Source of the DNA: Steroidobacter agaridevorans | GTDB taxonomy: Bacteria; Pseudomonadota; Gammaproteobacteria; Steroidobacterales; Steroidobacteraceae | Assembly (NCBI RefSeq): GCF_009932555.1 | Contig: NZ_BLJO01000009.1 | Location: 1-64,000 of the forward strand | Direction: 5' to 3' | DNA: 64,000 nt | Shown here: in pieces, positions 1 through 64,000 of the stretch | How the letters are laid out: the number at the start of each line of letters is the position of its first letter | Position numbering within the stretch: the stretch's first letter is position 1 | Notes under the pieces: model-generated | The model's input: only the letters and a program-made list of their open reading frames with translations | The model's database searches: none | Told to the model about the DNA's origin: nothing | Program-made: the position numbers and the translations under genes

Positions 1-167
1 CTCGCTGCGCGCTAACGCGCTGCGAGCTGCAACGCGCGGCGGCGGCTGTACAACAAACGTGCAACGGTTTGCTCGAATGGCGGTGGGCTTAAAGTCACCG
101 GGGTTGCGAACTTCCCGAGACCCCCGCGACAACCACCGCCCGAAATCCCGGCTGCAACGTCACCAGA

Positions 168-189
168 GCGGCCGCGCTAGCGCGGCCGC
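168..189. repeat. Perfect 22-bp GC palindrome
   Basis: The 22 bases at 168-189 equal their own reverse complement. The core is CGCTAGCG flanked by GCGGCCG and CGGCCGC. It contains two NotI-type octamers. No gene flanks it closely on either side. It could be a protein-binding site or a cruciform; nothing in the sequence decides. Confidence 0.75.
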
Positions 190-290
190 AACTGCCGTAA
201 CTACACCGCGCACGCTCAAAACTCACAATTGAGGGTTGGGCGGTGGGAAAAGAGTCACGCGCGAATGCGCATGTGACATATCGGCGGCGT

Positions 291-431
291 CGGGAATGTC
301 CTAGGTCTTCCCGGCAGCTTCGGACGAGAGGGACCTCGCCGGAGCAATGCGCCCAGGGACGGGACCCAAGGAATCCGCGCGAAGCGCGAGTGACGGGGAG
401 CATGGTGCCGGGAAGACCTAGGACGTTCCCG
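291..431. repeat. Long inverted repeat with 26-bp arms
   Basis: The arm at 291-316 is the reverse complement of the arm at 406-431 at 25 of 26 positions; the core is TCCTAGGTCTTCCCGGCA. Broken pairing continues outward to 284 and 438. The 89 bp between the arms is GC-rich and non-coding. The arms are too perfect to be chance. No transposase is nearby, so it could be a miniature element, a recombination site or a large hairpin. Confidence 0.75.
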
Positions 432-440
432 GCGACGCAG

Positions 441-599
441 ACCACCGAGGCCTCTGTCAGCGACGCCGAGCTAGAACACTTCCGCCGATGTAGGCCACCG
501 GTGCCGCTGAAGGCAACGTAGAACTAGAACACGCCCGCCAACGTAGGCCACCGAAGCCTCTGAATGCGACGCAGAGCTCGAACGCTCCCGCAGGGCCTT
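441..599. repeat. Three tandem copies of a 53-bp unit abutting the MarR stop codon
   Basis: Units start at 441, 494 and 547. Each begins (A/G)CCACCG, has G(C/A)CTCTG or GCCGCTG next, a GAGCT(A/C)GAAC-like middle and, in the first two, ends in (A/G)TGTAG or ACGTAG. Spacing is exactly 53 bp and the units have diverged by substitutions, not by length. The last unit ends at the stop codon of the minus-strand MarR gene (599-601). Confidence 0.7.
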
Positions 600-1156
600 T
601 ACCCGCCGACGCTCCGCAACGCCACCGCCTTCTTCTCGTCCTGGCTCCGAGATAGCGCCAGATTACGCGCCACGATGTCGAGCATCTCTTCCAAGCGCTT
701 GAGGTCCGCATCGCTGAGACCAACGAACGTCTGATCCTCATGCGCCTTCGCGACCTCATTCAACCGCCCCAGCAGCGGCTGCGCCTTCTCCGTGAGATGC
801 ACACAGTGCGCGCGTCGATCCTTGGGATGTTCGCGGCGTTCGAGATATCCATCCGCGCACAATCGATCGATCAGCTGCCCCGCCGTGACCTCAGTAATCT
901 CCAGCATCGATGCAATCGTTCGCTGCGTAGCGCCTGGGCTGCGGGCCACAGCAACAATCACGCTCCATTTTCCGCGCGTCAGCCCGTCGCCTTCGACGAA
1001 CTGGTCGAACCGTTGCCTCATTTGCCGGGCGATCACAGTCATTTTCACGGCCACGGCTCGTTTCCGGCTCTCGGGTGCGTTCAAGGTCGCTCCGGCGGAC
1101 CCAAAGAGAGTTTCGGGAGTCGGTTGTTCGGGGGTGCGATCTTTCTTGATAGCCAT
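599..1156 (-). CDS. MarR-family transcriptional regulator
   Basis: A 185-residue winged-helix regulator. The first 35 residues are a polar, probably disordered tail. The helix-turn-helix lies at about residues 74-105 and the wing carries the family's DRR signature at 113-115 followed by LTEKA. MarR proteins bind DNA as dimers and usually respond to small aromatic or acyl-type ligands. It starts 12 bp downstream of the thiolase stop on the same strand, so the two are probably one transcript. Its target cannot be read from the sequence; the 15-bp iterons at 2797-2856 upstream of this gene set are one candidate. The family call is safe, the ligand unknown. Confidence 0.9.
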   Translation of the reverse strand: MAIKKDRTPEQPTPETLFGSAGATLNAPESRKRAVAVKMTVIARQMRQRFDQFVEGDGLTRGKWSVIVAVARSPGATQRTIASMLEITEVTAGQLIDRLCADGYLERREHPKDRRAHCVHLTEKAQPLLGRLNEVAKAHEDQTFVGLSDADLKRLEEMLDIVARNLALSRSQDEKKAVALRSVGG

Positions 1157-1168
1157 CGGTGCGCTCGC

Positions 1169-2419
1169 TCAGACGCGTTCAATGATGATAGCCGGCGCCA
1201 TGCCGCCCGCCGCGCACATCGTCACCAGGCCACGTTTTAGATCACGACGCTCCAATTCGTCGAGCACGGTCCCAATGAGCACCGCGCCGGTTGCTCCGAT
1301 CGGATGACCGAGCGCGATCGCTCCGCCATTCGCGTTGACCTTCTCCCGATCCAGCTTGAGATCGCGGATGAACTTCTCGACCACCACGGCGAAAGCCTCA
1401 TTCACTTCCCACAGATCGATGTCGTCAACAGTCAGGCCCGCTCGGGCCAGCACTTTCTTCGCTGCCGGCACCGGGCCATTCAGCATCAGCGTCGGATCGT
1501 CACCCATGTTCGCTGTCGCAACGACGCGCGCTCGGGGCTTGAGTCCGTGCTTGCGTGCGTAGGTGTCCGAGGCGAGCAGCAATCCCGCCGCGCCATCCAC
1601 GACGCCCGAAGAACTGCCAGCGTGATGGAAATGTTCAATCTTGAGATCGGGATAACGGCGGTTGATGAGCTGACGGAACGTCACGCCGCCTTCGAGCGGA
1701 AAGTCGGCAATTTGCGTGAAGCTCGGCTTCAGCGCTGCGAGATCCTGCGCGGTGGTCTGCGGCCGGGGATGCTCGTCCTTCGCCAGAATAACTTTGCCGT
1801 CGTCATCGACGACCGGAACGATGGAACGCTCGAATCGACCTTCCTTGATCGCGCACGCGGCGCGCTGCTGGCTCTCGAGTGAGAACGCATCCAGCGCTTC
1901 GCGACCGATGCCTTCCATCGATGCGATAGCATCGGCGCACACGCCTTGATGTGACTGCGGATGACGTTCCTGCAGGCGAGCATTGCCGGTGCCAATGCCG
2001 AGCGACTTGAACCCCGCGGCTCGTTCCTCTTCACCGAGCGTCGTAATCAGCGACATCATTTCGGTGCCGCCAGCGACGATCAGATCTTCCATGCCGGACA
2101 TGATCTGCGCTGCTGCCAGGCAGGTCGCCGTCAGGCCGCTGCCACAGAAACGATCGAGTGTGACGCCGCTGGCGCGCACGTCGTAACCAGCATCGAGTGC
2201 AGCCATGCGGCCCATGTCGCCGCCCTGCTTGCCCTTCTGTGCGCTCGTGCCCCAGATGACGTCATCGACTTCGGCGGTGTTGATGTCATTGCGCTCCTTG
2301 AGCGCTTTGAGCACCACGGCTGCCAGGTGCTGGGGATGCATTTTGGACAGCGCGCCCTTGCCCGGCTTGCCGATGCCTCGCGGTGTGCGGACGGCATCGA
2401 CGATGAATGCTTCGGCCAT
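1169..2419 (-). CDS. Acetyl-CoA acetyltransferase / 3-ketoacyl-CoA thiolase
   Basis: A full-length thiolase of 416 residues. The acylated cysteine is Cys92 in DRFCGSGLTA, the catalytic His372 is in GGAIALGHPIGATG, the second cysteine is Cys402 in TMCAAGGM, and the NEAF motif is present. It should cleave a 3-ketoacyl-CoA with free CoA (last step of beta-oxidation) or condense two acetyl-CoA. The ATG follows a strong AAGGGGGA ribosome site. It is followed by the MarR gene. In this setting a degradative role on side-chain or ring-opening products is likely; chain-length preference cannot be told. Confidence 0.93.
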   Translation of the reverse strand: MAEAFIVDAVRTPRGIGKPGKGALSKMHPQHLAAVVLKALKERNDINTAEVDDVIWGTSAQKGKQGGDMGRMAALDAGYDVRASGVTLDRFCGSGLTATCLAAAQIMSGMEDLIVAGGTEMMSLITTLGEEERAAGFKSLGIGTGNARLQERHPQSHQGVCADAIASMEGIGREALDAFSLESQQRAACAIKEGRFERSIVPVVDDDGKVILAKDEHPRPQTTAQDLAALKPSFTQIADFPLEGGVTFRQLINRRYPDLKIEHFHHAGSSSGVVDGAAGLLLASDTYARKHGLKPRARVVATANMGDDPTLMLNGPVPAAKKVLARAGLTVDDIDLWEVNEAFAVVVEKFIRDLKLDREKVNANGGAIALGHPIGATGAVLIGTVLDELERRDLKRGLVTMCAAGGMAPAIIIERV

Positions 2420-2445
2420 TGCATCCCCCTTCGTTATGGATGGCT

Positions 2446-2477
2446 GCGGCGGCAGGTCATCGTGACCGTGCCGCCGC
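2446..2477. terminator. Strong GC hairpin between thiolase start and small exported gene
   Basis: GCGGCGGCAGGTCA (2446-2459) pairs with TGACCGTGCCGCCGC (2463-2477) over a three-base loop with a single bulged base. It lies just after the stop of the minus-strand gene ending at 2489, so it would separate that gene from the thiolase transcript. There is no T-tract, so intrinsic termination is not certain. Confidence 0.5.
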
Positions 2478-2488
2478 CGCTCGATTCA

Positions 2489-2752
2489 TCACTTCAGCTT
2501 GCGAACTTCGCTCTTGGAAAGACTGGTCGTCAACTTGCCATCGACGACCGACAACGTGGACGCGGGCACCGTCACCATCTTGCCGTCGATGATGACCTGC
2601 GCCGAACCGTCGTCCGTCACCCGGTACACAGCACCGAGACGCGCGCCGTTCGACGCCACCAGCATCTTGCCCTCTGTCGCCACTGCCTCTTGTGCAAGCG
2701 CCGACAAGCTGATGAACGCGCCCATCGCCAAGGCAACCCAGGACTTCCTCAC
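2489..2752 (-). CDS. Small exported protein of unknown function
   Basis: An 87-residue protein. I chose the GTG at 2752 because a GGAG site lies 8 bases ahead and it places a classical signal peptide at the very N-terminus (RKSW, then a hydrophobic stretch ending ALA-QEA). An upstream TTG at 2782 would bury the signal. The mature part of about 65 residues is polar, with a short beta-rich pattern (GARLGAVYRVTDDGSAQVII) and no cysteine, so it is probably a small periplasmic domain. I do not recognise the family. The four 15-bp iterons directly upstream suggest it is specifically regulated. Confidence 0.7.
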   Translation of the reverse strand: MRKSWVALAMGAFISLSALAQEAVATEGKMLVASNGARLGAVYRVTDDGSAQVIIDGKMVTVPASTLSVVDGKLTTSLSKSEVRKLK

Positions 2753-2787
2753 GTGACTTACTCCGAGTTTGAAAAACCACAAAACGA

Positions 2788-2856
2788 ACCTTGGAAACCA
2801 AGGTACCTCATACCAAGGTGCCTAATACCTAGGCACCTAATACAAAGCTACCTTAG
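2788..2856. promoter_or_regulatory. Inverted repeat plus four 15-bp iterons upstream of the exported protein
   Basis: Four direct copies start at 2797, 2812, 2827 and 2842, each ACCAAGGTACCTCAT-like; the centres are the near-palindromes AGGTACCT, AGGTGCCT, AGGCACCT and AGCTACCT. The first copy also closes a 7-bp inverted repeat ACCTTGG-AAA-CCAAGGT (2788-2804). They lie 36-104 bp upstream of the GTG at 2752 on the minus strand, with TTGACT (-35-like) just beyond. Regularly phased sites look like cooperative binding sites for a repressor or activator. Confidence 0.6.
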
Positions 2857-2951
2857 TACTTTGTGGGTCAAAGTCAATGGCAGGTCATGTGAATCAGTAC
2901 GCAGATTGGCGCTCGGCTACCTCGCTGAAACAAATCGTTTCCTTAGTGAAA

Positions 2952-4058
2952 TCAAACGATTTCGTCGATCCGAACCCAGCGTCGCTCGGTCGAAGACCGG
3001 CGTGCGGCTTCCAGAACGCGCTCCACCGACCAGGCCTGATCGAAGTCCGGATGGGCCGGGCCCTCGCCCTTGATGGCCCGAACCATACGATTCATCGACA
3101 ACGCCATCGGGTACACGGGCTGCGGATCCGCCTCGGCGACGACCGAAATTTCGGAGGACTCGAGCAGCCGCCGCGGGATCTCGACCGGCTCGAGACGCCC
3201 ACTCGCAAGCGTCCCCGCATGCAGCGTCGTGTCGCGACTCGTTGGAAAACTCGGCGCGGCCGCGACGAAGCGGCCATTGCTGCCGAACGCTTCGAGTCGC
3301 CAGCCCGGCGCAACCGTGGCGTTCCACGACACCTGCAGCTGCACGACCATTCCGTTCTTCATCCGCAGCAGCAAACAAGCGAAATCGTTGTTCTCCGGCT
3401 TCAGCACCTGGCCGTCGGGAAACTGCCACTGCTCGAGCAACTGGCCGTCGTGCGCAACGACTTCAACCACCTCGCCGAACATGAAAACGATCATGTTCAG
3501 CGCGTGACTGCCGAGATTGCGCATGGCCGACACGCCGTGGCCGCCCTGCCAGAACCAGTTATACGGAAACAGCGGATGCGGCTTGTTGAAGAGCGACAGA
3601 TTGAAGAAACAAGTCGCGGCGAACGGTTTGCCAATGAGTCCGTCCTGCATCAGTTCCTTCGCCATGCGCGGCGCGGGAAGCCACTGCGAATAAGCGTCGG
3701 TGATCGCGACTTTGCCGCTGGCATGCCAGGCGTCGCGCAGCTCGCGCGCTTGATCGATATTCGCGGCGAACGGGATGCCGTTGTAGACATGCTTACCGTT
3801 GCGGAGCGCGGATAAAACCATCGCGTATCGAATGCTCGGCCGCGTACCGCAATCGACGATGTCGATGTCCGGATCGGCAACCATCTTCTGCGCGTCCCAA
3901 AAGGCTCGCTCGATCCCGCACTTCTTCGCTGCCGCTTCGGCCGTTTCCTGGCGTGACGTGCAGACCGCCGTAACTTCAACACCCGGCACAGCGCGCCACG
4001 CAGGCAAATGCGCGAACGTTCCCCAATTCGCACTGATGATTCCAACTCTTAAGGTCAT
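2952..4058 (-). CDS. Gfo/Idh/MocA-family oxidoreductase with altered active site
   Basis: A 368-residue NAD(P)-dependent oxidoreductase: N-terminal Rossmann domain to about residue 120 (RVGIISANWG; GKHVYNGIPFAANID) and C-terminal alpha/beta domain. Families of this type usually carry EKP, whose lysine takes part in hydride transfer; here the place is taken by Gly94-Ile95-Pro96. It may therefore act on an unusual substrate or by a different acid-base residue. The start is 14 bp downstream of the SDR gene stop on the same strand, so they are co-transcribed from the promoter at about 4880-4907. Substrate unknown. Confidence 0.85.
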   Translation of the reverse strand: MTLRVGIISANWGTFAHLPAWRAVPGVEVTAVCTSRQETAEAAAKKCGIERAFWDAQKMVADPDIDIVDCGTRPSIRYAMVLSALRNGKHVYNGIPFAANIDQARELRDAWHASGKVAITDAYSQWLPAPRMAKELMQDGLIGKPFAATCFFNLSLFNKPHPLFPYNWFWQGGHGVSAMRNLGSHALNMIVFMFGEVVEVVAHDGQLLEQWQFPDGQVLKPENNDFACLLLRMKNGMVVQLQVSWNATVAPGWRLEAFGSNGRFVAAAPSFPTSRDTTLHAGTLASGRLEPVEIPRRLLESSEISVVAEADPQPVYPMALSMNRMVRAIKGEGPAHPDFDQAWSVERVLEAARRSSTERRWVRIDEIV

Positions 4059-4072
4059 GTGCGCGTGTCCGT

Positions 4073-4852
4073 TCAGCGAGGCTGCATGCGAATGGCGCCG
4101 TCGAGCCGCAACGTCGCGCCGTTGACGTAGCCGTTGCGAATCATCTCGAGCGCCATGCTCGCGAACTCATCCGCGTGGCCCAGCCGCGGCGGGAACGGCA
4201 CCATCGCGCCGAGCGCCTCCAGCATCTGCGGCGTGGCGCGAGACATCGCCGGAGTGTTGAAAATACCCGGCTGGATTGTGTTCACACGAATGCCTTCACG
4301 CGACAGATCGCGGGCGATCGTCAACGTCATTCCTACGATTGCGGCTTTGGCTGCCGAATAGGCCGCCTGCCCCATTTGTCCTTCGGTGGCCGCAGCAGAC
4401 GATGTGTTGACGAGCACGCCGCGCTCACCTTCGATCGGTTCCAACGACATCATCCCGGCGGCAGCGCGAGTGATGCAGCGGAACGTACCGACGGTGTTCA
4501 ACCGCAACACCCACTCGAATTGTTCGGAAGGAAATATCTTGATCTCGCCGGTCTGCTTGTCCCGGCGCGCAGTGGCGATCGCGTTGCCGCCGCCCGCACA
4601 ACAAACGAGTGCACGCTCCTGGCCTTGCTCGGCGCGCGCCTTCGCGAAGGCTTCGTCGACGCTGGCGTCCGAAAGCACATCGCAGCGACAGAAGATGGAG
4701 CCGGTCTCGGCGGCCGCCCGTTCGCCGGTTTCCGGGTTCAGGTCGAAGATGGCGACTTTCGCGCCGGCCGCACGTAAGGCTTTGACAGTAGCCAATCCCA
4801 GGCCGGACGCGCCGCCCGTCACGACGGCCGCCAATGTCGCATCGATCTTCAT
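4073..4852 (-). CDS. SDR-family dehydrogenase, type II 3-hydroxyacyl-CoA dehydrogenase (HSD10)-like
   Basis: A 259-residue classical SDR: TGGASGLG cofactor motif near residues 12-19, NTSS with the catalytic serine, and YSAAK. The spacing and the long insert before the serine (ARRDKQTGEIK...) are typical of 3-hydroxyacyl-CoA dehydrogenase type II, which oxidises 3-hydroxyacyl-CoA and often hydroxysteroids. The ATG at 4852 has GGGGGAA in front; the frame stays open upstream to 5104 but that part lies inside the divergent promoter. First gene of a two-gene operon with the Gfo/Idh protein, under the palindromic operator at 4901-4922. Confidence 0.88.
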   Translation of the reverse strand: MKIDATLAAVVTGGASGLGLATVKALRAAGAKVAIFDLNPETGERAAAETGSIFCRCDVLSDASVDEAFAKARAEQGQERALVCCAGGGNAIATARRDKQTGEIKIFPSEQFEWVLRLNTVGTFRCITRAAAGMMSLEPIEGERGVLVNTSSAAATEGQMGQAAYSAAKAAIVGMTLTIARDLSREGIRVNTIQPGIFNTPAMSRATPQMLEALGAMVPFPPRLGHADEFASMALEMIRNGYVNGATLRLDGAIRMQPR

Positions 4853-4900
4853 TGCGTTCCCCCTAGCTGTCGGCTCAAGTTCTACCGAACTGTCGCCGGC

Positions 4901-4922
4901 TATGCAACACTGCTGTTGATTA
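4901..4922. promoter_or_regulatory. Palindromic operator in divergent promoter (site 1)
   Basis: TATGCAACA, CTGC, TGTTGATTA: one of five matches to the same palindrome in this window. Leftward it covers TTGCAT (-35, 4902-4907) with TAGAAC (-10, 4879-4884) at 17-bp spacing, driving the SDR at 4852. Rightward TTGATT (4916-4921) with GATGAT 18 bp on could drive the CoA transferase at 4977. A 22-bp interrupted palindrome of this kind suits a TetR-type dimer. Confidence 0.7.
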
Positions 4923-4976
4923 GTGAGCGCGATCTCAGAGATGATCGCGACACAGGGTACGGGCGCGGGGGACGCT

Positions 4977-6197
4977 ATGCAGGTCATGAAAGGGGTGAGA
5001 GTTCTGGAGGTGGCGCAGTTCACCTTCGTGCCGGCCGCCGGCGCCGTCCTGGCGGACTGGGGCGCGGACGTCATCAAGATCGAACACCCTGTTCGCGGCG
5101 ACACTCAACGCGGCTTCCTCAACATGGGCGGTGTATCGCTCGACCCCAATCGTCACACTCTCATGGAGCATCCGAATCGAGGCAAGCGCAGCGTCGGCAT
5201 CGACGTCTCCACGCGCGAAGGCCAGGAGCTCCTGTATGAGATCGCGAAGACGTCGGATGTGTTTCTGACGAACTATCTGCCCTCGGTGCGTCAGAAACAT
5301 AAATTCGATGTCGAGCACATCCGCGCAGCGAACCCGAAGATCATCTACGCACGCGGCAGCGCATATGGCGACAAAGGTCCCGAGCGCGATGTCGGCGGAT
5401 TCGACGGCACGGCGTTCTGGTCACGCAGTGGCATCGCCCACTCGATGACGCCCGCGGAGCTCGGCGGACCGCTCACTCAAGGCATTCCGGCGTTCGGCGA
5501 TTCCATCGGCGGCATGTTCATCGCTGGGGGCATTGCCGCTGCCCTCTTCCATCGCGAGCGCACCGGCGAGACGGCGGAACTCGATGTTTCATTGCTGAGC
5601 ACTGCCTGGTGGGCGTCGGGCGCGCTGGTCGCGCAAGGCATGGAGAAAGGCGTCATTACCCGCAACGCCATGCCGTCGTCGGGCGGCTCGGCGAAGAATC
5701 CCTTGATGGGCAACTTCCGCACATCGGATGGCGGCACGATCAATCTTTGCATGGTGAGCCCGACCGGACTGATCCGCGATGCGTTCGAGCATTTCGGCAT
5801 TCCCGAAGCGGCGGACGATCCGCGCTTCGCCGACGTGCACAAACTGATCGAGAACTCGAAGGCGGCGAGCGATCTCATCGTGCAGGCCATCGGCAGCAAG
5901 CCGTTCGCTTACTGGCGTCGGCATCTGAAGACCATGAAAGGCCAGTGGGCGCCGATCCAGAGCCTGATCGATCTGGCGACCGACGAGCAAGCGCTGGCGA
6001 ACGACATGATCGTCGAAGTGGAAGCGGTCGAAGGCCCGCCGCTGAAGCTGGTGCGTGGCCCGGTGCAGTTCAATCATGCGCCGACGAAAACGACGCGAGC
6101 GCCCCAGGCATCGGAACACACCGAAACCTTCCTGATGGAGATCGGCGTCGATTGGGACCGCATCGAGCAGTTGAAAGCGGCCGGCGCGATCGCCTGA
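4977..6197 (+). CDS. Family III CoA transferase (CaiB/BaiF type)
   Basis: A 406-residue family III CoA transferase, which moves CoA between an acyl-CoA and a free acid through an aspartyl-CoA anhydride. The N-terminal signature is clear ([22 protein letters not shown]), and the catalytic aspartate is that of AFGDSIGG. I start at 4977 because GGGGGA lies 5 bases ahead; the in-frame ATG at 4941 lacks a site. It heads a plus-strand operon to 12349 and would recycle CoA on a carboxylic-acid intermediate of the pathway. Regulated by operator site 1. Confidence 0.92.
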
Positions 6198-6219
6198 GCA
6201 ATCATCGAAGACCTACCCC

Positions 6220-6510
6220 ATGAAACCCGGAACGAAACTGAAAAGCGCGGCCTGCGATACCGAAATCATGGTGGTCCGCGCCGGCGACGCGGCGATCGAA
6301 TGCGGCGGTTTGCCGATGGCGGAAGAGCGCCCGGCCGAGCGCAAGCCGATGAATCCGGCATTCGCCGAAGGAACCAAGATCGGCAAGCGCTATGTGAACG
6401 CGGCCGGCACCGTCGAGCTGCTCTGTGTGAAGCCCGGACAAGGATCGCTGTCGATTGCCGGGCAAGCGCTGAAAATCAAGGACGCGAAGCCGCTGCCCGC
6501 CTCCGACTGA
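6220..6510 (+). CDS. Small conserved-looking protein of unknown function
   Basis: A 96-residue soluble protein between the CoA transferase and an acyl-CoA ligase, 22 bp and 10 bp from them. It has a short N-terminal part with Cys residues (AACDTEIMVVRAGDAAIECGG) and a second Cys-containing strand (TVELLCVKPGQGSL), so it looks like a small beta-fold, possibly metal-binding. No signal peptide or membrane segment. Start ATG at 6220. I do not recognise the family; the tight operon position suggests it serves the CoA-activation step. Confidence 0.65.
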   Translation: MKPGTKLKSAACDTEIMVVRAGDAAIECGGLPMAEERPAERKPMNPAFAEGTKIGKRYVNAAGTVELLCVKPGQGSLSIAGQALKIKDAKPLPASD

Positions 6511-6520
6511 GTCGCTCGCG

Positions 6521-8041
6521 ATGAACATTTCTCTCATTCTACAGATGGCCGCCGATGCGGAGCCCGAGCGCATCGGGTTGGTCTGCGATGGTCGTCGCTG
6601 GTCCTATCGGTCGTTGTGGAAGGCCGCCCACGGCGCAGCGCTGAATATTCTGAAAAGCGGTGCGTCTCATGTAGCGTTGCTCGACGAGAACAGTGAGGCT
6701 GCGGCGATCTCGCTGTTCGGTGCGGCGATCGCGGGCGTGCCGTATGTCCCGTTGAACTATCGGCTTGCGGATGCCGATCTCGCGGCGTTACTGCAGCGAA
6801 TCGCGCCGGCTTACATCACGGGCGATGTGGAGAGGATCGAGCGGCTCAGTCCGGTTGGCGGGCATACTGCTTTGTCGCGCACGGATTTCGTCGCTCAGGC
6901 TGAACGCTTGGGGGACGTTGGCTCTGCCGATGAAGTCGAGCAGGACATTGCAATTCAGCTCTTCACGAGCGGCACCACGGCGGCGCCGAAGGCCGCGATC
7001 CTGCGTCACTCGAATCTGCTCTCTTACATTCTTGGCACCGTCGAGTTCAGCTCCGCTTCGGAAGATGAAGCCGCGCTGGTCAGCGTGCCGCCGTATCACA
7101 TCGCCGGGATCGCCGCACTGCTGAGCTCGATCTACTCGATGCGGCGCATTCTGCTGTTGCCTGCGTTCGATCCCGACGATTGGCTGGCGCTCGCAGCCGC
7201 TGAGCGCGCATCGAATGCCTTTGTCGTGCCGACCATGTTGTCGAGAATCATCACCCGCATGGATGAAGGTGCGCGTTTCGAGCTGTCGGCGCTGCAAGCC
7301 ATCGCCTACGGCGGCGGTCGCATGCCGACCGAGCTGATCGAGCGTGCGCTCGAATTGTTTCCACGGGTCAACTTCACGAACGCGTACGGGCTTACTGAAA
7401 CCAGTTCGACCATCGCTCTGCTCGGTCCCGAAGAACATCGAGCCGCGCAGGGCGCGACGGATCCAGCGATTCGCGCTCGTTTGGGATCGGTGGGCAAACC
7501 CCTGCCGACTGTCGAGATCGAGATACGCGACGAGGACGGGCGACGGCTGCCTCCGGGCGAGCGTGGCGAGATCTACGTTCGCGGCGAGCAAGTCTCAGGG
7601 GAGTATCGCGAGCGCAAGGCGCTCGACGCCGATGGCTGGTTTCCGACGCGAGACGCCGGATACATGGACGCGGATGGTTATCTCTATCTCTCCGGTCGAG
7701 CCGACGACATCATCGTGCGAGGGGGCGAGAACATCTCTCCTGCTGAAATCGAAGACGCATTGATGACTCACCCGGCTATCGCCGATGCGGCGGCGGTCGC
7801 TGTGCCTTCTGTGGAATGGGGTGAAACCGTCGGCATCGCGATCGTGCCGCGCCCTGGCCAGAAAGCACCGAGCGATGAAGAGCTGCGCACGCTGATCAAG
7901 AATCGGCTGCGCTCGTCGCGAGTGCCCGAGCGAATCGCGGTCATGGACGCACTGCCCTACAACGAAATGGGCAAGCTGCTGAGACGCGAGGTCCGCGCAC
8001 TGCTACGGAACTACACGACGGTCGCCGCGCCTGGCCCCTGA
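6521..8041 (+). CDS. Acyl-CoA synthetase (AMP-binding, class I adenylate-forming)
   Basis: A 506-residue acyl- or aryl-CoA ligase. The phosphate loop is FTSGTTAAPKAA (glycine to alanine twice compared with TSGTTGxPKG), the adenine-binding part NAYGLTETSS, the hinge LSGRADDIIVRGGENIS, and the C-terminal catalytic lysine NEMGKLLRR. It should activate a carboxylic acid with ATP and CoA. The family usually runs to about 500-550 residues, so it is complete. Sits in the 4977-12349 operon; substrate unknown but probably the compound the neighbouring CoA transferase also handles. Confidence 0.92.
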   Translation: MNISLILQMAADAEPERIGLVCDGRRWSYRSLWKAAHGAALNILKSGASHVALLDENSEAAAISLFGAAIAGVPYVPLNYRLADADLAALLQRIAPAYITGDVERIERLSPVGGHTALSRTDFVAQAERLGDVGSADEVEQDIAIQLFTSGTTAAPKAAILRHSNLLSYILGTVEFSSASEDEAALVSVPPYHIAGIAALLSSIYSMRRILLLPAFDPDDWLALAAAERASNAFVVPTMLSRIITRMDEGARFELSALQAIAYGGGRMPTELIERALELFPRVNFTNAYGLTETSSTIALLGPEEHRAAQGATDPAIRARLGSVGKPLPTVEIEIRDEDGRRLPPGERGEIYVRGEQVSGEYRERKALDADGWFPTRDAGYMDADGYLYLSGRADDIIVRGGENISPAEIEDALMTHPAIADAAAVAVPSVEWGETVGIAIVPRPGQKAPSDEELRTLIKNRLRSSRVPERIAVMDALPYNEMGKLLRREVRALLRNYTTVAAPGP

Positions 8042-8073
8042 ACTGCAAGAGCTCGTCGCTGCCCATCAATTGC

Positions 8074-9258
8074 ATGGCCGCCATCGAAATCCCACTCGCC
8101 AGTCGCGCCGATGAAGTCCTTCGTCGGCTCGCGAGTGCGACGGGCTCGGCGGCAATTGCCGATTTGACAGGCCAGACACTGCTCGGCGAGCGCGCCATGC
8201 TCGCGGGCATGCGGATTCCGGCTCGAGTCTCGGCGGGCGGTGGTTGTCGTTTATTCGATGCCGCAGACGACACTATTGCGCTGAATCTATCGAGAACGGC
8301 TGATCGCGAACTCTTGCCGGCGCTATTTGAAACTGACGCGATCGATGGCGCGGACGATGCAGCAATCGCGACCTCGGTGGCGACATGCAATGCTGAATCG
8401 TTGGTGATGCGCGGGCGGGGGATGGGTTTGGCCGTCGCGGCGGAGCATGAGACACGCGTTGTTAGATCGAATCCATGCGTTGAATTGGCACACGGATGTT
8501 CGGCTGACAGCAGCCGACGCTCGCGGCCGCGCGTTGTCGATCTTTCCGCGTTGTGGGCAGGCCCGCTATCCTCACACCTCTTGTGGCTCGCTGGCGCAGA
8601 AGTCATCAAAGTCGAAAGTCGCACGCGGCCGGATGGCATGCGGAGCGCCACTCAGTTCTACGCGCTGCTCAATCAAGGAAAATCCAGCGTCGCCGTCGAT
8701 CTCGGCGATCACAATGACCGGCTGGCGCTGCGTGCCTTGATCGCCACAGCGGACATCGTCATTGAAGCTTCTCGACCTCGCGCCCTCGCGCAGCTCGGTT
8801 TCGATGCGGCGGAGATTGTGGCGATGACGCCGGGATTGGTGTGGATCACCATTACTGGGCATGGCGCGACGGATGAGCCAGCGAACTGGGTTGGATTCGG
8901 CGATGACTCCAGCGTTGCCGCCGGCTTGAGCGGCGCCCTGCGTGAAGTCACGGGTAGCACAGGATTCGTTGGCGATGGGATTGGCGATCCGTTGACCGGC
9001 ATCTTCGCGGCAAACGCCGCATGGCATGCATGGCAATCCGGGCTCGGCGGTCGGATAGGAATTGCGTTGAGCGACGTGGTCGCTCACTGCCTGGCGCAGT
9101 GTCGCGAGCGCGAGCCGGAGCTGTTGAGACAGCAGCTACTGGATTGGGCGGCGAGCGTCGGCCGACCGTTTCCGTCAGTGGCGCGCCGGCACGTTGGTAG
9201 CGTCAGCGCCATGGGCGAGCACACGCAGGCGGTGCTCGGGCCGGTGGCGACATGTTAA
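8074..9258 (+). CDS. Family III CoA transferase-like protein with rearranged layout
   Basis: A 394-residue protein in which the usual N-terminal CaiB signature (RVVDLSALWAGP, LAGAEVIKVES) begins only near residue 152 and the catalytic-type aspartate (GDGIGDPLTGI) is near 307; little more than 80 residues follow. The first 150 residues show no CoA-transferase motif I can place. Ordinary family members start with this signature and have about 200 residues after the aspartate, so part of the fold is either moved to the front or missing. Overlaps the amidohydrolase start by 7 bases, so translation is coupled. Confidence 0.75.
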   Translation: MAAIEIPLASRADEVLRRLASATGSAAIADLTGQTLLGERAMLAGMRIPARVSAGGGCRLFDAADDTIALNLSRTADRELLPALFETDAIDGADDAAIATSVATCNAESLVMRGRGMGLAVAAEHETRVVRSNPCVELAHGCSADSSRRSRPRVVDLSALWAGPLSSHLLWLAGAEVIKVESRTRPDGMRSATQFYALLNQGKSSVAVDLGDHNDRLALRALIATADIVIEASRPRALAQLGFDAAEIVAMTPGLVWITITGHGATDEPANWVGFGDDSSVAAGLSGALREVTGSTGFVGDGIGDPLTGIFAANAAWHAWQSGLGGRIGIALSDVVAHCLAQCREREPELLRQQLLDWAASVGRPFPSVARRHVGSVSAMGEHTQAVLGPVATC

Positions 9259-10667
9259 TCCGCTGCGCCGAACTCGAAGGCGGTGGCATTGCCGATGTTC
9301 GCGTCGAGCGCGGCTTCATCACCGGTATCGGTCGACTCGACGCTCACGATAACGAGCCTGTGGTGGAGGCTAGTGGCGGCCTGCTACTCCCCGGCCTGCA
9401 CGATCATCACATCCATGTCGCAGCTCTGGCAGCCTCATTGAACTCCGTCCGCTGCGGCCCACCCGACGTCGCCGACAACGAAGCGTTTGCTGCAAGCTTG
9501 CAGATTCCGGGCAACGATTGGCTACGGGCAACCGGCTATCACGAAAGCGTCGCCGGCATGCTCGACGTCACTGCGCTCGATCGCATCGTCCCCACTCGCC
9601 CGCTGCGCATTCAGCACCGTTCCGGTCGCATGTGGTTCTTCAATTCGGCCGGACTCGATCGCTTGCTGGCGAAAGGCCCGGCACCGCTCGGCCTCGAACA
9701 CGACGGCAGTCGCTACACCGGCCGCCTCTTCGACGAAGACGCCTGGCTCCAGCGCACGCTCGGCAGCGAGCCGCCGTCGTTCGCGCAGGTTGGTGCATTG
9801 CTCGCGAGCCGAGGCGTAACGGGCCTGACGGAAATGTCACCCGCCAATGACGCCTTCATGGCTCGCCACTTCTTGAAAGAAACATCGACCCAATCGCTAC
9901 CTCAACGAACCGTACTCGCCGGCCGCCTGGACTTATCGAAAGCCGATACCAGCGACCGCGTCGTACTCGGCCCGGCCAAGTTGCACCTCCATGAAGCCGC
10001 CCTCCCTTCACTGGAAGACGCGACCGATTTCATCCGCCGCGCGCACGAGCAAGGCCGCGGCGTCGCGGTTCACTGTGCAACTGAGGTCGAGATCATCTTC
10101 ACATTGGCAGTCTTCAAGGACGCCGGCACGATCCCAGGCGATCGCATCGAGCACGCCTCCATCGCGCCCGACGCGGCGGTCGAAGACATCGCAAACGCGG
10201 GCATTGCCGTGGTCAGCCAACCGCATTTCATCAGCGAACGTGGCGACCGCTACCTCGCCGATGTCGACGCCGACGCACGCCCTCTGCTCTATCGCCTTCG
10301 CGCGTTCCTCGATGCGGACGTGACATTGGCTGCTGGCAGCGACGCGCCGTTCGGCAACTTCGATCCGTGGGCATCGATGGCCGCAGCAGTCTCGAGACAG
10401 ACAGAGAGTGGCGCGTCGCTTGGCGAGTCAGAAGCACTCACGCCAGAGCAAGCACTCGATCTGTTTCTCCGTGACCCAAACGCACTGAATCGCCGCAGAC
10501 GCATCGCCATCGGCGCGCCAGCCGATCTCTGCTTGCTCGATCGCTCGTGGGCCGACGCCCGCGGCGCGCTCTCATCAGCGTACGTCCGGGCGACATTTAT
10601 CGATGGACGCATGATCTTCGCCCGTAACAGCAATAACAGCTCGCATCGACTCGAGGGGATGACATGA
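9252..10667 (+). CDS. Amidohydrolase of the YtcJ type (amidohydrolase_3)
   Basis: A 471-residue metal-dependent hydrolase. The N-terminal metal motif is LHDHHIHV; further ligands are expected in VAVHCATEVE and RIEHASIAP, and the catalytic aspartate is in LAAGSDAPFGNFDPWASM. C-terminal strand GAPADLCLLDRSW completes the small beta domain. Such enzymes hydrolyse amides, lactams or other C-N/C-O bonds; a lactone or amide in the degraded compound would fit. Starts inside the preceding stop (ATGTTAA) and overlaps the flavoprotein by 4 bases. Confidence 0.88.
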   Translation: MLIRCAELEGGGIADVRVERGFITGIGRLDAHDNEPVVEASGGLLLPGLHDHHIHVAALAASLNSVRCGPPDVADNEAFAASLQIPGNDWLRATGYHESVAGMLDVTALDRIVPTRPLRIQHRSGRMWFFNSAGLDRLLAKGPAPLGLEHDGSRYTGRLFDEDAWLQRTLGSEPPSFAQVGALLASRGVTGLTEMSPANDAFMARHFLKETSTQSLPQRTVLAGRLDLSKADTSDRVVLGPAKLHLHEAALPSLEDATDFIRRAHEQGRGVAVHCATEVEIIFTLAVFKDAGTIPGDRIEHASIAPDAAVEDIANAGIAVVSQPHFISERGDRYLADVDADARPLLYRLRAFLDADVTLAAGSDAPFGNFDPWASMAAAVSRQTESGASLGESEALTPEQALDLFLRDPNALNRRRRIAIGAPADLCLLDRSWADARGALSSAYVRATFIDGRMIFARNSNNSSHRLEGMT

Positions 10668-12349
10668 GTGGCTTTGACGATGTCGTCGACTTTGTCGTGG
10701 TTGGCAGCGGCGGCGGCTCGATGTGCGCCGGCCTGCTGATGCGCACGCAGGGCAAGAGCGTACTGATCCTCGAGAAGACCTCGCTCGTCGGCGGCACGAC
10801 CGCTCGCTCCGGCGGCGTAATGTGGATACCGAACAATCGCTTCATGAAGCGGGATGGCGTCGAGGACAGCTTCGAGAAGGCCACCCAGTATCTCGATGCG
10901 CTGATGGGCGGACAAACGGACGCGCCTGGTTCGACCGCCGAGCGCCGTCGCACCTATCTGACCGAAGCGCCGCGCATGGTCGACTTTCTGGTGAATCAGG
11001 GCGTGAAGCTGAATCGCATCGGCTATTGGCCAGACTATTACGACGACCTTCCCGGCGGCTCGGAACAAGGCCGCACCGTGGTGGCCGAGCTGTTCAACGT
11101 GAACGAGCTCGGTGAGTGGAAACAAAAGCTGCAACCCACATTCATTCGGGCGCCCGTGGATCTGCTGCAACCTTCGCTCGAAGAAATGATGGAACTGCCG
11201 GCGATGATGCGATCGTGGCGAGTAAAGGCGCTGCTCGCGAAGCTGGTGATCCGAGGCATTCTCGCAAAGATGACCGGCAAACACTGGATCGCGGGCGGCG
11301 GTGCGCTGCAGGGACGCATGTTGCAAGCGGCTGTCCAATCCGGCATCGAGATTCGCACCGAGTCGCCAGTCAGCGAGCTGATCGTCGAAAACGGCGCTGT
11401 CAAAGGTGTCGTCACAACCAGGAACGGCAAGCCGTCGCGAGTCGAAGCACGCTTGGGAGTCCTGGTGAACGCCGGCGGCTTCGCTCGCAATCAACGCATG
11501 CGGGATCAATATGTGCCGGGCACGTCGGTGAAGTGGACCATGGCCACGCCCGGTGACACTGGCGAAATGATCGAAGAAATGATGCGCATCGGCGCGGCGA
11601 CTGCGCAGATGGACGAACGCGTCGGCAATCAACAAACTCATCCGCCGGGCGCCGCTGACGGCGAGGCCAAGCCGACGGCGCAAGCATTGACCGCGTCGCC
11701 TCATGCCATTCTGGTCGATCAGACCGGCGTGCGTTACATGAACGAAGGCGGCTCCTACATGGCCTACTGCAAGGCCATGCTCGAACGAAACAAAACCGTG
11801 CCCGCGGTGCCGAGCTGGGCGCTCTTCGATAGTCAGTTCATGACGAAGTACTTCCTGGCCGGCTCGATGCCAGGCAAGCCGAAGCCACAGCAGTGGTACG
11901 AGCAGGGTTATCTCAAGAAGGCCGATACCATCGAAGGGCTGGCGCAGCAGCTGAAGATCGATCCTGCGGCACTCGAAGCCACGGTCGAGCGGTTCAACGG
12001 CTTCGTCGCAAAGAACAAGGACGAAGACTTTCATCGCGGCGCGCGGGCCTACGATCGTTGGCTGGGCGATTCGCTCAACAAACCGTCCGAAACACTGGGC
12101 GCCATCAAACAAGGTCCGTTCTATGCCGTGCCTATCGTGCCTGGGGATGTGGGCACCTACGGTGGCGTTGTGACCGATGAACACGCGCGAGTGCTGCGCG
12201 CCGACGGTTCAATCATTCCCGGCCTCTATGCGACAGGAGTATCGACCGCGTCGGTGATGGGTCGCTTCTATCCTGGCGCGGGCAGCAGTGTGGGGCCGTC
12301 GTTCGTCTGGGGCTACGTCGCCGCGAAGCACGCGGGCGGGGTCAAATAA
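10664..12349 (+). CDS. KstD-like FAD-dependent dehydrogenase
   Basis: A 561-residue flavoprotein of the fumarate reductase/3-ketosteroid delta1-dehydrogenase family. FAD motif VVVGSGGGSMCAGL at residues 10-23, GGTTARSGG, and near the C-terminus RFYPGAGSSVGPSFVWGY, where KstD enzymes have the substrate-binding Tyr-Pro-Gly-x-Gly. Members introduce a C=C bond next to a ketone. No signal peptide. Last gene of the 4977-12349 operon. True KstD identity needs the other two active-site tyrosines checked; a related ring ketone dehydrogenase is equally possible. Confidence 0.85.
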   Translation: MSGFDDVVDFVVVGSGGGSMCAGLLMRTQGKSVLILEKTSLVGGTTARSGGVMWIPNNRFMKRDGVEDSFEKATQYLDALMGGQTDAPGSTAERRRTYLTEAPRMVDFLVNQGVKLNRIGYWPDYYDDLPGGSEQGRTVVAELFNVNELGEWKQKLQPTFIRAPVDLLQPSLEEMMELPAMMRSWRVKALLAKLVIRGILAKMTGKHWIAGGGALQGRMLQAAVQSGIEIRTESPVSELIVENGAVKGVVTTRNGKPSRVEARLGVLVNAGGFARNQRMRDQYVPGTSVKWTMATPGDTGEMIEEMMRIGAATAQMDERVGNQQTHPPGAADGEAKPTAQALTASPHAILVDQTGVRYMNEGGSYMAYCKAMLERNKTVPAVPSWALFDSQFMTKYFLAGSMPGKPKPQQWYEQGYLKKADTIEGLAQQLKIDPAALEATVERFNGFVAKNKDEDFHRGARAYDRWLGDSLNKPSETLGAIKQGPFYAVPIVPGDVGTYGGVVTDEHARVLRADGSIIPGLYATGVSTASVMGRFYPGAGSSVGPSFVWGYVAAKHAGGVK

Positions 12350-12351
12350 AC

Positions 12352-13329
12352 TCACACAGTCACGGGCGGTTGATCTTCGATCGCGTCGATCAGCCGCCAG
12401 CGCAGCGCCGTCTGCGCATCGATCCGCTGACCGGAAAGCATCATGAGTGCTGCTCGCTGACGACCTATTCTGCGCGGCACGGATACGCAGCCACCCGCAC
12501 CGGGAAGCAATCCCATCGCGAGCTCTGGAAGTTGAAACCACGCTGTCGGCGCGGCAGTCACGCGACCTGCGAATGCCGAGATCTCGACACCCGCACCGAT
12601 AGCAGCCCCTTGAATGTGCACATCGAGAATTTCACGCCGTCGAGCTAGTGCCAGGGCAGGCAGCGTGCGTGCGCGAATGAGATGAGCCGTTGCTGGATCC
12701 GTCGTCGTGCCAAACTCTTCGAGATCGCCACCGGCGCTGAACGCCTCGCCGACCGATCGCAATTTCACGGAGCGTATTTCTGGGTCGAGCGACGCTAGCG
12801 TGAACGCCTCGCAGAGTTGGTCGCGTATGACGCGATTGATGGCGTTCCGAGCGTGGGGGCGATCGAGCACGATGTGAAGGGTTGCATCCTGTCGCTCGAC
12901 GATGACTCTGCCCTCGGGGTCCGGTGAGGGACGCCGCCCCATCAACCACGCCGCATATTCTTCACTTCCCTGCAGGAGCCCATAGGCCAGCGACTCCATC
13001 GCCAGCGCATGCTCCAGGGAGAGCCGTTCCGAGGTCCGCAGTAATTGCACCGTGACCGCGGCAGCTCGAGGCGCTCGCTCGACCTGCTTGATCAATGTTT
13101 CCGCATCGATCGGCGACTCGAGAACGGCATCGAGCGTCGACGCGAGACGATGCCGCCGCTCGCCAAACCCGATGACCGGGAACGGCGGCAAGGAATCCCA
13201 CTGAGCGATATCCTCGCACGCGTCGAGGTCGACGAACGCCAATGGCTGCCACGCCTCCGCCGAGCCCGACCATCCAAGCGACGGATCGATCAGATACTTT
13301 TCGACGGCAGCGCGCAGCGTCGGCTGCAT
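12352..13329 (-). CDS. Enoyl-CoA hydratase/isomerase with N-terminal extension
   Basis: A 325-residue crotonase-fold protein. The crotonase core starts near residue 140 (LHIVLDRPHARNAI) and contains the oxyanion-hole segment GEAFSAGGDLEEF and the second loop IQGAAIGAGVEISAF. The first 135 residues are an extra domain not found in ordinary crotonases (about 260 residues). The catalytic glutamate pair of hydratases is not obvious, since QLPELAMGLLPGAGG has one glutamate, so isomerase or hydrolase activity is possible. Convergent with the flavoprotein gene, 2 bp between stops. Confidence 0.82.
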   Translation of the reverse strand: MQPTLRAAVEKYLIDPSLGWSGSAEAWQPLAFVDLDACEDIAQWDSLPPFPVIGFGERRHRLASTLDAVLESPIDAETLIKQVERAPRAAAVTVQLLRTSERLSLEHALAMESLAYGLLQGSEEYAAWLMGRRPSPDPEGRVIVERQDATLHIVLDRPHARNAINRVIRDQLCEAFTLASLDPEIRSVKLRSVGEAFSAGGDLEEFGTTTDPATAHLIRARTLPALALARRREILDVHIQGAAIGAGVEISAFAGRVTAAPTAWFQLPELAMGLLPGAGGCVSVPRRIGRQRAALMMLSGQRIDAQTALRWRLIDAIEDQPPVTV

Positions 13330-13403
13330 GAGAGATAACCTGCAATGTTGGCGAGAGCCTGCAGGTGTGGATGTTGTCTCAACTGGAGCAATAAGTCACG
13401 GCG

Positions 13404-14165
13404 CTATCCGCGCCAGCCCCTCAGTCGACTGCCCGCATCACAGCTAATGATTTCGCACGTGATGAACCGAGCCTCATCCGAGGCGAGAAACACGCCAAGC
13501 GCCGCAATGTCATCCGCCGTGCCGTGCACCTTTAGCATCTGCTGACTCTGGATGCGCTGGTACGTTTCGGCGGGAAGGTTGTCGCGAGCCGCGGGCGTCT
13601 CCATCAGCCCCGGCGCAATCGCATTCACTCGGATGCCATCGGCGCCGAAGACACTCGCCATGCCATATGTCATCGCGTTCAATGCCGCCTTCGTTACGCC
13701 ATAGGCGGTGCCCGGCAGGTTCGCTGCCATCGATGACACGTTCAGCACCACACCTTTTGCTCGCGCTAACGGCGCCCGGAGAGCCTGCGCCAGAAGCAGC
13801 GGCGCAACTGTGTTCACCGACAGAAGTTTCAACCACTGCGCTTGTGTGAGCGACTCGAATGAAAATGCAACCTGACCATACGCGAGCCCGGCATTGTTGA
13901 TGAGCACGTCCATTCCCTCGTGCTGGCTGGCCACTTCCGTCGCAAACTTATGAATCTCGTTCTCGACGGCCAAGTCAACCACGTGCGTCGAGCAGCGAGC
14001 GCCTTCCTTCGTCAGCGCCGCTTCAGTCTCAACGAGGCCGGCCTTGTCCACGTCGGTAAGGATCAGCGCCGCGCCTTCGGCCGCGAAGTGGCGCGCAAAC
14101 GCCAACCCCATGCCGCCAGCCGCGCCAGTGATGGCAACAACCTTGTTCTCGAAGCGCTTGGTCAT
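13404..14165 (-). CDS. SDR-family oxidoreductase
   Basis: A 253-residue classical SDR: ITGAAGGMG, NNAG, NVSSMAAN with the catalytic serine, YGVTK, and a C-terminal GxRL ending. The aspartate after the second strand (LTDVDKAGL) predicts NAD(H). The ATG at 14165 overlaps the VOC gene stop in an ATGA, so translation is coupled; the frame reads on to 14339 without a ribosome site. Substrate is an alcohol or ketone of the pathway. Confidence 0.88.
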   Translation of the reverse strand: MTKRFENKVVAITGAAGGMGLAFARHFAAEGAALILTDVDKAGLVETEAALTKEGARCSTHVVDLAVENEIHKFATEVASQHEGMDVLINNAGLAYGQVAFSFESLTQAQWLKLLSVNTVAPLLLAQALRAPLARAKGVVLNVSSMAANLPGTAYGVTKAALNAMTYGMASVFGADGIRVNAIAPGLMETPAARDNLPAETYQRIQSQQMLKVHGTADDIAALGVFLASDEARFITCEIISCDAGSRLRGWRG

Positions 14166-14650
14166 TCTCGCCGTCCGCCAAGCTGCAGCCATCGTTCGGG
14201 CGTCATGTAGCAATACTCCAGGTAGTGACCGACCGTGTCGCGAGCGTCGATGTAAAGCCATTGCGATTGGCCCGGCGCACCGCCTTCCATGATGACCGGC
14301 AGCTTTCGGCGCTCCACCTCCGCACGAAAGCCATTCCAATCGTCTTTCACTCGCATGGCAACGTGATGGAAGCGCAGCGTGGATCGCTCCGGCAGCTCGG
14401 CCGTGTAGACATCAACGGCGCCCGCCACCGGCTGAATCAACTCGTACTGCAGATTTCCAATCCAGCCGAGCGCCAGCTTGATACTGGCTGTTGCTAGGCC
14501 TGCGCGTGTACGCAGTTCATAGCTGATTTCGTAGCGCTGAAATCCGTCGAATCCATGCCGTGTGCGGAACTGCTCGATAGCCACATCGAGATCTCGCGTG
14601 ATGTACGCGTTCTGATAATGATTCTCCAGGCTCGCCAGCGCGCCGATCAT
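14162..14650 (-). CDS. VOC-superfamily (glyoxalase/bleomycin-resistance fold) protein
   Basis: A 162-residue protein with two paired beta-alpha-beta-beta-beta modules. Metal-ligand candidates are the histidine in LENHYQNAYI, the glutamate in LQYELIQP, the histidine in LRFHHVAMRV and the glutamate in GHYLEYCYM, the normal VOC arrangement. Family members include isomerases, epimerases and extradiol dioxygenases. Located 3 bp from the sulfotransferase gene and overlapping the SDR gene, all on the minus strand. Reaction unknown. Confidence 0.8.
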   Translation of the reverse strand: MIGALASLENHYQNAYITRDLDVAIEQFRTRHGFDGFQRYEISYELRTRAGLATASIKLALGWIGNLQYELIQPVAGAVDVYTAELPERSTLRFHHVAMRVKDDWNGFRAEVERRKLPVIMEGGAPGQSQWLYIDARDTVGHYLEYCYMTPERWLQLGGRRE

Positions 14651-14653
14651 CGC

Positions 14654-15808
14654 TCACCCTTCCCGTTCGACGTCGTACTCGGACAGATAGCGCTCGAACA
14701 TGTCTCGCACACGCTCCGGCGTCAGGCCGAACTGCGCGAGCTTGTACTCATGCTTACCGAACTTGTCCTGCGGATTATCGGCCAGCCACGTTCGCATGCC
14801 ATGCTCGGCCTCCGGTGTGAATTCATCGCCCAGCGATCGATACAACGTGCGCATCGAACCGACGGGATCGCGCATGAGGTCGGCATAGTGCACGTCGACG
14901 ATCCGATCGCGGCCGATTCGCGCCCGAGCATCCATGATGCGATTGGCGTGCTCCACCGCCTGCCACGAGTAGTTCTTCGCGATGTAATCCAGATCCGGCG
15001 TCAGCCCGAACGCGCTGCTGCCCATTTTCATCAGACTGCAGAAGGAGCCGGTTGCGGTAAGCGGATCCCGATGCGTCCACACCAATCGTGCATCGGGATA
15101 GGCTTTCAGCAGAGTCTCCAGCCATAAGCCGTGCGATGGCTGTTTCAGGTTCCAAACGCCCGGCGCCTCCGCCTGCAGCACCTGCAGGAATCGCTTGTGA
15201 TACTGATAGGTGGACGTGAGATCGGCGTCGTTGAACAGCCAGTCGCGATAGTTCGGCAGCTTGCCCCGCCCCTCCCACATCAGCGCCTTGAAATCGGCGT
15301 TGATGAAGAACATGCATTCGTTCGGATAGATCGCCGAGCTGCGGTAGTACTTGCCCGCGTCCGGACGCGCAGCGAGCATCTTGCGTTCCATCTCGAGCCG
15401 CGCCAGCGCACGCGGATCGGTGTAGAGCGCGTCCTTGGTCGGCGGCGGCACTGGATCGTCGATCTCCCAGGTCAACGGCGAGCGACGAGCCGGATCCGCC
15501 GCCAGAAGATTACTCAGCAGCGTCGTGCCCGTGCGAGGAATGCCGAAGACGAACACCGGCCGCTCGACAGGCCTTTTCAGCAGTTCCGGCCGCTGCTCGA
15601 GATAGGCGTTCGCCTTCAAACGGTTCGACAGCGCGCCGATGACCGAGCTACGGAATCGCTGAATACCCATCTCTGGATAATCGATGGTGTTCGCATCTGC
15701 CAGCAGAATGTCGAGCCCTTCGCGGAAGCTCTCACTGTCGAAGCGCTGCAACCCGGCTGCTGTCCGTGCCGCCTCGATCAGCTCATCGGCGACTAGTTTC
15801 TGCGGCAT
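14654..15808 (-). CDS. PAPS-dependent sulfotransferase family protein (Sulfotransfer_3)
   Basis: A 384-residue sulfotransferase homologue. The 5'-phosphosulfate loop is VFGIPRTGTTLLSNLL and the 3'-phosphate-binding part is LVWTHRDPLTATGSF. An N-terminal helical region of about 70 residues precedes it. The family moves sulfate from PAPS to hydroxyl groups, though several bacterial members are untested. ATG at 15808 has AGGGGGAA in front. It shares an operon with the VOC and SDR genes. A second copy lies at 29799-30950. Confidence 0.87.
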   Translation of the reverse strand: MPQKLVADELIEAARTAAGLQRFDSESFREGLDILLADANTIDYPEMGIQRFRSSVIGALSNRLKANAYLEQRPELLKRPVERPVFVFGIPRTGTTLLSNLLAADPARRSPLTWEIDDPVPPPTKDALYTDPRALARLEMERKMLAARPDAGKYYRSSAIYPNECMFFINADFKALMWEGRGKLPNYRDWLFNDADLTSTYQYHKRFLQVLQAEAPGVWNLKQPSHGLWLETLLKAYPDARLVWTHRDPLTATGSFCSLMKMGSSAFGLTPDLDYIAKNYSWQAVEHANRIMDARARIGRDRIVDVHYADLMRDPVGSMRTLYRSLGDEFTPEAEHGMRTWLADNPQDKFGKHEYKLAQFGLTPERVRDMFERYLSEYDVEREG

Positions 15809-15914
15809 GTGATTCCCCCTGCGGATGCTCGATTCATCTTGGAGCGCCGTGCCACCGGGCGACAACGCGAATCGAGTTCGACTTCGAGCCACAATGCATC
15901 GATCCGGCCGCCGC

Positions 15915-16778
15915 CTAGCCGGCCCGCAGCACGCGCTGCCTGAATTCGCGTGGCGTCTCGCCCGTCGCACGACGAAACGCAAACGAGAAACTGGACGGCG
16001 ACGCAAAGCCCAGCGAATACGCGATCGACTTGACGCTCTCCTCGGTCGCCAACAGACGTTTCGCGTTGTCCAGCCTGCAGTGCTCCACATAATCGCCGAT
16101 GGAACGACCTCGGCTGACGCGAAACGCCCGCGTCAGTTGCCGCACCGATAGATTGCAGAGTTTGGCAAGCTCCTGAAGTGTCGGCGGCTCGCGGACTTCC
16201 TTCAGCCGCGCCTCGATCATCCGCAGTCGCCACGGCGAGAGGCCGCCGCTCGCGGGCGCGTCTTGCACGGTTGCGCAATAACGCGCCAACTCGATCACGG
16301 CCTGCGCGATGATCAGCTCGACCATGACCGCACTCGCGAAGCCCGGATGACGCAGTTCCTCGGCCAGGCGGAGCATCAGCCCGCGAATGTTTGCATCGGC
16401 AATGTCCAGGCTTGCCGCCAGCCGCCGATCGGTCCATTCGAAATCTTCGCCGAACCATTCGCGCAAGCGCTCCGGCGACAGATGACACAGGATCGATGCC
16501 TGCGGCGGGCCACCGTCGCTGCGCGCGTGCATTCTTTGGCCTGGCGGGACGAGAAACATATTGCCGATGCGCTCATAACGAAGCGGCGACCAACGATCCA
16601 CGTAACAGGCTCGCGCGTTGCGCGGCCGCGGCGTGAGACAAAGATCCAGCCAGTAATTTCCCTTGTCGCGCAGGATATTGTCGGCCGGCCCGGTCACGTC
16701 GAAGCGCACGAGTTGCGCGGTTGCAAGTGGATTGCGGACCTCGGCCTGAATCGTCATCGATGGTTCAGCGGCGCTCAC
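15915..16778 (-). CDS. AraC-family transcriptional regulator
   Basis: A 287-residue regulator. The C-terminal 100 residues are the double helix-turn-helix (LQELAKLCNLSVRQLTRAF, then SIAYSLGFASPSSFSFAFRR with the GETPREFRQ ending). The N-terminal domain is a cupin-like sensor including LVPPGQRMHAR. The GTG start at 16778 has GGGGGAA ahead. It is transcribed away from the SDR-alcohol dehydrogenase-MBL operon across 196 bp, so that operon is its probable target. Confidence 0.9.
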   Translation of the reverse strand: MSAAEPSMTIQAEVRNPLATAQLVRFDVTGPADNILRDKGNYWLDLCLTPRPRNARACYVDRWSPLRYERIGNMFLVPPGQRMHARSDGGPPQASILCHLSPERLREWFGEDFEWTDRRLAASLDIADANIRGLMLRLAEELRHPGFASAVMVELIIAQAVIELARYCATVQDAPASGGLSPWRLRMIEARLKEVREPPTLQELAKLCNLSVRQLTRAFRVSRGRSIGDYVEHCRLDNAKRLLATEESVKSIAYSLGFASPSSFSFAFRRATGETPREFRQRVLRAG

Positions 16779-16974
16779 TGTGGTTCCCCCGACGCTGTCG
16801 CTTCAAATCATATTTCTGTCGTTTCCCGTCATGACTGCCGCCGCGCGCGATGTTTGTTCGCTTGGATCCGTCTCACGATCATCATTGCGGCCGGCTATCA
16901 ATACTACGCAAGGTTGCCCGGTATCGGCAGGCTCGTCGAGACTTCGATCGAACGCATATCTGGGGGAGGATGCA

Positions 16975-17760
16975 ATGGCCAAAAGCTTGTTCGATCTGAC
17001 CGGCAAGGTCGCCGTCATCACCGGCGGCAACAGCGGCATCGGCCTGGGCTTCGCACGAGGCATCGCCAGACAAGGCGGCAGCGTCGTGATCTGGGGTCGC
17101 AACGTGGAGAAGAACGCCGCGGCCAAACGCGAACTCGAGGCGTTCGGCGCTCGTGCAGCTACAGTCGAAGTGGACGTTGCTTCCGAACAGCAGGTCATCG
17201 CTGGTTTTGAAACCGTGATCAAGGAGTTCGGCCGCATCGATTGCGTCGTCGCGAACGCCGGGTTACCGCCCCCTCGCGGCGGCACCTTGGATCAGGCCAC
17301 CCAAGACTATCTCTCGTTCATGGATATCAGTTTGCACGGCGCGTTCTACACGCTTCGTGAAGGCGCACGTCACATGGTGAAACGCGCCGAAGCCGGCGAG
17401 CCCGGCGGCTCGCTGATCTTCTGCGGCAGTCTGTCGATGTTCAAAGGATTGCCGGGCAAGGTGCCTTACGCCGCGTCGAAGGCCGCGATGGGCGCGATCG
17501 TGCGGACCATGGCGGTCGAATTCGGCAAGTACGGCATTCGCGCCAACACCGTCGCACCGGGCTACATCAAGACCGGCATGACGGGCGAATCGACCGAACT
17601 CAGCCAGATCGACAAGTACTTCGCGTCGAAGACACCGATCCCACGCCCTGGCTATCCCGCGGATTTCGAAGGCATCGCGGCCTACCTCGCGAGCGATGCA
17701 TCGTCATTCCACACCGGCGACACGATCGTCATCGACGGCGCCTCGCTGATCAATCTCTAA
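16975..17760 (+). CDS. SDR-family oxidoreductase
   Basis: A 261-residue classical SDR: ITGGNSGIG, NAG, CGSLSMF with the catalytic serine, YAASK, and the VIDG ending. An Asn-Arg after strand two (WGRNVEKN) favours NADP(H). The ATG at 16975 follows GGGGGAGG; the open frame upstream to 16780 is promoter DNA. First gene of a three-gene operon with an alcohol dehydrogenase and an alkylsulfatase-like protein, probably under the divergent AraC regulator. Confidence 0.9.
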   Translation: MAKSLFDLTGKVAVITGGNSGIGLGFARGIARQGGSVVIWGRNVEKNAAAKRELEAFGARAATVEVDVASEQQVIAGFETVIKEFGRIDCVVANAGLPPPRGGTLDQATQDYLSFMDISLHGAFYTLREGARHMVKRAEAGEPGGSLIFCGSLSMFKGLPGKVPYAASKAAMGAIVRTMAVEFGKYGIRANTVAPGYIKTGMTGESTELSQIDKYFASKTPIPRPGYPADFEGIAAYLASDASSFHTGDTIVIDGASLINL

Positions 17761-17771
17761 GGAAGCAGGAC

Positions 17772-18791
17772 ATGCGCGTTCTCAACATCCACGGCGTCGA
17801 CGATGTGAGATTGGATCCCGTCGAGCCGCCGCGCGCGGGCAAAGGCGATGTCGTTATCAAGGTGAAAGCCTGCGGTGTCTGCGGCAGCGATCTCTCCTAC
17901 GTCAAGATCGGCGGCATCCATCGCAAGCCCGGCGGCGTGACGCCGATCGGCCACGAAGCGGCCGGCGAAATCGTCGTCGTTGGATCGGACGTGAAAGGCG
18001 TGAGCGTCGGCCAGCGTGTCGTCATCAATCCCATGATGACGCCCAGCTACATCGGCAGCGGCGGCCCGGAGGGTGCGTTCACCGAAGAACTGCTCGTCCG
18101 CGATGCGCGCGTCGGCGACAGCTTGCTGCCTATTCCCGATGATCTGCCCTACGACGTGGCTGCGCTCACCGAGCCACTGGCCGTCGCTTTGCATGGCGTG
18201 AACCGCTCGCAGGCGAAGGCTGGCGACAAGGTCGTCGTGTTCGGCTGCGGCCCGATCGGACTCGGCATGGTCGTGTGGCTCGTGGATCGCGGCGCTACCG
18301 ATGTGGTTGCGCTCGATCTGTCCGATGAGCGCCTGGAGCGAGCCAAGGCGCTCGGCGCTCGCGCGGCGATCAATCCAACTCGAGACAATGTTCGCGCTCG
18401 CCTACTGGAGCTGCACGGCTCCGCGCGTGTGTTCAGCCGAGAGGCGGTGGGCACCGACGCCTACATCGACGCCGCCGGCGCGCCGAGCATACTTTCCGAT
18501 GTGATCAACATGGCGAAGTATCAATCACGCCTCGTCGTTACCGCGGCCTACATGAAACCTGTTGAGATCAATCTCGGCACGATGCTGACGACGGAAATGA
18601 CCATTACCACCGCCGTCGGTTATCCCAATGAGATGCCCGATGTGATCGCTGCCCTACCCCGGCTGCGCGACAAGGTGGCCACCTTGATCAGCCATCGCTT
18701 TCCCTTCGATCGCGTCATCGATGCTTTCGCGATGGCCGGCACACCGCAGTCCGCGAAAGTAATGGTCGAGTTTGACGAGACTGGCGCATGA
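17772..18791 (+). CDS. Zinc-type (MDR) alcohol dehydrogenase without structural zinc site
   Basis: A 339-residue medium-chain dehydrogenase. Catalytic zinc ligands Cys37 (GVCGSD) and His61-Glu62 (IGHEAAGE) are in place, as is the Rossmann motif VVVFGCGPIGLG. The loop that normally carries four cysteines for the structural zinc (about residues 85-105) reads NPMMTPSYIGSGGPEG and has none. An aspartate after strand two (VALDLSDERL) favours NAD. It overlaps the MBL gene by 4 bases. Acts on a secondary alcohol or ketone, substrate unknown. Confidence 0.9.
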   Translation: MRVLNIHGVDDVRLDPVEPPRAGKGDVVIKVKACGVCGSDLSYVKIGGIHRKPGGVTPIGHEAAGEIVVVGSDVKGVSVGQRVVINPMMTPSYIGSGGPEGAFTEELLVRDARVGDSLLPIPDDLPYDVAALTEPLAVALHGVNRSQAKAGDKVVVFGCGPIGLGMVVWLVDRGATDVVALDLSDERLERAKALGARAAINPTRDNVRARLLELHGSARVFSREAVGTDAYIDAAGAPSILSDVINMAKYQSRLVVTAAYMKPVEINLGTMLTTEMTITTAVGYPNEMPDVIAALPRLRDKVATLISHRFPFDRVIDAFAMAGTPQSAKVMVEFDETGA

Positions 18792-20032
18792 GCACGCCCG
18801 CCGATGGCAAGCCGCCGCTGGCGAGCATGGTCCTGGCCGGCGACCAGCAGACCGAAGCGGCGCGCATCGCCGACTTCATTTTCATGGCGAAGGATATTTC
18901 CAACGCCTACCTGGTGACGACGGCTGACGGCGACGTCCAGATCAACGCCGGCTTCATGGACAACGCCGAGCGCACAAAGAGCTTGCTTGCGCCTCACCGC
19001 ACCGGCCCGCTTCGAAAAATCATCCTCACCCAGGCGCATCCCGATCATTACGGCGGTGTGCCGCTAATGAAGGAGCCTGAGACCCAAGTGATCGCCGAAA
19101 GGCGCTTCGTCGACACCTGGCGCTACTTCCGCGATCTCGGCCCGTATCTCGCCCGCCGTTCGGCCAAGCTGTGGGGCGGCACGATCAAACGCAAAGCCAA
19201 TCCCCCTCCACCACCTGAAGTTGTGCCGGACATCGTCGTTGATCGGCGTTACGAGTTTGAACAGGGCGGCCGACGTTTCGAAGTGATTTCGACGCCGGGT
19301 GGCGAGACGCTGGATTCGCTCGTGGTATGGATGCCGCGGGAACGGATTGTCTTTACTGGCAATCTGTTTGGGCCGGTGTTCCTGGCGATGCCGAATTTGG
19401 TGACCATGCGAGGGGATAAGCCCCGGTTGGTGCAGCGTTATCTGCCCTCGCTCGATGCGGTTCGGAAGCTGGGGGCGGAATTGCTGATTACCGGACACGG
19501 GGAACCGATTCGTGGCGCGGAGAACATCCGAGCGTCGCTCGACAGGATGCACGCGGCGGTTTCGTATGTGAGCGAGCAGACGATCGCTGGCATGAATGCC
19601 GGCAAGGATGTGCATACGTTGATGCGCGAGATCCTGTTGCCGGAGGAACTGAAGATCGGCGAGTTCCACGGCAAGGTCTGCTGGGCTGTGAGGGCGATTT
19701 GGGAGGAATACTCGGGGTGGTTCCACTACGACTCCACCACGTCGCTCTATGGCACGCCTCGTTCGTCTGTTGATGCTGACTTGGTTGAGCTTGCCGGCGG
19801 CGCTGACGCGCTCGCCGCGCGCGCTAATGAGAAGTTGGAGAAAGGTCTGGCGCTGGAGGCGATGCATTTGCTGGATATCGCGCTGGGCGCGGAGCCTCGC
19901 AATATCGCTGCACTGAAAGTTAAAGCCGACGTCTTGAAGCGTCTGCAGGCGGAATCGGGCGGAAGCAATCTCAGTGAAACGATGTGGCTGAAGTCGGAGC
20001 TCGCTGCGGTGGAGGCAGCGCTGGCTTCCTAA
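18788..20032 (+). CDS. Alkylsulfatase-like metallo-beta-lactamase-fold hydrolase
   Basis: A 414-residue protein. The MBL domain has TQAHPDHYGG at residues 81-90; in SdsA1-type alkylsulfatases the first metal histidine stands where Gln82 is here, while His84, Asp86 and His87 are kept. GGETLDSLVVW and TGHGEPIRGA provide later ligands. From about residue 290 the layout follows the alkylsulfatase dimerisation domain (GWFHYDST, VELAGGADAL, ALKVKADVLKRL). Cleavage of a sulfate ester is suggested, but the altered ligand makes this uncertain. No signal peptide, so cytoplasmic, unlike secreted SdsA1. Confidence 0.75.
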   Translation: MSTPADGKPPLASMVLAGDQQTEAARIADFIFMAKDISNAYLVTTADGDVQINAGFMDNAERTKSLLAPHRTGPLRKIILTQAHPDHYGGVPLMKEPETQVIAERRFVDTWRYFRDLGPYLARRSAKLWGGTIKRKANPPPPPEVVPDIVVDRRYEFEQGGRRFEVISTPGGETLDSLVVWMPRERIVFTGNLFGPVFLAMPNLVTMRGDKPRLVQRYLPSLDAVRKLGAELLITGHGEPIRGAENIRASLDRMHAAVSYVSEQTIAGMNAGKDVHTLMREILLPEELKIGEFHGKVCWAVRAIWEEYSGWFHYDSTTSLYGTPRSSVDADLVELAGGADALAARANEKLEKGLALEAMHLLDIALGAEPRNIAALKVKADVLKRLQAESGGSNLSETMWLKSELAAVEAALAS

Positions 20033-20046
20033 CCAGGCGGGGTTTG

Positions 20047-20277
20047 GAAGAAAGAGGCGCCAGTGGCTCGCAGCGGGAGGAAACGCTGACGCACGGAAGA
20101 TGGCTCTCCGAAACAGCAGGGCTCATCATGGACGTGACGCGAGGAGCGCAATGCGCTCCGGCGGGCGCCCGGTGCCGGAAGGAGGTCCCTCCCCCTAGCC
20201 TGCGCGAGCCACCGACGCCTCTTCCTCTTACAAAGTCGGCGGCCGCGCCTGCGCAAGCCGCCGACGCCTCTTTCTTC
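20047..20277. repeat. Inverted and tandem repeat between convergent stop codons
   Basis: GAAGAAAGAGGCGCCAGTGG (20047 onward) recurs inverted at 20198-20229 and 20253-20277, with the two right-hand copies in tandem at 49-bp spacing. The last copy overlaps the stop codon of the minus-strand amidohydrolase; the first begins 15 bp after the plus-strand MBL stop. Between them are further GC-rich inverted repeats (for example GAGCGCAATGCGCTC). It could terminate both transcripts. Confidence 0.65.
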
Positions 20278-21601
20278 AGGCCGCCTTCGACCCACCCTTC
20301 GCATGATGCGCAAACATCTTCGCCAGATCGCCAGAAGTGACGACGCGTGGCGCCTCACCTTCCGCCAACGGCTTAGCGCCACCGAACGAACGCGGGGTGA
20401 TATCCACCTTGTCCTCGATAGCCTTCGCGCGCAGCGCGCCGACGGTCAGATCCGCACGTTTGTGATGCTTGAACGGGTCGAAGTTGAAGAACTTCATCGC
20501 GTTGAGGTGCGTGATCTTGTTGATGCGCGTCTCGCTCAGGTGCTTCACCGTCTCCCACAGGCGCTCCGGCACATAAGGCCACAGCGAATCCGAGTGCGGG
20601 TAATCGCACTCATAAGAGACCAGATCCTCATTCAACGAGTCCAGATTCTTCAGGCCGAATTCATCGTCGATGAAGCACGTCAGGAAGTGACGCTTGAACA
20701 CCTCACTCGGCTTCGTCCCCTTGAACCTCGAGTGTGTCCACGCCTTGTGACGCTCGTGGCTGAAGTCCGCGCGCTCGATGAAGTACGGGATCCAGCCGAT
20801 GCCGCCCTCGGACAGCGCAATCTTCATCGTCGGATAACGCTCCAGCGCTTCCAGATTCAACCAGTCCGCCGCGCCCACAACGATCGAGATCGGCATGGTG
20901 CTGATCCACGCCTCGATAGGCGTTTCCATCGACGCATGCGGTGCAGGATTCCCCGCGCCAATGTGCAGGCAGATCGCGATGTCGTGCTCGACGAGCGTCT
21001 TGTACATCGGCTCCCAATACGGATTGTGAATGCTGGGCAGCCCCTGGATCGTCGGGTTCTCGTTCAGCGACACCGCCGTGCAGCCCTTCTTCGCGATGCG
21101 CTTGATCTCCTCGACCGTCGCTTTCATATCCCACGTCGGCAGCAGTGCGCATGGAATGAATCGCCCCGGCTGCGACCCGCACCACTCGTCGATGTGCCAA
21201 TCGTTGTACGCGCGCATGTGAATGAGCGACTTCGACTTGTCCGCCGCCTTGTGGAACCGGCCGCCATCGAAACCCACGCAGCTACCAAAGTTCAACGAGG
21301 CCGCAATGCCGTTCACGTTCATGTCATCGACGCGCGCCTTCGGCTCGTAACAACCCTTGCGCAGCTGGTCGAGCGCGGTCGGCTCGGCGCCGTACTCTTC
21401 CGGCACGCGTCCAACGACGGCATTCAACCCCACGGACGGCATCTGCATGCCCTGATATTCCCAGTAGTTGGTGCCCTCCGGCGTCGTGCAGAACTTCGGC
21501 GCACTCGCCAGGTCGTCGCCGGACAGATGTTTCTTGAACATGTCCGCGGGCTCGCTGATGTGATCATCCACGCTGATGACCACCATATCGTTCATATTCA
21601 T
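20276..21601 (-). CDS. Amidohydrolase family protein (amidohydrolase_2 / ACMSD-like)
   Basis: A 441-residue protein of the amidohydrolase_2 family. Typical features are the N-terminal VISVDDHISEP (in place of the more common HxH), HMRAYNDWHIDEW, ICLHIGAGNP, ALSEGGIGWIPY and the C-terminal SYECDYPHSDSLWP with the catalytic aspartate. The first metal motif is DxH rather than HxH, common in this subgroup. Members act as decarboxylases, hydratases or hydrolases. Last gene of the P450 operon, 9 bp after the DUF2889 gene. Confidence 0.85.
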   Translation of the reverse strand: MNMNDMVVISVDDHISEPADMFKKHLSGDDLASAPKFCTTPEGTNYWEYQGMQMPSVGLNAVVGRVPEEYGAEPTALDQLRKGCYEPKARVDDMNVNGIAASLNFGSCVGFDGGRFHKAADKSKSLIHMRAYNDWHIDEWCGSQPGRFIPCALLPTWDMKATVEEIKRIAKKGCTAVSLNENPTIQGLPSIHNPYWEPMYKTLVEHDIAICLHIGAGNPAPHASMETPIEAWISTMPISIVVGAADWLNLEALERYPTMKIALSEGGIGWIPYFIERADFSHERHKAWTHSRFKGTKPSEVFKRHFLTCFIDDEFGLKNLDSLNEDLVSYECDYPHSDSLWPYVPERLWETVKHLSETRINKITHLNAMKFFNFDPFKHHKRADLTVGALRAKAIEDKVDITPRSFGGAKPLAEGEAPRVVTSGDLAKMFAHHAKGGSKAA

Positions 21602-21610
21602 GGCGCTCTC

Positions 21611-22336
21611 CTACTGACTGATGTTCGGGGCCTGCAATGGCTGTGCAGCGCCTCGGCTGAAATCTCGAATCGCAACGATGCGTTGCGCGTGAACTTTTCT
21701 TTCCGCTTGAAACGTGTAGCAGTTGCCCGTCGGCATGCGGCCCGCGTCGGACTGGCGCTCCAGCGGAATGATGCGCCCGTTCGCAACGATCGTTCCCCAG
21801 CGCAGCAAGCGTGCCGCCTCCTGCTGCTGAGGCTCGAGCGATCCAATCCAACGGCTCAGTTGATCGAGTGTCACGCCAACGAGCTCGGGAGGATCGACGA
21901 TCCGACCTTCCGCCAGCGCCCAGCGCAGCACGGTGCGGCCATTGCGACGAATCTCCGCGCTACGCAGTCCTGCGACGGGATCGGACACCAGAATGTCGTA
22001 GACGATCTGTTCGCCATCGAAGGCGTGCGCCGCCGCCAGCGTCGCGAGGTCGTGCAGATGGGTGCAGTTCTCCCGCTTCTCGCCACGTTCCGCATACTTC
22101 TCGATCGGAACGCCGCTGAACGTTTGTTTCAGTCGATCGACGGCGCCCGGACACGTCGTCCACGGCGCACGCGAGAGCACAGGCTCAATCGACGTCGTAA
22201 CGCCGTCTCGATGGCGCACAGTCACACTCATGCAATGGAAGTCGTCCTCAACCTCACTGCACACCGCGCCGGGTATCGGCGTGACTCGAAAGCGGCGCCG
22301 GAAGCCGGGCATGTTGTCGATTGCAGTCACGTCCAT
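21611..22336 (-). CDS. DUF2889 family protein
   Basis: A 241-residue protein whose pattern (AVCSEVEDDFHCMSV, APWTTCPGAVDRLK, CTHLHDLATLAAAHA) matches my memory of DUF2889. Conserved Cys and His in WTTCPGA and CTHLHDLA could bind a metal or form an active site. No signal peptide or membrane segment. Family members often sit beside acyl-CoA or steroid-like catabolic genes; function unproven. Located between the aldolase-like protein and the amidohydrolase in the minus-strand P450 operon, 5 bp from the former. Confidence 0.75.
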   Translation of the reverse strand: MDVTAIDNMPGFRRRFRVTPIPGAVCSEVEDDFHCMSVTVRHRDGVTTSIEPVLSRAPWTTCPGAVDRLKQTFSGVPIEKYAERGEKRENCTHLHDLATLAAAHAFDGEQIVYDILVSDPVAGLRSAEIRRNGRTVLRWALAEGRIVDPPELVGVTLDQLSRWIGSLEPQQQEAARLLRWGTIVANGRIIPLERQSDAGRMPTGNCYTFQAERKVHAQRIVAIRDFSRGAAQPLQAPNISQ

Positions 22337-22341
22337 GACTC

Positions 22342-23505
22342 TCAGTCGCGAGCGAGCAGCAACGCAGTCGCAAGCGGCCCTCCTCCCGATGTGCAGACCG
22401 CAACGCGTGGATCGTCAGGAATCTGTCGAGCGCCGCCCTTGCCCCGCAATTGAACGACGGACTCGTGTGCGAAACCGAAGCCATGCAGACGACCCGCGCC
22501 GATCTGGCCGCCAAACGTATTCAGCGGCAGCTCGCCATCGAGCGCGATCCGCTTACCGCCTTCGATGAATCGCCCGCCTTCGCCGACATCGCAGAAGCCC
22601 AGCGCTTCGAGCCAGGTGATGACGTAGAAGCTGAACCCGTCATAGAACTGTACGGTGTCGACGTCGGATGGCTTGTAGTCCGTCCGTTTCCACAAGTCCG
22701 GGCCGGTTTGATAGCTCGCCATCCATTCGGCTTGGTCCCAACTATGGCGCGCCACGGTGCCTGCCATCGCAGCGATTCGAATCGGCGTGCAGGACACTTC
22801 ATCGATAGCGCTGGCGGCGGAAACGATCAGCACCGTGGACGCATCTGTGAAACGGTCGCAGTCATAGAGACACAGCGGCGTGGAGATCATGCGCGCCGAC
22901 ATGTATTCGTCCATGGTGATCGGTTCACGCGTCAGCGCTCGCGGATTCAGAGCGGCATGCGCGCGATCGGTAATCGCGACCTGGGCGAGCTGCTCGCGCG
23001 TCAGTCCATAGCGTTTCATGTGTCGCATGGCGTACTGAGCCGTCCAATTCGCTGCGGACAGGGCATTGAATGGCGCGGTCCACTGAGAACTGCCATCGAC
23101 CTTGTCGCGTCTCAGCGGCGGAAACTCGTCGGGCCGCGCCATCGCAGCAGCTTCATACACCGTTCGAAAGCAAATGACGTGGCGTGCGAGACCGGCGCGA
23201 ACCGCTGCCGCTGCGGCGACAACCGCGCCGAGTTGCGATGTGATTTCGCCTCCACCGGCATACCACGTCGCGCGAATACCGAGCGCATCGATGAGCTCGT
23301 CGACCCCCACCGGCGAGAAGCCAAGATAACCCTGCATGCGACCGGGGTAGGTCGACACGCCGTCGATCTGGCCTATGGTGAGACCCGCCTCGGCCAGCGC
23401 TTCTTTGACCGCATCGAGCGTGAGCAATAACGGGTGACGCGTCAGCTTCACGCCGATCTGCGATTGCCCCACGCCGGTGATATATGCGTCGTTCGCTGTC
23501 ATCAT
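22342..23505 (-). CDS. Thiolase-like protein, probable Ltp2-type retro-aldolase
   Basis: A 387-residue thiolase-fold protein without the nucleophilic cysteine: the expected position reads YAGGGEITSQLGAVVAAA. It keeps VQFYDGFSFYVITWLEALGFC and the GGQIGAGRLHGFGFAHE segment, as in lipid-transfer-protein Ltp2. In actinobacterial steroid degradation Ltp2 pairs with a DUF35 protein and cleaves a tertiary beta-hydroxyacyl-CoA side chain. The DUF35 gene is next door with a 4-base overlap, which strongly supports the same pairing. Substrate inferred, not seen. Confidence 0.82.
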   Translation of the reverse strand: MMTANDAYITGVGQSQIGVKLTRHPLLLTLDAVKEALAEAGLTIGQIDGVSTYPGRMQGYLGFSPVGVDELIDALGIRATWYAGGGEITSQLGAVVAAAAAVRAGLARHVICFRTVYEAAAMARPDEFPPLRRDKVDGSSQWTAPFNALSAANWTAQYAMRHMKRYGLTREQLAQVAITDRAHAALNPRALTREPITMDEYMSARMISTPLCLYDCDRFTDASTVLIVSAASAIDEVSCTPIRIAAMAGTVARHSWDQAEWMASYQTGPDLWKRTDYKPSDVDTVQFYDGFSFYVITWLEALGFCDVGEGGRFIEGGKRIALDGELPLNTFGGQIGAGRLHGFGFAHESVVQLRGKGGARQIPDDPRVAVCTSGGGPLATALLLARD

Positions 23506-23906
23506 CCGATCTTCTCGAACAGCGGGTAATAGATTTCACCCTGTTGTTCGAACGTCACCCGCACCGGATCGCCGATCTCGACCTCGTCGACGTTGCAGCC
23601 GACGATATTCGTGGTCAGAAACACGCCGGGCGCGCCGTCGATCGCCACACGAGCGATCACATAAGGAACCTGCAAAGCGGGATGCCACTTCTGGTGATTC
23701 ACGGTGAAGGTATCGATCACGCCCGTGCCGGTAACCGCTTCGGGCGCGACATTCTCGGAAAAACACTTGCGACACACCGGCCGCGGCGGATGAATGAAAG
23801 TCGCGCAGTCCCGACAGCGCATCAACCGCAGCTCGCCGACCGCACCTCCCGTCCAGAAGGCGCGGTTATCGGCATCCAGCCGCGGTTGCGGGCGCGGCGC
23901 ACTCAT
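23502..23906 (-). CDS. DUF35 zinc-ribbon/OB-fold protein, partner of the thiolase-like protein
   Basis: A 134-residue protein: N-terminal helix, rubredoxin-like zinc ribbon with two CxxC (CRDC at about residues 31-34 and CRKC at 45-48), then an OB fold (GVIDTFTVNH, PYVIARVAIDG). DUF35 domains bind acyl-CoA and complete the active complex of thiolase-like aldolases such as Ltp2-ChsH2. Its stop overlaps the start of the aldolase gene. It lies 3 bp after the P450 gene in the operon. Confidence 0.88.
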   Translation of the reverse strand: MSAPRPQPRLDADNRAFWTGGAVGELRLMRCRDCATFIHPPRPVCRKCFSENVAPEAVTGTGVIDTFTVNHQKWHPALQVPYVIARVAIDGAPGVFLTTNIVGCNVDEVEIGDPVRVTFEQQGEIYYPLFEKIG

Positions 23907-23909
23907 GCT

Positions 23910-25166
23910 TCAAACGTCCCAGACCAGATGTAACGAATCGACACCGACGACGTGACCGCAATGGAAAGTCGGCGGCCGCTGCGAATCGAGCCGGAACGTC
24001 GGCAGCCGCGCCATCAGCACTTCATAGATGACTTGCAGCTCGACGCGCGCGAGATGCGAGCCGAGACAACGATGCGGGCCGGCGTTGAACGCGATATGAA
24101 CCTTGTTCTCGCGATTCAGGTCGTAGCGGTCGGAGTTCGCGAACTCTTTGGGATCCAGGTCCGCGGCGGGCAGGAACAGCATCGCGCGCTCGCGCGCCTT
24201 CATCTGCACGCCCTCGAACACGATATCCTTCGCCACCATGCGAGGCGGGACCGTGAAGGTGTACCGACGCAGCAGCTCTTCCGTCGCTTCGGGAACCATC
24301 TTCGGATTCGCACGCAGCTGCGCCTGCAACTCCGGATTGCGAGCCAGGTGACGCACACCATGGCCAATGCCATTCATCACCGTGTCCAGGCCCGCGATGA
24401 ACAGCAGCACGCCGTAGTTCTGCATGTCTTCGATCGTCGTCGGCTTGCCGTCGATCTCGATCTTCCAAAGCATGCTGATGATGTCGTCCTGCGGGTTGTC
24501 ACGACGCGCGATGAAGGTGTCGTTCATGCTCGCCGCGATCCGCTGCAGCTTCGGAATCATCGCGCGCGCATCGGACGACGGATCGGACAAGTGCTGGGAA
24601 ACGATCTCGCGATACTCGTCCTGGCGATCGAGCGGCAGGCCCAGCATCTTCAGGAACACCCGCACGGGCATCGGCTCCGCGATCTCTTTCATGAACTCGC
24701 AGTTCCCGCGATCCTTCACGCTGTCGACCAGCTCGGTCGCGAGCGCGTTGATGCTGTCTTTCAGCGCCAGAATCGATTTTGGCGAGAACACGCGTTGCAG
24801 CGGCGTACGGTACTTGCTGTGCTCCGGCGGATCGACATTGATGGGCACCGGCAGCGGAATGTGCGGCATGCCCGGCGGTAGCTTGGCTTTCATCGCGGCC
24901 ATCTCGGCACGCGGAATGAACTCGCTCGAGAAGCTCTCGGTATCGCGCGATGCGTTGAAGTTCGCCGAGTGGCTCATCAACATCCAGTGGCCGCCGTTGC
25001 GCGGCGTCCAGAAGATCGGCGGCGCGTTCTTTACCAGATCGAGAATGCGCTCGTGCGGATCGGCCACATACGCCGGGTCGCGGAACATGTCGAAGTCGTA
25101 CACCAGCGAGTCGGGCACATGCGCCGGCTTCGCAACGGCAGGACTCACATTTGCGGCAGCTGACAT
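23910..25166 (-). CDS. Cytochrome P450
   Basis: A 418-residue soluble bacterial P450. The heme cysteine is Cys367 in FNAGPHRCLGSHLAR; the I-helix reads LLFIAGLDTVMNG (acid-Thr pair kept), and the ExxR is in EELLRRY. No membrane anchor. It should insert oxygen into a C-H bond of the hydrophobic substrate. Its electron donor is probably the [3Fe-4S] ferredoxin two genes upstream; no ferredoxin reductase is in the window. ATG at 25166 with AGGAG in front. Confidence 0.95.
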   Translation of the reverse strand: MSAAANVSPAVAKPAHVPDSLVYDFDMFRDPAYVADPHERILDLVKNAPPIFWTPRNGGHWMLMSHSANFNASRDTESFSSEFIPRAEMAAMKAKLPPGMPHIPLPVPINVDPPEHSKYRTPLQRVFSPKSILALKDSINALATELVDSVKDRGNCEFMKEIAEPMPVRVFLKMLGLPLDRQDEYREIVSQHLSDPSSDARAMIPKLQRIAASMNDTFIARRDNPQDDIISMLWKIEIDGKPTTIEDMQNYGVLLFIAGLDTVMNGIGHGVRHLARNPELQAQLRANPKMVPEATEELLRRYTFTVPPRMVAKDIVFEGVQMKARERAMLFLPAADLDPKEFANSDRYDLNRENKVHIAFNAGPHRCLGSHLARVELQVIYEVLMARLPTFRLDSQRPPTFHCGHVVGVDSLHLVWDV

Positions 25167-25182
25167 TTGGAAACTCCTGCGC

Positions 25183-26010
25183 TCAAGCCGATTTCGCGGC
25201 GCCCGCCATCATGGCGCTCAGATCGATCTGGCCGGTGGCCACACCGCCCAGGAATCCGCCGTCCACGGGCAGCGCCACGCCGTTGATGTAGCTGGCTGCA
25301 TCGCTGTTGAGGAATACCAAGGGCCCGGCCTGCTCCTCCGGCGTCGAGCGACGATTGATGGGCTGCGCCGCCGCCTCGAGCACCGACGCTGCGGTCGCCT
25401 GCTCGAACTGCGACATCATCGGCGTCTGAGTCGGGCCGGGCATCGTGCAGTTGATGCGGATGCCGCGCTTGATGAGATGAGTGGACGTCATCATCGTCCA
25501 GACGATGAGCGCTTCCTTCGAGAAGGCATAACCTTCACGCACCGTCTCGGCATTGTCCTGGCACCATTTGACGATGCCGTCGTAACTGTCGATCTTCAGC
25601 AGCCCCATCAGCACCGGCAATCTGCGGCTCCAGCCCAGACCTCCATTGGAGGAGATGCTGACGATGGCGCCGCCCGCGGACATCAGCGGCAACACTTGTT
25701 CGGTCAGCCGCCGCGTGCCGGCGTAGTTCACTTTCATAACATCCAACGGCGGCGACGTCTGCGGCAGGCCCGCGCAATTGAAGAGCGCATCGACCTTGCC
25801 GCCGATCTTTTTCACCGCGGCGTCGATCGCCGCCGGCTCGCGCAGATCGACCTGCGTGAACGACGCAAGATTCAGCTTGCTTGGCTTGTAGTCGAGACCG
25901 TGGACTTCTGCACCCAACTGCAACAGCAGCCTGGCAGTCGCCTCACCCATTCCAGAAAAGCAGCCGCTGATGACGACCCGCTTGTTCCTGTAGCTGGCAA
26001 ACTCCCCCAT
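25183..26010 (-). CDS. SDR, 3alpha-hydroxysteroid dehydrogenase/carbonyl reductase-like
   Basis: A 275-residue SDR close in pattern to 3alpha-HSD/carbonyl reductase of Comamonas testosteroni: VVISGCFSGMG, LFNCAGLPQ, VNYAGTRRLTEQVLP, and a long insert between SISSNGG and the catalytic GYAFSK, then NCTMPGPTQTPMM. Those enzymes oxidise or reduce hydroxyl groups of steroid rings with NAD(H). ATG at 26010 follows GGAGA. Second gene of the ferredoxin-SDR-P450 operon, so it may oxidise the alcohol made by the P450. Confidence 0.87.
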   Translation of the reverse strand: MGEFASYRNKRVVISGCFSGMGEATARLLLQLGAEVHGLDYKPSKLNLASFTQVDLREPAAIDAAVKKIGGKVDALFNCAGLPQTSPPLDVMKVNYAGTRRLTEQVLPLMSAGGAIVSISSNGGLGWSRRLPVLMGLLKIDSYDGIVKWCQDNAETVREGYAFSKEALIVWTMMTSTHLIKRGIRINCTMPGPTQTPMMSQFEQATAASVLEAAAQPINRRSTPEEQAGPLVFLNSDAASYINGVALPVDGGFLGGVATGQIDLSAMMAGAAKSA

Positions 26011-26035
26011 CGAAAGTCTCCTGCAATGCTCGTGA

Positions 26036-26233
26036 TTATTTGTCTTCTTCGATGATGATGATTCGCTCGGGACAAGCACGAGCGCCGCGACGGGCAAGTT
26101 CTTCCTTGCCGGGAGGCACGTCGACCTCTGTCACCGCGATGTAGCCGTCGTCGTCCAAAGGAAAAAGCTCTTCCGACACCGCCGCGCAACGGGCATTGCC
26201 GGCGCACGCAGCTTTATTGATGAGTATTTTCAT
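26036..26233 (-). CDS. [3Fe-4S] ferredoxin, probable P450 electron donor
   Basis: A 65-residue ferredoxin with three cluster cysteines, Cys10 and Cys16 (ACAGNARC) and the one in ARACPER near residue 54; the missing fourth ligand points to a [3Fe-4S] cluster, the usual donor for bacterial P450s. ATG at 26233 begins the conserved MKILI segment. It is the first gene of the operon running to 20276 and is transcribed from TTGTAT/GATAAG (26331-26336/26308-26313, 17-bp spacer), where operator site 2 covers the -35 box. Confidence 0.9.
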   Translation of the reverse strand: MKILINKAACAGNARCAAVSEELFPLDDDGYIAVTEVDVPPGKEELARRGARACPERIIIIEEDK

Positions 26234-26329
26234 GACCACACATCCCCCGGCCTGAGCGCAGCCGTGGCGCCGGTACTGCTGGCCGGGCCACAACTTAGGT
26301 GGCTAACCTTATCGCACAAATCGATCTGC

Positions 26330-26351
26330 TATACAACATCAGTGTTGATTA
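26330..26351. promoter_or_regulatory. Palindromic operator of the P450 operon (site 2)
   Basis: TATACAACA, TCAG, TGTTGATTA. On the minus strand it contains the -35 hexamer TTGTAT of the ferredoxin promoter, in exactly the register seen at sites 1 and 4; the -10 is GATAAG after 17 bp. A bound dimer would block RNA polymerase there. Confidence 0.72.
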
Positions 26352-26474
26352 CGCGCCAGCCGCGCAAGGCACTGACTGGCACGCCGGATTTATCGTAAAA
26401 ACCAGGGGAATACTAAGTTCCTATAGGCATCTGAGCTGGCGGCCGAATTGCGCACCCCTCGCGCCTTGACGACT

Positions 26475-26496
26475 TAATCAACACCACTGATTATTA
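26475..26496. promoter_or_regulatory. Half-degenerate operator inside the promoter of the 26523 operon (site 3)
   Basis: TAATCAACA, CCAC, TGATTATTA: a perfect left arm and a weaker right arm. It fills the spacer between TTGACG (-35, 26466-26471) and GATTAT (-10, 26489-26494), 17 bp apart, and overlaps the -10. That is the standard place for a repressor site. It would control the plus-strand operon starting at 26523. Confidence 0.65.
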
Positions 26497-26522
26497 CTGG
26501 AACGACCCAAGGCCGGCGACCC

Positions 26523-27287
26523 ATGGCTCTGTACACGACGCTCCATCTACACAATGTCCCCGCGGGCCGAGAAGCCGATTACGGCAGTTGGTTCGACGGC
26601 CCACACCGTGATGCGTTGAGTCGCTTGCGTGGCTTCGCTTCGGCGGATCGCTATGAAGTGACGCCTCAGCAGATCATGCCGGACATTCCGCAGCCGTGGC
26701 GCTACCTCAGCGTTTATGACTTCTCGTTCGAGACACCTGCGATCGACATCCCTGCGTTGGGGCCGCTGGTGGCCGATGCGCGCGATGCCGGCTTGATAGC
26801 AAACGACACGACCGAACGTCTGTATACCTATCGCATCTTCTCGGACTGGAAGCCCAGCCCGAACTGGCGCCGCAATGAGCCGCTCTCCGGCGTGAGCATC
26901 ATTCTCGCCAACTACGTGCCCGGCCGCTTTGACGAGTACCAGCATTGGTACGAAGAAGTGCACAGCGTGGAAGTGATCAACGTTCCCGGCCACGTCGCCA
27001 TGAAGCGCGGCGAACTGGCGCCCGTTCAGATCGAGCCGCGACACTACTGTCCCGGCGATCAACTCGTCCTGTGCGCTCAACAGACCGACGACCTGTTGTT
27101 CACGCTCAAGGATTTCAGTGCCCGGGCGCGAGGCGTGAGCCCAAGCGGCATCGCCATGCAGCCGCGCTCGGCAGCGGCTTCCGTCGCGCGTACAGTGCAT
27201 TACTTTCGCAAGATCAGCGGAACAAAATTTTGGCAGAACGGAATCGCCTATGCGGGCGATCTGTCCGTCTATCCCGGCAAAGCCTGA
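26523..27287 (+). CDS. Two-domain dimeric alpha/beta-barrel (EthD-like) protein
   Basis: A 254-residue protein of two ferredoxin-like halves: residues 1-110 (WFDGPHRDALSRLRGFASADRYE) and 120-250 (HWYEEVHSVEVINVPGHVAMKR). Both show the histidine plus Gly/Pro-Gly pattern of EthD-like or antibiotic-monooxygenase-like barrels. No cofactor motif. Such proteins help in ring or ether oxidation or act as cofactor-free mono-oxygenases. ATG at 26523 is about 20 bp from the predicted transcript start. First gene of the long plus-strand set. Confidence 0.7.
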   Translation: MALYTTLHLHNVPAGREADYGSWFDGPHRDALSRLRGFASADRYEVTPQQIMPDIPQPWRYLSVYDFSFETPAIDIPALGPLVADARDAGLIANDTTERLYTYRIFSDWKPSPNWRRNEPLSGVSIILANYVPGRFDEYQHWYEEVHSVEVINVPGHVAMKRGELAPVQIEPRHYCPGDQLVLCAQQTDDLLFTLKDFSARARGVSPSGIAMQPRSAAASVARTVHYFRKISGTKFWQNGIAYAGDLSVYPGKA

Positions 27288-27301
27288 TCAGGGGGAATCT
27301 C

Positions 27302-28039
27302 GTGTCCAAAGTCATAGTCATTACCGGCGCCGGCATCGGCCTTGGTCGTGCACTCGCGCGTCGCTTCGCCGCCGACGGCGACCAGGTCGTGCTGCTCGGT
27401 CGCACGCTCTCGAAAGTGCAGGCCGCCGCGCAGGAGATCGGCGAACGCGCGATGGCTGTGGCCTGCGACGTTGCTTCTTCCGAGCAGGTCAAAGCGGCAT
27501 TCGCCGAGATCGCCAAGCGCCACCCGCGCATCGACGTGTTGATCAACAACGCCGCGATCTTCGAGCCCTTCCTGATTGCGGAAGCGACCGATGAGCAGAT
27601 CATGGGCACGCTGGCGACGAATCTCGGCGGCGCCATCCTGTGTGCGCGCTCGGCCATCCCGATGATGAATCGCGGCGGCCACATCCTGAGTGTGAGCAGC
27701 GAGTCGGTCGAGTTGCCCTTCCCGCATCTGCTGATGTACCAGACCACGAAGGCCGGCCTGGAGCGCTTCAGTTCCGGCCTGCACCGCGAACTGGAGCCGA
27801 ACGGCATTCGCGTCACCTGCGTTCGCGCCGGTCAGATGATGGAACAGGGCAAGGTCTGGAACGTCGACCCCGCCGCGCAAATGCGCTTCGCGAAGGCCGC
27901 CATGGAAGCAGGCATCAATCTGCGCGAACGGCCCATCACCCAATTCACGTCGGTCACGAACATATTTCGCGCGCTGATCGATCTGCCGCCCGACCTGCAC
28001 TCGCCGCTGGTCACACTCTCCGCGCGCAAAGCCAGCTAG
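27302..28039 (+). CDS. SDR-family oxidoreductase
   Basis: A 245-residue SDR: VITGAGIGLG, INNAA, SVSSESV and YQTTK. The GTG at 27302 is preceded by GGGGGAA and places SKVIVITGAG right at the start. An Arg after strand two (LLGRTLSKV) favours NADP(H). It follows the EthD-like gene by 14 bp. The alcohol or ketone substrate is unknown. Confidence 0.88.
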   Translation: MSKVIVITGAGIGLGRALARRFAADGDQVVLLGRTLSKVQAAAQEIGERAMAVACDVASSEQVKAAFAEIAKRHPRIDVLINNAAIFEPFLIAEATDEQIMGTLATNLGGAILCARSAIPMMNRGGHILSVSSESVELPFPHLLMYQTTKAGLERFSSGLHRELEPNGIRVTCVRAGQMMEQGKVWNVDPAAQMRFAKAAMEAGINLRERPITQFTSVTNIFRALIDLPPDLHSPLVTLSARKAS

Positions 28040-28082
28040 TTTTCCATCGGCCGCGAACCGACTCACGAACATGAAAATCAAC

Positions 28083-28186
28083 ACGTGCCACCCCCAAGGC
28101 ACAGGGATGTGCCCGCCGCCGCAGGCGGCGAGCGCAGGGGGAAAAGCCGCGCCTTTTCCCCTCTGTGCCACAGCGCAAGTGGCAGG
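28083..28186. repeat. Multi-hairpin intergenic element
   Basis: Three perfect stem-loops in one gap: CGCCGCC/GGCGGCG (28114-28130), GGGGAAAAG/CTTTTCCCC (28138-28161) and TGCCAC/GTGGCA (28166-28184). GGCACAG (28098) also pairs with CTGTGCC (28163), closing the first two into a cloverleaf-like fold. It lies between the SDR stop and the aldehyde dehydrogenase start on the same strand. It may be an mRNA processing or attenuation element or a repeat family. Confidence 0.6.
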
Positions 28187-28222
28187 ATGCCCGAGTCGCT
28201 GTTTCAACCAGAGGACAAATAC

Positions 28223-29689
28223 ATGACGATGCTCCCCGAAGCAAAGCTCTACATCGATGGCGTGATCCGCCGCGCCAGCGGCGACAAGACCTACGACAAC
28301 ACGGGCCCATGGACCGGCGAGGTCGTCGGCAAGGCCGCCGACGCCTCACGCGAGGACGTCGACGCAGCGATCGCCGCTGCCCGCCGCGCTTTCGATCGGA
28401 CCAACTGGTCGACCAGCCACGCGATGCGTTTCGAGTTGATGAAGAAGTATCGCGACCTGCTCTACGCAAATCGGCAGAAGCTCGTCGATATCTCGCGCTA
28501 CGAAGCCGGCGCAGCGATTGGCGCCGCCGCGCGCGCTCAAGTCGACGGCGCGCTGTTCGGCATGGACGGACTGCTCGAATGCTTCCCACTGGTGAAGTGG
28601 GAAGAAGATCGTGGCATTCGCCGCGACTATGGATTCGACACTGCGCGCATCGTGACGCATGAAGCCGTCGGTGTCGTTGGCGCAATCACGCCGTGGAATG
28701 TTCCTTTGTATGTGAACATCGGCAAGGTGGTCGCCGCCTTGTTGGCCGGCTGCACAGTGGTTCTGAAACCCGCGCCCGACACGCCGTTAATGGGCACATA
28801 CATGGGCGAGTTGGCCGCCGAAGCCGGTCTGCCGCCCGGCGTACTCAACGTCGTCACTTCCGCCGATCCGGCGATGGCGGGCGAAATGCTCGTCACCGAT
28901 CCGCGCGTCGATCTCATTTCTTTCACCGGCTCGACCGCCGTCGGCCGTCGCGTCATGGAGAAAGGCGCGGCGACGCTGAAGCGAGTGTTCCTCGAACTGG
29001 GCGGCAAGTCGGCCAATATCATTCTCGATGACGCTCCCAACTTCGCACAGACGGTGATGGGCGGCATGGTCGTGTTCCACGCCGGCCAGGGCTGCGCGTA
29101 TCCGACGCGACTGCTGGTGCCGAAGAGTCGGTATCAGGAAGCAATCAAGGCGCTCGAGATGGGCTATGCGGGCTTTGCCAGCAAATGGGGCGAGATCGAC
29201 GAGCCCACTTGCATCATGGGACCGGTGATCTCGCGCCGGCAGATGGATCGAGTGATGAGTTATATCGAGATTGGCAAGCAGGAAGGCGCTCGCCTGCTGG
29301 CGGGCGGCAAAGTGCGCACCGATAAAGGCGGCGGCTTCTTCGTCGAACCGACCTGCTTCGTCGACGTGCGCAACGATATGCGCATCGCCCGGGAAGAAAT
29401 CTTCGGCCCGGTGCTGGTGGTGATTCCGTACGAAGACGACGAGGACGCCATCCGCATCGCGAACGACAGCGAGTACGGACTCGGCGGCGCCATCTTCTCC
29501 GGCGACAAGGAGCGAGCCATTCGGATGGCCAAGCGCATTCGCACCGGATCGATCAGCGTCAACGGCGGCGTCAGCATCACGGGCGATCTGCCGTTCGGCG
29601 GCTACAAGTCGAGCGGCATCGGCCGCGAATGGGGCCGCGAAGGCATCGAAGAGTTTTTGGAAACAAAGGCGATCGGCATTCGCGCCTGA
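28223..29689 (+). CDS. Aldehyde dehydrogenase (NAD(P)-dependent)
   Basis: A 488-residue ALDH of normal length. The catalytic cysteine is in FHAGQGCAYPTR (usual FxxxGQxC) and the general-base glutamate in FLELGGKSANII; GFTGS-type turn is SFTGSTAVG. The ATG at 28223 has AGAGGA in front; the frame reads on to 28085 through the hairpin element, which is not coding. It should oxidise an aldehyde, perhaps from a side-chain alcohol, to the acid. Lies 184 bp after the SDR gene, so may have its own promoter. Confidence 0.94.
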   Translation: MTMLPEAKLYIDGVIRRASGDKTYDNTGPWTGEVVGKAADASREDVDAAIAAARRAFDRTNWSTSHAMRFELMKKYRDLLYANRQKLVDISRYEAGAAIGAAARAQVDGALFGMDGLLECFPLVKWEEDRGIRRDYGFDTARIVTHEAVGVVGAITPWNVPLYVNIGKVVAALLAGCTVVLKPAPDTPLMGTYMGELAAEAGLPPGVLNVVTSADPAMAGEMLVTDPRVDLISFTGSTAVGRRVMEKGAATLKRVFLELGGKSANIILDDAPNFAQTVMGGMVVFHAGQGCAYPTRLLVPKSRYQEAIKALEMGYAGFASKWGEIDEPTCIMGPVISRRQMDRVMSYIEIGKQEGARLLAGGKVRTDKGGGFFVEPTCFVDVRNDMRIAREEIFGPVLVVIPYEDDEDAIRIANDSEYGLGGAIFSGDKERAIRMAKRIRTGSISVNGGVSITGDLPFGGYKSSGIGREWGREGIEEFLETKAIGIRA

Positions 29690-29706
29690 ACGTCTGGCGA
29701 CTTTTC

Positions 29707-29731
29707 CAGCGCACTTCAGCGAAGTGCGCTG
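29707..29731. terminator. Perfect 11-bp stem-loop after the aldehyde dehydrogenase
   Basis: CAGCGCACTTC-AGC-GAAGTGCGCTG, 18 bp after the ALDH stop and 68 bp before the sulfotransferase start. There is no T-run behind it on either strand, so it may be a weak or Rho-assisted terminator, or a 3'-end stabiliser. Confidence 0.5.
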
Positions 29732-29798
29732 TCGTCAAATGTCGATACATCCGGGCGCTCCTGACACAGCCTCGTAGTACGCTGCGCAGGAGACAGCC

Positions 29799-30950
29799 GT
29801 GGGGGACTACGAAGAATTGCTCGACGCCGCCCGGGCCGAGACGGATCTCGAGGACTTCGGTGCGGATGACTTCCTGGAAGGTCTGCAGATTCTCGTACGT
29901 GCGCTGCGCACTGAAGCTCAACTCAACGCGCTGGGCGAAGCAGTGTTGCGACAACGGATCGTCGGTCACCTCAAACAACGCCTGCAGGTGGAGGATTGGT
30001 ATCGTCGTCATCCCGAGATCGAGACCGTAGTCATTCGCGCGCCGCTGATCGGCCTCGGTCTGCCTCGTACTGGCTCGTCTGCGTTGTCATGCTTGCTCGC
30101 CGAGGATCCAAACTCTCGCTCTCTACTCACCTGGGAAGCGAGCGAACCGTGCCCTCCTCCTGCGACCGTTGTCGGCCCGGATCCACGCATCGAGCGTGCG
30201 CGCGAACTCAGTCGACGCTCGAATCTGAAATCGCACACACCCACGAGCGCGACCGGGCCGATCGAATGCCAGGACTTGATGGCGCTCGATTTCAAGGCAC
30301 ACATCTTTCAAGCCTTCGCGCAGATTCCGTCTTACTCGCAGTGGCTGTTGGCAGCGGATCTCACCTCGACGTATCTATACGAACGGCGGGTATTGAAGCT
30401 GCTGCAGTGGAAGTTTCCCGAGAAGCCGTGGCGGCTCAAAGCTCCGACTCACATTCTGTATCTCGATGCCCTCGTGCGCGCGTTTCCAGACGCACGCTTC
30501 GTGATGACTCACCGGGATCCGGCCGAGGTCGTTCTTTCGGTGGCGAACGTATATGCAGACATCGTCGGCAAGTTCACCGATGCGCTCGACAAACCCTATC
30601 TCGGCCAGCTGAATGTGAAGCAGTGGTCGGTGGGCATGAAGCGCGCCCTGGCGTTTCGAGAGAGCGGCGCCGATTCGAAGTTCTTCGATATCGACTTCCG
30701 GGTAATGCAGCGCGATCCGCTCGGCGAGGTCAGGGCCCTCTACGAATGGCTCGGTGCGCCGGTGACGGACGAGTTCGAGTCGGGCATGACGCGCTGGTGG
30801 AAGCACAACGCCGAAACGCGCGAGCCGAGCACGTCCGTCGATCCCGCCGGGTTCGGCCTGAGCGTCGAGCACATCCGTCCGCTGTTCGCCGAGTACACGG
30901 CCCGCGCCGCTCGCTGGACCAGCAAGGAGAGCACGAGACATGTCCATTGA
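29799..30950 (+). CDS. PAPS-dependent sulfotransferase family protein (second copy)
   Basis: A 383-residue homologue of the protein at 14654-15808: 5'-phosphosulfate loop LGLPRTGSSALSCLL and 3'-phosphate part VMTHRDPAEVVLSV. The catalytic-base histidine typical of the family could be in SHTPTSATGP. GTG start at 29799 with AGGAG 8 bases ahead. It overlaps the next gene by 11 bases. Acts presumably on a hydroxylated substrate or, like untested bacterial members, may do something else. Confidence 0.86.
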   Translation: MGDYEELLDAARAETDLEDFGADDFLEGLQILVRALRTEAQLNALGEAVLRQRIVGHLKQRLQVEDWYRRHPEIETVVIRAPLIGLGLPRTGSSALSCLLAEDPNSRSLLTWEASEPCPPPATVVGPDPRIERARELSRRSNLKSHTPTSATGPIECQDLMALDFKAHIFQAFAQIPSYSQWLLAADLTSTYLYERRVLKLLQWKFPEKPWRLKAPTHILYLDALVRAFPDARFVMTHRDPAEVVLSVANVYADIVGKFTDALDKPYLGQLNVKQWSVGMKRALAFRESGADSKFFDIDFRVMQRDPLGEVRALYEWLGAPVTDEFESGMTRWWKHNAETREPSTSVDPAGFGLSVEHIRPLFAEYTARAARWTSKESTRHVH

Positions 30951-31977
30951 TCTCACTGGCGGTCTCGACGCTTCGCGTGATCATGTGTTCGCGAAACGGC
31001 CCGACGAGCCGGAGATGCGGGATGCCGTGAACATGTGGGTTTCCGACGATCGCGGCGAGCTTGGCCTGCCCCGTTTCGCCGTGGAAGCGCTCGCCTCCAA
31101 ATGGGACAGTCACGATCTGTCGCTCAACATCGCCTTTCCCAACGGTCGAGCGTTGAGTGCGCGCGGCAGTGGCAAATCTCATTCGCCGATTGGCGGCGAC
31201 GGTAAGCCGACCGTCCTCGGCACCGGCCCGCTCGAATTTCGTTGCGTCGAGCCGTTTCGGTTGTGGACGACATCGTTCAAGGGCACGGCCGCCGAGATGA
31301 CGACGCAAGATCAAATAAATGGCGCGCTGCCCGGCCAGGGGCCCGCGGTCGATGTGGAGTTTCACATCGAGGCTCGCATGGCCGTGCCGCCGTGGATTCA
31401 GGGCCAGATGTCCGCAACCGCGGCGGCGCAGCTCAAATCCGGCGTCGAGGGCAACTTCATGGGCGGCGACCGTTTCGAACAACTGTTTCGCGCCCAGGGA
31501 ACGTTGCGTATCGGTAGCGAAGTCCACGCATTCAATGGCAGCGGTCTGCGCATCAAACGCCAGGGCATCCGCAAGATCGAAGGATTCTGGGGACATTGCT
31601 GGCAGTCCGCGCTGTTTCCGAGCGGCCGCGGTTTCGGATTCATCGCTTACCCGCCGCGCCCGGACGGCTCAGCCTCGTACAACGAGGGTTATATCTTCGA
31701 AGGCGACGGCACGCTGATTCCGGCTCGCGTCGTGCACGCACCCTGGCTGAGCAAGCTGCAAGCTCGCGATCAGGATGTGACGCTCGTGCTCGAATCCGAG
31801 CGAGGCCGAACCACCATCGAAGGCGAAACGCTCGTTTCGACGTTCGCAATGGGCCGGCCGGAAATGCCGCCCGACTTTCCAGTGCTACAGCAAGCCGGTG
31901 CGCGCTATCGATGGAACGGTGAAGAGACGTACGGAATGATCGAGCGCTCTTCGCGCAAGGACAAGATCACCCGATGA
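30940..31977 (+). CDS. Beta-rich protein of unknown function (possible CrtC/lipocalin-like)
   Basis: A 345-residue protein, overlapping the sulfotransferase and the SDR genes by 11 and 4 bases. Nearly all strand-like, with repeated Gly/Trp-rich turns (FRLWTTSFKGT, FNGSGLRIKRQGIRK, GHCWQSALFPSGRGFGF). That resembles the two-lobed CrtC/AttH hydroxylase-hydratase or lipocalin-like fold seen near hydrophobic-compound pathways. No signal peptide, cofactor motif or catalytic pair I can identify. The tight operon fit makes it a real gene; function unknown. Confidence 0.75.
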   Translation: MSIDLTGGLDASRDHVFAKRPDEPEMRDAVNMWVSDDRGELGLPRFAVEALASKWDSHDLSLNIAFPNGRALSARGSGKSHSPIGGDGKPTVLGTGPLEFRCVEPFRLWTTSFKGTAAEMTTQDQINGALPGQGPAVDVEFHIEARMAVPPWIQGQMSATAAAQLKSGVEGNFMGGDRFEQLFRAQGTLRIGSEVHAFNGSGLRIKRQGIRKIEGFWGHCWQSALFPSGRGFGFIAYPPRPDGSASYNEGYIFEGDGTLIPARVVHAPWLSKLQARDQDVTLVLESERGRTTIEGETLVSTFAMGRPEMPPDFPVLQQAGARYRWNGEETYGMIERSSRKDKITR

Positions 31978-32819
31978 GCCCGCTTACGGATCAGGTCGCC
32001 GTTATCACAGGTGGCGGCGCAGGCATCGGTCGCGCAATTGCGTTGGCCTTCGCCGCGGCCGGCGCCGACATCGTCATCGGAGACATCGTTCCCGAACGCT
32101 GCGATGAAACGGCTGCGCGCATACGCGAGATGGGCCGTAGAGCGTTGGCGGTCCCGACTGACGTCCTGGAGATCGACCGGATTCGCGCGCTGATAGCAAC
32201 GGCCAGCGAGCAATTCGGTCGCATCGACATTCTCGTGAATAACGCGGGCGGCGCGAAGCCTACGCCGTTCCTCGAACAATCCGAACGATCGTGGCGACGA
32301 CACATCGATCTCAACCTCGTCAGCATGTTCGCAGCCACGTCTGCCGTCGTGCCCGTGATGATCCGTGGCGGACGCGGTGGAACCATCATCAATGTGGCCA
32401 GCATCGAAGCGTCGCGTGCCGCTCCGAATTTTGCGGTCTACGCCGCATGCAAGGCAGGCATGCTCAACTTCACTCGCACGATGGCGCTGGAGCTGGCGGA
32501 CCATCGCATTCGCGTCAATGCCATTGCGCCCGACTACACCGTGACTCCAGGATTGCGCGGCAATTTCACTGGCCCGGTCGATCCGGCCTCATGGGTACAG
32601 CCAACCGAACAGCAGGAAGCAGCGGCGGCCCGACGCATTCCCCTCGGCCGACCTGGCGTCGACACCGAGTGCGGCCAGGTTGCTTTATTTCTCGCGTCAA
32701 CGATGAGTTCCTATGTCACTGGCTCGGTGATACCGGTCGACGGCGGTGCGTGGGCCTCGAGCGGCTGGCTGCGAAACAAAGCCGGCAAGTGGACGCTCAT
32801 CGGCGACATCACGCCGTAA
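31974..32819 (+). CDS. SDR-family oxidoreductase
   Basis: A 281-residue SDR: ITGGGAGIG, NNAGG, NVASIEAS with the catalytic serine and YAACK. An aspartate after strand two (VIGDIVPERC) favours NAD(H). It starts in an ATGA overlap with the preceding gene and ends 15 bp before the first LLM oxidoreductase, tying the catabolic genes to the F420 module. Substrate unknown. Confidence 0.88.
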   Translation: MSPLTDQVAVITGGGAGIGRAIALAFAAAGADIVIGDIVPERCDETAARIREMGRRALAVPTDVLEIDRIRALIATASEQFGRIDILVNNAGGAKPTPFLEQSERSWRRHIDLNLVSMFAATSAVVPVMIRGGRGGTIINVASIEASRAAPNFAVYAACKAGMLNFTRTMALELADHRIRVNAIAPDYTVTPGLRGNFTGPVDPASWVQPTEQQEAAAARRIPLGRPGVDTECGQVALFLASTMSSYVTGSVIPVDGGAWASSGWLRNKAGKWTLIGDITP

Positions 32820-32834
32820 GCACGGACGATCAAC

Positions 32835-33758
32835 ATGCGAATCAACGTCACTCTGCCCTTCGATCAGTTCCACGATGGCGATGGGTTCCTGACTCCCGAA
32901 GCCGTCATGGAGATCGGCGCTACGATGGAGCGCGTCGGCTTTGCCGGATGCAATGTGACCGATCATCCCTGCCCTTCGGGGCGCTGGCTCGATGCGGGCG
33001 GCCATCACGCGCAGGACCCGTTCGTGATGCTGTCCCTCGTCGCCATGGCCACGTGCACCGTGCGTTTGCAAACGGGAATCCTGGTACTGCCCTATCGCAA
33101 TCCGTTCATCACGGCGCGCGCGGTCGCCACACTCGACGCTTTTTCCCGCGGTCGGGTGACGCTAGGCATCGGCGCCGGCTATATGAAAGGCGAATACTTC
33201 GCACTCGGCGTCGATTTCGAGCGGCGCAACGAAATCGTCGACGAGTACATCGACGCACTGAAGGCCGCGTGGACCGCGGATGAGTTCTCTTTCAAAGGCA
33301 CGAACTACGAGGCGCGCGGCAGTCGCATCCTTCCCCGACCAGTGCAGACACCTCACCCGCCGCTGCTCATCGGTGGCAACTCCCATCGCGCCATCCGTCG
33401 TGCGGTGGAGAAAGGCGACGCCTGGTATCCCTTCTTTACAGCGCCCGGCGTATCGACAACATCGCGGACAGCGCCCCTGACCAATGAGAGCGACCTGGCT
33501 GTCGCCCTTCAGTACTTGCGAGAGCACTGTGAGAAGGTTGGCCGCGAGCGCCCGCCCGAAATCATCCTCGGCAGCCTCAGCATGATCGAGCGCCGGTTCA
33601 ACGCCGAAGCGGTGCTGGAAAAGATCGGCAAGTTGCGCGAGCTCGGCGTCGTCGGCGCCGCCGTACACGTGCAAGCGAGTACGCGTGCCGAGTGGTGCGA
33701 TCTCGCGGAACATTTCGGCGAGGCCGTGTTGAGCAAACTTCGCCACGGTCGTCCATGA
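32835..33758 (+). CDS. LLM-class oxidoreductase, probably F420-dependent
   Basis: A 307-residue luciferase-like TIM-barrel protein. VTDHPCPSGR (Asp43-His44) is the end of strand 2 where F420 enzymes hold the deazaflavin; LQTGILVLPYRNP, LGIGAGYMKGEYFALG and LLIGGNSHRAIRRA follow the F420-dependent Rv2161c-like group. FMN use cannot be excluded from sequence alone, but the neighbours (FGD, CofC, FbiC) favour F420. It would use reduced F420 to reduce a C=C or C=O of the pathway. Its stop overlaps the next gene (ATGA). Confidence 0.85.
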   Translation: MRINVTLPFDQFHDGDGFLTPEAVMEIGATMERVGFAGCNVTDHPCPSGRWLDAGGHHAQDPFVMLSLVAMATCTVRLQTGILVLPYRNPFITARAVATLDAFSRGRVTLGIGAGYMKGEYFALGVDFERRNEIVDEYIDALKAAWTADEFSFKGTNYEARGSRILPRPVQTPHPPLLIGGNSHRAIRRAVEKGDAWYPFFTAPGVSTTSRTAPLTNESDLAVALQYLREHCEKVGRERPPEIILGSLSMIERRFNAEAVLEKIGKLRELGVVGAAVHVQASTRAEWCDLAEHFGEAVLSKLRHGRP

Positions 33759-34771
33759 ATCGAGCACCGCTGCAGCTGGGCTACAAGGCGTCGTCGGAGC
33801 AGTTCGGGCCGACCGAGTTGCTGAACTACGCCGTGCTCGCCGAGACGGTGGGTCTCGATTCGGTTTGGATCAGCGACCACTTTCAGCCATGGCGGCACAC
33901 GGGCGGACACGCACCTTTCTCGTTGGCGTGGCTCGGCGCATTGGGCGCACGCACTTCTCGTGTGCTCATCGGCACGAGTGTGCTGACACCGACATTCCGC
34001 TATCACCCGTCGGTCGTCGCGCAGGCGTTTGCCACGTTGGGAGCCCTGTTTCCCGGGCGAGTCGCGCTGGGCGCGGGCACGGGGGAATCGCTCAATGAAG
34101 TACCGGCGAGCGGCATGCACTGGCCCGAGCAGAAAGAGCGCACGGCCCGCTTCAAGGAAGCGATCGACCTGATCCGCCGACTGTGGATCGAGGAACAACT
34201 GACCTACGAGGGCACTTTCTACAGGACCGCGAATGCGACGATCTACGATCGGCCCGACCTACCGGTTCCTATCTACATCGCTGCCGCGGGTCCGGTTATG
34301 GCGAAGTTTGCAGGCGAACATGGCGACGGCTTCATTTGCACGAGCGGCAAGCCATGGGAGCTTTACACGCAGACGCTGTTGCCGAGCTTGCATACGGGCT
34401 TGCAGCAAGCTGGCAAAACTCCGCGAGCCTTCGATCGCATGATTGAGATCAAGCTGTCATTCGACACCGACCGAGAGCGAGCGCTGCAGGACACACGCTT
34501 CTGGGGCGCGCTCGCACTCCGGCCCGAGGAAAAGCTCAACGTCGAAGACCCCTTGGAGATGGAGCGATTGGCTGACGCGCTGCCGGTGGAACGCGCCGCC
34601 TCGCGTTGGATTGTCAGCAACGATGCGGACGAAACCGTGCAACGGGTCGGTCAATATGTGGAGCTCGGCTTCAATCACCTGGTGTTCCATGCGCCGGGGC
34701 CGGATCAAGGCCGTTTCCTCGAACTCTTCGGCGAACAGATCGCGCCGCGTCTGCGCGCGAAGTTCGGATAG
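33755..34771 (+). CDS. fgd: F420-dependent glucose-6-phosphate dehydrogenase (FGD) homologue
   Basis: A 338-residue protein strikingly like mycobacterial FGD1: LGYKASSEQFGP at the start, SDHFQPWRHTGGHAPFSL, SVLTPTFRYHPSV, GTGESLNE, DGFICTSGK and FHAPGPDQGRFLELF at the end. The FGD1 active-site residues Asp39, His40, Trp44 and Glu109 correspond, with a constant shift of two, to Asp41, His42, Trp46 and Glu111. FGD oxidises glucose 6-phosphate and reduces F420, the supply of F420H2. ATG at 33755 overlaps the previous stop. Strong homology; the sugar phosphate is inferred. Confidence 0.93.
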   Translation: MNRAPLQLGYKASSEQFGPTELLNYAVLAETVGLDSVWISDHFQPWRHTGGHAPFSLAWLGALGARTSRVLIGTSVLTPTFRYHPSVVAQAFATLGALFPGRVALGAGTGESLNEVPASGMHWPEQKERTARFKEAIDLIRRLWIEEQLTYEGTFYRTANATIYDRPDLPVPIYIAAAGPVMAKFAGEHGDGFICTSGKPWELYTQTLLPSLHTGLQQAGKTPRAFDRMIEIKLSFDTDRERALQDTRFWGALALRPEEKLNVEDPLEMERLADALPVERAASRWIVSNDADETVQRVGQYVELGFNHLVFHAPGPDQGRFLELFGEQIAPRLRAKFG

Positions 34772-34782
34772 CAGGCGTTGGT

Positions 34783-35463
34783 ATGGCATCGACCTGGGCA
34801 TTGGTTCCTCTCAAATCGAGCGAACGGGCCAAGTCGCGGCTCGCTGAAGTGCTGGATGCCGAACAGCGCAGGCAGCTGTTCTTTGCGCTCGCGGAACAGG
34901 TCATCGTCGCCCTGCATGAGAGCAGGAACATTGACGCAGTCGCCGTCGTAACGTCGAGCCTTGAAGTCGCTGAGTTCGCGACGTCGCTGCACGCGATGCC
35001 GATCCTGCAGGAGGCAGACGCGGGTATGTCGCCCGCGCTCGAGTCGGCACTGCGAAGTTTTCAGGCTATGCAGCTAGAGCGCGTATTGATGGTGCCGGGC
35101 GATCTTCCTCTGATCTCCGCTCGCGCGGTGGATGCGATCTTCGAAGCTCAAACTGCGAGCGAGCAGGTCGTGCTCGTCCCCGACCGTCGTCACGAAGGCA
35201 CGAACGCCTTGCTCTGCTCGCCTCCGCAGGCGATAGCGCCGCGCTTCGGCAGTTGCAGCTTCACACGGCACCTGAGTGCGGCTCGCGCCGCCAACATCGC
35301 CACACGTGTTGTTGAGATCGAGGAACTGGCGCTCGATCTGGATTGCGCCGACGATCTGGATTACCTGCGCAGTCATGCATTCGAGCGCTCGGCAAGTCTT
35401 TTGGCGCCGCTGCGCTTGGCGACTGCCAGCAATGTGCCACTCCGCGCAGCGCTCGTCGGGTGA
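34783..35463 (+). CDS. cofC: CofC-type guanylyltransferase of F420 biosynthesis
   Basis: A 226-residue nucleotidyltransferase: WALVPLKSSERAKSRL at residues 5-20 is the GTP-binding signature, and VPGDLPLIS carries the metal aspartate Asp107; LDLDCADDLDYL closes the fold. CofC/FbiD joins GMP to 2-phospholactate, phosphoenolpyruvate or 3-phosphoglycerate to make the side-chain donor of F420. Which three-carbon acid is used cannot be seen. ATG at 34783, 11 bp after the FGD stop; the frame upstream overlaps that gene and is not used. Confidence 0.9.
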   Translation: MASTWALVPLKSSERAKSRLAEVLDAEQRRQLFFALAEQVIVALHESRNIDAVAVVTSSLEVAEFATSLHAMPILQEADAGMSPALESALRSFQAMQLERVLMVPGDLPLISARAVDAIFEAQTASEQVVLVPDRRHEGTNALLCSPPQAIAPRFGSCSFTRHLSAARAANIATRVVEIEELALDLDCADDLDYLRSHAFERSASLLAPLRLATASNVPLRAALVG

Positions 35464-35467
35464 CGCA

Positions 35468-37855
35468 ATGATGCTGAGCCCAGAACAGTGCTACGAACTG
35501 CTGGCGCATGCTGACTGGCGTGATCTCTCGCCACTCGCTACGAAGCTTCGCGAGCAAGTGTGGGGAACGCGTGTCAGCTATTCGCGCAAGGTTTTCGTGC
35601 CGCTGACGCAGCTGTGCCGTGACGTTTGCCACTACTGCACGTTTGCGAAGACTCCCAGTCGCTTGTCGAAGCCGTATCTCACCCCGGACGAGGTTCTTCG
35701 AATCGCACATGAAGGTGCCGCACTGGGCTGCAAGGAGGTGTTGTTCACGCTCGGAGACCAGCCGGAGCTGCGCTATGCAAGGGCGCGCGACGCACTCACC
35801 GAGCTGGGCTTTGCGACGACGTTGGCGTATCTCGAACATGTCGCGGCGCTGGTACTGCGTGAAACCGGGCTGCTGCCTCATCTCAATCCTGGTTTGATGA
35901 GCGCGAACGATCTCGCCCGGCTGCGACATGTCGCACCTTCGATGGGCATCATGCTGGAATCCGCCGCCGAACGTCTGTGCGAACGAGGCGGCCCGCACTA
36001 CGGCTCACCCGACAAAGCACCGTCCCGGCGATTGGAAACACTGCGCCTGGCCGGCGAAGCCCGCATCCCGATGACCAGCGGCATTCTCATCGGCATCGGC
36101 GAAACACGACGCGAGCGTATCGATTCGCTGCTGGCGCTGCGCGACCTCGCCGACCGCTATGGTCATCTCCAGGAAATCATCATTCAGAACTTCCGTGCCA
36201 AGGCTGGCACGAAGATGCAGCACTCGCCGGAGCCATCCAACGATGAGCTGTGCTGGACAGTCGCCGTCGCTCGATTGATGTTCGGTCCGCAGATGAGCAT
36301 TCAGGCGCCGCCGAATCTCTACGATGGCGACCTGACCGAGCTCATTGCGGCCGGCATCAACGATTGGGGTGGCGTATCGCCGCTCACGCCGGATCATGTG
36401 AATCCGGAGGCACCCTGGCCACATCTCGATCGGCTCGCGACCGAGACCGGTCGGGCCGGTTGCGACTTGGTTGAGCGGCTTACCGCTTATCCCAGTTATG
36501 TACGGGCTCGGCACGAATGGCTTGCAGATGAGCTGCAAGCGCCCGTGCTGAGACAGTCGGACGGCGCCGGATGGGCACGCGTTGGCCGTTGGTGTGCCGG
36601 AGCTGCGGATCCAGCAAATCAGGACGATCTTCGCGATGTGACTCCGGCAGCGGTTGTGCGCCGTTCCCGAATCGCTGATCTGGTGGAGCGGGCGGCAACT
36701 GGCAATGAACTCGTTGAAGACGAGATCGCCGAGATCTTCACCGCGCGTGGCGCGGATTTCGTTCGCACCTGCGAGGTCGCAACCGAAGTGCGACAGCAAG
36801 CGGTCGGCGACACAGTGAGTTATGCCGTCGTCCGCAATATCAATTACACGAACGTTTGCTTGTACAAATGTGGCTTCTGCGCTTTCTCCAAGGGGCGCAC
36901 GCACGAGCACCTCCGTGGCGCACCGTATCTGGTCGACCTCGACGAAATCCGCCGCCGCGTGCGCGAAGCATGGGAGCGAGGCGGCACGGAAGTGTGCATG
37001 CAGGGCGGCATCCATCCTTCCTTCACGGGACACACTTATTTAGAGATTTGCCGGGCGGCGAAGCAGGCACAACCGCAGATTCACATTCACGCGTTCTCGC
37101 CGCTCGAAGTCAGCCATGGCGCGCAAACGCTCGGCATTTCGGTGCGCGATTTCCTCATGGAACTCAAGCAAGCGGGATTGGGCTCGCTGCCGGGAACGGC
37201 GGCGGAGATTCTGGATGACGAGATCCGCGGCGTCCTCGCGCCCGACAAGCTGAGCACGCGGGAATGGCTGGATGTTGTCGCTCAGGCGCATCGGGTGGGT
37301 CTGCCCACGACTTCGACGATCATGTTCGGACACATCGAAGGCTATGAGCACTGGGCCAGGCACCTGTTGCTGTTGAGACGATTGCAGCAGGACACCGGCG
37401 GACTGACCGAGTTCGTTCCTCTGCCCTTCGTCCATATGGAAGCGCCAATGTATCTGCGTGGGCGCGCGCGTAAGGGGCCGACGCTGCGGGAGACGGTGCT
37501 GATGCATGCGGTGGCCCGCTTGGTGCTCCATCCGGTTGTGCCGAATGTGCAGGTATCGTGGGTGAAGCTTGGCCCGCAATGGGCGCAGCGTTGCCTCGAG
37601 GCCGGGGCGAACGATCTCGGCGGTACTTTGATGAACGAGTCCATCAGCCGCGCCGCGGGCGCGACGCACGGACAGGAGCTAGAGCCGCATCAGATGCAGC
37701 AGCTCATCGCGGAGTTAGGGCGTCCATATCGGCAGCGAACGACGCTGTATGGGGATGCCAACGCTGAGCAGATCGAGCGCGCCGACTGCGCGGCGCCACT
37801 GCTCAAGCCGTACAACGCGCCGCTTTCGAGCAGAGCGATGCGCGTCGTAGCATGA
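35468..37855 (+). CDS. fbiC: FO synthase, fused CofG-CofH (FbiC)
   Basis: A 795-residue fused radical-SAM enzyme that makes the deazaflavin chromophore FO from tyrosine and a 5-amino-6-ribitylaminouracil. CofG half: Cys50, Cys54, Cys57 in LCRDVCHYCTF. CofH half: Cys464, Cys468, Cys471 in VCLYKCGFCAF. Other markers are LNPGLMSANDL, APPNLYDGDL and MQGGIHPSFTG. Mycobacterial FbiC is about 856 residues, so this one is slightly short. ATG at 35468 or the next codon, 2 bp after the cofC stop. Fourth gene of the F420 module; convergent with 37857. Confidence 0.96.
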   Translation: MMLSPEQCYELLAHADWRDLSPLATKLREQVWGTRVSYSRKVFVPLTQLCRDVCHYCTFAKTPSRLSKPYLTPDEVLRIAHEGAALGCKEVLFTLGDQPELRYARARDALTELGFATTLAYLEHVAALVLRETGLLPHLNPGLMSANDLARLRHVAPSMGIMLESAAERLCERGGPHYGSPDKAPSRRLETLRLAGEARIPMTSGILIGIGETRRERIDSLLALRDLADRYGHLQEIIIQNFRAKAGTKMQHSPEPSNDELCWTVAVARLMFGPQMSIQAPPNLYDGDLTELIAAGINDWGGVSPLTPDHVNPEAPWPHLDRLATETGRAGCDLVERLTAYPSYVRARHEWLADELQAPVLRQSDGAGWARVGRWCAGAADPANQDDLRDVTPAAVVRRSRIADLVERAATGNELVEDEIAEIFTARGADFVRTCEVATEVRQQAVGDTVSYAVVRNINYTNVCLYKCGFCAFSKGRTHEHLRGAPYLVDLDEIRRRVREAWERGGTEVCMQGGIHPSFTGHTYLEICRAAKQAQPQIHIHAFSPLEVSHGAQTLGISVRDFLMELKQAGLGSLPGTAAEILDDEIRGVLAPDKLSTREWLDVVAQAHRVGLPTTSTIMFGHIEGYEHWARHLLLLRRLQQDTGGLTEFVPLPFVHMEAPMYLRGRARKGPTLRETVLMHAVARLVLHPVVPNVQVSWVKLGPQWAQRCLEAGANDLGGTLMNESISRAAGATHGQELEPHQMQQLIAELGRPYRQRTTLYGDANAEQIERADCAAPLLKPYNAPLSSRAMRVVA

Positions 37856-37856
37856 G

Positions 37857-38666
37857 CTATTCCTTATCCTTGCTCTTCCCGCCGATGCTCTGAATGTACC
37901 GCTCGATGCCGGCGAGATACTCCGGATTGAGCATCAGCGCGCTGTTCGCCATCCGCTCGACGTTGCGGGCTTGCGCGAGCCCAACGTCGTGCGCCAACTC
38001 GATGGCAATCTTCGCCGTACCCATCTGCTCGCCGTTCTGCTGAGCCAGATGGCGGCAGAACTTCATGACGTCTTCAGCGAACGTCTCGTCCGGGAACACT
38101 TCGTGAACCAGCCCCATGATCAGCGCCTTGTCCGCGCTCGCCGGCAGGTTCGCCATGATGAGATAGCGCGCCCAATGCGGCCCGATGATGCGCGCCAGGC
38201 GGCTCACACCATTGGAGGCCGGCAGCACTCCGAACTTGCCCTCCGGGAACGCATAACTCGCGCTCCTGGCCGCGAGCCGAAAATCACAGGATAGCGATAA
38301 CTCCAGCCCCCCACCGACGCAGGCGGCGTGGTGGGCGACGACGATCGGCTTCTCGATCGCCTCCATCTCATCGTAAATGCGATGCATGCCATGCAATCGC
38401 AGGCGATGTTTCTCGCGGATCGCCGATCCCGTTCGCGCCGGCCCGCCTTCGTCGTTGCCACGCAGGTCGGCGCCCGCGCAGAAATATCGGCCGTTCGCAC
38501 GAACCAGCAACACCTTCAGCTCGGGCGTGTCGCGGAAATGATGTAGCGCCTGCTCGAACAGCGACATCGTCTCGGCGGACAGCGAATTCAGCTTGTCCGG
38601 TCGATTCAGGGTCGCGATCAGGATCGCGCCGTCCTGTTCGGTCAGCAGATGGGGAGCTTCGGACAC
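37857..38666 (-). CDS. Enoyl-CoA hydratase/isomerase
   Basis: A 269-residue crotonase of normal size: ATLNRPDKLNSLS, the oxyanion-hole loop GRYFCAGADLRGN and VGGGLELSLSCDFRLAA, then FPEGKFGVLPASNGVSRL. Only one of the two usual catalytic glutamates is obvious (FPEGKFG), so hydratase activity is likely but not proven. The start is GTG at 38666 after AGGAG. It follows the double acyl-CoA dehydrogenase by 13 bp, the natural next step of beta-oxidation, and shares operator site 4. Confidence 0.9.
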   Translation of the reverse strand: MSEAPHLLTEQDGAILIATLNRPDKLNSLSAETMSLFEQALHHFRDTPELKVLLVRANGRYFCAGADLRGNDEGGPARTGSAIREKHRLRLHGMHRIYDEMEAIEKPIVVAHHAACVGGGLELSLSCDFRLAARSASYAFPEGKFGVLPASNGVSRLARIIGPHWARYLIMANLPASADKALIMGLVHEVFPDETFAEDVMKFCRHLAQQNGEQMGTAKIAIELAHDVGLAQARNVERMANSALMLNPEYLAGIERYIQSIGGKSKDKE

Positions 38667-38679
38667 AGTCGTCTCCTGC

Positions 38680-40887
38680 TCAGGCTCGGCTGCGCGGCAG
38701 ACCCAGCCCGCGCTCGGCGATCATACTGCGATGGACTTCGCTGGTGCCGCCATAGATCGTCGTGCCCTGCGCGTGGCGGTAACATTGATTGAGGAAGCCC
38801 GCCGGGCCGCTGCGATTGGAGAGCGAATACGGCGCGGTGAGATTCAACAGATCGGCGGAATCCTTCAGGAACTTCTCGGACGAGAACAGTTTCGCCATCG
38901 GGCCATAGCCTACGTTCGGGTGCTTCTGGGTCGCTGCCCACACCGCGCGATACGCAATGACTTCTGAAAGCAGCACATGCGCCGTCGAGCGCGCCAAGCG
39001 CACTTGAGCCGCCGGGTCTTCGATCAAAGACCCGCCTCGATAGCGAATCTCGCGGCACAGCTCCTCGGCGGCGTGCACCATGTGTCGCTGGCTCTTCGAA
39101 AAGCCTCCGCCGTGCTCCATCTCCAGCGCGCCAGCCATCACTTTTACGCCGCCGTCGACCGGCCCGAGGCGATAGCTGTCCTTGACCTTCACGCCATCGT
39201 AGTAAGTGATATTGGTGCGCTCGTCCTGGAACGTAAACACCGGCTGGATGCTCACACCGGCACTCTTCAGCGGCACGATGAACATCGTCAACCCTTTGTG
39301 CTTGGGCACGTCGGGATTGGTCCGCGTCAGCATCAGCACGTAATCGGCGATGTTGGCGCCACTCGTAAACATCTTGGAGCCGTCGATGCGCCAACCTTCA
39401 CCATCACGCGTCGCGCGAGTCTGGGCAGCAAAGACGTCGGACCCGCAACTCGGCTCCGAGTAGCCGAGACTGCAGACGACTTCGCCTGACACGATCTTCG
39501 TCAGCACCTCGCGCTTCAACTCATCGCCGCCGAACAGCCGGATCATGGTGCCGACCAATCCGGTCGTGCTGATCGCATGACTGCTCCAGCCCACCTCTTC
39601 CCAGGCCTGATGCAAGGCGTTCATCGCGTACGGCGGCGCCTGTCGACCGCCCCATTCCTTCGGCCACGACGGGAACAACAAGCCGGCTTCGGCGAGCTGA
39701 CGATGCACGCCGGCATCGTGCCCGTCGAAAGAATAGTGAGCTTTGGCTCGGAGCTCGGGCGTCAGCGTCTTCTCGAAGAACGAGTGGACTTCCTTCGCCA
39801 GCGCATGCGCCTCTTCGCCCAGATCGAAATCGATCGTCACCGCTCCGGCATCGGGCAAAGCTGCCTGCTCGCCGGAATAAAGCCGTCGCCCGGCTTCTTC
39901 CAACAAGCGCGCTGGGTCGCCCAGAATCAGCGGCCAGGCCTTGGCGCGAAGGTTATATAGATGAATGTCGTATTCGGTTGTGAGGCCGTAACCGCCGAAC
40001 GTGTGCAGCGCCTGCGCGACCGCGCGCCCCGCTGTATCGACGTTCCACCACGTGGCCAGCGAAACTTCCGCGCCCGCCTCGGCTTTGCCATCGGCGATAT
40101 CTCGAATGGCTTTCCAAGTCAGGAACTTGCCACCGTCGACATCGGTGCTGAGATCCGCAAGCGGATGTGAGATCGCTTGATACGTCCCGATCGGCTGGCC
40201 GAAGGCCGAGCGTTCGCAAGCGTAGGCCGAAGCAAGACGGATTGCCTCGCGGGACAGGCCTGCGAGCGCGGCTGAAATCAGCAGCTTCCATTCCTCGATG
40301 GCCTGCGCGAAAAGCCTGCGGCCCGATTCATTGTTCGACAACACCGAACGCTCGCCATCTGCGAGACGCAACTCGGCGATGGGTGTCGACGCAAGATTCG
40401 GCTCCGCCTTGCGCTCGCTCGCCGGCACCTGAATCAGCACGATTCGATCGCCATCGCGCGCAATGACAGCTTCCGCGACCGATCCGCCGGCGACCCACTG
40501 CACCGGCTCATCCGCAATGTCATGAAATGCGATGCTCACCACCGCTTCGCCGGACAGCACACGTTCGAGCCAGGCATTCGTGGCGCTCGGCGCCAGCGTT
40601 GCGAGCAAACGGGCTGCAACGAGTGTTTCGGCGATAGGCCCCGATGCCAGCGTCCGGCCCACCTCTTCCATGAATACGACCGCGTCGAGCAGCCCGAGGC
40701 CGACACCGCCGGCATCCTCGGGCACACGCAAAGAGAATGCACCCAGCTCCGCCAGCCCACTCCACAACGCCGGATCGAAGCCTGACGGCTGCGCGGCGCG
40801 CACGCGGCCCATGCTGCTGTTTTCGTCGAGATAACGAGCGAAGTTTTCGCGCAGCAGTTGCTGGTCTTCGGAAAGCTCGAAGTTCAT
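38680..40887 (-). CDS. Double acyl-CoA dehydrogenase (two ACAD modules in one chain)
   Basis: 735 residues, about twice the usual 380. Module 1 (1-350) has an ACAD N-domain (LSEDQQLLRENFARYL) and the C-terminal part ACERSAFGQPIGTYQAI...TFGGYGLTTEYDIH. Module 2 (360-735) has GYSEPSCGSDVFA, RIDGSKMFTSGA and the end GTTIYGGTSEVHRSMIAERGLG. In steroid degradation such enzymes often work as heterodimers of two half-active subunits; this fusion looks like such a pair joined. FAD-dependent desaturation of an acyl-CoA. Starts 68 bp downstream of operator site 4, followed by an enoyl-CoA hydratase. Confidence 0.9.
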   Translation of the reverse strand: MNFELSEDQQLLRENFARYLDENSSMGRVRAAQPSGFDPALWSGLAELGAFSLRVPEDAGGVGLGLLDAVVFMEEVGRTLASGPIAETLVAARLLATLAPSATNAWLERVLSGEAVVSIAFHDIADEPVQWVAGGSVAEAVIARDGDRIVLIQVPASERKAEPNLASTPIAELRLADGERSVLSNNESGRRLFAQAIEEWKLLISAALAGLSREAIRLASAYACERSAFGQPIGTYQAISHPLADLSTDVDGGKFLTWKAIRDIADGKAEAGAEVSLATWWNVDTAGRAVAQALHTFGGYGLTTEYDIHLYNLRAKAWPLILGDPARLLEEAGRRLYSGEQAALPDAGAVTIDFDLGEEAHALAKEVHSFFEKTLTPELRAKAHYSFDGHDAGVHRQLAEAGLLFPSWPKEWGGRQAPPYAMNALHQAWEEVGWSSHAISTTGLVGTMIRLFGGDELKREVLTKIVSGEVVCSLGYSEPSCGSDVFAAQTRATRDGEGWRIDGSKMFTSGANIADYVLMLTRTNPDVPKHKGLTMFIVPLKSAGVSIQPVFTFQDERTNITYYDGVKVKDSYRLGPVDGGVKVMAGALEMEHGGGFSKSQRHMVHAAEELCREIRYRGGSLIEDPAAQVRLARSTAHVLLSEVIAYRAVWAATQKHPNVGYGPMAKLFSSEKFLKDSADLLNLTAPYSLSNRSGPAGFLNQCYRHAQGTTIYGGTSEVHRSMIAERGLGLPRSRA

Positions 40888-40954
40888 GGACGGACGACTC
40901 GTGACGCGATGGTCGAGACCACAGGAGAATGACCCTAACCGGTCGCTTCCCCGC

Positions 40955-40976
40955 TAGTCAACAGCTGTGTTGACTA
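40955..40976. promoter_or_regulatory. Perfect palindromic operator before the double ACAD (site 4)
   Basis: TAGTCAACA, GCTG, TGTTGACTA: the two 9-bp arms are exact reverse complements. On the minus strand it holds TTGACT as -35, in the same register as sites 1 and 2; the -10 is weak. It also overlaps the stop codon of the upstream hydrolase gene (40974-40976), so the operator and the gene end share bases. Confidence 0.75.
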
Positions 40977-41954
40977 CGCGCGCAACGGGGTCACATTGCT
41001 GCTTTCGCTGCGCCGGCCGACGTGCCTCTGGATGAAGGCCACCATGTCTTTGCGCGCCAGCGGAGCTTCTCTGAACATCGCTTCGAACAACGGAAACGCG
41101 TGGGGCAGCACCGGCCACACATCGAGCTGCGTTTCCACACCGGCCTCTCGCGCCCGCGCGGCCGCAAGCAGGGTGTCGTCGAGCAGAAATTCCTCCTCCC
41201 CGACCAGGAAATAGAGCGGCGGAAAGCCCGAGTAATCGGCATACAGCGGCGAGATTTCCGGGTTCGACGCATCCTGCCCGTTGACGTACCACTGCGTCAT
41301 CCGATAGGCGAACCCGGTCGGAATCAATGCCTCGCGCTTGGCATTGAATCCGCGCGAAGGTGGCGCATGCGTACGCCCCAGTTCTGTCACTGCAGAGATC
41401 GGCACAGCGCACGCTGGCATAGGCAGGCCTGCCTTGCGGATGCGCTGTAACAAACAAAGCACGAGATTGCCGCCCGCCGACTCGCCAATGACAACGATGC
41501 GCTCGGGCGCGAAGCCGAGATTCAACAGCGCACGATACGCATGCTCACAATCATTTAGCGCCGCCGGCCAGGGATGCTGGGGGATCAATCGGTAGTCGGG
41601 CATGAACCCGAAGGCCTCGAGATCGCTGCACATCCGCCCCAGCAGCTCGACCTGCAGATTGGGCGACGCAGGGAATACGAAAGCCCCGCCGTGCAGATAA
41701 AGGATCGCGATCCGGTCGCGATTGCCAGGCTCGCCAATGATCGGGCCAGGCACATTGCCGAGGATGCCGTAACGGGCTGTCAGGCCGGAGTATTTGTTTT
41801 TCAGCCCCGCCACCGCGCGTGTTTGCAGAGCCACGATGCGTTCCGGCGACGACTTCGCCATGCGCGAGACCAGCGGCTTGAAAAAGGACCGCAACAACTT
41901 CACGCGCCACCGGCTGCGCCATCCGATGCGCACTTGTTTTATTTCCACCGCCAT
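40974..41954 (-). CDS. Alpha/beta hydrolase of the hormone-sensitive-lipase group
   Basis: A 326-residue esterase: oxyanion-hole motif YLHGGAFVFP (His88-Gly-Gly), nucleophile Ser159 in VIGESAGGN, and the terminal acid/His in LVGEEEFLLDD and PVLPHAFPLF. No signal peptide, so cytoplasmic. It could open a lactone or cleave an ester of the substrate. It follows the TonB receptor gene? No: it lies downstream of that gene on the same strand, 67 bp after its stop, with a strong hairpin between, so it may have separate transcription. Confidence 0.88.
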   Translation of the reverse strand: MAVEIKQVRIGWRSRWRVKLLRSFFKPLVSRMAKSSPERIVALQTRAVAGLKNKYSGLTARYGILGNVPGPIIGEPGNRDRIAILYLHGGAFVFPASPNLQVELLGRMCSDLEAFGFMPDYRLIPQHPWPAALNDCEHAYRALLNLGFAPERIVVIGESAGGNLVLCLLQRIRKAGLPMPACAVPISAVTELGRTHAPPSRGFNAKREALIPTGFAYRMTQWYVNGQDASNPEISPLYADYSGFPPLYFLVGEEEFLLDDTLLAAARAREAGVETQLDVWPVLPHAFPLFEAMFREAPLARKDMVAFIQRHVGRRSESSNVTPLRA

Positions 41955-41975
41955 GAGTCCTCGCTTCCGGCGGCA

Positions 41976-42001
41976 GCCCCGGCCGATCGCTCAGCCGGGG
42001 C
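41976..42001. terminator. GC stem-loop after the TonB receptor gene
   Basis: GCCCCGGC (41976-41983) pairs with GCCGGGGC (41994-42001) around a 10-base loop, in the gap between the receptor stop and the hydrolase start. No T-tract follows. A terminator or stabiliser for the abundant receptor transcript is the simplest reading. Confidence 0.5.
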
Positions 42002-42021
42002 GCTCACTATCGAATGTCAGA

Positions 42022-44397
42022 TCATCGAGAACCGAACGCGTAACGCAGATTGATACCGATCTCTCGAGGCGGCGTGTACGTGGCGAGCTGATACGGACCC
42101 GCCAGCGACGTACCGAGCGTAGTCGGCGGTGGCGTCGTATACGGCGTCGCCTCAGGACCATTGCCGCGCCTCAACACTTCGTCGGTGCTCGTCAGGTTCC
42201 TGGCGAACAGCGACACTTCCCAGGCGCCATCGCTGCTGCGGATGCCAGCATACACATTCAGCAATCCGTAGGCGTCCACGTCGTCGTAGACGTTGTTGGG
42301 ATCCTGCTCGTTGCTCTTGTAGTAGCTGTACAGACCGCGACCGAACAAATCCATCGACGGAGTGACCGGGTATTTGTACTCCGCCTGCAGCGTGCCGGTC
42401 CAGTCCGGTGCGAACGACAAGCGATCGTTGACCGTGCACGCCCCTACTTCCTCGCCAGCCGCGCTGCGGATCTGATTGACCGAAGGCGCGGTGGGGAACG
42501 TGTCCGGGACGCCATCGCTGTTGAAGTCGTTACACGCAACTACACCATCTTCCATCTCGCCCTTGGCGTAAGCGAGCGTCAGGCCGAGGTTGAAATTCTC
42601 GGTGGCCTGGAACGCCACGTCGACTTCGGCGCCATCCACCTTCGCATCGACGTTGGCGACGAAGTTGAACTGCGCAGGCACGGCGCCGGCGCGGCCCAGA
42701 TTGACGTACCACACCGACGGGCCGCGATAGATGAAGTCCTTGAAGTCCTGGTGGAACACGGACGCGTTCACACGCAGCCGCTGATCCATGAGATCGGCCT
42801 TGAAACCCAGCTCATACGACGTCGAATCTTCCGAGTCCAGGTTCAGGAACTGATCGAGCCGCGGCGTCAGCGGCCGGAACACGCCCACGACGCTCGGGCC
42901 GTAACGCCACGAGGTGCCGACGTTGACGTAAGCCATGAAGTCATCGGTGAAGCGATGCGAGGCGGCGACGTTCCAGATCACGGGCTGCTCGTCCTCGTCG
43001 AGATCGGCCAGCGTCTGACCGGCGACGATCAGCTTGCTCTTGGAGGTGAAGTCGATATAACGCGCGCCGGCCGACAACTCGGTGCTCTCGCCGAGGTGAT
43101 AAGTGAGATTGGCGAAGACGCTGGCCTCTTCCAAGGTGCTGCGTCGATTGATCAGCGTGTCGGCGACCGCCAGGTTGCGCAATGTGTACTGGCCGGTCGG
43201 AAAGCCGACCAGCGTGCGATTGGTCAAATCGCTCGGGCTGGAGAAGTCCGAATAGAACACGCCGAAGGTGTAATCGAACACACCGGCCAGACGCTCTTCG
43301 GACGCCAGACGCAACTCATGCGTGCGCTGTTCCGATTCCGCATGCAGGTCCTGATAGAACTCGAAATTGGGAACGGCGTTGGCCGTGTCCTGCGGTGTGA
43401 GCGCCACGTTGTCGAACGTGGTGTACGTGCCGACGTAGCTGAGCTTCTGACCGCCGAAGCGCCAATCGATCTGGCCGGTGAGAATGTCGAACTTCTGCGT
43501 GGAATCGCGTCCGCCATCCGTGATGCCGAGACGATCTTCGGCCCGGAGGATCGGTTCCACGGCCGGTACGCCCGGCTGGTTCAGAGCGAACGATTCATAG
43601 CCGTCGAACGACAGCAGATCCCGCTCCAGATACTGATACATGAGCTTGGCGCTCACTGCATCGTTCGGCTCCCAGCGCAGCGACACGCGACCGCTCCTCG
43701 TTTCCTGCGACGGGTCTTCGCTGTTGTTGATGCTCTTGACGTGATCGTATTCGGTATCTTCGTAAACACCGGCGACGCGAATCGCCAGCGTATCGGCGAT
43801 GAGCGGGATGTTTACTGCACCCTGCGCCATCATCGAGTCTTCATCGGTGGCCAGCGTATTCACGTAGCCGCCGAACTCCGACAGTTCGGGATCGCGCGTC
43901 GTGACAGTGATCGAGCCCGACGGCGCGGCACGGCCACGCAGCGTGCCTTGCGGCCCACGCAGCACTTCGATCTGACCCAGGTCGTACATCGACTGGAACA
44001 GAAACACCGATTGGATCGGACCGTCGTTGAGATAGAACTCGACGGTCGGCGTCGCGCTGGATTCCACTTGGAACGAAGCGCCGCGGATGGTCGCCGCCGT
44101 CGTGTAGCCGTTGCTGCCGCCGGTGAGCGTCAGGCCCGGCACGATGGCCTGCACATCGGTGAACTGCTGCAAGCTCAGCCGCTCGATTTCATCCGCGGTG
44201 ACTGCGTCGACGGTCTGCGGCACGTCCTGCAGGCTTTCTGCTTTACGGCGTGCGGTAACGATGATTTCTTCGAGACCGAAACTCGCTTCGGCGCCGGCTG
44301 CCGTGGCGCCCGCCGCCGGCTGCGTCTGCGCGCTGGCCGCGGATGCAAGCAACACCAGACCCGACCCTGCGAGCAGGTTCAGTGCGCCGGCTCTCAT
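42022..44397 (-). CDS. TonB-dependent outer-membrane receptor
   Basis: A 791-residue receptor. Signal peptide of about 24 residues (MRAGALNLLAGSGLVLLASA), a TonB-box-like EEIIVTARRKAE, then the plug domain with LQDVPQTVDAVTADEI and IEVLRGPQGTLRGR, followed by a 22-strand barrel ending GINLRYAFGSR. I start at 44397, where GGGGGAA is 5 bases ahead; an ATG at 44421 is the alternative. It would import the large hydrophobic substrate across the outer membrane, as do its relatives in proteobacterial steroid and terpene degraders. Controlled from the region with operator site 5. Confidence 0.95.
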   Translation of the reverse strand: MRAGALNLLAGSGLVLLASAASAQTQPAAGATAAGAEASFGLEEIIVTARRKAESLQDVPQTVDAVTADEIERLSLQQFTDVQAIVPGLTLTGGSNGYTTAATIRGASFQVESSATPTVEFYLNDGPIQSVFLFQSMYDLGQIEVLRGPQGTLRGRAAPSGSITVTTRDPELSEFGGYVNTLATDEDSMMAQGAVNIPLIADTLAIRVAGVYEDTEYDHVKSINNSEDPSQETRSGRVSLRWEPNDAVSAKLMYQYLERDLLSFDGYESFALNQPGVPAVEPILRAEDRLGITDGGRDSTQKFDILTGQIDWRFGGQKLSYVGTYTTFDNVALTPQDTANAVPNFEFYQDLHAESEQRTHELRLASEERLAGVFDYTFGVFYSDFSSPSDLTNRTLVGFPTGQYTLRNLAVADTLINRRSTLEEASVFANLTYHLGESTELSAGARYIDFTSKSKLIVAGQTLADLDEDEQPVIWNVAASHRFTDDFMAYVNVGTSWRYGPSVVGVFRPLTPRLDQFLNLDSEDSTSYELGFKADLMDQRLRVNASVFHQDFKDFIYRGPSVWYVNLGRAGAVPAQFNFVANVDAKVDGAEVDVAFQATENFNLGLTLAYAKGEMEDGVVACNDFNSDGVPDTFPTAPSVNQIRSAAGEEVGACTVNDRLSFAPDWTGTLQAEYKYPVTPSMDLFGRGLYSYYKSNEQDPNNVYDDVDAYGLLNVYAGIRSSDGAWEVSLFARNLTSTDEVLRRGNGPEATPYTTPPPTTLGTSLAGPYQLATYTPPREIGINLRYAFGSR

Positions 44398-44760
44398 ACA
44401 TTTCCCCCTGCGAACTCTCATGAATCACCCCTGGCTGTTTTCTCGCGGAAACGCATCAACCATTCGGATGCTCGCGCGCCGGCACGCATTCCGTTGCCGG
44501 GGGACTCTCATCGAAACATGCAGGGAGAATGTGAGACGGATCACGCACTCGAGAGCGTTCGTCGTCGAGTCGTCGCGTGCCATCGATTCCCCCTGTCACG
44601 CCCGGCCAGTCCAATCGCACCCTTTTTGTTTGGGTCGGCAGCGTTTGTTGTAAACAACAACGCTGTTGATTAACCTCAGAGTCGCTTAGCCGCGGGCCGT
44701 TTGTCAAGGGCGCGTCAAGCACGTTCGATTGGTCGAATCAAGCACTTCTTGGGAGAGGCG
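44398..44760. other. Divergent regulatory region of TonB receptor and SDR operon
   Basis: 363 bp without a gene. The right half holds operator site 5 at 44651-44672; the left half (44400-44600) is the probable receptor leader. I see a CTTTTTGTTTG tract at 44622-44632 and no clear small gene or riboswitch. The receptor promoter is not well defined: the -35 in register with the operator (TTGTTT) lacks a good -10. Confidence 0.6.
44651..44672. promoter_or_regulatory. Palindromic operator between TonB receptor and SDR operon (site 5)
   Basis: TAAACAACA, ACGC, TGTTGATTA: same arms and four-base spacer as sites 1, 2 and 4. It lies 254 bp from the receptor start and 89 bp from the SDR start. Its position would let one regulator switch uptake together with the enzyme operon. 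Confidence 0.7.
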
Positions 44761-45564
44761 ATGATCGGCACCGATCCGCTCGATCTCGGCGGCCAGATTG
44801 CATTCATCAGCGGCGCCGGACAAGGCGCTGGCCGCAGCATCGCGTTGACGCTGGCCCACCACAATGCCGGTGGCATCGCTGTCAATGATTTCGTCGCCGG
44901 GCGCGCCGAAGCAGTAGTTGCTGAAATCGAGTCGCTGGGTGTGCGCGCGATTGCGGTACCGGCGGATGTCGGCGACCACGCAGCGGTTCGCGCAGCCATT
45001 GACACAGCCACATCGACACTTGGCCCGGTCACACTGCTGGTCAATAACGCAGGCAACGCCGGGCCGAATTCACAGATGGGCCATGCGCCATTGTTCTGGG
45101 AGACGAATCCGGCCGAGTGGGACCGGTATTTCCGCACCAACTTGCAAGGAGTCATGAACTGTTGCCATGTCGCGCTGCCGGCGATGGTGGCACAAGGCAA
45201 AGGCAGAATCGTGACCATCGTGTCGGATGCCGGGCGGGTCGGTGAAGCAAGGCTGGCCGCTTACTCCGCCGCCAAGGCAGGCGCTGCCGGTTTCATGCGC
45301 GCCATCGCTCGCGAAGCCGGCCGCTACGGCATCACTGCCAATGCGATCTCCCTGTCTGCACTGGAACCGCCGCTCGACCCGGCGGGCAAAGAGCAGTTCC
45401 TGGCGAGCGAGCAGGCGAAAAGCATCGTGTCGCGCTATGTGATCCGCCGATTCGGCCGGCCCGACGATGTCGCGATCATGGCGCTGTTCCTGTGCTCCGA
45501 CGCGGCCGGCTGGATCACCGGACAGACCTACCCGGTGAATGGCGGCTACAGCCTTGCAATATGA
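44761..45564 (+). CDS. SDR-family oxidoreductase
   Basis: A 267-residue SDR: FISGAGQGAG, NNAGN, TIVSDAG with the catalytic serine and YSAAK, and a C-terminal NGGYSLAI. NDF after strand two (AVNDFVAGRA) favours NAD(H). The ATG at 44761 has GGGAGAGG ahead. First gene of the plus-strand operon to 49832 that is divergent from the TonB receptor. Confidence 0.88.
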   Translation: MIGTDPLDLGGQIAFISGAGQGAGRSIALTLAHHNAGGIAVNDFVAGRAEAVVAEIESLGVRAIAVPADVGDHAAVRAAIDTATSTLGPVTLLVNNAGNAGPNSQMGHAPLFWETNPAEWDRYFRTNLQGVMNCCHVALPAMVAQGKGRIVTIVSDAGRVGEARLAAYSAAKAGAAGFMRAIAREAGRYGITANAISLSALEPPLDPAGKEQFLASEQAKSIVSRYVIRRFGRPDDVAIMALFLCSDAAGWITGQTYPVNGGYSLAI

Positions 45565-45696
45565 ATGCGCCGTCTCGATCCGAAGCGACAAATTTGTGCT
45601 CGAAACGCTGCAAAACCCGCTGCCGATTGCGCCCGGGCGCATCCCTCGCCATTCTTGCCGGTGACGCTGTCGTCCTGTCGACCGAAGATTCCGCCG

Positions 45697-46824
45697 ATGC
45701 TACTCACCGCCACCCAGCAAGCCATTGCAGATTCCGTCCGCGACTTCGCCCAGGAGCGTATTCGCCCGAATGCTCTGAGCTACGAAACCGCCCGCGCTTA
45801 TCCGTCCGAGTTGTTCCAGGAGCTCGCCGAGTTGGGCTTGATGGGCATGACCGCGCCCGAGGATAAAGGCGGCGCCGGCGCCGACTATGTGTCGTATGCG
45901 CTCGCGCTGATGGAAATCGCCGCCGCCGACGGCGCGTTGTCCACCATCCTCTCCATTCAAAACAGCCTGATCGTTTCCGCGTTGCTGAAGGATGGCAACG
46001 CCGAACAACAGGAGCGCTTTCTGCCCGAGCTGCTTAGCGGCCGCATGATCGGCGCTTTCGCTTTGACTGAAGCGGATGCCGGCTCCGACGCGTCAGCTCT
46101 TCGCACGCGCGCCACCAAGACTGCCGACGGCTATGTGATCAACGGCAGCAAGCAATTCATCAGCTCGGGAAAGATCGGCGGACTGGCGTTGGTGTTCGCG
46201 GTCACCGATCCGGAGGCGGGGAAGAAAGGAATCTCCGCGTTCCTGGTGCCGACCGATCGTCCCGGTTACGTGGTCGACAAGGTCGAGCACAAGTTGGGAC
46301 AGCTTGCCTCGGACACCTGCAGCCTGCGTTTCGACGATCTGCGCCTCGAGAGCTCGCTGCGACTCGGCGCCGAAGGCCAGGGCTATCGGATTGCCTTGTC
46401 GAATCTCGAAGCGGGCCGCATCGGCATCTCTTCGCAATGTATCGGCATGGCGCAGGCCGCCCTGGAAATCGCCATCGGCTATGCGAAGGAGCGCCGCTCG
46501 ATGGGCAAGGCCATCATCGAACACCAGGCCGTGGGCTTCCGTCTCGCCGATCTCGCCGCGCGACTCGAAGCGGCTCGTCAGCTCGTGCTGCACGCTGCAA
46601 GCATCAAAGACACCGGCGCTCCGTGTTTGAAAGAAGCGTCGATGGCCAAGCTCGTTGCCTCCGAAACCGCGGAAGCGGTGTGCTCCGGCGCCATCCAGAC
46701 GCTCGGCGGCTATGGCTATCTCGAAGAGTTCGGCCTGGCCAAGATCTACCGCGACGTGCGCGTGTGCCAGATCTACGAAGGCACGTCCGACATTCAACGC
46801 ATGGTCATCGCGCGCTCGCTATGA
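45697..46824 (+). CDS. Acyl-CoA dehydrogenase
   Basis: A 375-residue ACAD with all landmarks: ALTEADAGSDASAL, INGSKQFISSGK, CRSMGKAI-type ERRSMGKAI, and the catalytic base Glu361 in IYEGTSDIQ. FAD-dependent alpha,beta-desaturation of a straight- or branched-chain acyl-CoA, electrons to ETF. I start at 45697 (MLLTATQQAI); the frame upstream has no ACAD features and 132 bp separate it from the SDR. ETF genes are not in the window. Confidence 0.93.
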   Translation: MLLTATQQAIADSVRDFAQERIRPNALSYETARAYPSELFQELAELGLMGMTAPEDKGGAGADYVSYALALMEIAAADGALSTILSIQNSLIVSALLKDGNAEQQERFLPELLSGRMIGAFALTEADAGSDASALRTRATKTADGYVINGSKQFISSGKIGGLALVFAVTDPEAGKKGISAFLVPTDRPGYVVDKVEHKLGQLASDTCSLRFDDLRLESSLRLGAEGQGYRIALSNLEAGRIGISSQCIGMAQAALEIAIGYAKERRSMGKAIIEHQAVGFRLADLAARLEAARQLVLHAASIKDTGAPCLKEASMAKLVASETAEAVCSGAIQTLGGYGYLEEFGLAKIYRDVRVCQIYEGTSDIQRMVIARSL

Positions 46825-46848
46825 CCATGAAACTCACATAGGAAACGT

Positions 46849-47286
46849 ATGGCCGATACCGCTGCACTCGAAGCTCATCTGGCAATCAGCAAAGTCAAAG
46901 CGCGCTATTGCCGGATGCTCGACACCAAGGACTGGGCCGGTTTCGGCGCATTGTTTACCGAGGATTTCGTCCTCGATGTGAGTGAGGGCACGTCGGTACC
47001 CGTGATACGGGGCCGTGAGGCCGCCCTACAGCAGGTGCAGACGCTGGTCGGGAGTGCGAGAACCGTCCATCAAGTTCACACTCCCGAGATCGACGTGCAA
47101 GGCGACGAAGCGCAAGTGATCTGGGCGATGCAAGACCGCGTCGTGTGGGATACCCCACGGCGCGGTCTCGCCTCCATCACCGGCTACGGCCACTATCACG
47201 AACGTTACGTGCGACAGAACGGCGAATGGAAGATCGCGTCGCTGAAGCTGACTCGTCTCCACCTCGACGTGCAGCCCGCCCTATGA
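46849..47286 (+). CDS. SnoaL-like/NTF2-fold protein
   Basis: A 145-residue cone-shaped NTF2 fold protein (CRMLDTKDWAGFGALFTEDFVLDV; GYGHYHERYVRQNGEWKIASLKLTRLHLDV). Relatives include ketosteroid isomerase, SnoaL cyclases and dehydratases. The Tyr/Asp pair of ketosteroid isomerase is not evident. One of three such proteins in the window. Coupled to the next gene by an ATGA overlap. Confidence 0.85.
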   Translation: MADTAALEAHLAISKVKARYCRMLDTKDWAGFGALFTEDFVLDVSEGTSVPVIRGREAALQQVQTLVGSARTVHQVHTPEIDVQGDEAQVIWAMQDRVVWDTPRRGLASITGYGHYHERYVRQNGEWKIASLKLTRLHLDVQPAL

Positions 47287-48158
47287 AGAGCGCGGTCGAG
47301 CTGGAGCAGATTTCGCTTCGTGGGTCCCATCTGAATCTCGCCGCCGACGCCGCAGGCCCGGCGGATGCGCCGACACTCTTATTCCTGCACGGAAGCGGTC
47401 AGACGCGTCAGAGCTGGAGCAGCGCGTTGGCCGAAGCGATTCAACGCGGCTATCGCGCCATCTCCGTCGATCTGCGAGGGCACGGCGACAGCGAGTGGTC
47501 GCCCGATGGCGAATACACGCTCGATAAGTTCGCGGCCGACATTCGCACCGTCATCGACCAGCTCGATGACGAGCCGATTGTCATTGGCGCATCGCTGGGC
47601 GGATTGATCGGCATGATGATCGCCGCCGCGCCGCCGCCGCGGCTGCGAGCCCTTGTGCTGGTGGACATCACGGCCCGAGTCGAAATGAGCGGCGCGAATG
47701 AAGTGATCGCATTCATGGACAGCGCGCCGAATGGTTTCGCGTCGCTCGAGGAAGCGGCGGCCGCAGTTGCCGCGTACTTGCCTCATCGGCCGCCCCCGAA
47801 GAACACCAACGGCTTGAAGCGCAACCTGCGCCTTCGTAACGGCCGCTACTACTGGCACTGGGATCCCGCGTTCATCCAAATGGGCCGGGACTCGCAAGGC
47901 AAGCTCAGAGCCGACGGACCGAATCCGTTGGAAACCTTTGCGCGCGCGATCGATATCCCTACCCTGCTCGTGCGTGGCAGCCGCAGTCGCATCGTCAGCG
48001 AAGCAGGCGCGCGCGAGTTTCTCCAGATGGTGCCGCACGCCGAGTTCGTCGACATCGCCGGCGCGCATCACATGGTCGCTGGCGACGCGAACGATGCCTT
48101 CAACGACGCCGTCTTCGATTTCATCGACCGGCAAGTCGGCCTGCGCGCTGGTAGTTGA
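47283..48158 (+). CDS. Alpha/beta hydrolase
   Basis: A 291-residue alpha/beta hydrolase: HG motif LLFLHGSGQTRQSW, VDLRGHGDSEW, nucleophile Ser104 in GASLGG and the final His in AGAHHMVAGD. The layout fits epoxide hydrolase/haloperoxidase-like or C-C hydrolases. ATG at 47283 overlaps the SnoaL gene stop. The 3-bp gap to the MFS gene puts all in one transcript. Confidence 0.88.
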   Translation: MKSAVELEQISLRGSHLNLAADAAGPADAPTLLFLHGSGQTRQSWSSALAEAIQRGYRAISVDLRGHGDSEWSPDGEYTLDKFAADIRTVIDQLDDEPIVIGASLGGLIGMMIAAAPPPRLRALVLVDITARVEMSGANEVIAFMDSAPNGFASLEEAAAAVAAYLPHRPPPKNTNGLKRNLRLRNGRYYWHWDPAFIQMGRDSQGKLRADGPNPLETFARAIDIPTLLVRGSRSRIVSEAGAREFLQMVPHAEFVDIAGAHHMVAGDANDAFNDAVFDFIDRQVGLRAGS

Positions 48159-48161
48159 GGC

Positions 48162-49832
48162 ATGGCAATCGCAGACGACGCAGTTCCCACGAAGCGCTGG
48201 ACCGCATTCGAGCCGTTGCGTGAACGCACGTTCCGACGCATCTGGTCGGCAAGCGTGCTATCCAACTTTGGACAGCTCATTCAAGGGGTAGGCGCCGCCT
48301 GGGAGATGACGCGACTCACCTCGTCACCCAGCATGGTCGCGCTGGTGCAGACCGCGCTCATGCTGCCTTTGATGCTCGTGGCCGTGCCGGCCGGCGCCAT
48401 CGCGGACATGTTCGACCGGCGCAGGATCGCACTGGCCGGACTCACCTTCGCCACGATCAGTGCGTTGACGCTGACGGGCATCTCCATGCTGAACCTCACG
48501 ACGCCGTGGGTGCTGCTTTGCTTCAGTTCGCTGATTGGCGTCGGCGTCGCACTGTACGGCCCAGCATGGCAAGCGTCGGTCAGCGAACAAGTGAAGCCCG
48601 AGCAGTTGCCAGCCGCTGTCGGCCTTGCCTCGGTCAGTTACAACATCGCGCGCAGCTTCGGGCCAGCCATCGGTGGCTTGATCGTGCTCGCGGCTGGCGC
48701 AACCGCCGCGTTTGCGGTGAATGCGCTGATGTACTTGCCGCTCATCGTCGCGTTCTTCCTCTGGCGCCGGGAGCATGTTCCGGCACGCCTGCCGCCGGAG
48801 CGTCTCGATCGCGCGATCATTTCGGGTGCGCGCTATGCCATTCACTCGCCGCCGATCCGCATCGTGCTGATTCGCGCGCTCGCGTTGGGTCTGGCAGCTG
48901 CATCGATTTCGGCACTGACCCCGCTCGTCGCACGCGATCTGCTCGCAGGCAATGCGAGTACGTTTGGGTTGCTGCTGGGAGCGAACGGTGTCGGTGCCGT
49001 GATCGGCGCGCTCGTCGTCAGCGAAGTCCGCAATCGCTTGAAGGCTGAACATGCCGTCCGCCTGTGTGCCATTGTCGCCAGCGTGATGATCGTGATCATC
49101 GCGCTCAGCAACAATGTGATCGTCACCGCGCTGGCGCTGGCCGTTGCCGGTGCTGCTTATATGCTCAATATCGCGTTGTTGAACGTGGCCGTGCAACTGT
49201 CCGCTCCGCGCTGGGTGACGGCGCGTGCCATCGCCTGGTTTCAAGCATCGCTCACCGGCGGGATCGCAATCGGCGCATGGATCTGGGGCGTGGTTGCGTC
49301 GGATTGGGATGTGAGCAATGCGCTGATCGCATCGGGCATCACCTTGCTGCTCACGCCGCTCATTGGCTTGTTGCTGCCGATGCCGCCTATTTCCACCGCC
49401 GATGTGGAAATGGTCGAGCTCGCCAATGAGCCGGAGGTCGCACTCGCACTCACCGCGCGCAGCGGCCCCATCGTCATCGAGATCGATTATCGAGTGAACC
49501 CGGATGCCGCCCGCCAGTTCTACGACGTGATGCTGAAGATGCAGCGGACGCGTCTCAGAAACGGCGCGTTCGACTGGTCCCTATCGCGCGACATCGCCGA
49601 TCCGGAGCTATGGACGGAACGCTATCACTGTCCCACCTGGGCGGATTATCTGCGCTTGCGCAGCCGTTTCACGCATGCCGATCGCGAGTTGCAGACGCTG
49701 GCCGATGCCTATCACATTGCTGGACCGGGCCATCGTGTCCGTCGACGTCTGGAGCGGCCGTTCGGCTCGGTGCGCTGGCGCGCGGAGACGCCGGATCCGA
49801 ATCGCGATCCGATCAGCATCTACACGCCGTGA
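48162..49832 (+). CDS. MFS_3-type transporter with C-terminal soluble domain
   Basis: A 556-residue protein. Residues 1-410 are 10-12 membrane helices of the enterobactin-exporter MFS_3 type (LSNFGQLIQGVGAAWEM, motif-A-like AIADMFDRRRIAL). The last ~130 residues form a soluble domain (IEIDYRVNPDAARQFYDVML, DWSLSRDIADPELW) that looks like a dimeric alpha/beta barrel, perhaps for sensing. Export of a toxic intermediate, or import at the inner membrane, is inferred. Last gene of the operon. Confidence 0.85.
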   Translation: MAIADDAVPTKRWTAFEPLRERTFRRIWSASVLSNFGQLIQGVGAAWEMTRLTSSPSMVALVQTALMLPLMLVAVPAGAIADMFDRRRIALAGLTFATISALTLTGISMLNLTTPWVLLCFSSLIGVGVALYGPAWQASVSEQVKPEQLPAAVGLASVSYNIARSFGPAIGGLIVLAAGATAAFAVNALMYLPLIVAFFLWRREHVPARLPPERLDRAIISGARYAIHSPPIRIVLIRALALGLAAASISALTPLVARDLLAGNASTFGLLLGANGVGAVIGALVVSEVRNRLKAEHAVRLCAIVASVMIVIIALSNNVIVTALALAVAGAAYMLNIALLNVAVQLSAPRWVTARAIAWFQASLTGGIAIGAWIWGVVASDWDVSNALIASGITLLLTPLIGLLLPMPPISTADVEMVELANEPEVALALTARSGPIVIEIDYRVNPDAARQFYDVMLKMQRTRLRNGAFDWSLSRDIADPELWTERYHCPTWADYLRLRSRFTHADRELQTLADAYHIAGPGHRVRRRLERPFGSVRWRAETPDPNRDPISIYTP

Positions 49833-49838
49833 GTTTGC

Positions 49839-50531
49839 TCAAACGCGCCCCACGATGGGAATCAGCGCGCCCGTGATCGCGCTGGAACGATCCGACAATA
49901 AAAACACCACCAGGTCCGCGATCTGCTCGGGCTTGACCCAGCGATCGTGATCCGCGTCCGGCATGTCGGCGCGATTTGCTGGAGTATCGATGATGCTCGG
50001 CAGAATGGCGTTGACGCACACGCCCTTGTCTTTCAATTCATCGGCGAGGGCTTCGGTGAGTTTCGCGACGCCGGCTTTGGAAGCCGCATAAGCGCCCATG
50101 CCCGTGCCGGCTTTGATCGAACCGGCGGCGCCGACGTTGACGATTCTTCCGTGCTCGGGGCCCATCAATGGCAACGAAGCTTGTACGGCGTTCACGGCCG
50201 TGCGTAAGTTGATGTTGTAGAGCTGATCCCAGGTGGCAATGCCGCCGCCCTCGACCTTTTCCCAGCGGAAGCCGCCCGCAATGTTGACCAAGCCATCGAG
50301 GCCGCCCATTTGTTTGGCGGCGGCTTTCATCGCCGCCGCCGCGGCGTCAGGCAAGCCAAGATCGACGCCGCTGAGCAGCACGCAACCCTTGAGCGAGTCG
50401 TGTGCTCTCTCGACCGACGAATGATCGATACACGTAACGGTCGCACCCGCCTCGCGCACCGCCGCTGACACTTTGGTGCCCAGCGATCCAAACGCCCCCG
50501 TGACGACGATTTTCCGGCCGGAAAGATTCAT
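49839..50531 (-). CDS. SDR-family oxidoreductase
   Basis: A 230-residue SDR (VVTGAFGSLG, YAASK) with a slightly unusual serine region (VNVGAAGSIKA) in which the serine is displaced by two to four positions. Two starts are possible: 50549 and 50531; the latter has GGAG 6 bases ahead inside the longer frame, so I give it. Convergent with the MFS gene, 6 bp between stops. NAD(P)-dependent alcohol/ketone chemistry. Confidence 0.83.
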   Translation of the reverse strand: MNLSGRKIVVTGAFGSLGTKVSAAVREAGATVTCIDHSSVERAHDSLKGCVLLSGVDLGLPDAAAAAMKAAAKQMGGLDGLVNIAGGFRWEKVEGGGIATWDQLYNINLRTAVNAVQASLPLMGPEHGRIVNVGAAGSIKAGTGMGAYAASKAGVAKLTEALADELKDKGVCVNAILPSIIDTPANRADMPDADHDRWVKPEQIADLVVFLLSDRSSAITGALIPIVGRV

Positions 50532-50612
50532 ATCGAGCTCCGCATTCACATCGTTTCCTGAGGAGTATCCGCCGCCGCGAGCGGATCGCGCAACAGCGCG
50601 TTCGCGCTGACA

Positions 50613-50698
50613 CTACCAGCTCGCCAGCAGTTCGGCGATGCGAACGTTCGGCCTTGGCGCTACCAGTTCGCTGGCAGATCGACGATGCGCTCGTTCGT
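50613..50698. repeat. Duplicated 3' end of the acyl-CoA dehydrogenase gene
   Basis: The 39 bp from the stop codon (50660-50698) recur at 50613-50651 with about 8 substitutions, 47 bp away. Read on the minus strand the second copy also encodes a similar tail (NVRIAELLASW against NERIVDLPANW) and ends in a stop. A tandem duplication across the stop codon has added a decaying second gene end. Confidence 0.7.
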
Positions 50699-51616
50699 TG
50701 CTTCGAGGCCGCCGGCGATCGCCAGCTGCAACTGTGCTCGTTTGAGGAACAGATGCGGATCGGCCTCGTCGCTGAAACCGATGCCGCCGTGAATCTGTAT
50801 GTTCGTGCCGGCATTGTCGAGCGCCGCCTGACCGGCCACCAACAACGCGCACTCGACCTGCAGAGCTGCGTCGTCACGATCATCGTCGAGCGCAACCGCT
50901 GCGAAGCTCGTTTGATCGCGCGCGCACCGAGCGGCCATCGCCATGTTGGCGCAATGATGCTTGATGGCTTGGAACGTGCCGATGGGTCGGCCGAATTGCT
51001 CGCGGATGCCAGCGTATGCGACAGCCATGTCGAGAGCCGCGGCTGCCATACCGGCGAGAGCGGCCGCGTCGATTAAGCGAAGCCGTAACAGATCGCGCGC
51101 ATCGAGCTCAGCGATGAGGTCTCGAGGCGTTTCGATTTCACTGAGGCCGGCAAGCCACAAGCGACGATCGATGCTCCGACTTTGCGCTCGCTCGCGTTCG
51201 TACAGCGCCGCTCTGTCACCATCGCGCACCAGAATGACACTTGCCTGCGATTCTTCGACCATGACAGTGCGCTGACCGCGTCGATAAGCCGCCGCAACGT
51301 TCTTGTCGGCGTTGCCGGTGGCGACCAAGGCAGGTCCCGCTCCGATCGTTGCGAGCACCGCCGGCGATACCAATCGCCGACCCAATCCCATGACGATGAG
51401 CGCTTCTTCGACCGCACCCAGTCCGCTGCCGCCCTGTGCCTCATCGACCGAAATACCGAACACGCCGAGATCGCGCAGACTGGCCCAGGCGTCGGCACTT
51501 TCCTCGTGCGACGAATGCAACCGCGCGACCGGCACCAGGCTATCGAGCGACTCCTCGATCGTGCCCGCCAGCGCGAGCTGCTCGGCATCGGGGTGATAGC
51601 GGGTTTGCGCCTGCAA
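50660..51616 (-). CDS. Acyl-CoA dehydrogenase, small/partner type
   Basis: A 318-residue ACAD-like protein, about 60 residues shorter than usual, lacking the standard catalytic-Glu segment. It keeps EEALIVMGLGRRLVSPAV and AGIREQFGRPIGTFQAIKHH. Such truncated ACADs often pair with a complete one (here the gene at 53424) in heterotetramers of steroid beta-oxidation. The only start is TTG at 51616, with GAGG 7 bases ahead; an unseen alternative could shift it. Divergent from the ligase gene at 51783. Confidence 0.82.
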   Translation of the reverse strand: MQAQTRYHPDAEQLALAGTIEESLDSLVPVARLHSSHEESADAWASLRDLGVFGISVDEAQGGSGLGAVEEALIVMGLGRRLVSPAVLATIGAGPALVATGNADKNVAAAYRRGQRTVMVEESQASVILVRDGDRAALYERERAQSRSIDRRLWLAGLSEIETPRDLIAELDARDLLRLRLIDAAALAGMAAAALDMAVAYAGIREQFGRPIGTFQAIKHHCANMAMAARCARDQTSFAAVALDDDRDDAALQVECALLVAGQAALDNAGTNIQIHGGIGFSDEADPHLFLKRAQLQLAIAGGLEATNERIVDLPANW

Positions 51617-51782
51617 GCAACGGCCTCATCGTGAGAATCGGGTCATTCTATGAATTGTCGGGAACGACCGCTTGACGCCGCACGACACACGCCTGGCATG
51701 GCGCGCTAGCCGGGTGTCGCCAGTCATCAAGACGCCACGGCGCCGCACCTTCTAGCTTTGCAGGCCCTACAAGGCTGCAGCA

Positions 51783-53420
51783 ATGCCCAGTGATTTGAGC
51801 ACCCAGCGCAAACTGATCGCCGGACGGTCGATCCGATGGAACGATGAACGGGCATCGCAGGCATACGCACGCGGCCAATGGATCCGCGAAACTCTCGCGG
51901 ACGCGCTTCAGAAAGCAGCTCAGCAAGCTCCACAGCGAATATTGTTGATCGATGCCGAGCGCCGCATCGACTGCGCGACGCTGCACGCCGAAGCGACGGC
52001 TCTTGCGCACGCGATGCTGGCCCGGGCGCCGACCGGCAGTGTGATTTCATTCATGCTGCCGAACTGGCACGAAGCGGCGGTTATCTATCTGGCCGCAACG
52101 CTCGCAGGCATGGTCGTAAATCCCATCCTGCCGTCGCTGCGCGATCGCGAGCTGCAGTTCATCCTGAAAGACGTCGACAGCCGGATGGTCTTCGTGCCGG
52201 CGCGCTTCCGTCAGCAGGAATGCGCGGCCATGCTGAGTCGAGTCGTTGCGCAGCTCGATTCGCCGCCCGATGTCGTTGTGTTGCGTGGTGAGCCAGGCGG
52301 ACACATCGCCTACGAGTCGTTACTTCGCGAGCAAGCACGCGCGACCACTTCGTTCCCAACGCGCGATCCGGACGCCGTGCGAATGATCCTTTACACCTCG
52401 GGCACCACCGGCCGACCCAAGGGCGTCATGCATAGTCACAATTCGCTGCATGCGCTGATCCAACAGATCCGCAACCATTGGCTGGCGACGCCGGGGGACA
52501 AATTTCTGGTGCCCTCACCCATCGGTCACATCGGCGGCTCGATCTATTCCTTCGAAGGCCCGTTGCTGCTCGGAACTACCGCAGTGTTGATGGATCGCTG
52601 GGATCCCGACGAGGCCGTGCGCATCATGGATCGCGAAGGCTGCACGCACATGGCGGGCGCGACGCCGTTCCTGGAACAAATCCTCGCCGCCGCGCGACGC
52701 GCTGGCACTCGCGTGCCCAGCCTGAAAGTATTCATCTGCGGAGGCGCTTCGGTGCCGCCCGCGCTGATCCGGAACGCCGCCGATTATTTCGAGCGCGCCG
52801 TCGTCTCGCGAGTGTACGGCTCGACGGAAGTGCCAGTGACGACCGTTGGGGTCATCGATCCAAACGATGTCGCCCACGCCGCCGACACCGATGGGCGCGC
52901 CGGGTTTGCCGATATCAAGCTCATCGATCATTCATCGGCGCCGGCCGGTCAGGGCGAAATTCATGCTCGAGGCCCACAGATGCTGGTGGGCTATCTGCAT
53001 CCCGAAGACGAGAACGATGCATTCGACGCGGAAGGCTACTTCCGCACCGGCGATCTCGCGCGCTGGGTCGATGGCGACCATGTCGTCGTCACCGGCCGCG
53101 CCAAGGACATCATCATCCGCAACGGCGAAAACATTTCGCCCAAGGAAGTGGAAGACCTGCTGGTGAGTCATCCGCAGGTCGCGGAGATCGCCATCGTCGG
53201 ACTTCCGGATGCCCGCACAGGCGAGCGAGCCTGCGCCGTGATAGTTCCCAAGGGAACGCCAGGACCGACCGTCGCAAGCTTGGGCGAATTTCTCGACGCG
53301 CAGCGGGTTGCGAAGTTCAAGTTCCCAGAACAGGTCGTGCTGTGGGACGCGCTGCCCAAGAACGACGCCGGCAAAGTCCTGAAACATCAGATTCGCGCGA
53401 CGCTCGCGCAGAACCATTGA
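51783..53420 (+). CDS. Acyl-CoA synthetase (AMP-binding)
   Basis: A 545-residue ligase with LYTSGTTGRPKGVMHSHN, VYGSTEVPVTTVG, the hinge VTGRAKDIIIRNGENISPKE and the C-terminal lysine NDAGKVLKHQ. ATP-dependent CoA activation of a carboxylate. The start is weakly supported (AAGG 8 bases ahead). It lies 3 bp before an acyl-CoA dehydrogenase and opposite another, the pattern of ligase plus alpha/beta ACAD for one side-chain cycle. Confidence 0.92.
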   Translation: MPSDLSTQRKLIAGRSIRWNDERASQAYARGQWIRETLADALQKAAQQAPQRILLIDAERRIDCATLHAEATALAHAMLARAPTGSVISFMLPNWHEAAVIYLAATLAGMVVNPILPSLRDRELQFILKDVDSRMVFVPARFRQQECAAMLSRVVAQLDSPPDVVVLRGEPGGHIAYESLLREQARATTSFPTRDPDAVRMILYTSGTTGRPKGVMHSHNSLHALIQQIRNHWLATPGDKFLVPSPIGHIGGSIYSFEGPLLLGTTAVLMDRWDPDEAVRIMDREGCTHMAGATPFLEQILAAARRAGTRVPSLKVFICGGASVPPALIRNAADYFERAVVSRVYGSTEVPVTTVGVIDPNDVAHAADTDGRAGFADIKLIDHSSAPAGQGEIHARGPQMLVGYLHPEDENDAFDAEGYFRTGDLARWVDGDHVVVTGRAKDIIIRNGENISPKEVEDLLVSHPQVAEIAIVGLPDARTGERACAVIVPKGTPGPTVASLGEFLDAQRVAKFKFPEQVVLWDALPKNDAGKVLKHQIRATLAQNH

Positions 53421-53423
53421 ACG

Positions 53424-54575
53424 ATGGGCACACACACCGCGACTGACGCCGCCGGTTCGATCGCCGAGTTTCGACGCGAAGCCCGCGCGTGGCTCGAAGC
53501 GAATGCTCCGCGAGAGCCGTCGCCCGAAGACGGTCCAGAGTCCCGCGACTACGTTCTAGCCTGGCAGCGCAAGCAGGCCCAGGGTGGATGGGCCGGCATC
53601 AATTGGCCCAAGGAAGTCGGCGGCCGCGGTTTGTCCGTGCTCGAACAAATCGTCTGGTTCGAAGAATACGCACGCGCCGGCGCGCCCTCCCCCCTCAACG
53701 CCTCCTTCGTCGCCCTGAATCACGCCGGCCCGACGCTGATCGCCTGCGGCAATCCGGAGCAGAAGGCATTTCATCTGCCCAAGATCCTCGCGGGCGAAGT
53801 CATCTGGTGCCAGGGCTTCTCCGAACCCGGCGCCGGCTCCGATCTCGCAAGCGTGCGAACACGCGGCAGGATCGACGGCGACACGCTGATTATCGAGGGG
53901 CACAAGATCTGGTCGAGCTTTGCCGACATCGCCGACTGGCAAGAACTGCTGATCCGCACGGATCCGAGCGCGAAAGCCTCGGCCGCGCTCACCTGGGTCA
54001 TCTGCCCGATGAATCTTCCGGGCATCACCGTGCGTCCGATTCGAACGATGGCCGGGCCACGCAAGTACTGCGAAGTGTTCTACGACTCGGTGCGTGTGCC
54101 GCTATCGAATGTTGTAGGCGGCGTGAACAACGGTTGGTCGACGGCGATGTCCACACTCAGCTTCGAGCGCGGCACGGCGGGACTTGCGCTGCTGATTGGA
54201 CTCACCATCAAAGTCGAACAGCTGCTGGCCGCATGCCCGGCCAGTCGAGCCGAATTGCGTCAGCGACTGGGACGCTTGCGAGCCGAAGGCCAGTCGATCC
54301 GCGCCATGACGTATCGATTCGCGCTCGACTCCGAAAACAGCGTCCCCGACGCGAGCGGCTCGATGATTCGCCTGAGTTTCGCCGAGTTCTCACAACGGGT
54401 GACGGCGGCAGCAATCGATCTCTACGGCATCGACGCCCCAGAAGTCGTCGGCATGCACGGCTGGGGCCACGATTATCTGGACGCGTTCTCGGAAACGATC
54501 GCGGGAGGCACGGCCGAAATCCAACGCAACATCATTGCAGAACGCGTGCTCGGGCTGCCGAAAGGGCCGCGCTGA
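53424..54575 (+). CDS. Acyl-CoA dehydrogenase
   Basis: A 383-residue ACAD of normal size: FSEPGAGSDLASV, IIEGHKIWSSFA, FYDSVRVPLSNVVGG, and the C-terminal IAGGTAEIQRNIIAERVLGLP. Typical ACADs have glutamate before GT near this end; here the stretch starts with Ala-Gly-Gly, so the base may lie elsewhere, as in FadE enzymes that dimerise with a partner. Three bases after the ligase stop. Its likely partner is 50660-51616. Confidence 0.9.
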   Translation: MGTHTATDAAGSIAEFRREARAWLEANAPREPSPEDGPESRDYVLAWQRKQAQGGWAGINWPKEVGGRGLSVLEQIVWFEEYARAGAPSPLNASFVALNHAGPTLIACGNPEQKAFHLPKILAGEVIWCQGFSEPGAGSDLASVRTRGRIDGDTLIIEGHKIWSSFADIADWQELLIRTDPSAKASAALTWVICPMNLPGITVRPIRTMAGPRKYCEVFYDSVRVPLSNVVGGVNNGWSTAMSTLSFERGTAGLALLIGLTIKVEQLLAACPASRAELRQRLGRLRAEGQSIRAMTYRFALDSENSVPDASGSMIRLSFAEFSQRVTAAAIDLYGIDAPEVVGMHGWGHDYLDAFSETIAGGTAEIQRNIIAERVLGLPKGPR

Positions 54576-54581
54576 TCGCCC

Positions 54582-55363
54582 TTACATTTTGATCCGTCGC
54601 ATCGTCATCGAGTGACGAAAGCGCGACGCTGGATGCGTATTGATCGTCACCTGCGCAACTTCCGCGTCCGAGCTCTTGTACGTGCGACGAACTTCGAGCG
54701 CCGCCGTTCCTGCCTCGACCTTCAAACTTTTCGCCAGCGCCGCCGACAGCACGGTCGCGCCAATCTCCTGGTGAACCTCAAGAATGCTCCGGCCGAATAA
54801 ATCTTCGATCAGCGGGAAGATCGGCCCGACGTGTCGCCCCAACACTTTGCCGAGCGCGGCGAACTCGCGATTGATGTAGTACTCCGTCCAGCACACCGGC
54901 GCCAGCGCCCCTTCGCGTTGGCGCAAACCGCGCACCGCGAGCCACTCCGCGCCCGCTGCCAGCCCCGTTCTTGCAGCAAGCTTGCCTCGATGGTCACCAT
55001 GTCGACGGACTCGATGGCGAATCGTGCGCCGGTCGCAAACTCCAGCAGATCGTTGATCGAAACGACGTCCTGCGCGTATGCATCGGCCTTTGGCCGAGGC
55101 ACGACGATAGTACCCGCACCTTGTCGCGAGGCGACCAAGCGGTCGTCACGCAGCCGGCGCAGAGCTTCGCGAATCGTGTAGTGACTGACGGCGAATCTTG
55201 CGCACAACTCACTCTCGGTGGGCAAATGCGAGCCGACTGGATAGCGGCCGCCAACAATCTCCGTCTTCAAGGTGCGTGCAACTTGCAAATACAGCGGATC
55301 ATCCGACGCGCTCGCCTTCACTGGCTTCGGACGGACGACTCTTGTGGTAACTCTCGCGCGCAT
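54582..55363 (-). pseudogene. GntR-family (HutC/UTRA) regulator split by a frameshift
   Basis: The N-terminal part (start ATG 55363; winged helix GSHLPTESELCARFAVSHY, TIREALRRLRDDRL) and the C-terminal ligand domain (CWTEYYINREFA, ALEVRRTYKSSD) lie in different frames. They join perfectly if one G is added to the GGGG at 54963-54966 (minus-strand sense), giving about 260 residues, normal for HutC-type regulators. Either a real inactivating deletion or a homopolymer sequencing error. It starts 8 bp from the SDR stop, so same transcript. Likely target: the neighbouring SDR/ACAD genes. Confidence 0.85.
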
Positions 55364-55370
55364 GAGCAGC

Positions 55371-56294
55371 TCAGCTGGCGGTCTTGCCTTTCGTCGCCAT
55401 CTCGAAGCTGCGGCGGATGTGATCGATGTGCCCTGACGGCACGACGGGCAGAATCCAAGGCGAGCTCTTGTCCCGGATTGCATCGATCTGCTCGCTCACC
55501 TGCTCGACGGTCCACGCCGGACGATACACGCCGACACTCTCGCCGATGAACGCTTGCGCGACCCGGCCGGCGATGGACACCAGCATCTCGCCCGTGATCG
55601 AGCAGGACTCGTGAGCCAGCCAGCCGACCACTGGAGCCACCATTTCCGAGGTCATCGGCGGATACGCGCTGGTGTCGATGCCTTCAGCCATTCGGGTCAC
55701 CGCGGCTGGCACGATGACATTGCATTTCACATTGTGCTCGGCGCCCTCGAGCGCGGCGACATTGGAAAGCCCGATCAAGCCTGCTTTGGAAACACCGTAG
55801 TTCACCTGGCGATGATTGCCGTACAAACCGCCGATGGATGAGGTCAACACGATGCGACCGTAGCCGGCGTCGCACATCACGGGGAATGCCGGACGCACGA
55901 CGTTGAATGCCCCGCGCAGATGCACGTCGAGGACCGCATCGAAGTCGGCTTGCGTCATTTCGCGCAAGGATGCTGCGCGAACATTGCCGGCGTTGTGAAT
56001 CAGAATGTCGAGGCGGCCGTAACGATCCAACGCGGTCTGAACGATTGCCCTGCCGCCCTCGGCGGTAGCCACCGATGCGGTACTTACGACGGCTTCGCCG
56101 CCTGCCGCTTCGATCTCGCGAACCACGTCTTGCGCCGGCGTTGTATCGCTGCCAGCGCCCTGCAAACTTCCACCGGGATCGTTGACGACGACCTTCGCGC
56201 CCTTCGATGCGAGCAATAGCGCGTAGGCGCGTCCCAGTCCTCGCCCCGCACCTGTGATCACGGCCACTCGATTGTCGAATCTGAGCTCGGTCAC
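55371..56294 (-). CDS. MFE-2-like (3R)-hydroxyacyl-CoA dehydrogenase (SDR)
   Basis: A 307-residue SDR close to the dehydrogenase unit of peroxisomal multifunctional enzyme 2: VAVITGAGRGLGRAYAL, VVVNDPGGSLQGAG, SSIGGLYGN and YGVSK, with the glycine-rich loop and the C-terminal extension that MFE-2 carries (residues 230-307). It would oxidise 3-hydroxyacyl-CoA in side-chain beta-oxidation. The GTG at 56294 begins the domain correctly; reading further upstream crosses the operator-like repeats. Divergent from the IclR gene. Confidence 0.87.
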   Translation of the reverse strand: MTELRFDNRVAVITGAGRGLGRAYALLLASKGAKVVVNDPGGSLQGAGSDTTPAQDVVREIEAAGGEAVVSTASVATAEGGRAIVQTALDRYGRLDILIHNAGNVRAASLREMTQADFDAVLDVHLRGAFNVVRPAFPVMCDAGYGRIVLTSSIGGLYGNHRQVNYGVSKAGLIGLSNVAALEGAEHNVKCNVIVPAAVTRMAEGIDTSAYPPMTSEMVAPVVGWLAHESCSITGEMLVSIAGRVAQAFIGESVGVYRPAWTVEQVSEQIDAIRDKSSPWILPVVPSGHIDHIRRSFEMATKGKTAS

Positions 56295-56332
56295 TGGCGC
56301 CCCCGTTTCGCACTGGTTTTCCCCACGATACC

Positions 56333-56370
56333 TCTCCGGAGGAATTTGACAAACTTCTCCGGAGGAATTT
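56333..56370. promoter_or_regulatory. Two direct 15-bp repeats between SDR and IclR genes
   Basis: TCTCCGGAGGAATTT occurs at 56333-56347 and 56356-56370, 23 bp apart (about two helical turns), each holding the palindrome CTCCGGAG. TTGACA (56346-56351), a perfect -35 for the plus strand, lies between. Likely binding sites for the IclR or GntR regulator in the divergent promoter. Cognate regulator inferred. Confidence 0.65.
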
Positions 56371-56418
56371 TCGCGCGCCGGGCTTGGCGGCCGCGCCGGG
56401 GTGGAGTCTAATTTCGCC

Positions 56419-57228
56419 ATGCTCAACGACGACGACCGCCGCTTCAGTTCACCCCAGTCCGTCACGCGGGTGATTCAAATTCTGGAAGCGCTTTGCGCCA
56501 GCCCGACGCCTATTGGCCTCGCGCAACTCAGCCGGACGCTGAATGCGCCAAAGAGCAGCATCGCGGCGTTGCTGCGTGGGCTGACGGAAGCTGACTTCGT
56601 CATTCCCACTGAAGGCGTTTATCGTCTGGGACCGGCGGCGTATGGCTTGGGCAGTGCGCTTCTGGAGGCGCGCCGGCGCTTACAATCGTCGAATTTCGTG
56701 CGCGAAGGCATGGTGCGTCTCGCGGAGCGGTCGGGAGAAACCGTGTTGTTCGCGGTGCGCGATTCCAGCGGTGACTCACTCACCTATGTCGATGTCATCG
56801 AGAGTCGCAACACGGTTCGTTTCGCCGTGTCGGTGGGCGACCGTCGTCCGCTGTACTGTACGGCGGGCGGCCGGATCCTCCTTGCGACGTTGCCGGACGA
56901 AGAGCTGCAAGCTTATTTGCAGCGGCTGAAACCCGATCAGCTCACGACCAAGACCGAAACAAACAAACGCCGCCTCACCGAAATCATTGCCGCCGCTCGC
57001 GACAGTGGCGTCGCCCAGACGGTCGATCAGGCGGCGGATGGCGTCAATGGCACAGCCTCAGCCATTCGCGATGCTGCCGGAACAGTGATCGGCGCGATCA
57101 TCGTGGCGGCGCCGAGCTCCCGTCTGCAGGATCGGGGCGCCGAGCTGGCGCGTCTCGTCCTCGAAGAAGCGACAGCAATTTCCCGCAGCCTCGGATTCCG
57201 CACGCCGTCACTGTCGCGCGCCGGGTAA
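56419..57228 (+). CDS. IclR-family transcriptional regulator
   Basis: A 269-residue regulator: N-terminal winged helix (SVTRVIQILEALCASPTPIGLAQLSRTLNAPKSSIAALLRGL, read in pieces) and C-terminal GAF-like effector domain (LLATLPDEELQAYL, DQAADGVNGTASAIRD). I start at the ATG 56419; a GTG at 56401 is possible. IclR proteins bind as tetramers at paired sites and respond to small acids. It lies 126 bp before the Rieske oxygenase gene, the likely target together with the divergent SDR. Confidence 0.9.
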   Translation: MLNDDDRRFSSPQSVTRVIQILEALCASPTPIGLAQLSRTLNAPKSSIAALLRGLTEADFVIPTEGVYRLGPAAYGLGSALLEARRRLQSSNFVREGMVRLAERSGETVLFAVRDSSGDSLTYVDVIESRNTVRFAVSVGDRRPLYCTAGGRILLATLPDEELQAYLQRLKPDQLTTKTETNKRRLTEIIAAARDSGVAQTVDQAADGVNGTASAIRDAAGTVIGAIIVAAPSSRLQDRGAELARLVLEEATAISRSLGFRTPSLSRAG

Positions 57229-57354
57229 TTCTCGCCCTTCGGCGGCGGCGTCAGGCTGTCGTCGATGGTTTGGATTTCTGCCGCGTCCCGTCAAGACCCC
57301 GGCCGGCCCTGCTCTTAACTTCAGCCGTTGCGACCAGCCACGGCGGAGGATGTC

Positions 57355-58734
57355 ATGAGCACAGCTGCTGATACGATGGGTCAGACCGTCACGACGGCCG
57401 ATGACCTGTCCAACGCAGTGACTTACGGCGTCGAGGCGTACACCTCCGAAGAGTACGCGCGAGCGGAGCGCGACAAGCTGTGGCGCAAGGTGTGGCAGCA
57501 AGTCGGGCGCGTCGAGGAAGTGCCGGAAGTCGGCAGCTTCCTCACCTACGACATCCTCGACGAGTCCATCCTGATCGTGCGCTCGGCGCCCGATAAGTTT
57601 CGTGCGTTCTACAACGTTTGTTCGCATCGTGGCCGGCGCCTGGTGGACACACCGGCAGGCGAGAAACGCGCCTGCGGCAAACGTGACAACTTCGTCTGTG
57701 GCTTTCATGCGTGGCGCTACAACCTCGAAGGCAAGTGCACGCATGTCATGAACCAGGAGGATTGGAAAGGCGCGCTTTCGGATGAGCGCACGAGACTGGG
57801 TGAAGTGAAGGTGGATACCTGGGGCGGATGGCTCTGGATCAACCTGGATCCGAACGCAGGATCGCTGCGCGAGTATCTCGAGCCAGCTGCGAGCCTGCTC
57901 GATCCGTTCCAATTGCAGAACATGCGTTATCGCTGGCGCCGCTGGATCGTCTTCGATTGCAACTGGAAGGTGGCGATGGAGGCGTTCAGCGAGACGTATC
58001 ACGTGCCGGGCACGCATCCGGAGTTCATGCCTTACGGCGACTTCCGCGGCTGGGCACGGGCCCAAGGTCTCCACAGCAACATCGGCTATGACGCGCCGAA
58101 GGGAATGGATGAGAACCAGGCGAAGCTGCGGCTAGGCTCGGGCGGCGATCCGCGCGTGTCGACGGCGCAGTTGCAGCTCTACACGTGGGAGCACGCGAAT
58201 ACGAACACGACACAGACCCTGGTCAAAGCTGCCCAGCGACTCGTCGATGAGTTGCCGGAGGGAACGCCGGCGGACAAGGTCTTGAAACACTGGCTCGACT
58301 CAGCGCGGCGCGATGACGCTGCTCGCGGCGTCGTATGGCCGACGGTCGATCCGACGCACGTCGGCAAGAGCGGCACGGCATGGCAGATCTTCCCGAATTT
58401 CCAGATCGGTCACGCGTTGAACAATGCGCTGTGTTACAGCGCGCGTCCGTATGGCTACAACCCCGATAAGTGCATCTTCGAAGCGGCGGTGTATGAGTTG
58501 TTTCCCAAAGGCGAAGAGCCGAAAACGGAATGGCAATACACGCCAGCGGACGACGCCGGCTGGCGCACGGTCCTGCCGCAGGACTTCTCCAACATGGCGG
58601 CGGTTCAGCAGGGACTGAAGAACGGTGGCTTCCGCGGGACGCTGACGAATCCGTATCGGGAGCAGTCGATCAGCAATCTGCATCGGAATCTGGCGAGGTA
58701 TATGGGTGGGACTGGTGCACCGAGGAAGTTGTGA
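57355..58734 (+). CDS. Rieske non-heme iron oxygenase, alpha subunit
   Basis: A 459-residue oxygenase. The [2Fe-2S] ligands are Cys89-x-His91 and Cys115-x2-His118 (NVCSHRG, FVCGFHAW); the iron site has His216 and His221 in SETYHVPGTHPE, with an Asp downstream. Start ATG 57355 after GGAGG. It adds O2 (mono- or dihydroxylation) or demethylates. No beta subunit, ferredoxin or reductase gene is next to it, so the electron supply comes from elsewhere. The SDR and SnoaL genes downstream could process a dihydrodiol or hydroxyl product. Confidence 0.93.
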   Translation: MSTAADTMGQTVTTADDLSNAVTYGVEAYTSEEYARAERDKLWRKVWQQVGRVEEVPEVGSFLTYDILDESILIVRSAPDKFRAFYNVCSHRGRRLVDTPAGEKRACGKRDNFVCGFHAWRYNLEGKCTHVMNQEDWKGALSDERTRLGEVKVDTWGGWLWINLDPNAGSLREYLEPAASLLDPFQLQNMRYRWRRWIVFDCNWKVAMEAFSETYHVPGTHPEFMPYGDFRGWARAQGLHSNIGYDAPKGMDENQAKLRLGSGGDPRVSTAQLQLYTWEHANTNTTQTLVKAAQRLVDELPEGTPADKVLKHWLDSARRDDAARGVVWPTVDPTHVGKSGTAWQIFPNFQIGHALNNALCYSARPYGYNPDKCIFEAAVYELFPKGEEPKTEWQYTPADDAGWRTVLPQDFSNMAAVQQGLKNGGFRGTLTNPYREQSISNLHRNLARYMGGTGAPRKL

Positions 58735-58738
58735 GGCC

Positions 58739-59599
58739 ATGCGCTCACTCTCGAACAAAGTCGCCGTCGTCACCGGCGCCAGCCGGGGCATCGGCAAAGG
58801 CATCGCGCTGGCGCTCGCTGAGGAAGGTGCGACGGTCTATGTCACGGGCCGCACTGTCACGCCCGGCTCTTATCCCCTGCCGGGCACCGTTGGCGAAACC
58901 GCAGTCGAAGTCGACCGTCGCGGCGGTAAAGGGATCGCTGTTCAAGTGGACCATGCGAACGACGCTCAGGTCGCAGCTCTATTCGAGCGCGTCAAAGCCG
59001 AGCAAGGTCGGCTAGACATCCTGGTGAACAACGCCTTTTCCTTACCCGAAGATCTCACCGAGCCCAAATCCTTCTGGGAGAAACCGCTCTCGAATTGGGA
59101 GATGGTCGACGTCGGCGTGCGATCGAACTTCGTCGCGGCGTGGCATGCGGCGCAGATCATGGCGCCGCAGCGGTCCGGCCTGATCGTCGCAACATCGGGC
59201 TACGTCGGAGTGACATACACCTACGGCGTCGTCTTCGGCACCTGCAAAGCCGCCGTCGATCGGATGGCGCGAGACATGGCGATCGAGCTCAAGCCGTACA
59301 ACGTCGCATCCGTGTCGCTTTGGCTCGGACTGACATTCACGGAGCGCGCGGAGCGCAATCTCAGCCGCAACCCGGCGATGAAACAACAGACGGTCACCGA
59401 CCCGAATGTGGGCTCCTCCGTCGAGTTCCCGGGTCGCGTCATCGCCGCGCTCGCCAAGGATCCAAACGTACTGAAGCGCACCGGCGGCACATACATCGCG
59501 GCGGAGCTGGCGCGCGAGTACGGCGTCACTGACATCAATGGCAACGTACCTCCTTCCCTACGCGCGCAGCGCGGTTCTCCGATTTGGGCACCGGTGTAA
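58739..59599 (+). CDS. SDR (DHRS1-like) with catalytic Tyr replaced by Phe
   Basis: A 286-residue SDR of the DHRS1 type: VVTGASRGIG, YVTGRTV, VNNAF, ATSGYVG. The usual Tyr-x3-Lys reads Phe166-Gly-Thr-Cys-Lys170 (VVFGTCKAA); the Tyr of DHRS1 stands at that phenylalanine. Nearby tyrosines (YTYG) could substitute but do not have the usual spacing. It may be a non-canonical reductase, a dehydratase or a cofactor-binding subunit. ATG at 58739, 4 bp after the Rieske stop; 3 bp before the SnoaL gene. Confidence 0.88.
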   Translation: MRSLSNKVAVVTGASRGIGKGIALALAEEGATVYVTGRTVTPGSYPLPGTVGETAVEVDRRGGKGIAVQVDHANDAQVAALFERVKAEQGRLDILVNNAFSLPEDLTEPKSFWEKPLSNWEMVDVGVRSNFVAAWHAAQIMAPQRSGLIVATSGYVGVTYTYGVVFGTCKAAVDRMARDMAIELKPYNVASVSLWLGLTFTERAERNLSRNPAMKQQTVTDPNVGSSVEFPGRVIAALAKDPNVLKRTGGTYIAAELAREYGVTDINGNVPPSLRAQRGSPIWAPV

Positions 59600-59602
59600 G
59601 CG

Positions 59603-60145
59603 ATGACGAACGACAGGCTCGCGGAACTGCTCGATCGCCAAGACATTCTCGATTGCTTGATCCGCTTCAGCCGCGGCATGGATCGGTTCGATCGCGAGCT
59701 GTTCCTCTCCGCGTTCCACTCCGACGCCGTAATCGCCGCGGGTCCATTCGTCGGCGGACCGGTCGAGCTTTACGACTGGGCCGCAAGCCTGCACGAGCAG
59801 GGACAGTCGGCCACGCATCACAACCTGCTGAACCATAGCTGTGAGATCGACGGCAACGTCGCGCACACCGAGACCTATTACTTGTTCGTCGGCCGCAATC
59901 GCGACGACACGAACTGGATGGCGGGCGGACGTTACATCGATCGGCTGGAGCGCCGTGACGGCCCGTGGAAGATCGCGTTACGGACGAATGCCATCGAATG
60001 GTCCGGCATGGTGCCGACGATGCCGATTCCGTTCGCGGACGTGCCGGGTATCCATATCAACGGTACGCCGTCGCGCGACAGGAAGGATCCGTCATACCAG
60101 CGACCGCTGGCCAACCAACGCCCGCTACACATGCCCGGCCGTTGA
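59603..60145 (+). CDS. SnoaL-like/NTF2-fold protein
   Basis: A 180-residue NTF2-like protein (DRQDILDCLIRFSRGMDRFDRELFLSAF, HNLLNHSCEI, GGRYIDRLERRDG). Relatives in aromatic and steroid pathways are dehydratases, isomerases or small subunits of ring-hydroxylating dioxygenases. The final 14 residues (RPLANQRPLHMPGR) are the first copy of a tandem repeat that continues past the stop codon. Downstream of the Rieske and DHRS1-like genes, so the Rieske small subunit is a possible role. Confidence 0.85.
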   Translation: MTNDRLAELLDRQDILDCLIRFSRGMDRFDRELFLSAFHSDAVIAAGPFVGGPVELYDWAASLHEQGQSATHHNLLNHSCEIDGNVAHTETYYLFVGRNRDDTNWMAGGRYIDRLERRDGPWKIALRTNAIEWSGMVPTMPIPFADVPGIHINGTPSRDRKDPSYQRPLANQRPLHMPGR

Positions 60146-60230
60146 CCAACTAAACGTGCGCCAAACATCCCAGGGCCGCCGCTGACCAACGAACGTCCGC
60201 TAAACGTTGCTGGGCCGCTGACCAACGAAC
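60104..60230. repeat. Tandem 35-40-bp repeats crossing the SnoaL stop codon
   Basis: CCG(C/T)TG(A/G)CCAAC begins at 60104, 60139, 60179 and 60215. Spacing is 35, 40 and 36 bp. The first copy is the coding end of the SnoaL gene, the second contains its stop, the third and fourth are non-coding but stay in frame with it. Looks like minisatellite expansion over a gene end. Confidence 0.7.
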
Positions 60231-60248
60231 AGTCACGAGGAACATCGC

Positions 60249-60533
60249 ATGCTGATCGAGCGCGCAGACATCCAGGTTCGCGAAGGCGCAGAGCAGGATT
60301 TCGCCACTGCCATGACAAGCAAGGGCGTGCCGCTGCTGCTCAGTGCACCGGGCGTGCGATCGGTCCAGTTCGGGCGCGGTGTAGAGAATCCGCAGAAGTT
60401 CATGCTGCTGGTCGCGTGGGACACGATGGATTCGCACATCGCGTTCACCAAGAGCCCGGCCATGCTGGAGTTCCGGTCGCTGCTCAAGCCGTTCTCGACC
60501 GGCGGCGCGATGGAGCACTTCAACCTGTATTGA
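60249..60533 (+). CDS. Antibiotic biosynthesis monooxygenase (ABM) domain protein
   Basis: A 94-residue dimeric alpha/beta barrel: IERADIQVREGAEQDF, CLR-type VENPQKFMLLVAWDTMDSHIAFTKS and a C-terminal MEHFNLY. Such proteins are cofactor-free mono-oxygenases for quinol-like compounds or act as small lyases. ATG at 60249 follows GAGG of a weak site. It converges with the minus-strand SnoaL gene, overlapping it by 14 bp at the 3' end. Confidence 0.83.
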   Translation: MLIERADIQVREGAEQDFATAMTSKGVPLLLSAPGVRSVQFGRGVENPQKFMLLVAWDTMDSHIAFTKSPAMLEFRSLLKPFSTGGAMEHFNLY

Positions 60534-61050
60534 GCTGCTTAAAGAACGTCTCGCTGAAATCGCCGCGTGCCGCGCCGACGGAGTGCTTCGTTTTGAACGG
60601 AGTCCCCATCAAGCCCTTGCTCCAGTCGGCCGACTGCCCGTAGTCGCTGACCCAGTCGTAGATCATCGTGCGCTGAACGATCCGCCACTCCGCGCCGCGT
60701 TGCTCCAGTCGATCCAGATAGCGTCCGCCGATGACGACGTCGCGATGCTGCTCGCCCATGTCGATGCGGTGATACGACGTGACGTGTGTTTCCACCGCGG
60801 CCGAGTCGGCGTGCAGCTCGATCAAACTCTGGCCCAGCGTGTGAAGCGTCAACGGAACAGCCGGCGAACCCGGCACAACCCACGCCTGATACTCCGCAAG
60901 CGAACCAGTGAAGATGCCGAAGTCGAGCTTCGCCTCCTGCCAATAACAACACTTGATCAACTCCGCGTCTCGGCGGTCTTCGCCGCGCGCCAGTCGAGCG
61001 ATGCAATCCCGAATCTGCTCGCGATCCAACAATGTTTGGATGTCGTCCAT
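60520..61050 (-). CDS. SnoaL-like/NTF2-fold protein
   Basis: A 176-residue NTF2-like protein (DREQIRDCIARLARGEDRRDAEL, GGRYLDRLEQRGAEW). It is the closest relative in the window of the plus-strand protein at 59603. ATG 61050, after GAAGGG, overlaps the enoyl-CoA hydratase stop by 1 base; an ATG at 61065 lies inside that gene. Last gene of the minus-strand set 60520-64000. Function as above unknown. Confidence 0.85.
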   Translation of the reverse strand: MDDIQTLLDREQIRDCIARLARGEDRRDAELIKCCYWQEAKLDFGIFTGSLAEYQAWVVPGSPAVPLTLHTLGQSLIELHADSAAVETHVTSYHRIDMGEQHRDVVIGGRYLDRLEQRGAEWRIVQRTMIYDWVSDYGQSADWSKGLMGTPFKTKHSVGAARGDFSETFFKQLNTG

Positions 61051-61817
61051 CAGCGTCCCTTCCATTGCGGCCGACGCTTCTCCGCGAAAGCCCTCGGCCC
61101 TTCTTGCGCATCGCTGCTGTTGTAGCAGTACTCAGACGCATGCCTGGCAGCGCGCAGAGCGGCGGAGCGGCCCATTTCTGTAGCGAGCATGACGGTCTCA
61201 CGCCCCGCCTTAACGGACAGCGGCGCGCCGTCGAGGATTTCGGCGGCAAAGGCCAGCGCGGTTTCAATCAGCGCTTCGGGCTCGGCCAGGCGATTCACCA
61301 GCCCGATCTCATAGGCGCGTTGCGCCGTGATCGGCTTACCGGTGAGGATGATCTCCATCATGATCCGCTGCGGAATCATATGAATGAGCGGCGCAGCCCA
61401 AGGCGAGCTGCGGCCTACTTTCACCTCGGTGATGCCGAACTGAGCGCGCGTGCTCGCGACGCAGAGATCGCATGCCTGCGCGATCATCCAACCGCCGGCG
61501 AAGGCGACGCCATTCACCGCGGCGATGGTTGGTTTGCTCAACTCGATGTTGTCGCCGGGCACTGGAAACATGTCGCGCGGAGGCACCGCCAGCTGGCGTT
61601 CCACCATCTCCTTCAGATCGCCGCCAGCGCAGAACGCCTTCTCGCCGGCGCCGGTGAGAATCGCGACCCTCAGGTTTGGATCTTGCTCAAACCGATCCCA
61701 CGCAGCGAACAGTCCGTCGCGAATCTCCTTGCTGAGCGCGTTGCGCGTCTCGGGACGGTTCAGCGTGATGATGGCAATGCCATCGTCACGGGCGTCGAAC
61801 AGCACAGCCTCGCTCAT
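61050..61817 (-). CDS. Enoyl-CoA hydratase/isomerase
   Basis: A 255-residue crotonase: ITLNRPETRNALSKEI, the oxyanion-hole loop GAGEKAFCAGGDLKEM and AVNGVAFAGGWMIAQACDLCVAS. The two hydratase glutamates are not both evident (ITEVKVGRSSPWAAPL has one), so it may be a hydratase, isomerase or dehydratase. Between the CoA transferase and SnoaL genes with base-sharing start/stop, hence strictly co-translated. Confidence 0.9.
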   Translation of the reverse strand: MSEAVLFDARDDGIAIITLNRPETRNALSKEIRDGLFAAWDRFEQDPNLRVAILTGAGEKAFCAGGDLKEMVERQLAVPPRDMFPVPGDNIELSKPTIAAVNGVAFAGGWMIAQACDLCVASTRAQFGITEVKVGRSSPWAAPLIHMIPQRIMMEIILTGKPITAQRAYEIGLVNRLAEPEALIETALAFAAEILDGAPLSVKAGRETVMLATEMGRSAALRAARHASEYCYNSSDAQEGPRAFAEKRRPQWKGR

Positions 61818-63091
61818 TAGAACCCTCGCTGCCGGATCGAATGCGCAGCCCGGTCCAGTTCTTCACGAAAATCGGGATGCGCAATGTTGATGAGGCGGCG
61901 CGTGCGCTCGGCCAAAGTCTGCCCCTTGAGCTCCGCCGCGCCGAACTCGGTGACGATTACATCAACATCGCTGCGCGCCGTCGTGACGGGACCCGACAGC
62001 GCTGCGGTGATCCGACTGATCTTGCCGCCCTTCGCAGTTGCAGGCAAAGCAATGAACGCGTGGCCGCCGGGCGATCGAGAGCCCGCTCGAACGTAGTCGA
62101 CCTGTCCGCCCGTGCCACCCAGATACTGGCCGCCGCTCTGCTCGGCATTCACCTGGCCGGTCAGATCGACCTCGACGGCTGAATTGATGGTCACGAGTTT
62201 CGTCAGCCGCGCCAGAACCGACGCGTCATGCGTGTAAGCCGTACTGCGCATGCCGATCTTCGGATTGCGATTCACGAACTCATACAGACGCCGAGTGCCG
62301 ATGAGCGCGCCGGTGATCGCAACGCCGGTGTCGATTGCCTTCGTCGCATTCGTAATGACGCCCGCCTCCATCAGATCGACCAGGCCATCGCCGATCATTC
62401 CCGAGTGCACGCCGAGATCGCGACGATCCAGCAGCAAGCGCAAGATCGCATCCGGGACCGCGCCGACCCCGACTTGAATCACCGAACCGCTCTCGATGTA
62501 GCCCGCAACGATCTTGGCGATGGCCATGTCGGTCTCGCCGATCTGTGCCGGCTGCACCTCGACGGGCATGCGATTCACATGCACGGCACAGTCGATTCGC
62601 GACGCCGGCAAGACAACGTCGCTATAGGTGAACGGCACACGCTCGTTCACTTCAGCGATCACGACTCGCGCCTTCTTCACGGCCGACGCCACGAAATCGC
62701 TGATCAACCCGAAGCTGTGATTGCCGCTCGCATCGGGCGGACTGACTTGCACGAACGCCACATCGCAACCGATGATTCCCTGCTCGATCATCGGCGCGAC
62801 CTGACTGACATGACACGGCACGATGCCCAGCCGGCCTTTGGCAGCAACCACGCGTAACGCGCCGATTGCGCCCATGCTGGACAGATCGAAACGTTCGGCC
62901 GCTTCCGCAGTGAGAATGCCGGAGAAGCTCGTCGCCGCGAAGGCCGAGACGCGGCCGATGTGTTCGGCCTGCGCAATAAGCGCTTCCACCAGCGTGGTGG
63001 GTTCGCCGCATGCCTGGCCCCAAACAATGCGGTCGCCGGCACGAACGTACTTGGCGAGATTCAATTCAGCCGCGTCGATAGCAACGCTCAT
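61817..63091 (-). CDS. Acetyl-CoA hydrolase/transferase family (4-hydroxybutyrate CoA-transferase-like)
   Basis: A 424-residue class I CoA transferase: NSAVEVDLTGQVNAEQ with the catalytic glutamate, GGTGGQVDYVRAG and HAFIALPATAKGG. I start at the ATG 63091 (SVAIDAAELN); the frame is open further to 63187 but starts there only with TTG and no site. It would exchange CoA between acetyl-CoA and a carboxylic acid. Shares the operon with an HpcH-type lyase and an enoyl-CoA hydratase, a set that could cleave a CoA ester to acetyl-CoA. Confidence 0.9.
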   Translation of the reverse strand: MSVAIDAAELNLAKYVRAGDRIVWGQACGEPTTLVEALIAQAEHIGRVSAFAATSFSGILTAEAAERFDLSSMGAIGALRVVAAKGRLGIVPCHVSQVAPMIEQGIIGCDVAFVQVSPPDASGNHSFGLISDFVASAVKKARVVIAEVNERVPFTYSDVVLPASRIDCAVHVNRMPVEVQPAQIGETDMAIAKIVAGYIESGSVIQVGVGAVPDAILRLLLDRRDLGVHSGMIGDGLVDLMEAGVITNATKAIDTGVAITGALIGTRRLYEFVNRNPKIGMRSTAYTHDASVLARLTKLVTINSAVEVDLTGQVNAEQSGGQYLGGTGGQVDYVRAGSRSPGGHAFIALPATAKGGKISRITAALSGPVTTARSDVDVIVTEFGAAELKGQTLAERTRRLINIAHPDFREELDRAAHSIRQRGF

Positions 63092-63143
63092 CAGCGTTGG
63101 CTCCAAACAGCGCGGCGCCTCGCACTGACGTCGATAGAGACAC

Positions 63144-64000
63144 TCATGAGCGACCCACCGAGGCCAGCAGTTGCTTGGCTCGAGCAAGATGCGGCCGATC
63201 CAGCATCGCCCCTTTGTGGCCTATCGTGCCGACACCCGGATTCGCGGCAAACAGATCGACGATTTCTTGCGCGGCCGCCACCTCCTCAGCGCTGGGCGAG
63301 AACGCTTCATTGATCACATCGACCTGAGCCGGATGAATCGCCAGCATCCCGCGCCAGCCCGCGCGCCTCATCGCCGCCGCGCGTTTGCGAAGGCCGGGTT
63401 CATCCTTGAAATCACCATGAATGGTTTCAATCGCCGCCACGCCGGCCGCTGCCGCGCCGACCAAACAAAGGCTGCGCGCCAGCTCATAGGTGAAGTCATA
63501 ACCGCCGTAATCGCCGCGATTATCACTTGCGCCCAATGCAGTCGCGAGATCTTCAGCGCCCCACGACATCGCAACGATTCGCGGCACGCCCGCATAACTT
63601 CCTATTGCCAGCATGCTCTCCGGCATCTCGGTCGCCAGCAGCATCACTTGGGTCGAGCCGATCTCCGTACCCGCGGCCGCCTCAAACGCCGTCAAGTAGT
63701 GATCGAGCAGTTCCGCGTCGGCACGGCCGCGCGGCTTGGGAAACATGATGCCGACCGGCGCGGCGGGCATCACCGCTGCAAGATCTGCCAGCGCATGCGG
63801 GCCTTGAATGGGATTGATGCGAACCCACAGCTTCGAGCGATGCTGCGCATTCGCTTTGAGAAACGAAGCGACCCGCGTGCGCGCCTTGGGTTTCTCCGGC
63901 TCGGACACCGCATCCTCGAGATCGAAGATCACGATATCGGCGTTGCTCGCCGTCGCCTTTTCCATCTTGCGTTCGCTATCGCCCGGGGCGAACAGCCAGG
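63144..64000 (-). CDS. HpcH/HpaI-family CoA lyase or aldolase, cut by the window edge
   Basis: At least 285 residues; the coding frame reads through the right edge of the window (WLFAPGDSERK precedes the ATG at 63965 and matches the normal N-terminus, LFVPGD), so the true start lies beyond 64000. Motifs: IFDLEDAV, VRIN, IMFPKP, MLLATEMPESML, SWGAEDLA, and the C-terminal GMLAIHPAQVDVINEAF. Metal-dependent Mg2+/Mn2+ lyase of the citrate-lyase beta/malyl-CoA lyase type. It is first in the minus-strand operon, 52 bp before the CoA transferase. Confidence 0.92.
   Translation of the reverse strand, partial: WLFAPGDSERKMEKATASNADIVIFDLEDAVSEPEKPKARTRVASFLKANAQHRSKLWVRINPIQGPHALADLAAVMPAAPVGIMFPKPRGRADAELLDHYLTAFEAAAGTEIGSTQVMLLATEMPESMLAIGSYAGVPRIVAMSWGAEDLATALGASDNRGDYGGYDFTYELARSLCLVGAAAAGVAAIETIHGDFKDEPGLRKRAAAMRRAGWRGMLAIHPAQVDVINEAFSPSAEEVAAAQEIVDLFAANPGVGTIGHKGAMLDRPHLARAKQLLASVGRS

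What the first reader, a model, noticed from the sequence alone, without database searches (positions are those of the whole stretch)
32835..37855. Coenzyme F420 module embedded in a Gram-negative catabolic operon
An LLM oxidoreductase, an FGD homologue, CofC and full FbiC follow each other with 15-bp gaps or overlaps, right behind an SDR and a sulfotransferase. F420 is best known from actinobacteria and archaea. In this setting it should serve as reductant for a degradation step, so synthesis, reduction and use of the cofactor would be switched on with the substrate.
Basis: partly seen in the sequence, partly recalled or inferred. Interest (0 to 1): 0.85.

Follow-up and report, generated by a model that had tools for sequence, protein, structure and literature searches.

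The report
F420 cofactor genes inside degradation operon
A gammaproteobacterium carries genes that make, recharge and probably use the redox cofactor F420 in the same gene run as enzymes for breaking down an unidentified compound, while the last two cofactor genes sit elsewhere in its genome.

Summary
F420 in Gram-negatives is not itself new: 75 of the 80 FGD loci kept, nearly all titled proteobacterial, hold further F420 biosynthesis genes. The catabolic setting is less usual. Congener G179 has nearly the same run plus cofE; G025 has SDR-LLM-cofC-fbiC before CoA-transferase and ligase genes of the same island; G171 has TonB receptor-LLM-FNO-cofC-fbiC. In the family (217 genomes, 64 with cofE), FGD (23 of 23) and relatives of this LLM (9 of 9) occur only with cofE. 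Best reading: a use-recharge-synthesise F420 unit serving one reductive degradation step. Against it: two of the four genomes with a close LLM lack FGD, and the LLM's fold matches FMN-type monooxygenases first. Substrate, LLM cofactor and co-induction are unproven.

The parts
26466..26494 (+). promoter-like site (TTGACG-17-GATTAT) upstream of the run
   Evidence: only promoter-like match in 25900-38100, but shuffles give a mean of 2.1, so not significant; no counterpart in the aligned G179 DNA
26523..27287 (+). first gene of the run, 254 aa, no Pfam match; labelled EthD in my scripts by eye only
   Evidence: no family; 83% identical gene in the G179 run
27302..28039 (+). SDR oxidoreductase 1
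   Evidence: PF00106; 84% in G179
28223..29689 (+). aldehyde dehydrogenase (start chosen by comparison with G179)
   Evidence: PF00171 466.9 bits; 84% in G179
29799..30950 (+). sulfotransferase
   Evidence: PF13469 132.3 bits; 71% in G179
30940..31977 (+). DUF7064-like protein of unknown function
   Evidence: PF23212 22.6 bits, below cut-off 24.7; at E 1e-20 in 3 of 217 family genomes
31974..32819 (+). SDR oxidoreductase 2
   Evidence: PF13561/PF00106; 77% in G048 and 73% in G025, directly before the LLM in both; not found in the G179 run
32835..33758 (+). LLM-class oxidoreductase, the probable F420H2 user
   Evidence: TIGR03619 233.8 bits, cut-off 166.9; all 9 of the 217 family genomes with a relative at E 1e-30 also have cofE
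33755..34771 (+). [quoted passage not shown]
   Evidence: TIGR03554 484.9 bits, cut-off 420; K199, K260, R284 and S75-V76 conserved
34783..35463 (+). CofC, guanylyltransferase of F420 side-chain synthesis
   Evidence: TIGR03552 155.2 bits, cut-off 105; 3 of 4 residues tied to 3-PG use differ
35468..37855 (+). FbiC (CofG-CofH), FO synthase; the only one found in the genome
   Evidence: NF006687 1128.5 bits, cut-off 1018; two CX3CX2C motifs; one place over the cofH cut-off in G000
37857..38666 (-). enoyl-CoA hydratase family, convergent neighbour of fbiC
   Evidence: PF00378; with the next gene 80% at DNA level on the same contig of G179, about 13.5 kb from its fbiC match
38680..40887 (-). two-domain acyl-CoA dehydrogenase
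   Evidence: PF00441, PF02771 and PF02770; two halves matched by different models
10664..12349 (+). 3-ketosteroid-delta-1-dehydrogenase-like FAD protein of the same island
   Evidence: PRK12844 668 bits, below cut-off 789; 78% relative between LLM and cofE in G048, 56% relative inside the G179 run
4923..8041 (+). CoA-transferase III (4923-6197), a small protein (6220-6510) and an AMP-binding ligase (6521-8041): relatives of these follow fbiC in G025

Best explanation
The bacterium makes F420. FbiC and CofC from this run make FO and the activated side chain; the unlinked CofD and CofE on another contig finish the cofactor (shown at gene level only). FGD oxidises glucose-6-phosphate and reduces F420 to F420H2 (inferred from an above-cut-off match and conserved phosphate-binding residues). 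The adjacent LLM protein spends F420H2 on one hydride-transfer step (inferred from linkage and co-occurrence) in the breakdown of a hydrophobic, possibly alicyclic or steroid/terpenoid-like compound (weak inference from the neighbouring P450, SDR, ALDH, CoA-ligase, crotonase and KstD-like genes). A use-recharge-synthesise unit of this kind has been assembled with different recharging enzymes in congeners: FGD in G000 and G179, FNO in G171.
For: cofE and cofD are present above cut-off and adjacent. FGD equivalog with conserved residues. No FNO over cut-off in G000. LLM-FGD-cofC-fbiC contiguous in G179 at 74% DNA identity, cofE next on the same strand, cofD about 1.3 kb further past an opposite-strand gene, and five of the six upstream genes of the run also present. 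G025: SDR2 (73%)-LLM (65%)-cofC-fbiC-CoA-transferase (76%)-small protein (71%)-ligase (76%), with one small opposite-strand gene between LLM and cofC. G048: SDR2 (77%)-LLM (71%), KstD-like (78%), cofE and a cofC-fbiC open frame within about 15 kb. G171: TonB receptor-LLM-FNO-cofC-fbiC, the last four 3 bp apart or overlapping. Of 217 family genomes 64 have cofE; all 23 with FGD and all 9 with LLM relatives are among them (hypergeometric P 2e-14 and 1e-5, not corrected for shared ancestry).
Against: Foldseek's first 42 rows for the LLM model are titled monooxygenases or luciferases; F420-dependent Mer appears at ranks 43, 47 and 48 of the 50 shown; phmmer hits are mixed. Of the four genomes with a close LLM, G048 and G025 have no FGD over cut-off (best 281.7 and about 71 bits, cut-off 420); FNO was not searched there. 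F420 genes occur in the genus without FGD or a close LLM (G168, G171, G169). A 55% LLM paralogue in G025 has no F420 gene recognised in the 13.6 kb held; linkage of the five weaker relatives was not examined. cofE and cofD are not in the run here. An FDOR-A gene on contig 2 is a second candidate user. No recognised dehydro-F420 reductase. Gaps of 183 and 109 bp around the ALDH leave the extent of the transcript open. No regulator was linked to the run.
Confidence: 0.52

Rival explanations
1. The LLM is an F420-dependent dehydrogenase (like Adf or hydroxymycolic acid dehydrogenase): it oxidises a hydroxyl of the substrate and makes F420H2, and FGD is a second source or works on another sugar phosphate.
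For: Both directions are known among F420 LLM enzymes (PMC8498797 passages); the run holds SDR and ALDH genes that handle alcohols and aldehydes; G048 and G025 have the LLM without FGD over cut-off.
Against: An F420-reducing enzyme directly beside the LLM in G000 and G179 (FGD), and FNO beside another LLM in G171, fits consumption of F420H2 better.
Confidence: 0.17
2. F420 is a general cofactor of the cell, used mainly by other enzymes; its genes only happen to lie behind a catabolic gene run.
For: FDOR-A on contig 2, three other LLM proteins; G168 keeps cofC-fbiC and cofE-cofD without FGD over cut-off and without a close LLM.
Against: Linkage of this LLM to F420 genes and to genes of the same island survives at 65-80% LLM identity in three other genomes of two genera, with different gene orders.
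Confidence: 0.18
3. The LLM is an FMN-dependent monooxygenase that does not use F420; FGD-cofC-fbiC are hitchhikers.
For: Foldseek ranks MsuD, a B. cereus LLM, RslO1 and SfnG first; phmmer hits mix monooxygenases and F420 enzymes.
Against: Above cut-off for TIGR03619, whose name says F420-dependent (the name is itself a prediction); all 9 genomes with relatives have cofE; Pfam found no flavin reductase in the run (one gene has no match).
Confidence: 0.13

Closest known systems
Proteobacterial F420 gene clusters with FGD (predicted for Alphaproteobacteria in PMC8498797 section 23, citing Ney et al. 2017)
   Same: FGD beside F420 biosynthesis genes, LLM genes often near; seen again in 75 of 80 loci
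   Different: Many of those run FGD-cofE-cofD-cofC with fbiC near; here cofE and cofD are unlinked and a sulfotransferase/DUF7064-like/SDR run precedes the module
Picrate/dinitrophenol F420H2 hydride-transfer system of Rhodococcus and Nocardioides (PMC8498797 passages; the gene name npd is recalled)
   Same: LLM-class F420H2 user in a degradation pathway
   Different: Actinobacterial; recharged by FNO, not FGD (recalled); whether FO or CofC synthesis genes sit in it was not checked
Sterolibacterium denitrificans cofC, cofD and cofE listed beside steroid degradation genes (figure legend in PMC6678751)
   Same: F420 biosynthesis genes next to acyl-CoA and steroid genes in a Gram-negative
   Different: cofC/D/E rather than cofC-fbiC; no FGD or LLM is named in the passage seen
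3PG-F420 pathway of Mycetohabitans (PMC8764529)
   Same: Its CofC (7p97) is the closest solved CofC (E 8e-33)
   Different: Residues tied to 3-PG use (S162, H145, C95) are G, E and L here, so 3PG-F420 is not predicted

Membership tests
F420 biosynthesis pathway | FbiC (or CofG plus CofH) with two radical-SAM motifs | tested here: met
   NF006687 above cut-off; CRDVCHYC and CLYKCGFC
F420 biosynthesis pathway | CofC | tested here: met
   TIGR03552 155.2 bits, cut-off 105
F420 biosynthesis pathway | CofD in the genome | tested here: met
   G000:C12:118685-119587, 270.7 bits, cut-off 257.45; control genomes over cut-off 3 of 14
F420 biosynthesis pathway | CofE in the genome | tested here: met
   G000:C12:117933-118673, 268.6 bits, cut-off 180.65; control genomes over cut-off 3 of 14, all archaea
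F420 biosynthesis pathway | dehydro-F420 reductase (FbiB C-terminal type), needed if PEP is the precursor | tested here: inconclusive
   best match 62.7 bits against cut-off 249.55; 0 of 14 genus genomes pass; not needed if 2-phospholactate is used
3PG-F420 variant | CofC residues S162, H145 and C95 of the Mycetohabitans enzyme | tested here: not met
   G156, E138, L86; M91 is kept as M82 (residues from PMC8764529 passages)
[quoted passage not shown]
[quoted passage not shown]
   needs purified protein
TIGR03619 LLM oxidoreductase | family score over cut-off | tested here: met
   233.8 bits, cut-off 166.9
TIGR03619 LLM oxidoreductase | uses F420 rather than FMN | tested here: inconclusive
   co-occurrence favours F420; fold search ranks monooxygenases first
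Picrate-type (npd) catabolic F420 system | NADPH:F420 oxidoreductase as the recharging enzyme (recalled as a feature) | tested here: not met
   no npdG match over cut-off in G000, best 38.6 bits against 149.8; FGD instead

The most novel reading that the evidence does not exclude
In these bacteria F420 is an on-demand catabolic cofactor: a movable unit of user LLM, interchangeable F420-reducing enzyme (FGD or FNO), cofC and fbiC travels with degradation genes, is the cell's only source of FO, and plugs into an older, unlinked cofE-cofD pair, so that the first half of a cofactor pathway follows a growth substrate while the second half does not.
Probability: 0.33. Interest if true: 0.75.

Novelty: new variant of a known kind. 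Interest (0 to 1): 0.52.

Why it matters
The 2021 review states that no F420H2-dependent reductase or F420-reducing dehydrogenase had been investigated experimentally in bacteria outside the actinobacteria, and that the role of F420 there was open (PMC8498797 section 23). This run offers a candidate user, a recharging enzyme and a pathway context in one testable unit, in a gammaproteobacterial family in which 64 of 217 genomes carry cofE over cut-off. A positive test would give an early physiological role of F420 in a Gram-negative (a 2024 paper, seen only as a listing with the start of its abstract, reports one for a deazaflavin in Mycetohabitans symbiosis) and a new F420H2-dependent degradation step.

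Tried and rejected
Rejected: 'no cofD/cofE in the genome' (searches find both). Rejected: 3PG-F420, suggested by the closest solved CofC, because three of the four specificity residues differ. Not supported: recent import of FGD from the alphaproteobacteria sampled; the window FGD groups with G179 and then G021/G024 of the same family (that tree holds one very long row, G118, that is not a real FGD, only the 35 best outside loci, and no typical actinobacterial FGD, so the deeper origin stays open). Led nowhere: AlphaFold of the DUF7064-like protein alone (mean pLDDT 34.7); Foldseek on the LLM model (pLDDT 86.6) did not decide FMN or F420; promoter and terminator scans were at shuffle level; DNA before the first gene shows no shared promoter between G000 and G179. 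Literature searches: F420 with Steroidobacter gave 1 paper, whose F420 mention is in a legend on Sterolibacterium genes; a search for at least four of five terms on F420 biosynthesis in degradation clusters gave 0. Only open-licence papers are held, so absence there is weak. Ney et al. 2017 is not held and is cited through the review. For co-occurrence only over-cut-off matches were counted for family models; G143 has cofH without cofE, and 5 genomes have cofE without cofH over cut-off. The DNA comparison scored 40 of 96-420 first-look candidates per genome, so short matches may be missed.
Full report
WHAT IS THERE. With starts fixed they are LLM 32835-33758, FGD 33755-34771, cofC 34783-35463 and fbiC 35468-37855. 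They close a same-strand run: unnamed 254-aa protein 26523-27287, SDR 27302-28039, ALDH 28223-29689, sulfotransferase 29799-30950, DUF7064-like 30940-31977, SDR 31974-32819. From the sulfotransferase to fbiC the spacings are -11, -4, 15, -4, 11 and 4 bp; around the ALDH they are 183 and 109 bp, so one transcript is likely for 29799-37855 and open for the first three genes. Beyond fbiC the next gene is convergent, with one base between the two ends.

IS F420 MADE? The genome holds one cofE and one cofD, adjacent, on contig 12, both above cut-off, followed by ferredoxin- and ferredoxin-reductase-like genes, a 2-methylcitrate synthase and a PrpD-like gene (only the synthase was tested against a library, the others are named by eye). 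FbiC has one over-cut-off place in the genome, the one in this window. So the genes are complete, with one caveat: if CofC uses PEP, a dehydro-F420 reductase is needed, and no FbiB-type domain passes its cut-off in any of 14 genus genomes. CofC resembles the 3-phosphoglycerate enzyme of Mycetohabitans most among solved structures, but at residues which PMC8764529 ties to that specificity it has G, E and L where the 3-PG enzyme has S162, H145 and C95; a PEP or 2-phospholactate enzyme is predicted.

HOW IS IT REDUCED? FGD matches TIGR03554 at 484.9 bits (cut-off 420; 0 of 14 control genomes pass) and aligns over nearly its whole length to Rhodococcus and Mycobacterium FGD1. The three phosphate-binding residues tested by mutagenesis in Rh-FGD1 (PMC5352752, passages) are K199, K260 and R284 here, and the Ser-Val cis-peptide pair is S75-V76. 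FNO is not found over cut-off in this genome; within the 14 genus genomes FNO passes in G169 and G171 only, FGD in G000 and G179 only, and G168, which has cofE and fbiC, has neither.

WHO USES IT? The LLM is the nearest candidate. Orthologues of 65-80% exist in three other genomes of the 217-genome family and lie near F420 biosynthesis genes in each: G179 LLM-FGD-cofC-fbiC-cofE, with cofD about 1.3 kb on past an opposite-strand aldo/keto reductase-like gene; G025 SDR2-LLM-(small opposite gene)-cofC-fbiC; G048 SDR2-LLM with cofE and a cofC-fbiC open frame within about 15 kb. G048 and G025 have no FGD over cut-off, and FNO was searched only in the genus, so their recharging enzyme is unknown. 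A second G025 paralogue (54-55%, contig 99) has no F420 gene recognised in the 13.6 kb held. At E 1e-30 relatives occur in 9 of 217 genomes, all among the 64 with cofE; linkage was examined for the four close ones only. Against F420, the AlphaFold model (pLDDT 86.6) has proteins titled monooxygenases or luciferases in its first 42 Foldseek rows, with F420-dependent Mer at ranks 43, 47 and 48 of the 50 shown; sequence hits among solved structures are mixed. The fold does not decide the cofactor. Other candidate users exist: an FDOR-A protein on contig 2 beside an EthD-domain gene and three more PF00296 proteins. PF04075 is found in 3 of 14 genus genomes (G000, G169, G179), all cofE-positive, and in neither of the other two cofE-positive ones.

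CATABOLIC CONTEXT. In G179 nearly the same run precedes the module (71-84% identity: 254-aa protein, SDR, ALDH, sulfotransferase, DUF7064-like), with a KstD-like gene added and SDR2 missing. In G025 the F420 genes are followed by a CoA-transferase, a small protein and an AMP-binding ligase 71-76% identical to window 4923-8041. The window also carries P450, ChsH2-like, thiolase-like, amidohydrolase, crotonase and acyl-CoA dehydrogenase genes on both strands and a KstD-like protein (668 bits, cut-off 789). This looks like a degradation island for a hydrophobic ring compound; steroid or terpenoid is a guess. In G171 a different unit with the same logic exists: TonB receptor, LLM (Mer-like, below the Mer cut-off), FNO, cofC and fbiC, the last four overlapping or 3 bp apart by mechanical ORF ends, with cofE-cofD on another contig.

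IS IT UNUSUAL? The premise that F420 is an actinobacterial and archaeal matter is out of date (PMC8498797, sections 9 and 23). Of the 80 loci, 75 hold at least one further F420 biosynthesis gene in the DNA held: cofE 74, cofC 63, cofD 62, fbiC 40, all four 36; 41 have some LLM hit and 1 an LLM of 45% or more to this one. Flanks were cut by contig ends in many, so these are lower bounds. The five without are L005, L006, L066, L071 and L072. In the family FGD passes in 23 of 217 genomes, all 23 with cofE; cofH passes in 60, of which 59 have cofE. What is less usual is the long catabolic run in front and the split of the pathway.

HISTORY. G000 and G168 are close (cofE 95%, cofD 96%, ferredoxin-like 99%, PrpD-like 98%, acyl-CoA dehydrogenase 98%), yet fbiC is 81% and cofC 74% identical, and of window 28201-48200 G168 has only cofC-fbiC and one acyl-CoA dehydrogenase as matches over 1 kb, side by side. 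The FbiC tree (quick method) still joins G000 with G168 (SH-aLRT 90), then G179 and G171. Replacement of cofC-fbiC by recombination with a relative carrying the island, or loss of the island in G168 with fast divergence, are both possible; I do not decide. In G179 cofE and cofD lie between fbiC and the crotonase gene that abuts fbiC in G000, so G000 may have lost them, being served by the contig-12 pair.

ORGANISM. G169 is one contig of 3,467,246 bases, which I recall as about the size of Steroidobacter denitrificans. The taxon is therefore probably Steroidobacteraceae (Gammaproteobacteria), perhaps Steroidobacter.

LITERATURE SEEN. PMC8498797: abstract, outline, sections 9 and 23, passages. 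PMC8764529: abstract, outline, passages. PMC5352752: passages. PMC6678751: passages, including the legend listing cofC, cofD and cofE beside steroid genes of Sterolibacterium denitrificans. Others only as search listings.

CHANGE AT CHECKING. On rereading I added that G048 and G025 lack FGD over cut-off; for that I lowered the best explanation from 0.55 to 0.52 and the novel case from 0.35 to 0.33, and raised two rivals slightly.

VERDICT. A real F420 unit in a catabolic setting, gene-complete across two contigs and repeatedly assembled in relatives. New variant of a known kind; the biochemical claims remain predictions.

Noticed in passing
L193:4066-11145 (G171): TonB receptor-LLM-FNO-cofC-fbiC run: the same logic as the window, with FNO in place of FGD and a Mer-like LLM.
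   Followed up: yes
L198:4443-7427 (G048), L176 (G199), L177 (G203): CofC and FbiC lie in one open reading frame in 3 of 33 family loci examined (CofC was detected in 23 of the 33), a possible CofC-CofG-CofH fusion.
   Followed up: partly
window 34783-37855 and 45697-46824 against L192 and L166: Between G000 and G168 cofC and fbiC are far more diverged (74% and 81%) than nine other genes compared (95-99%), which suggests recombination or replacement.
   Followed up: partly
window 29799-31977; L195; L196; L149: Sulfotransferase and DUF7064-like genes are adjacent in all four places where the latter was found in the family, a conserved two-gene pair of unknown function.
   Followed up: partly
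window 26037-26233 (-): Small ferredoxin-like gene upstream of an SDR and a P450 and divergent from the run; named by eye.
   Followed up: no
L208:8154-9037 (G000 contig 2): FDOR-A (PF04075) gene overlapping an EthD-domain gene, another candidate F420 user; PF04075 is in 3 of 14 genus genomes, all cofE-positive.
   Followed up: partly
L003:11916-18084 (G000 contig 12): cofE-cofD followed by ferredoxin- and ferredoxin-reductase-like genes, 2-methylcitrate synthase and PrpD-like genes, conserved at 84-99% in G168 and G171.
   Followed up: partly
L005 (titled Alphaproteobacteria MAG): The best FGD match of the named-genome scan (75%) has no F420 biosynthesis gene in the 15.6 kb held but P450- and ferredoxin-like hits about 2 kb away.
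   Followed up: no
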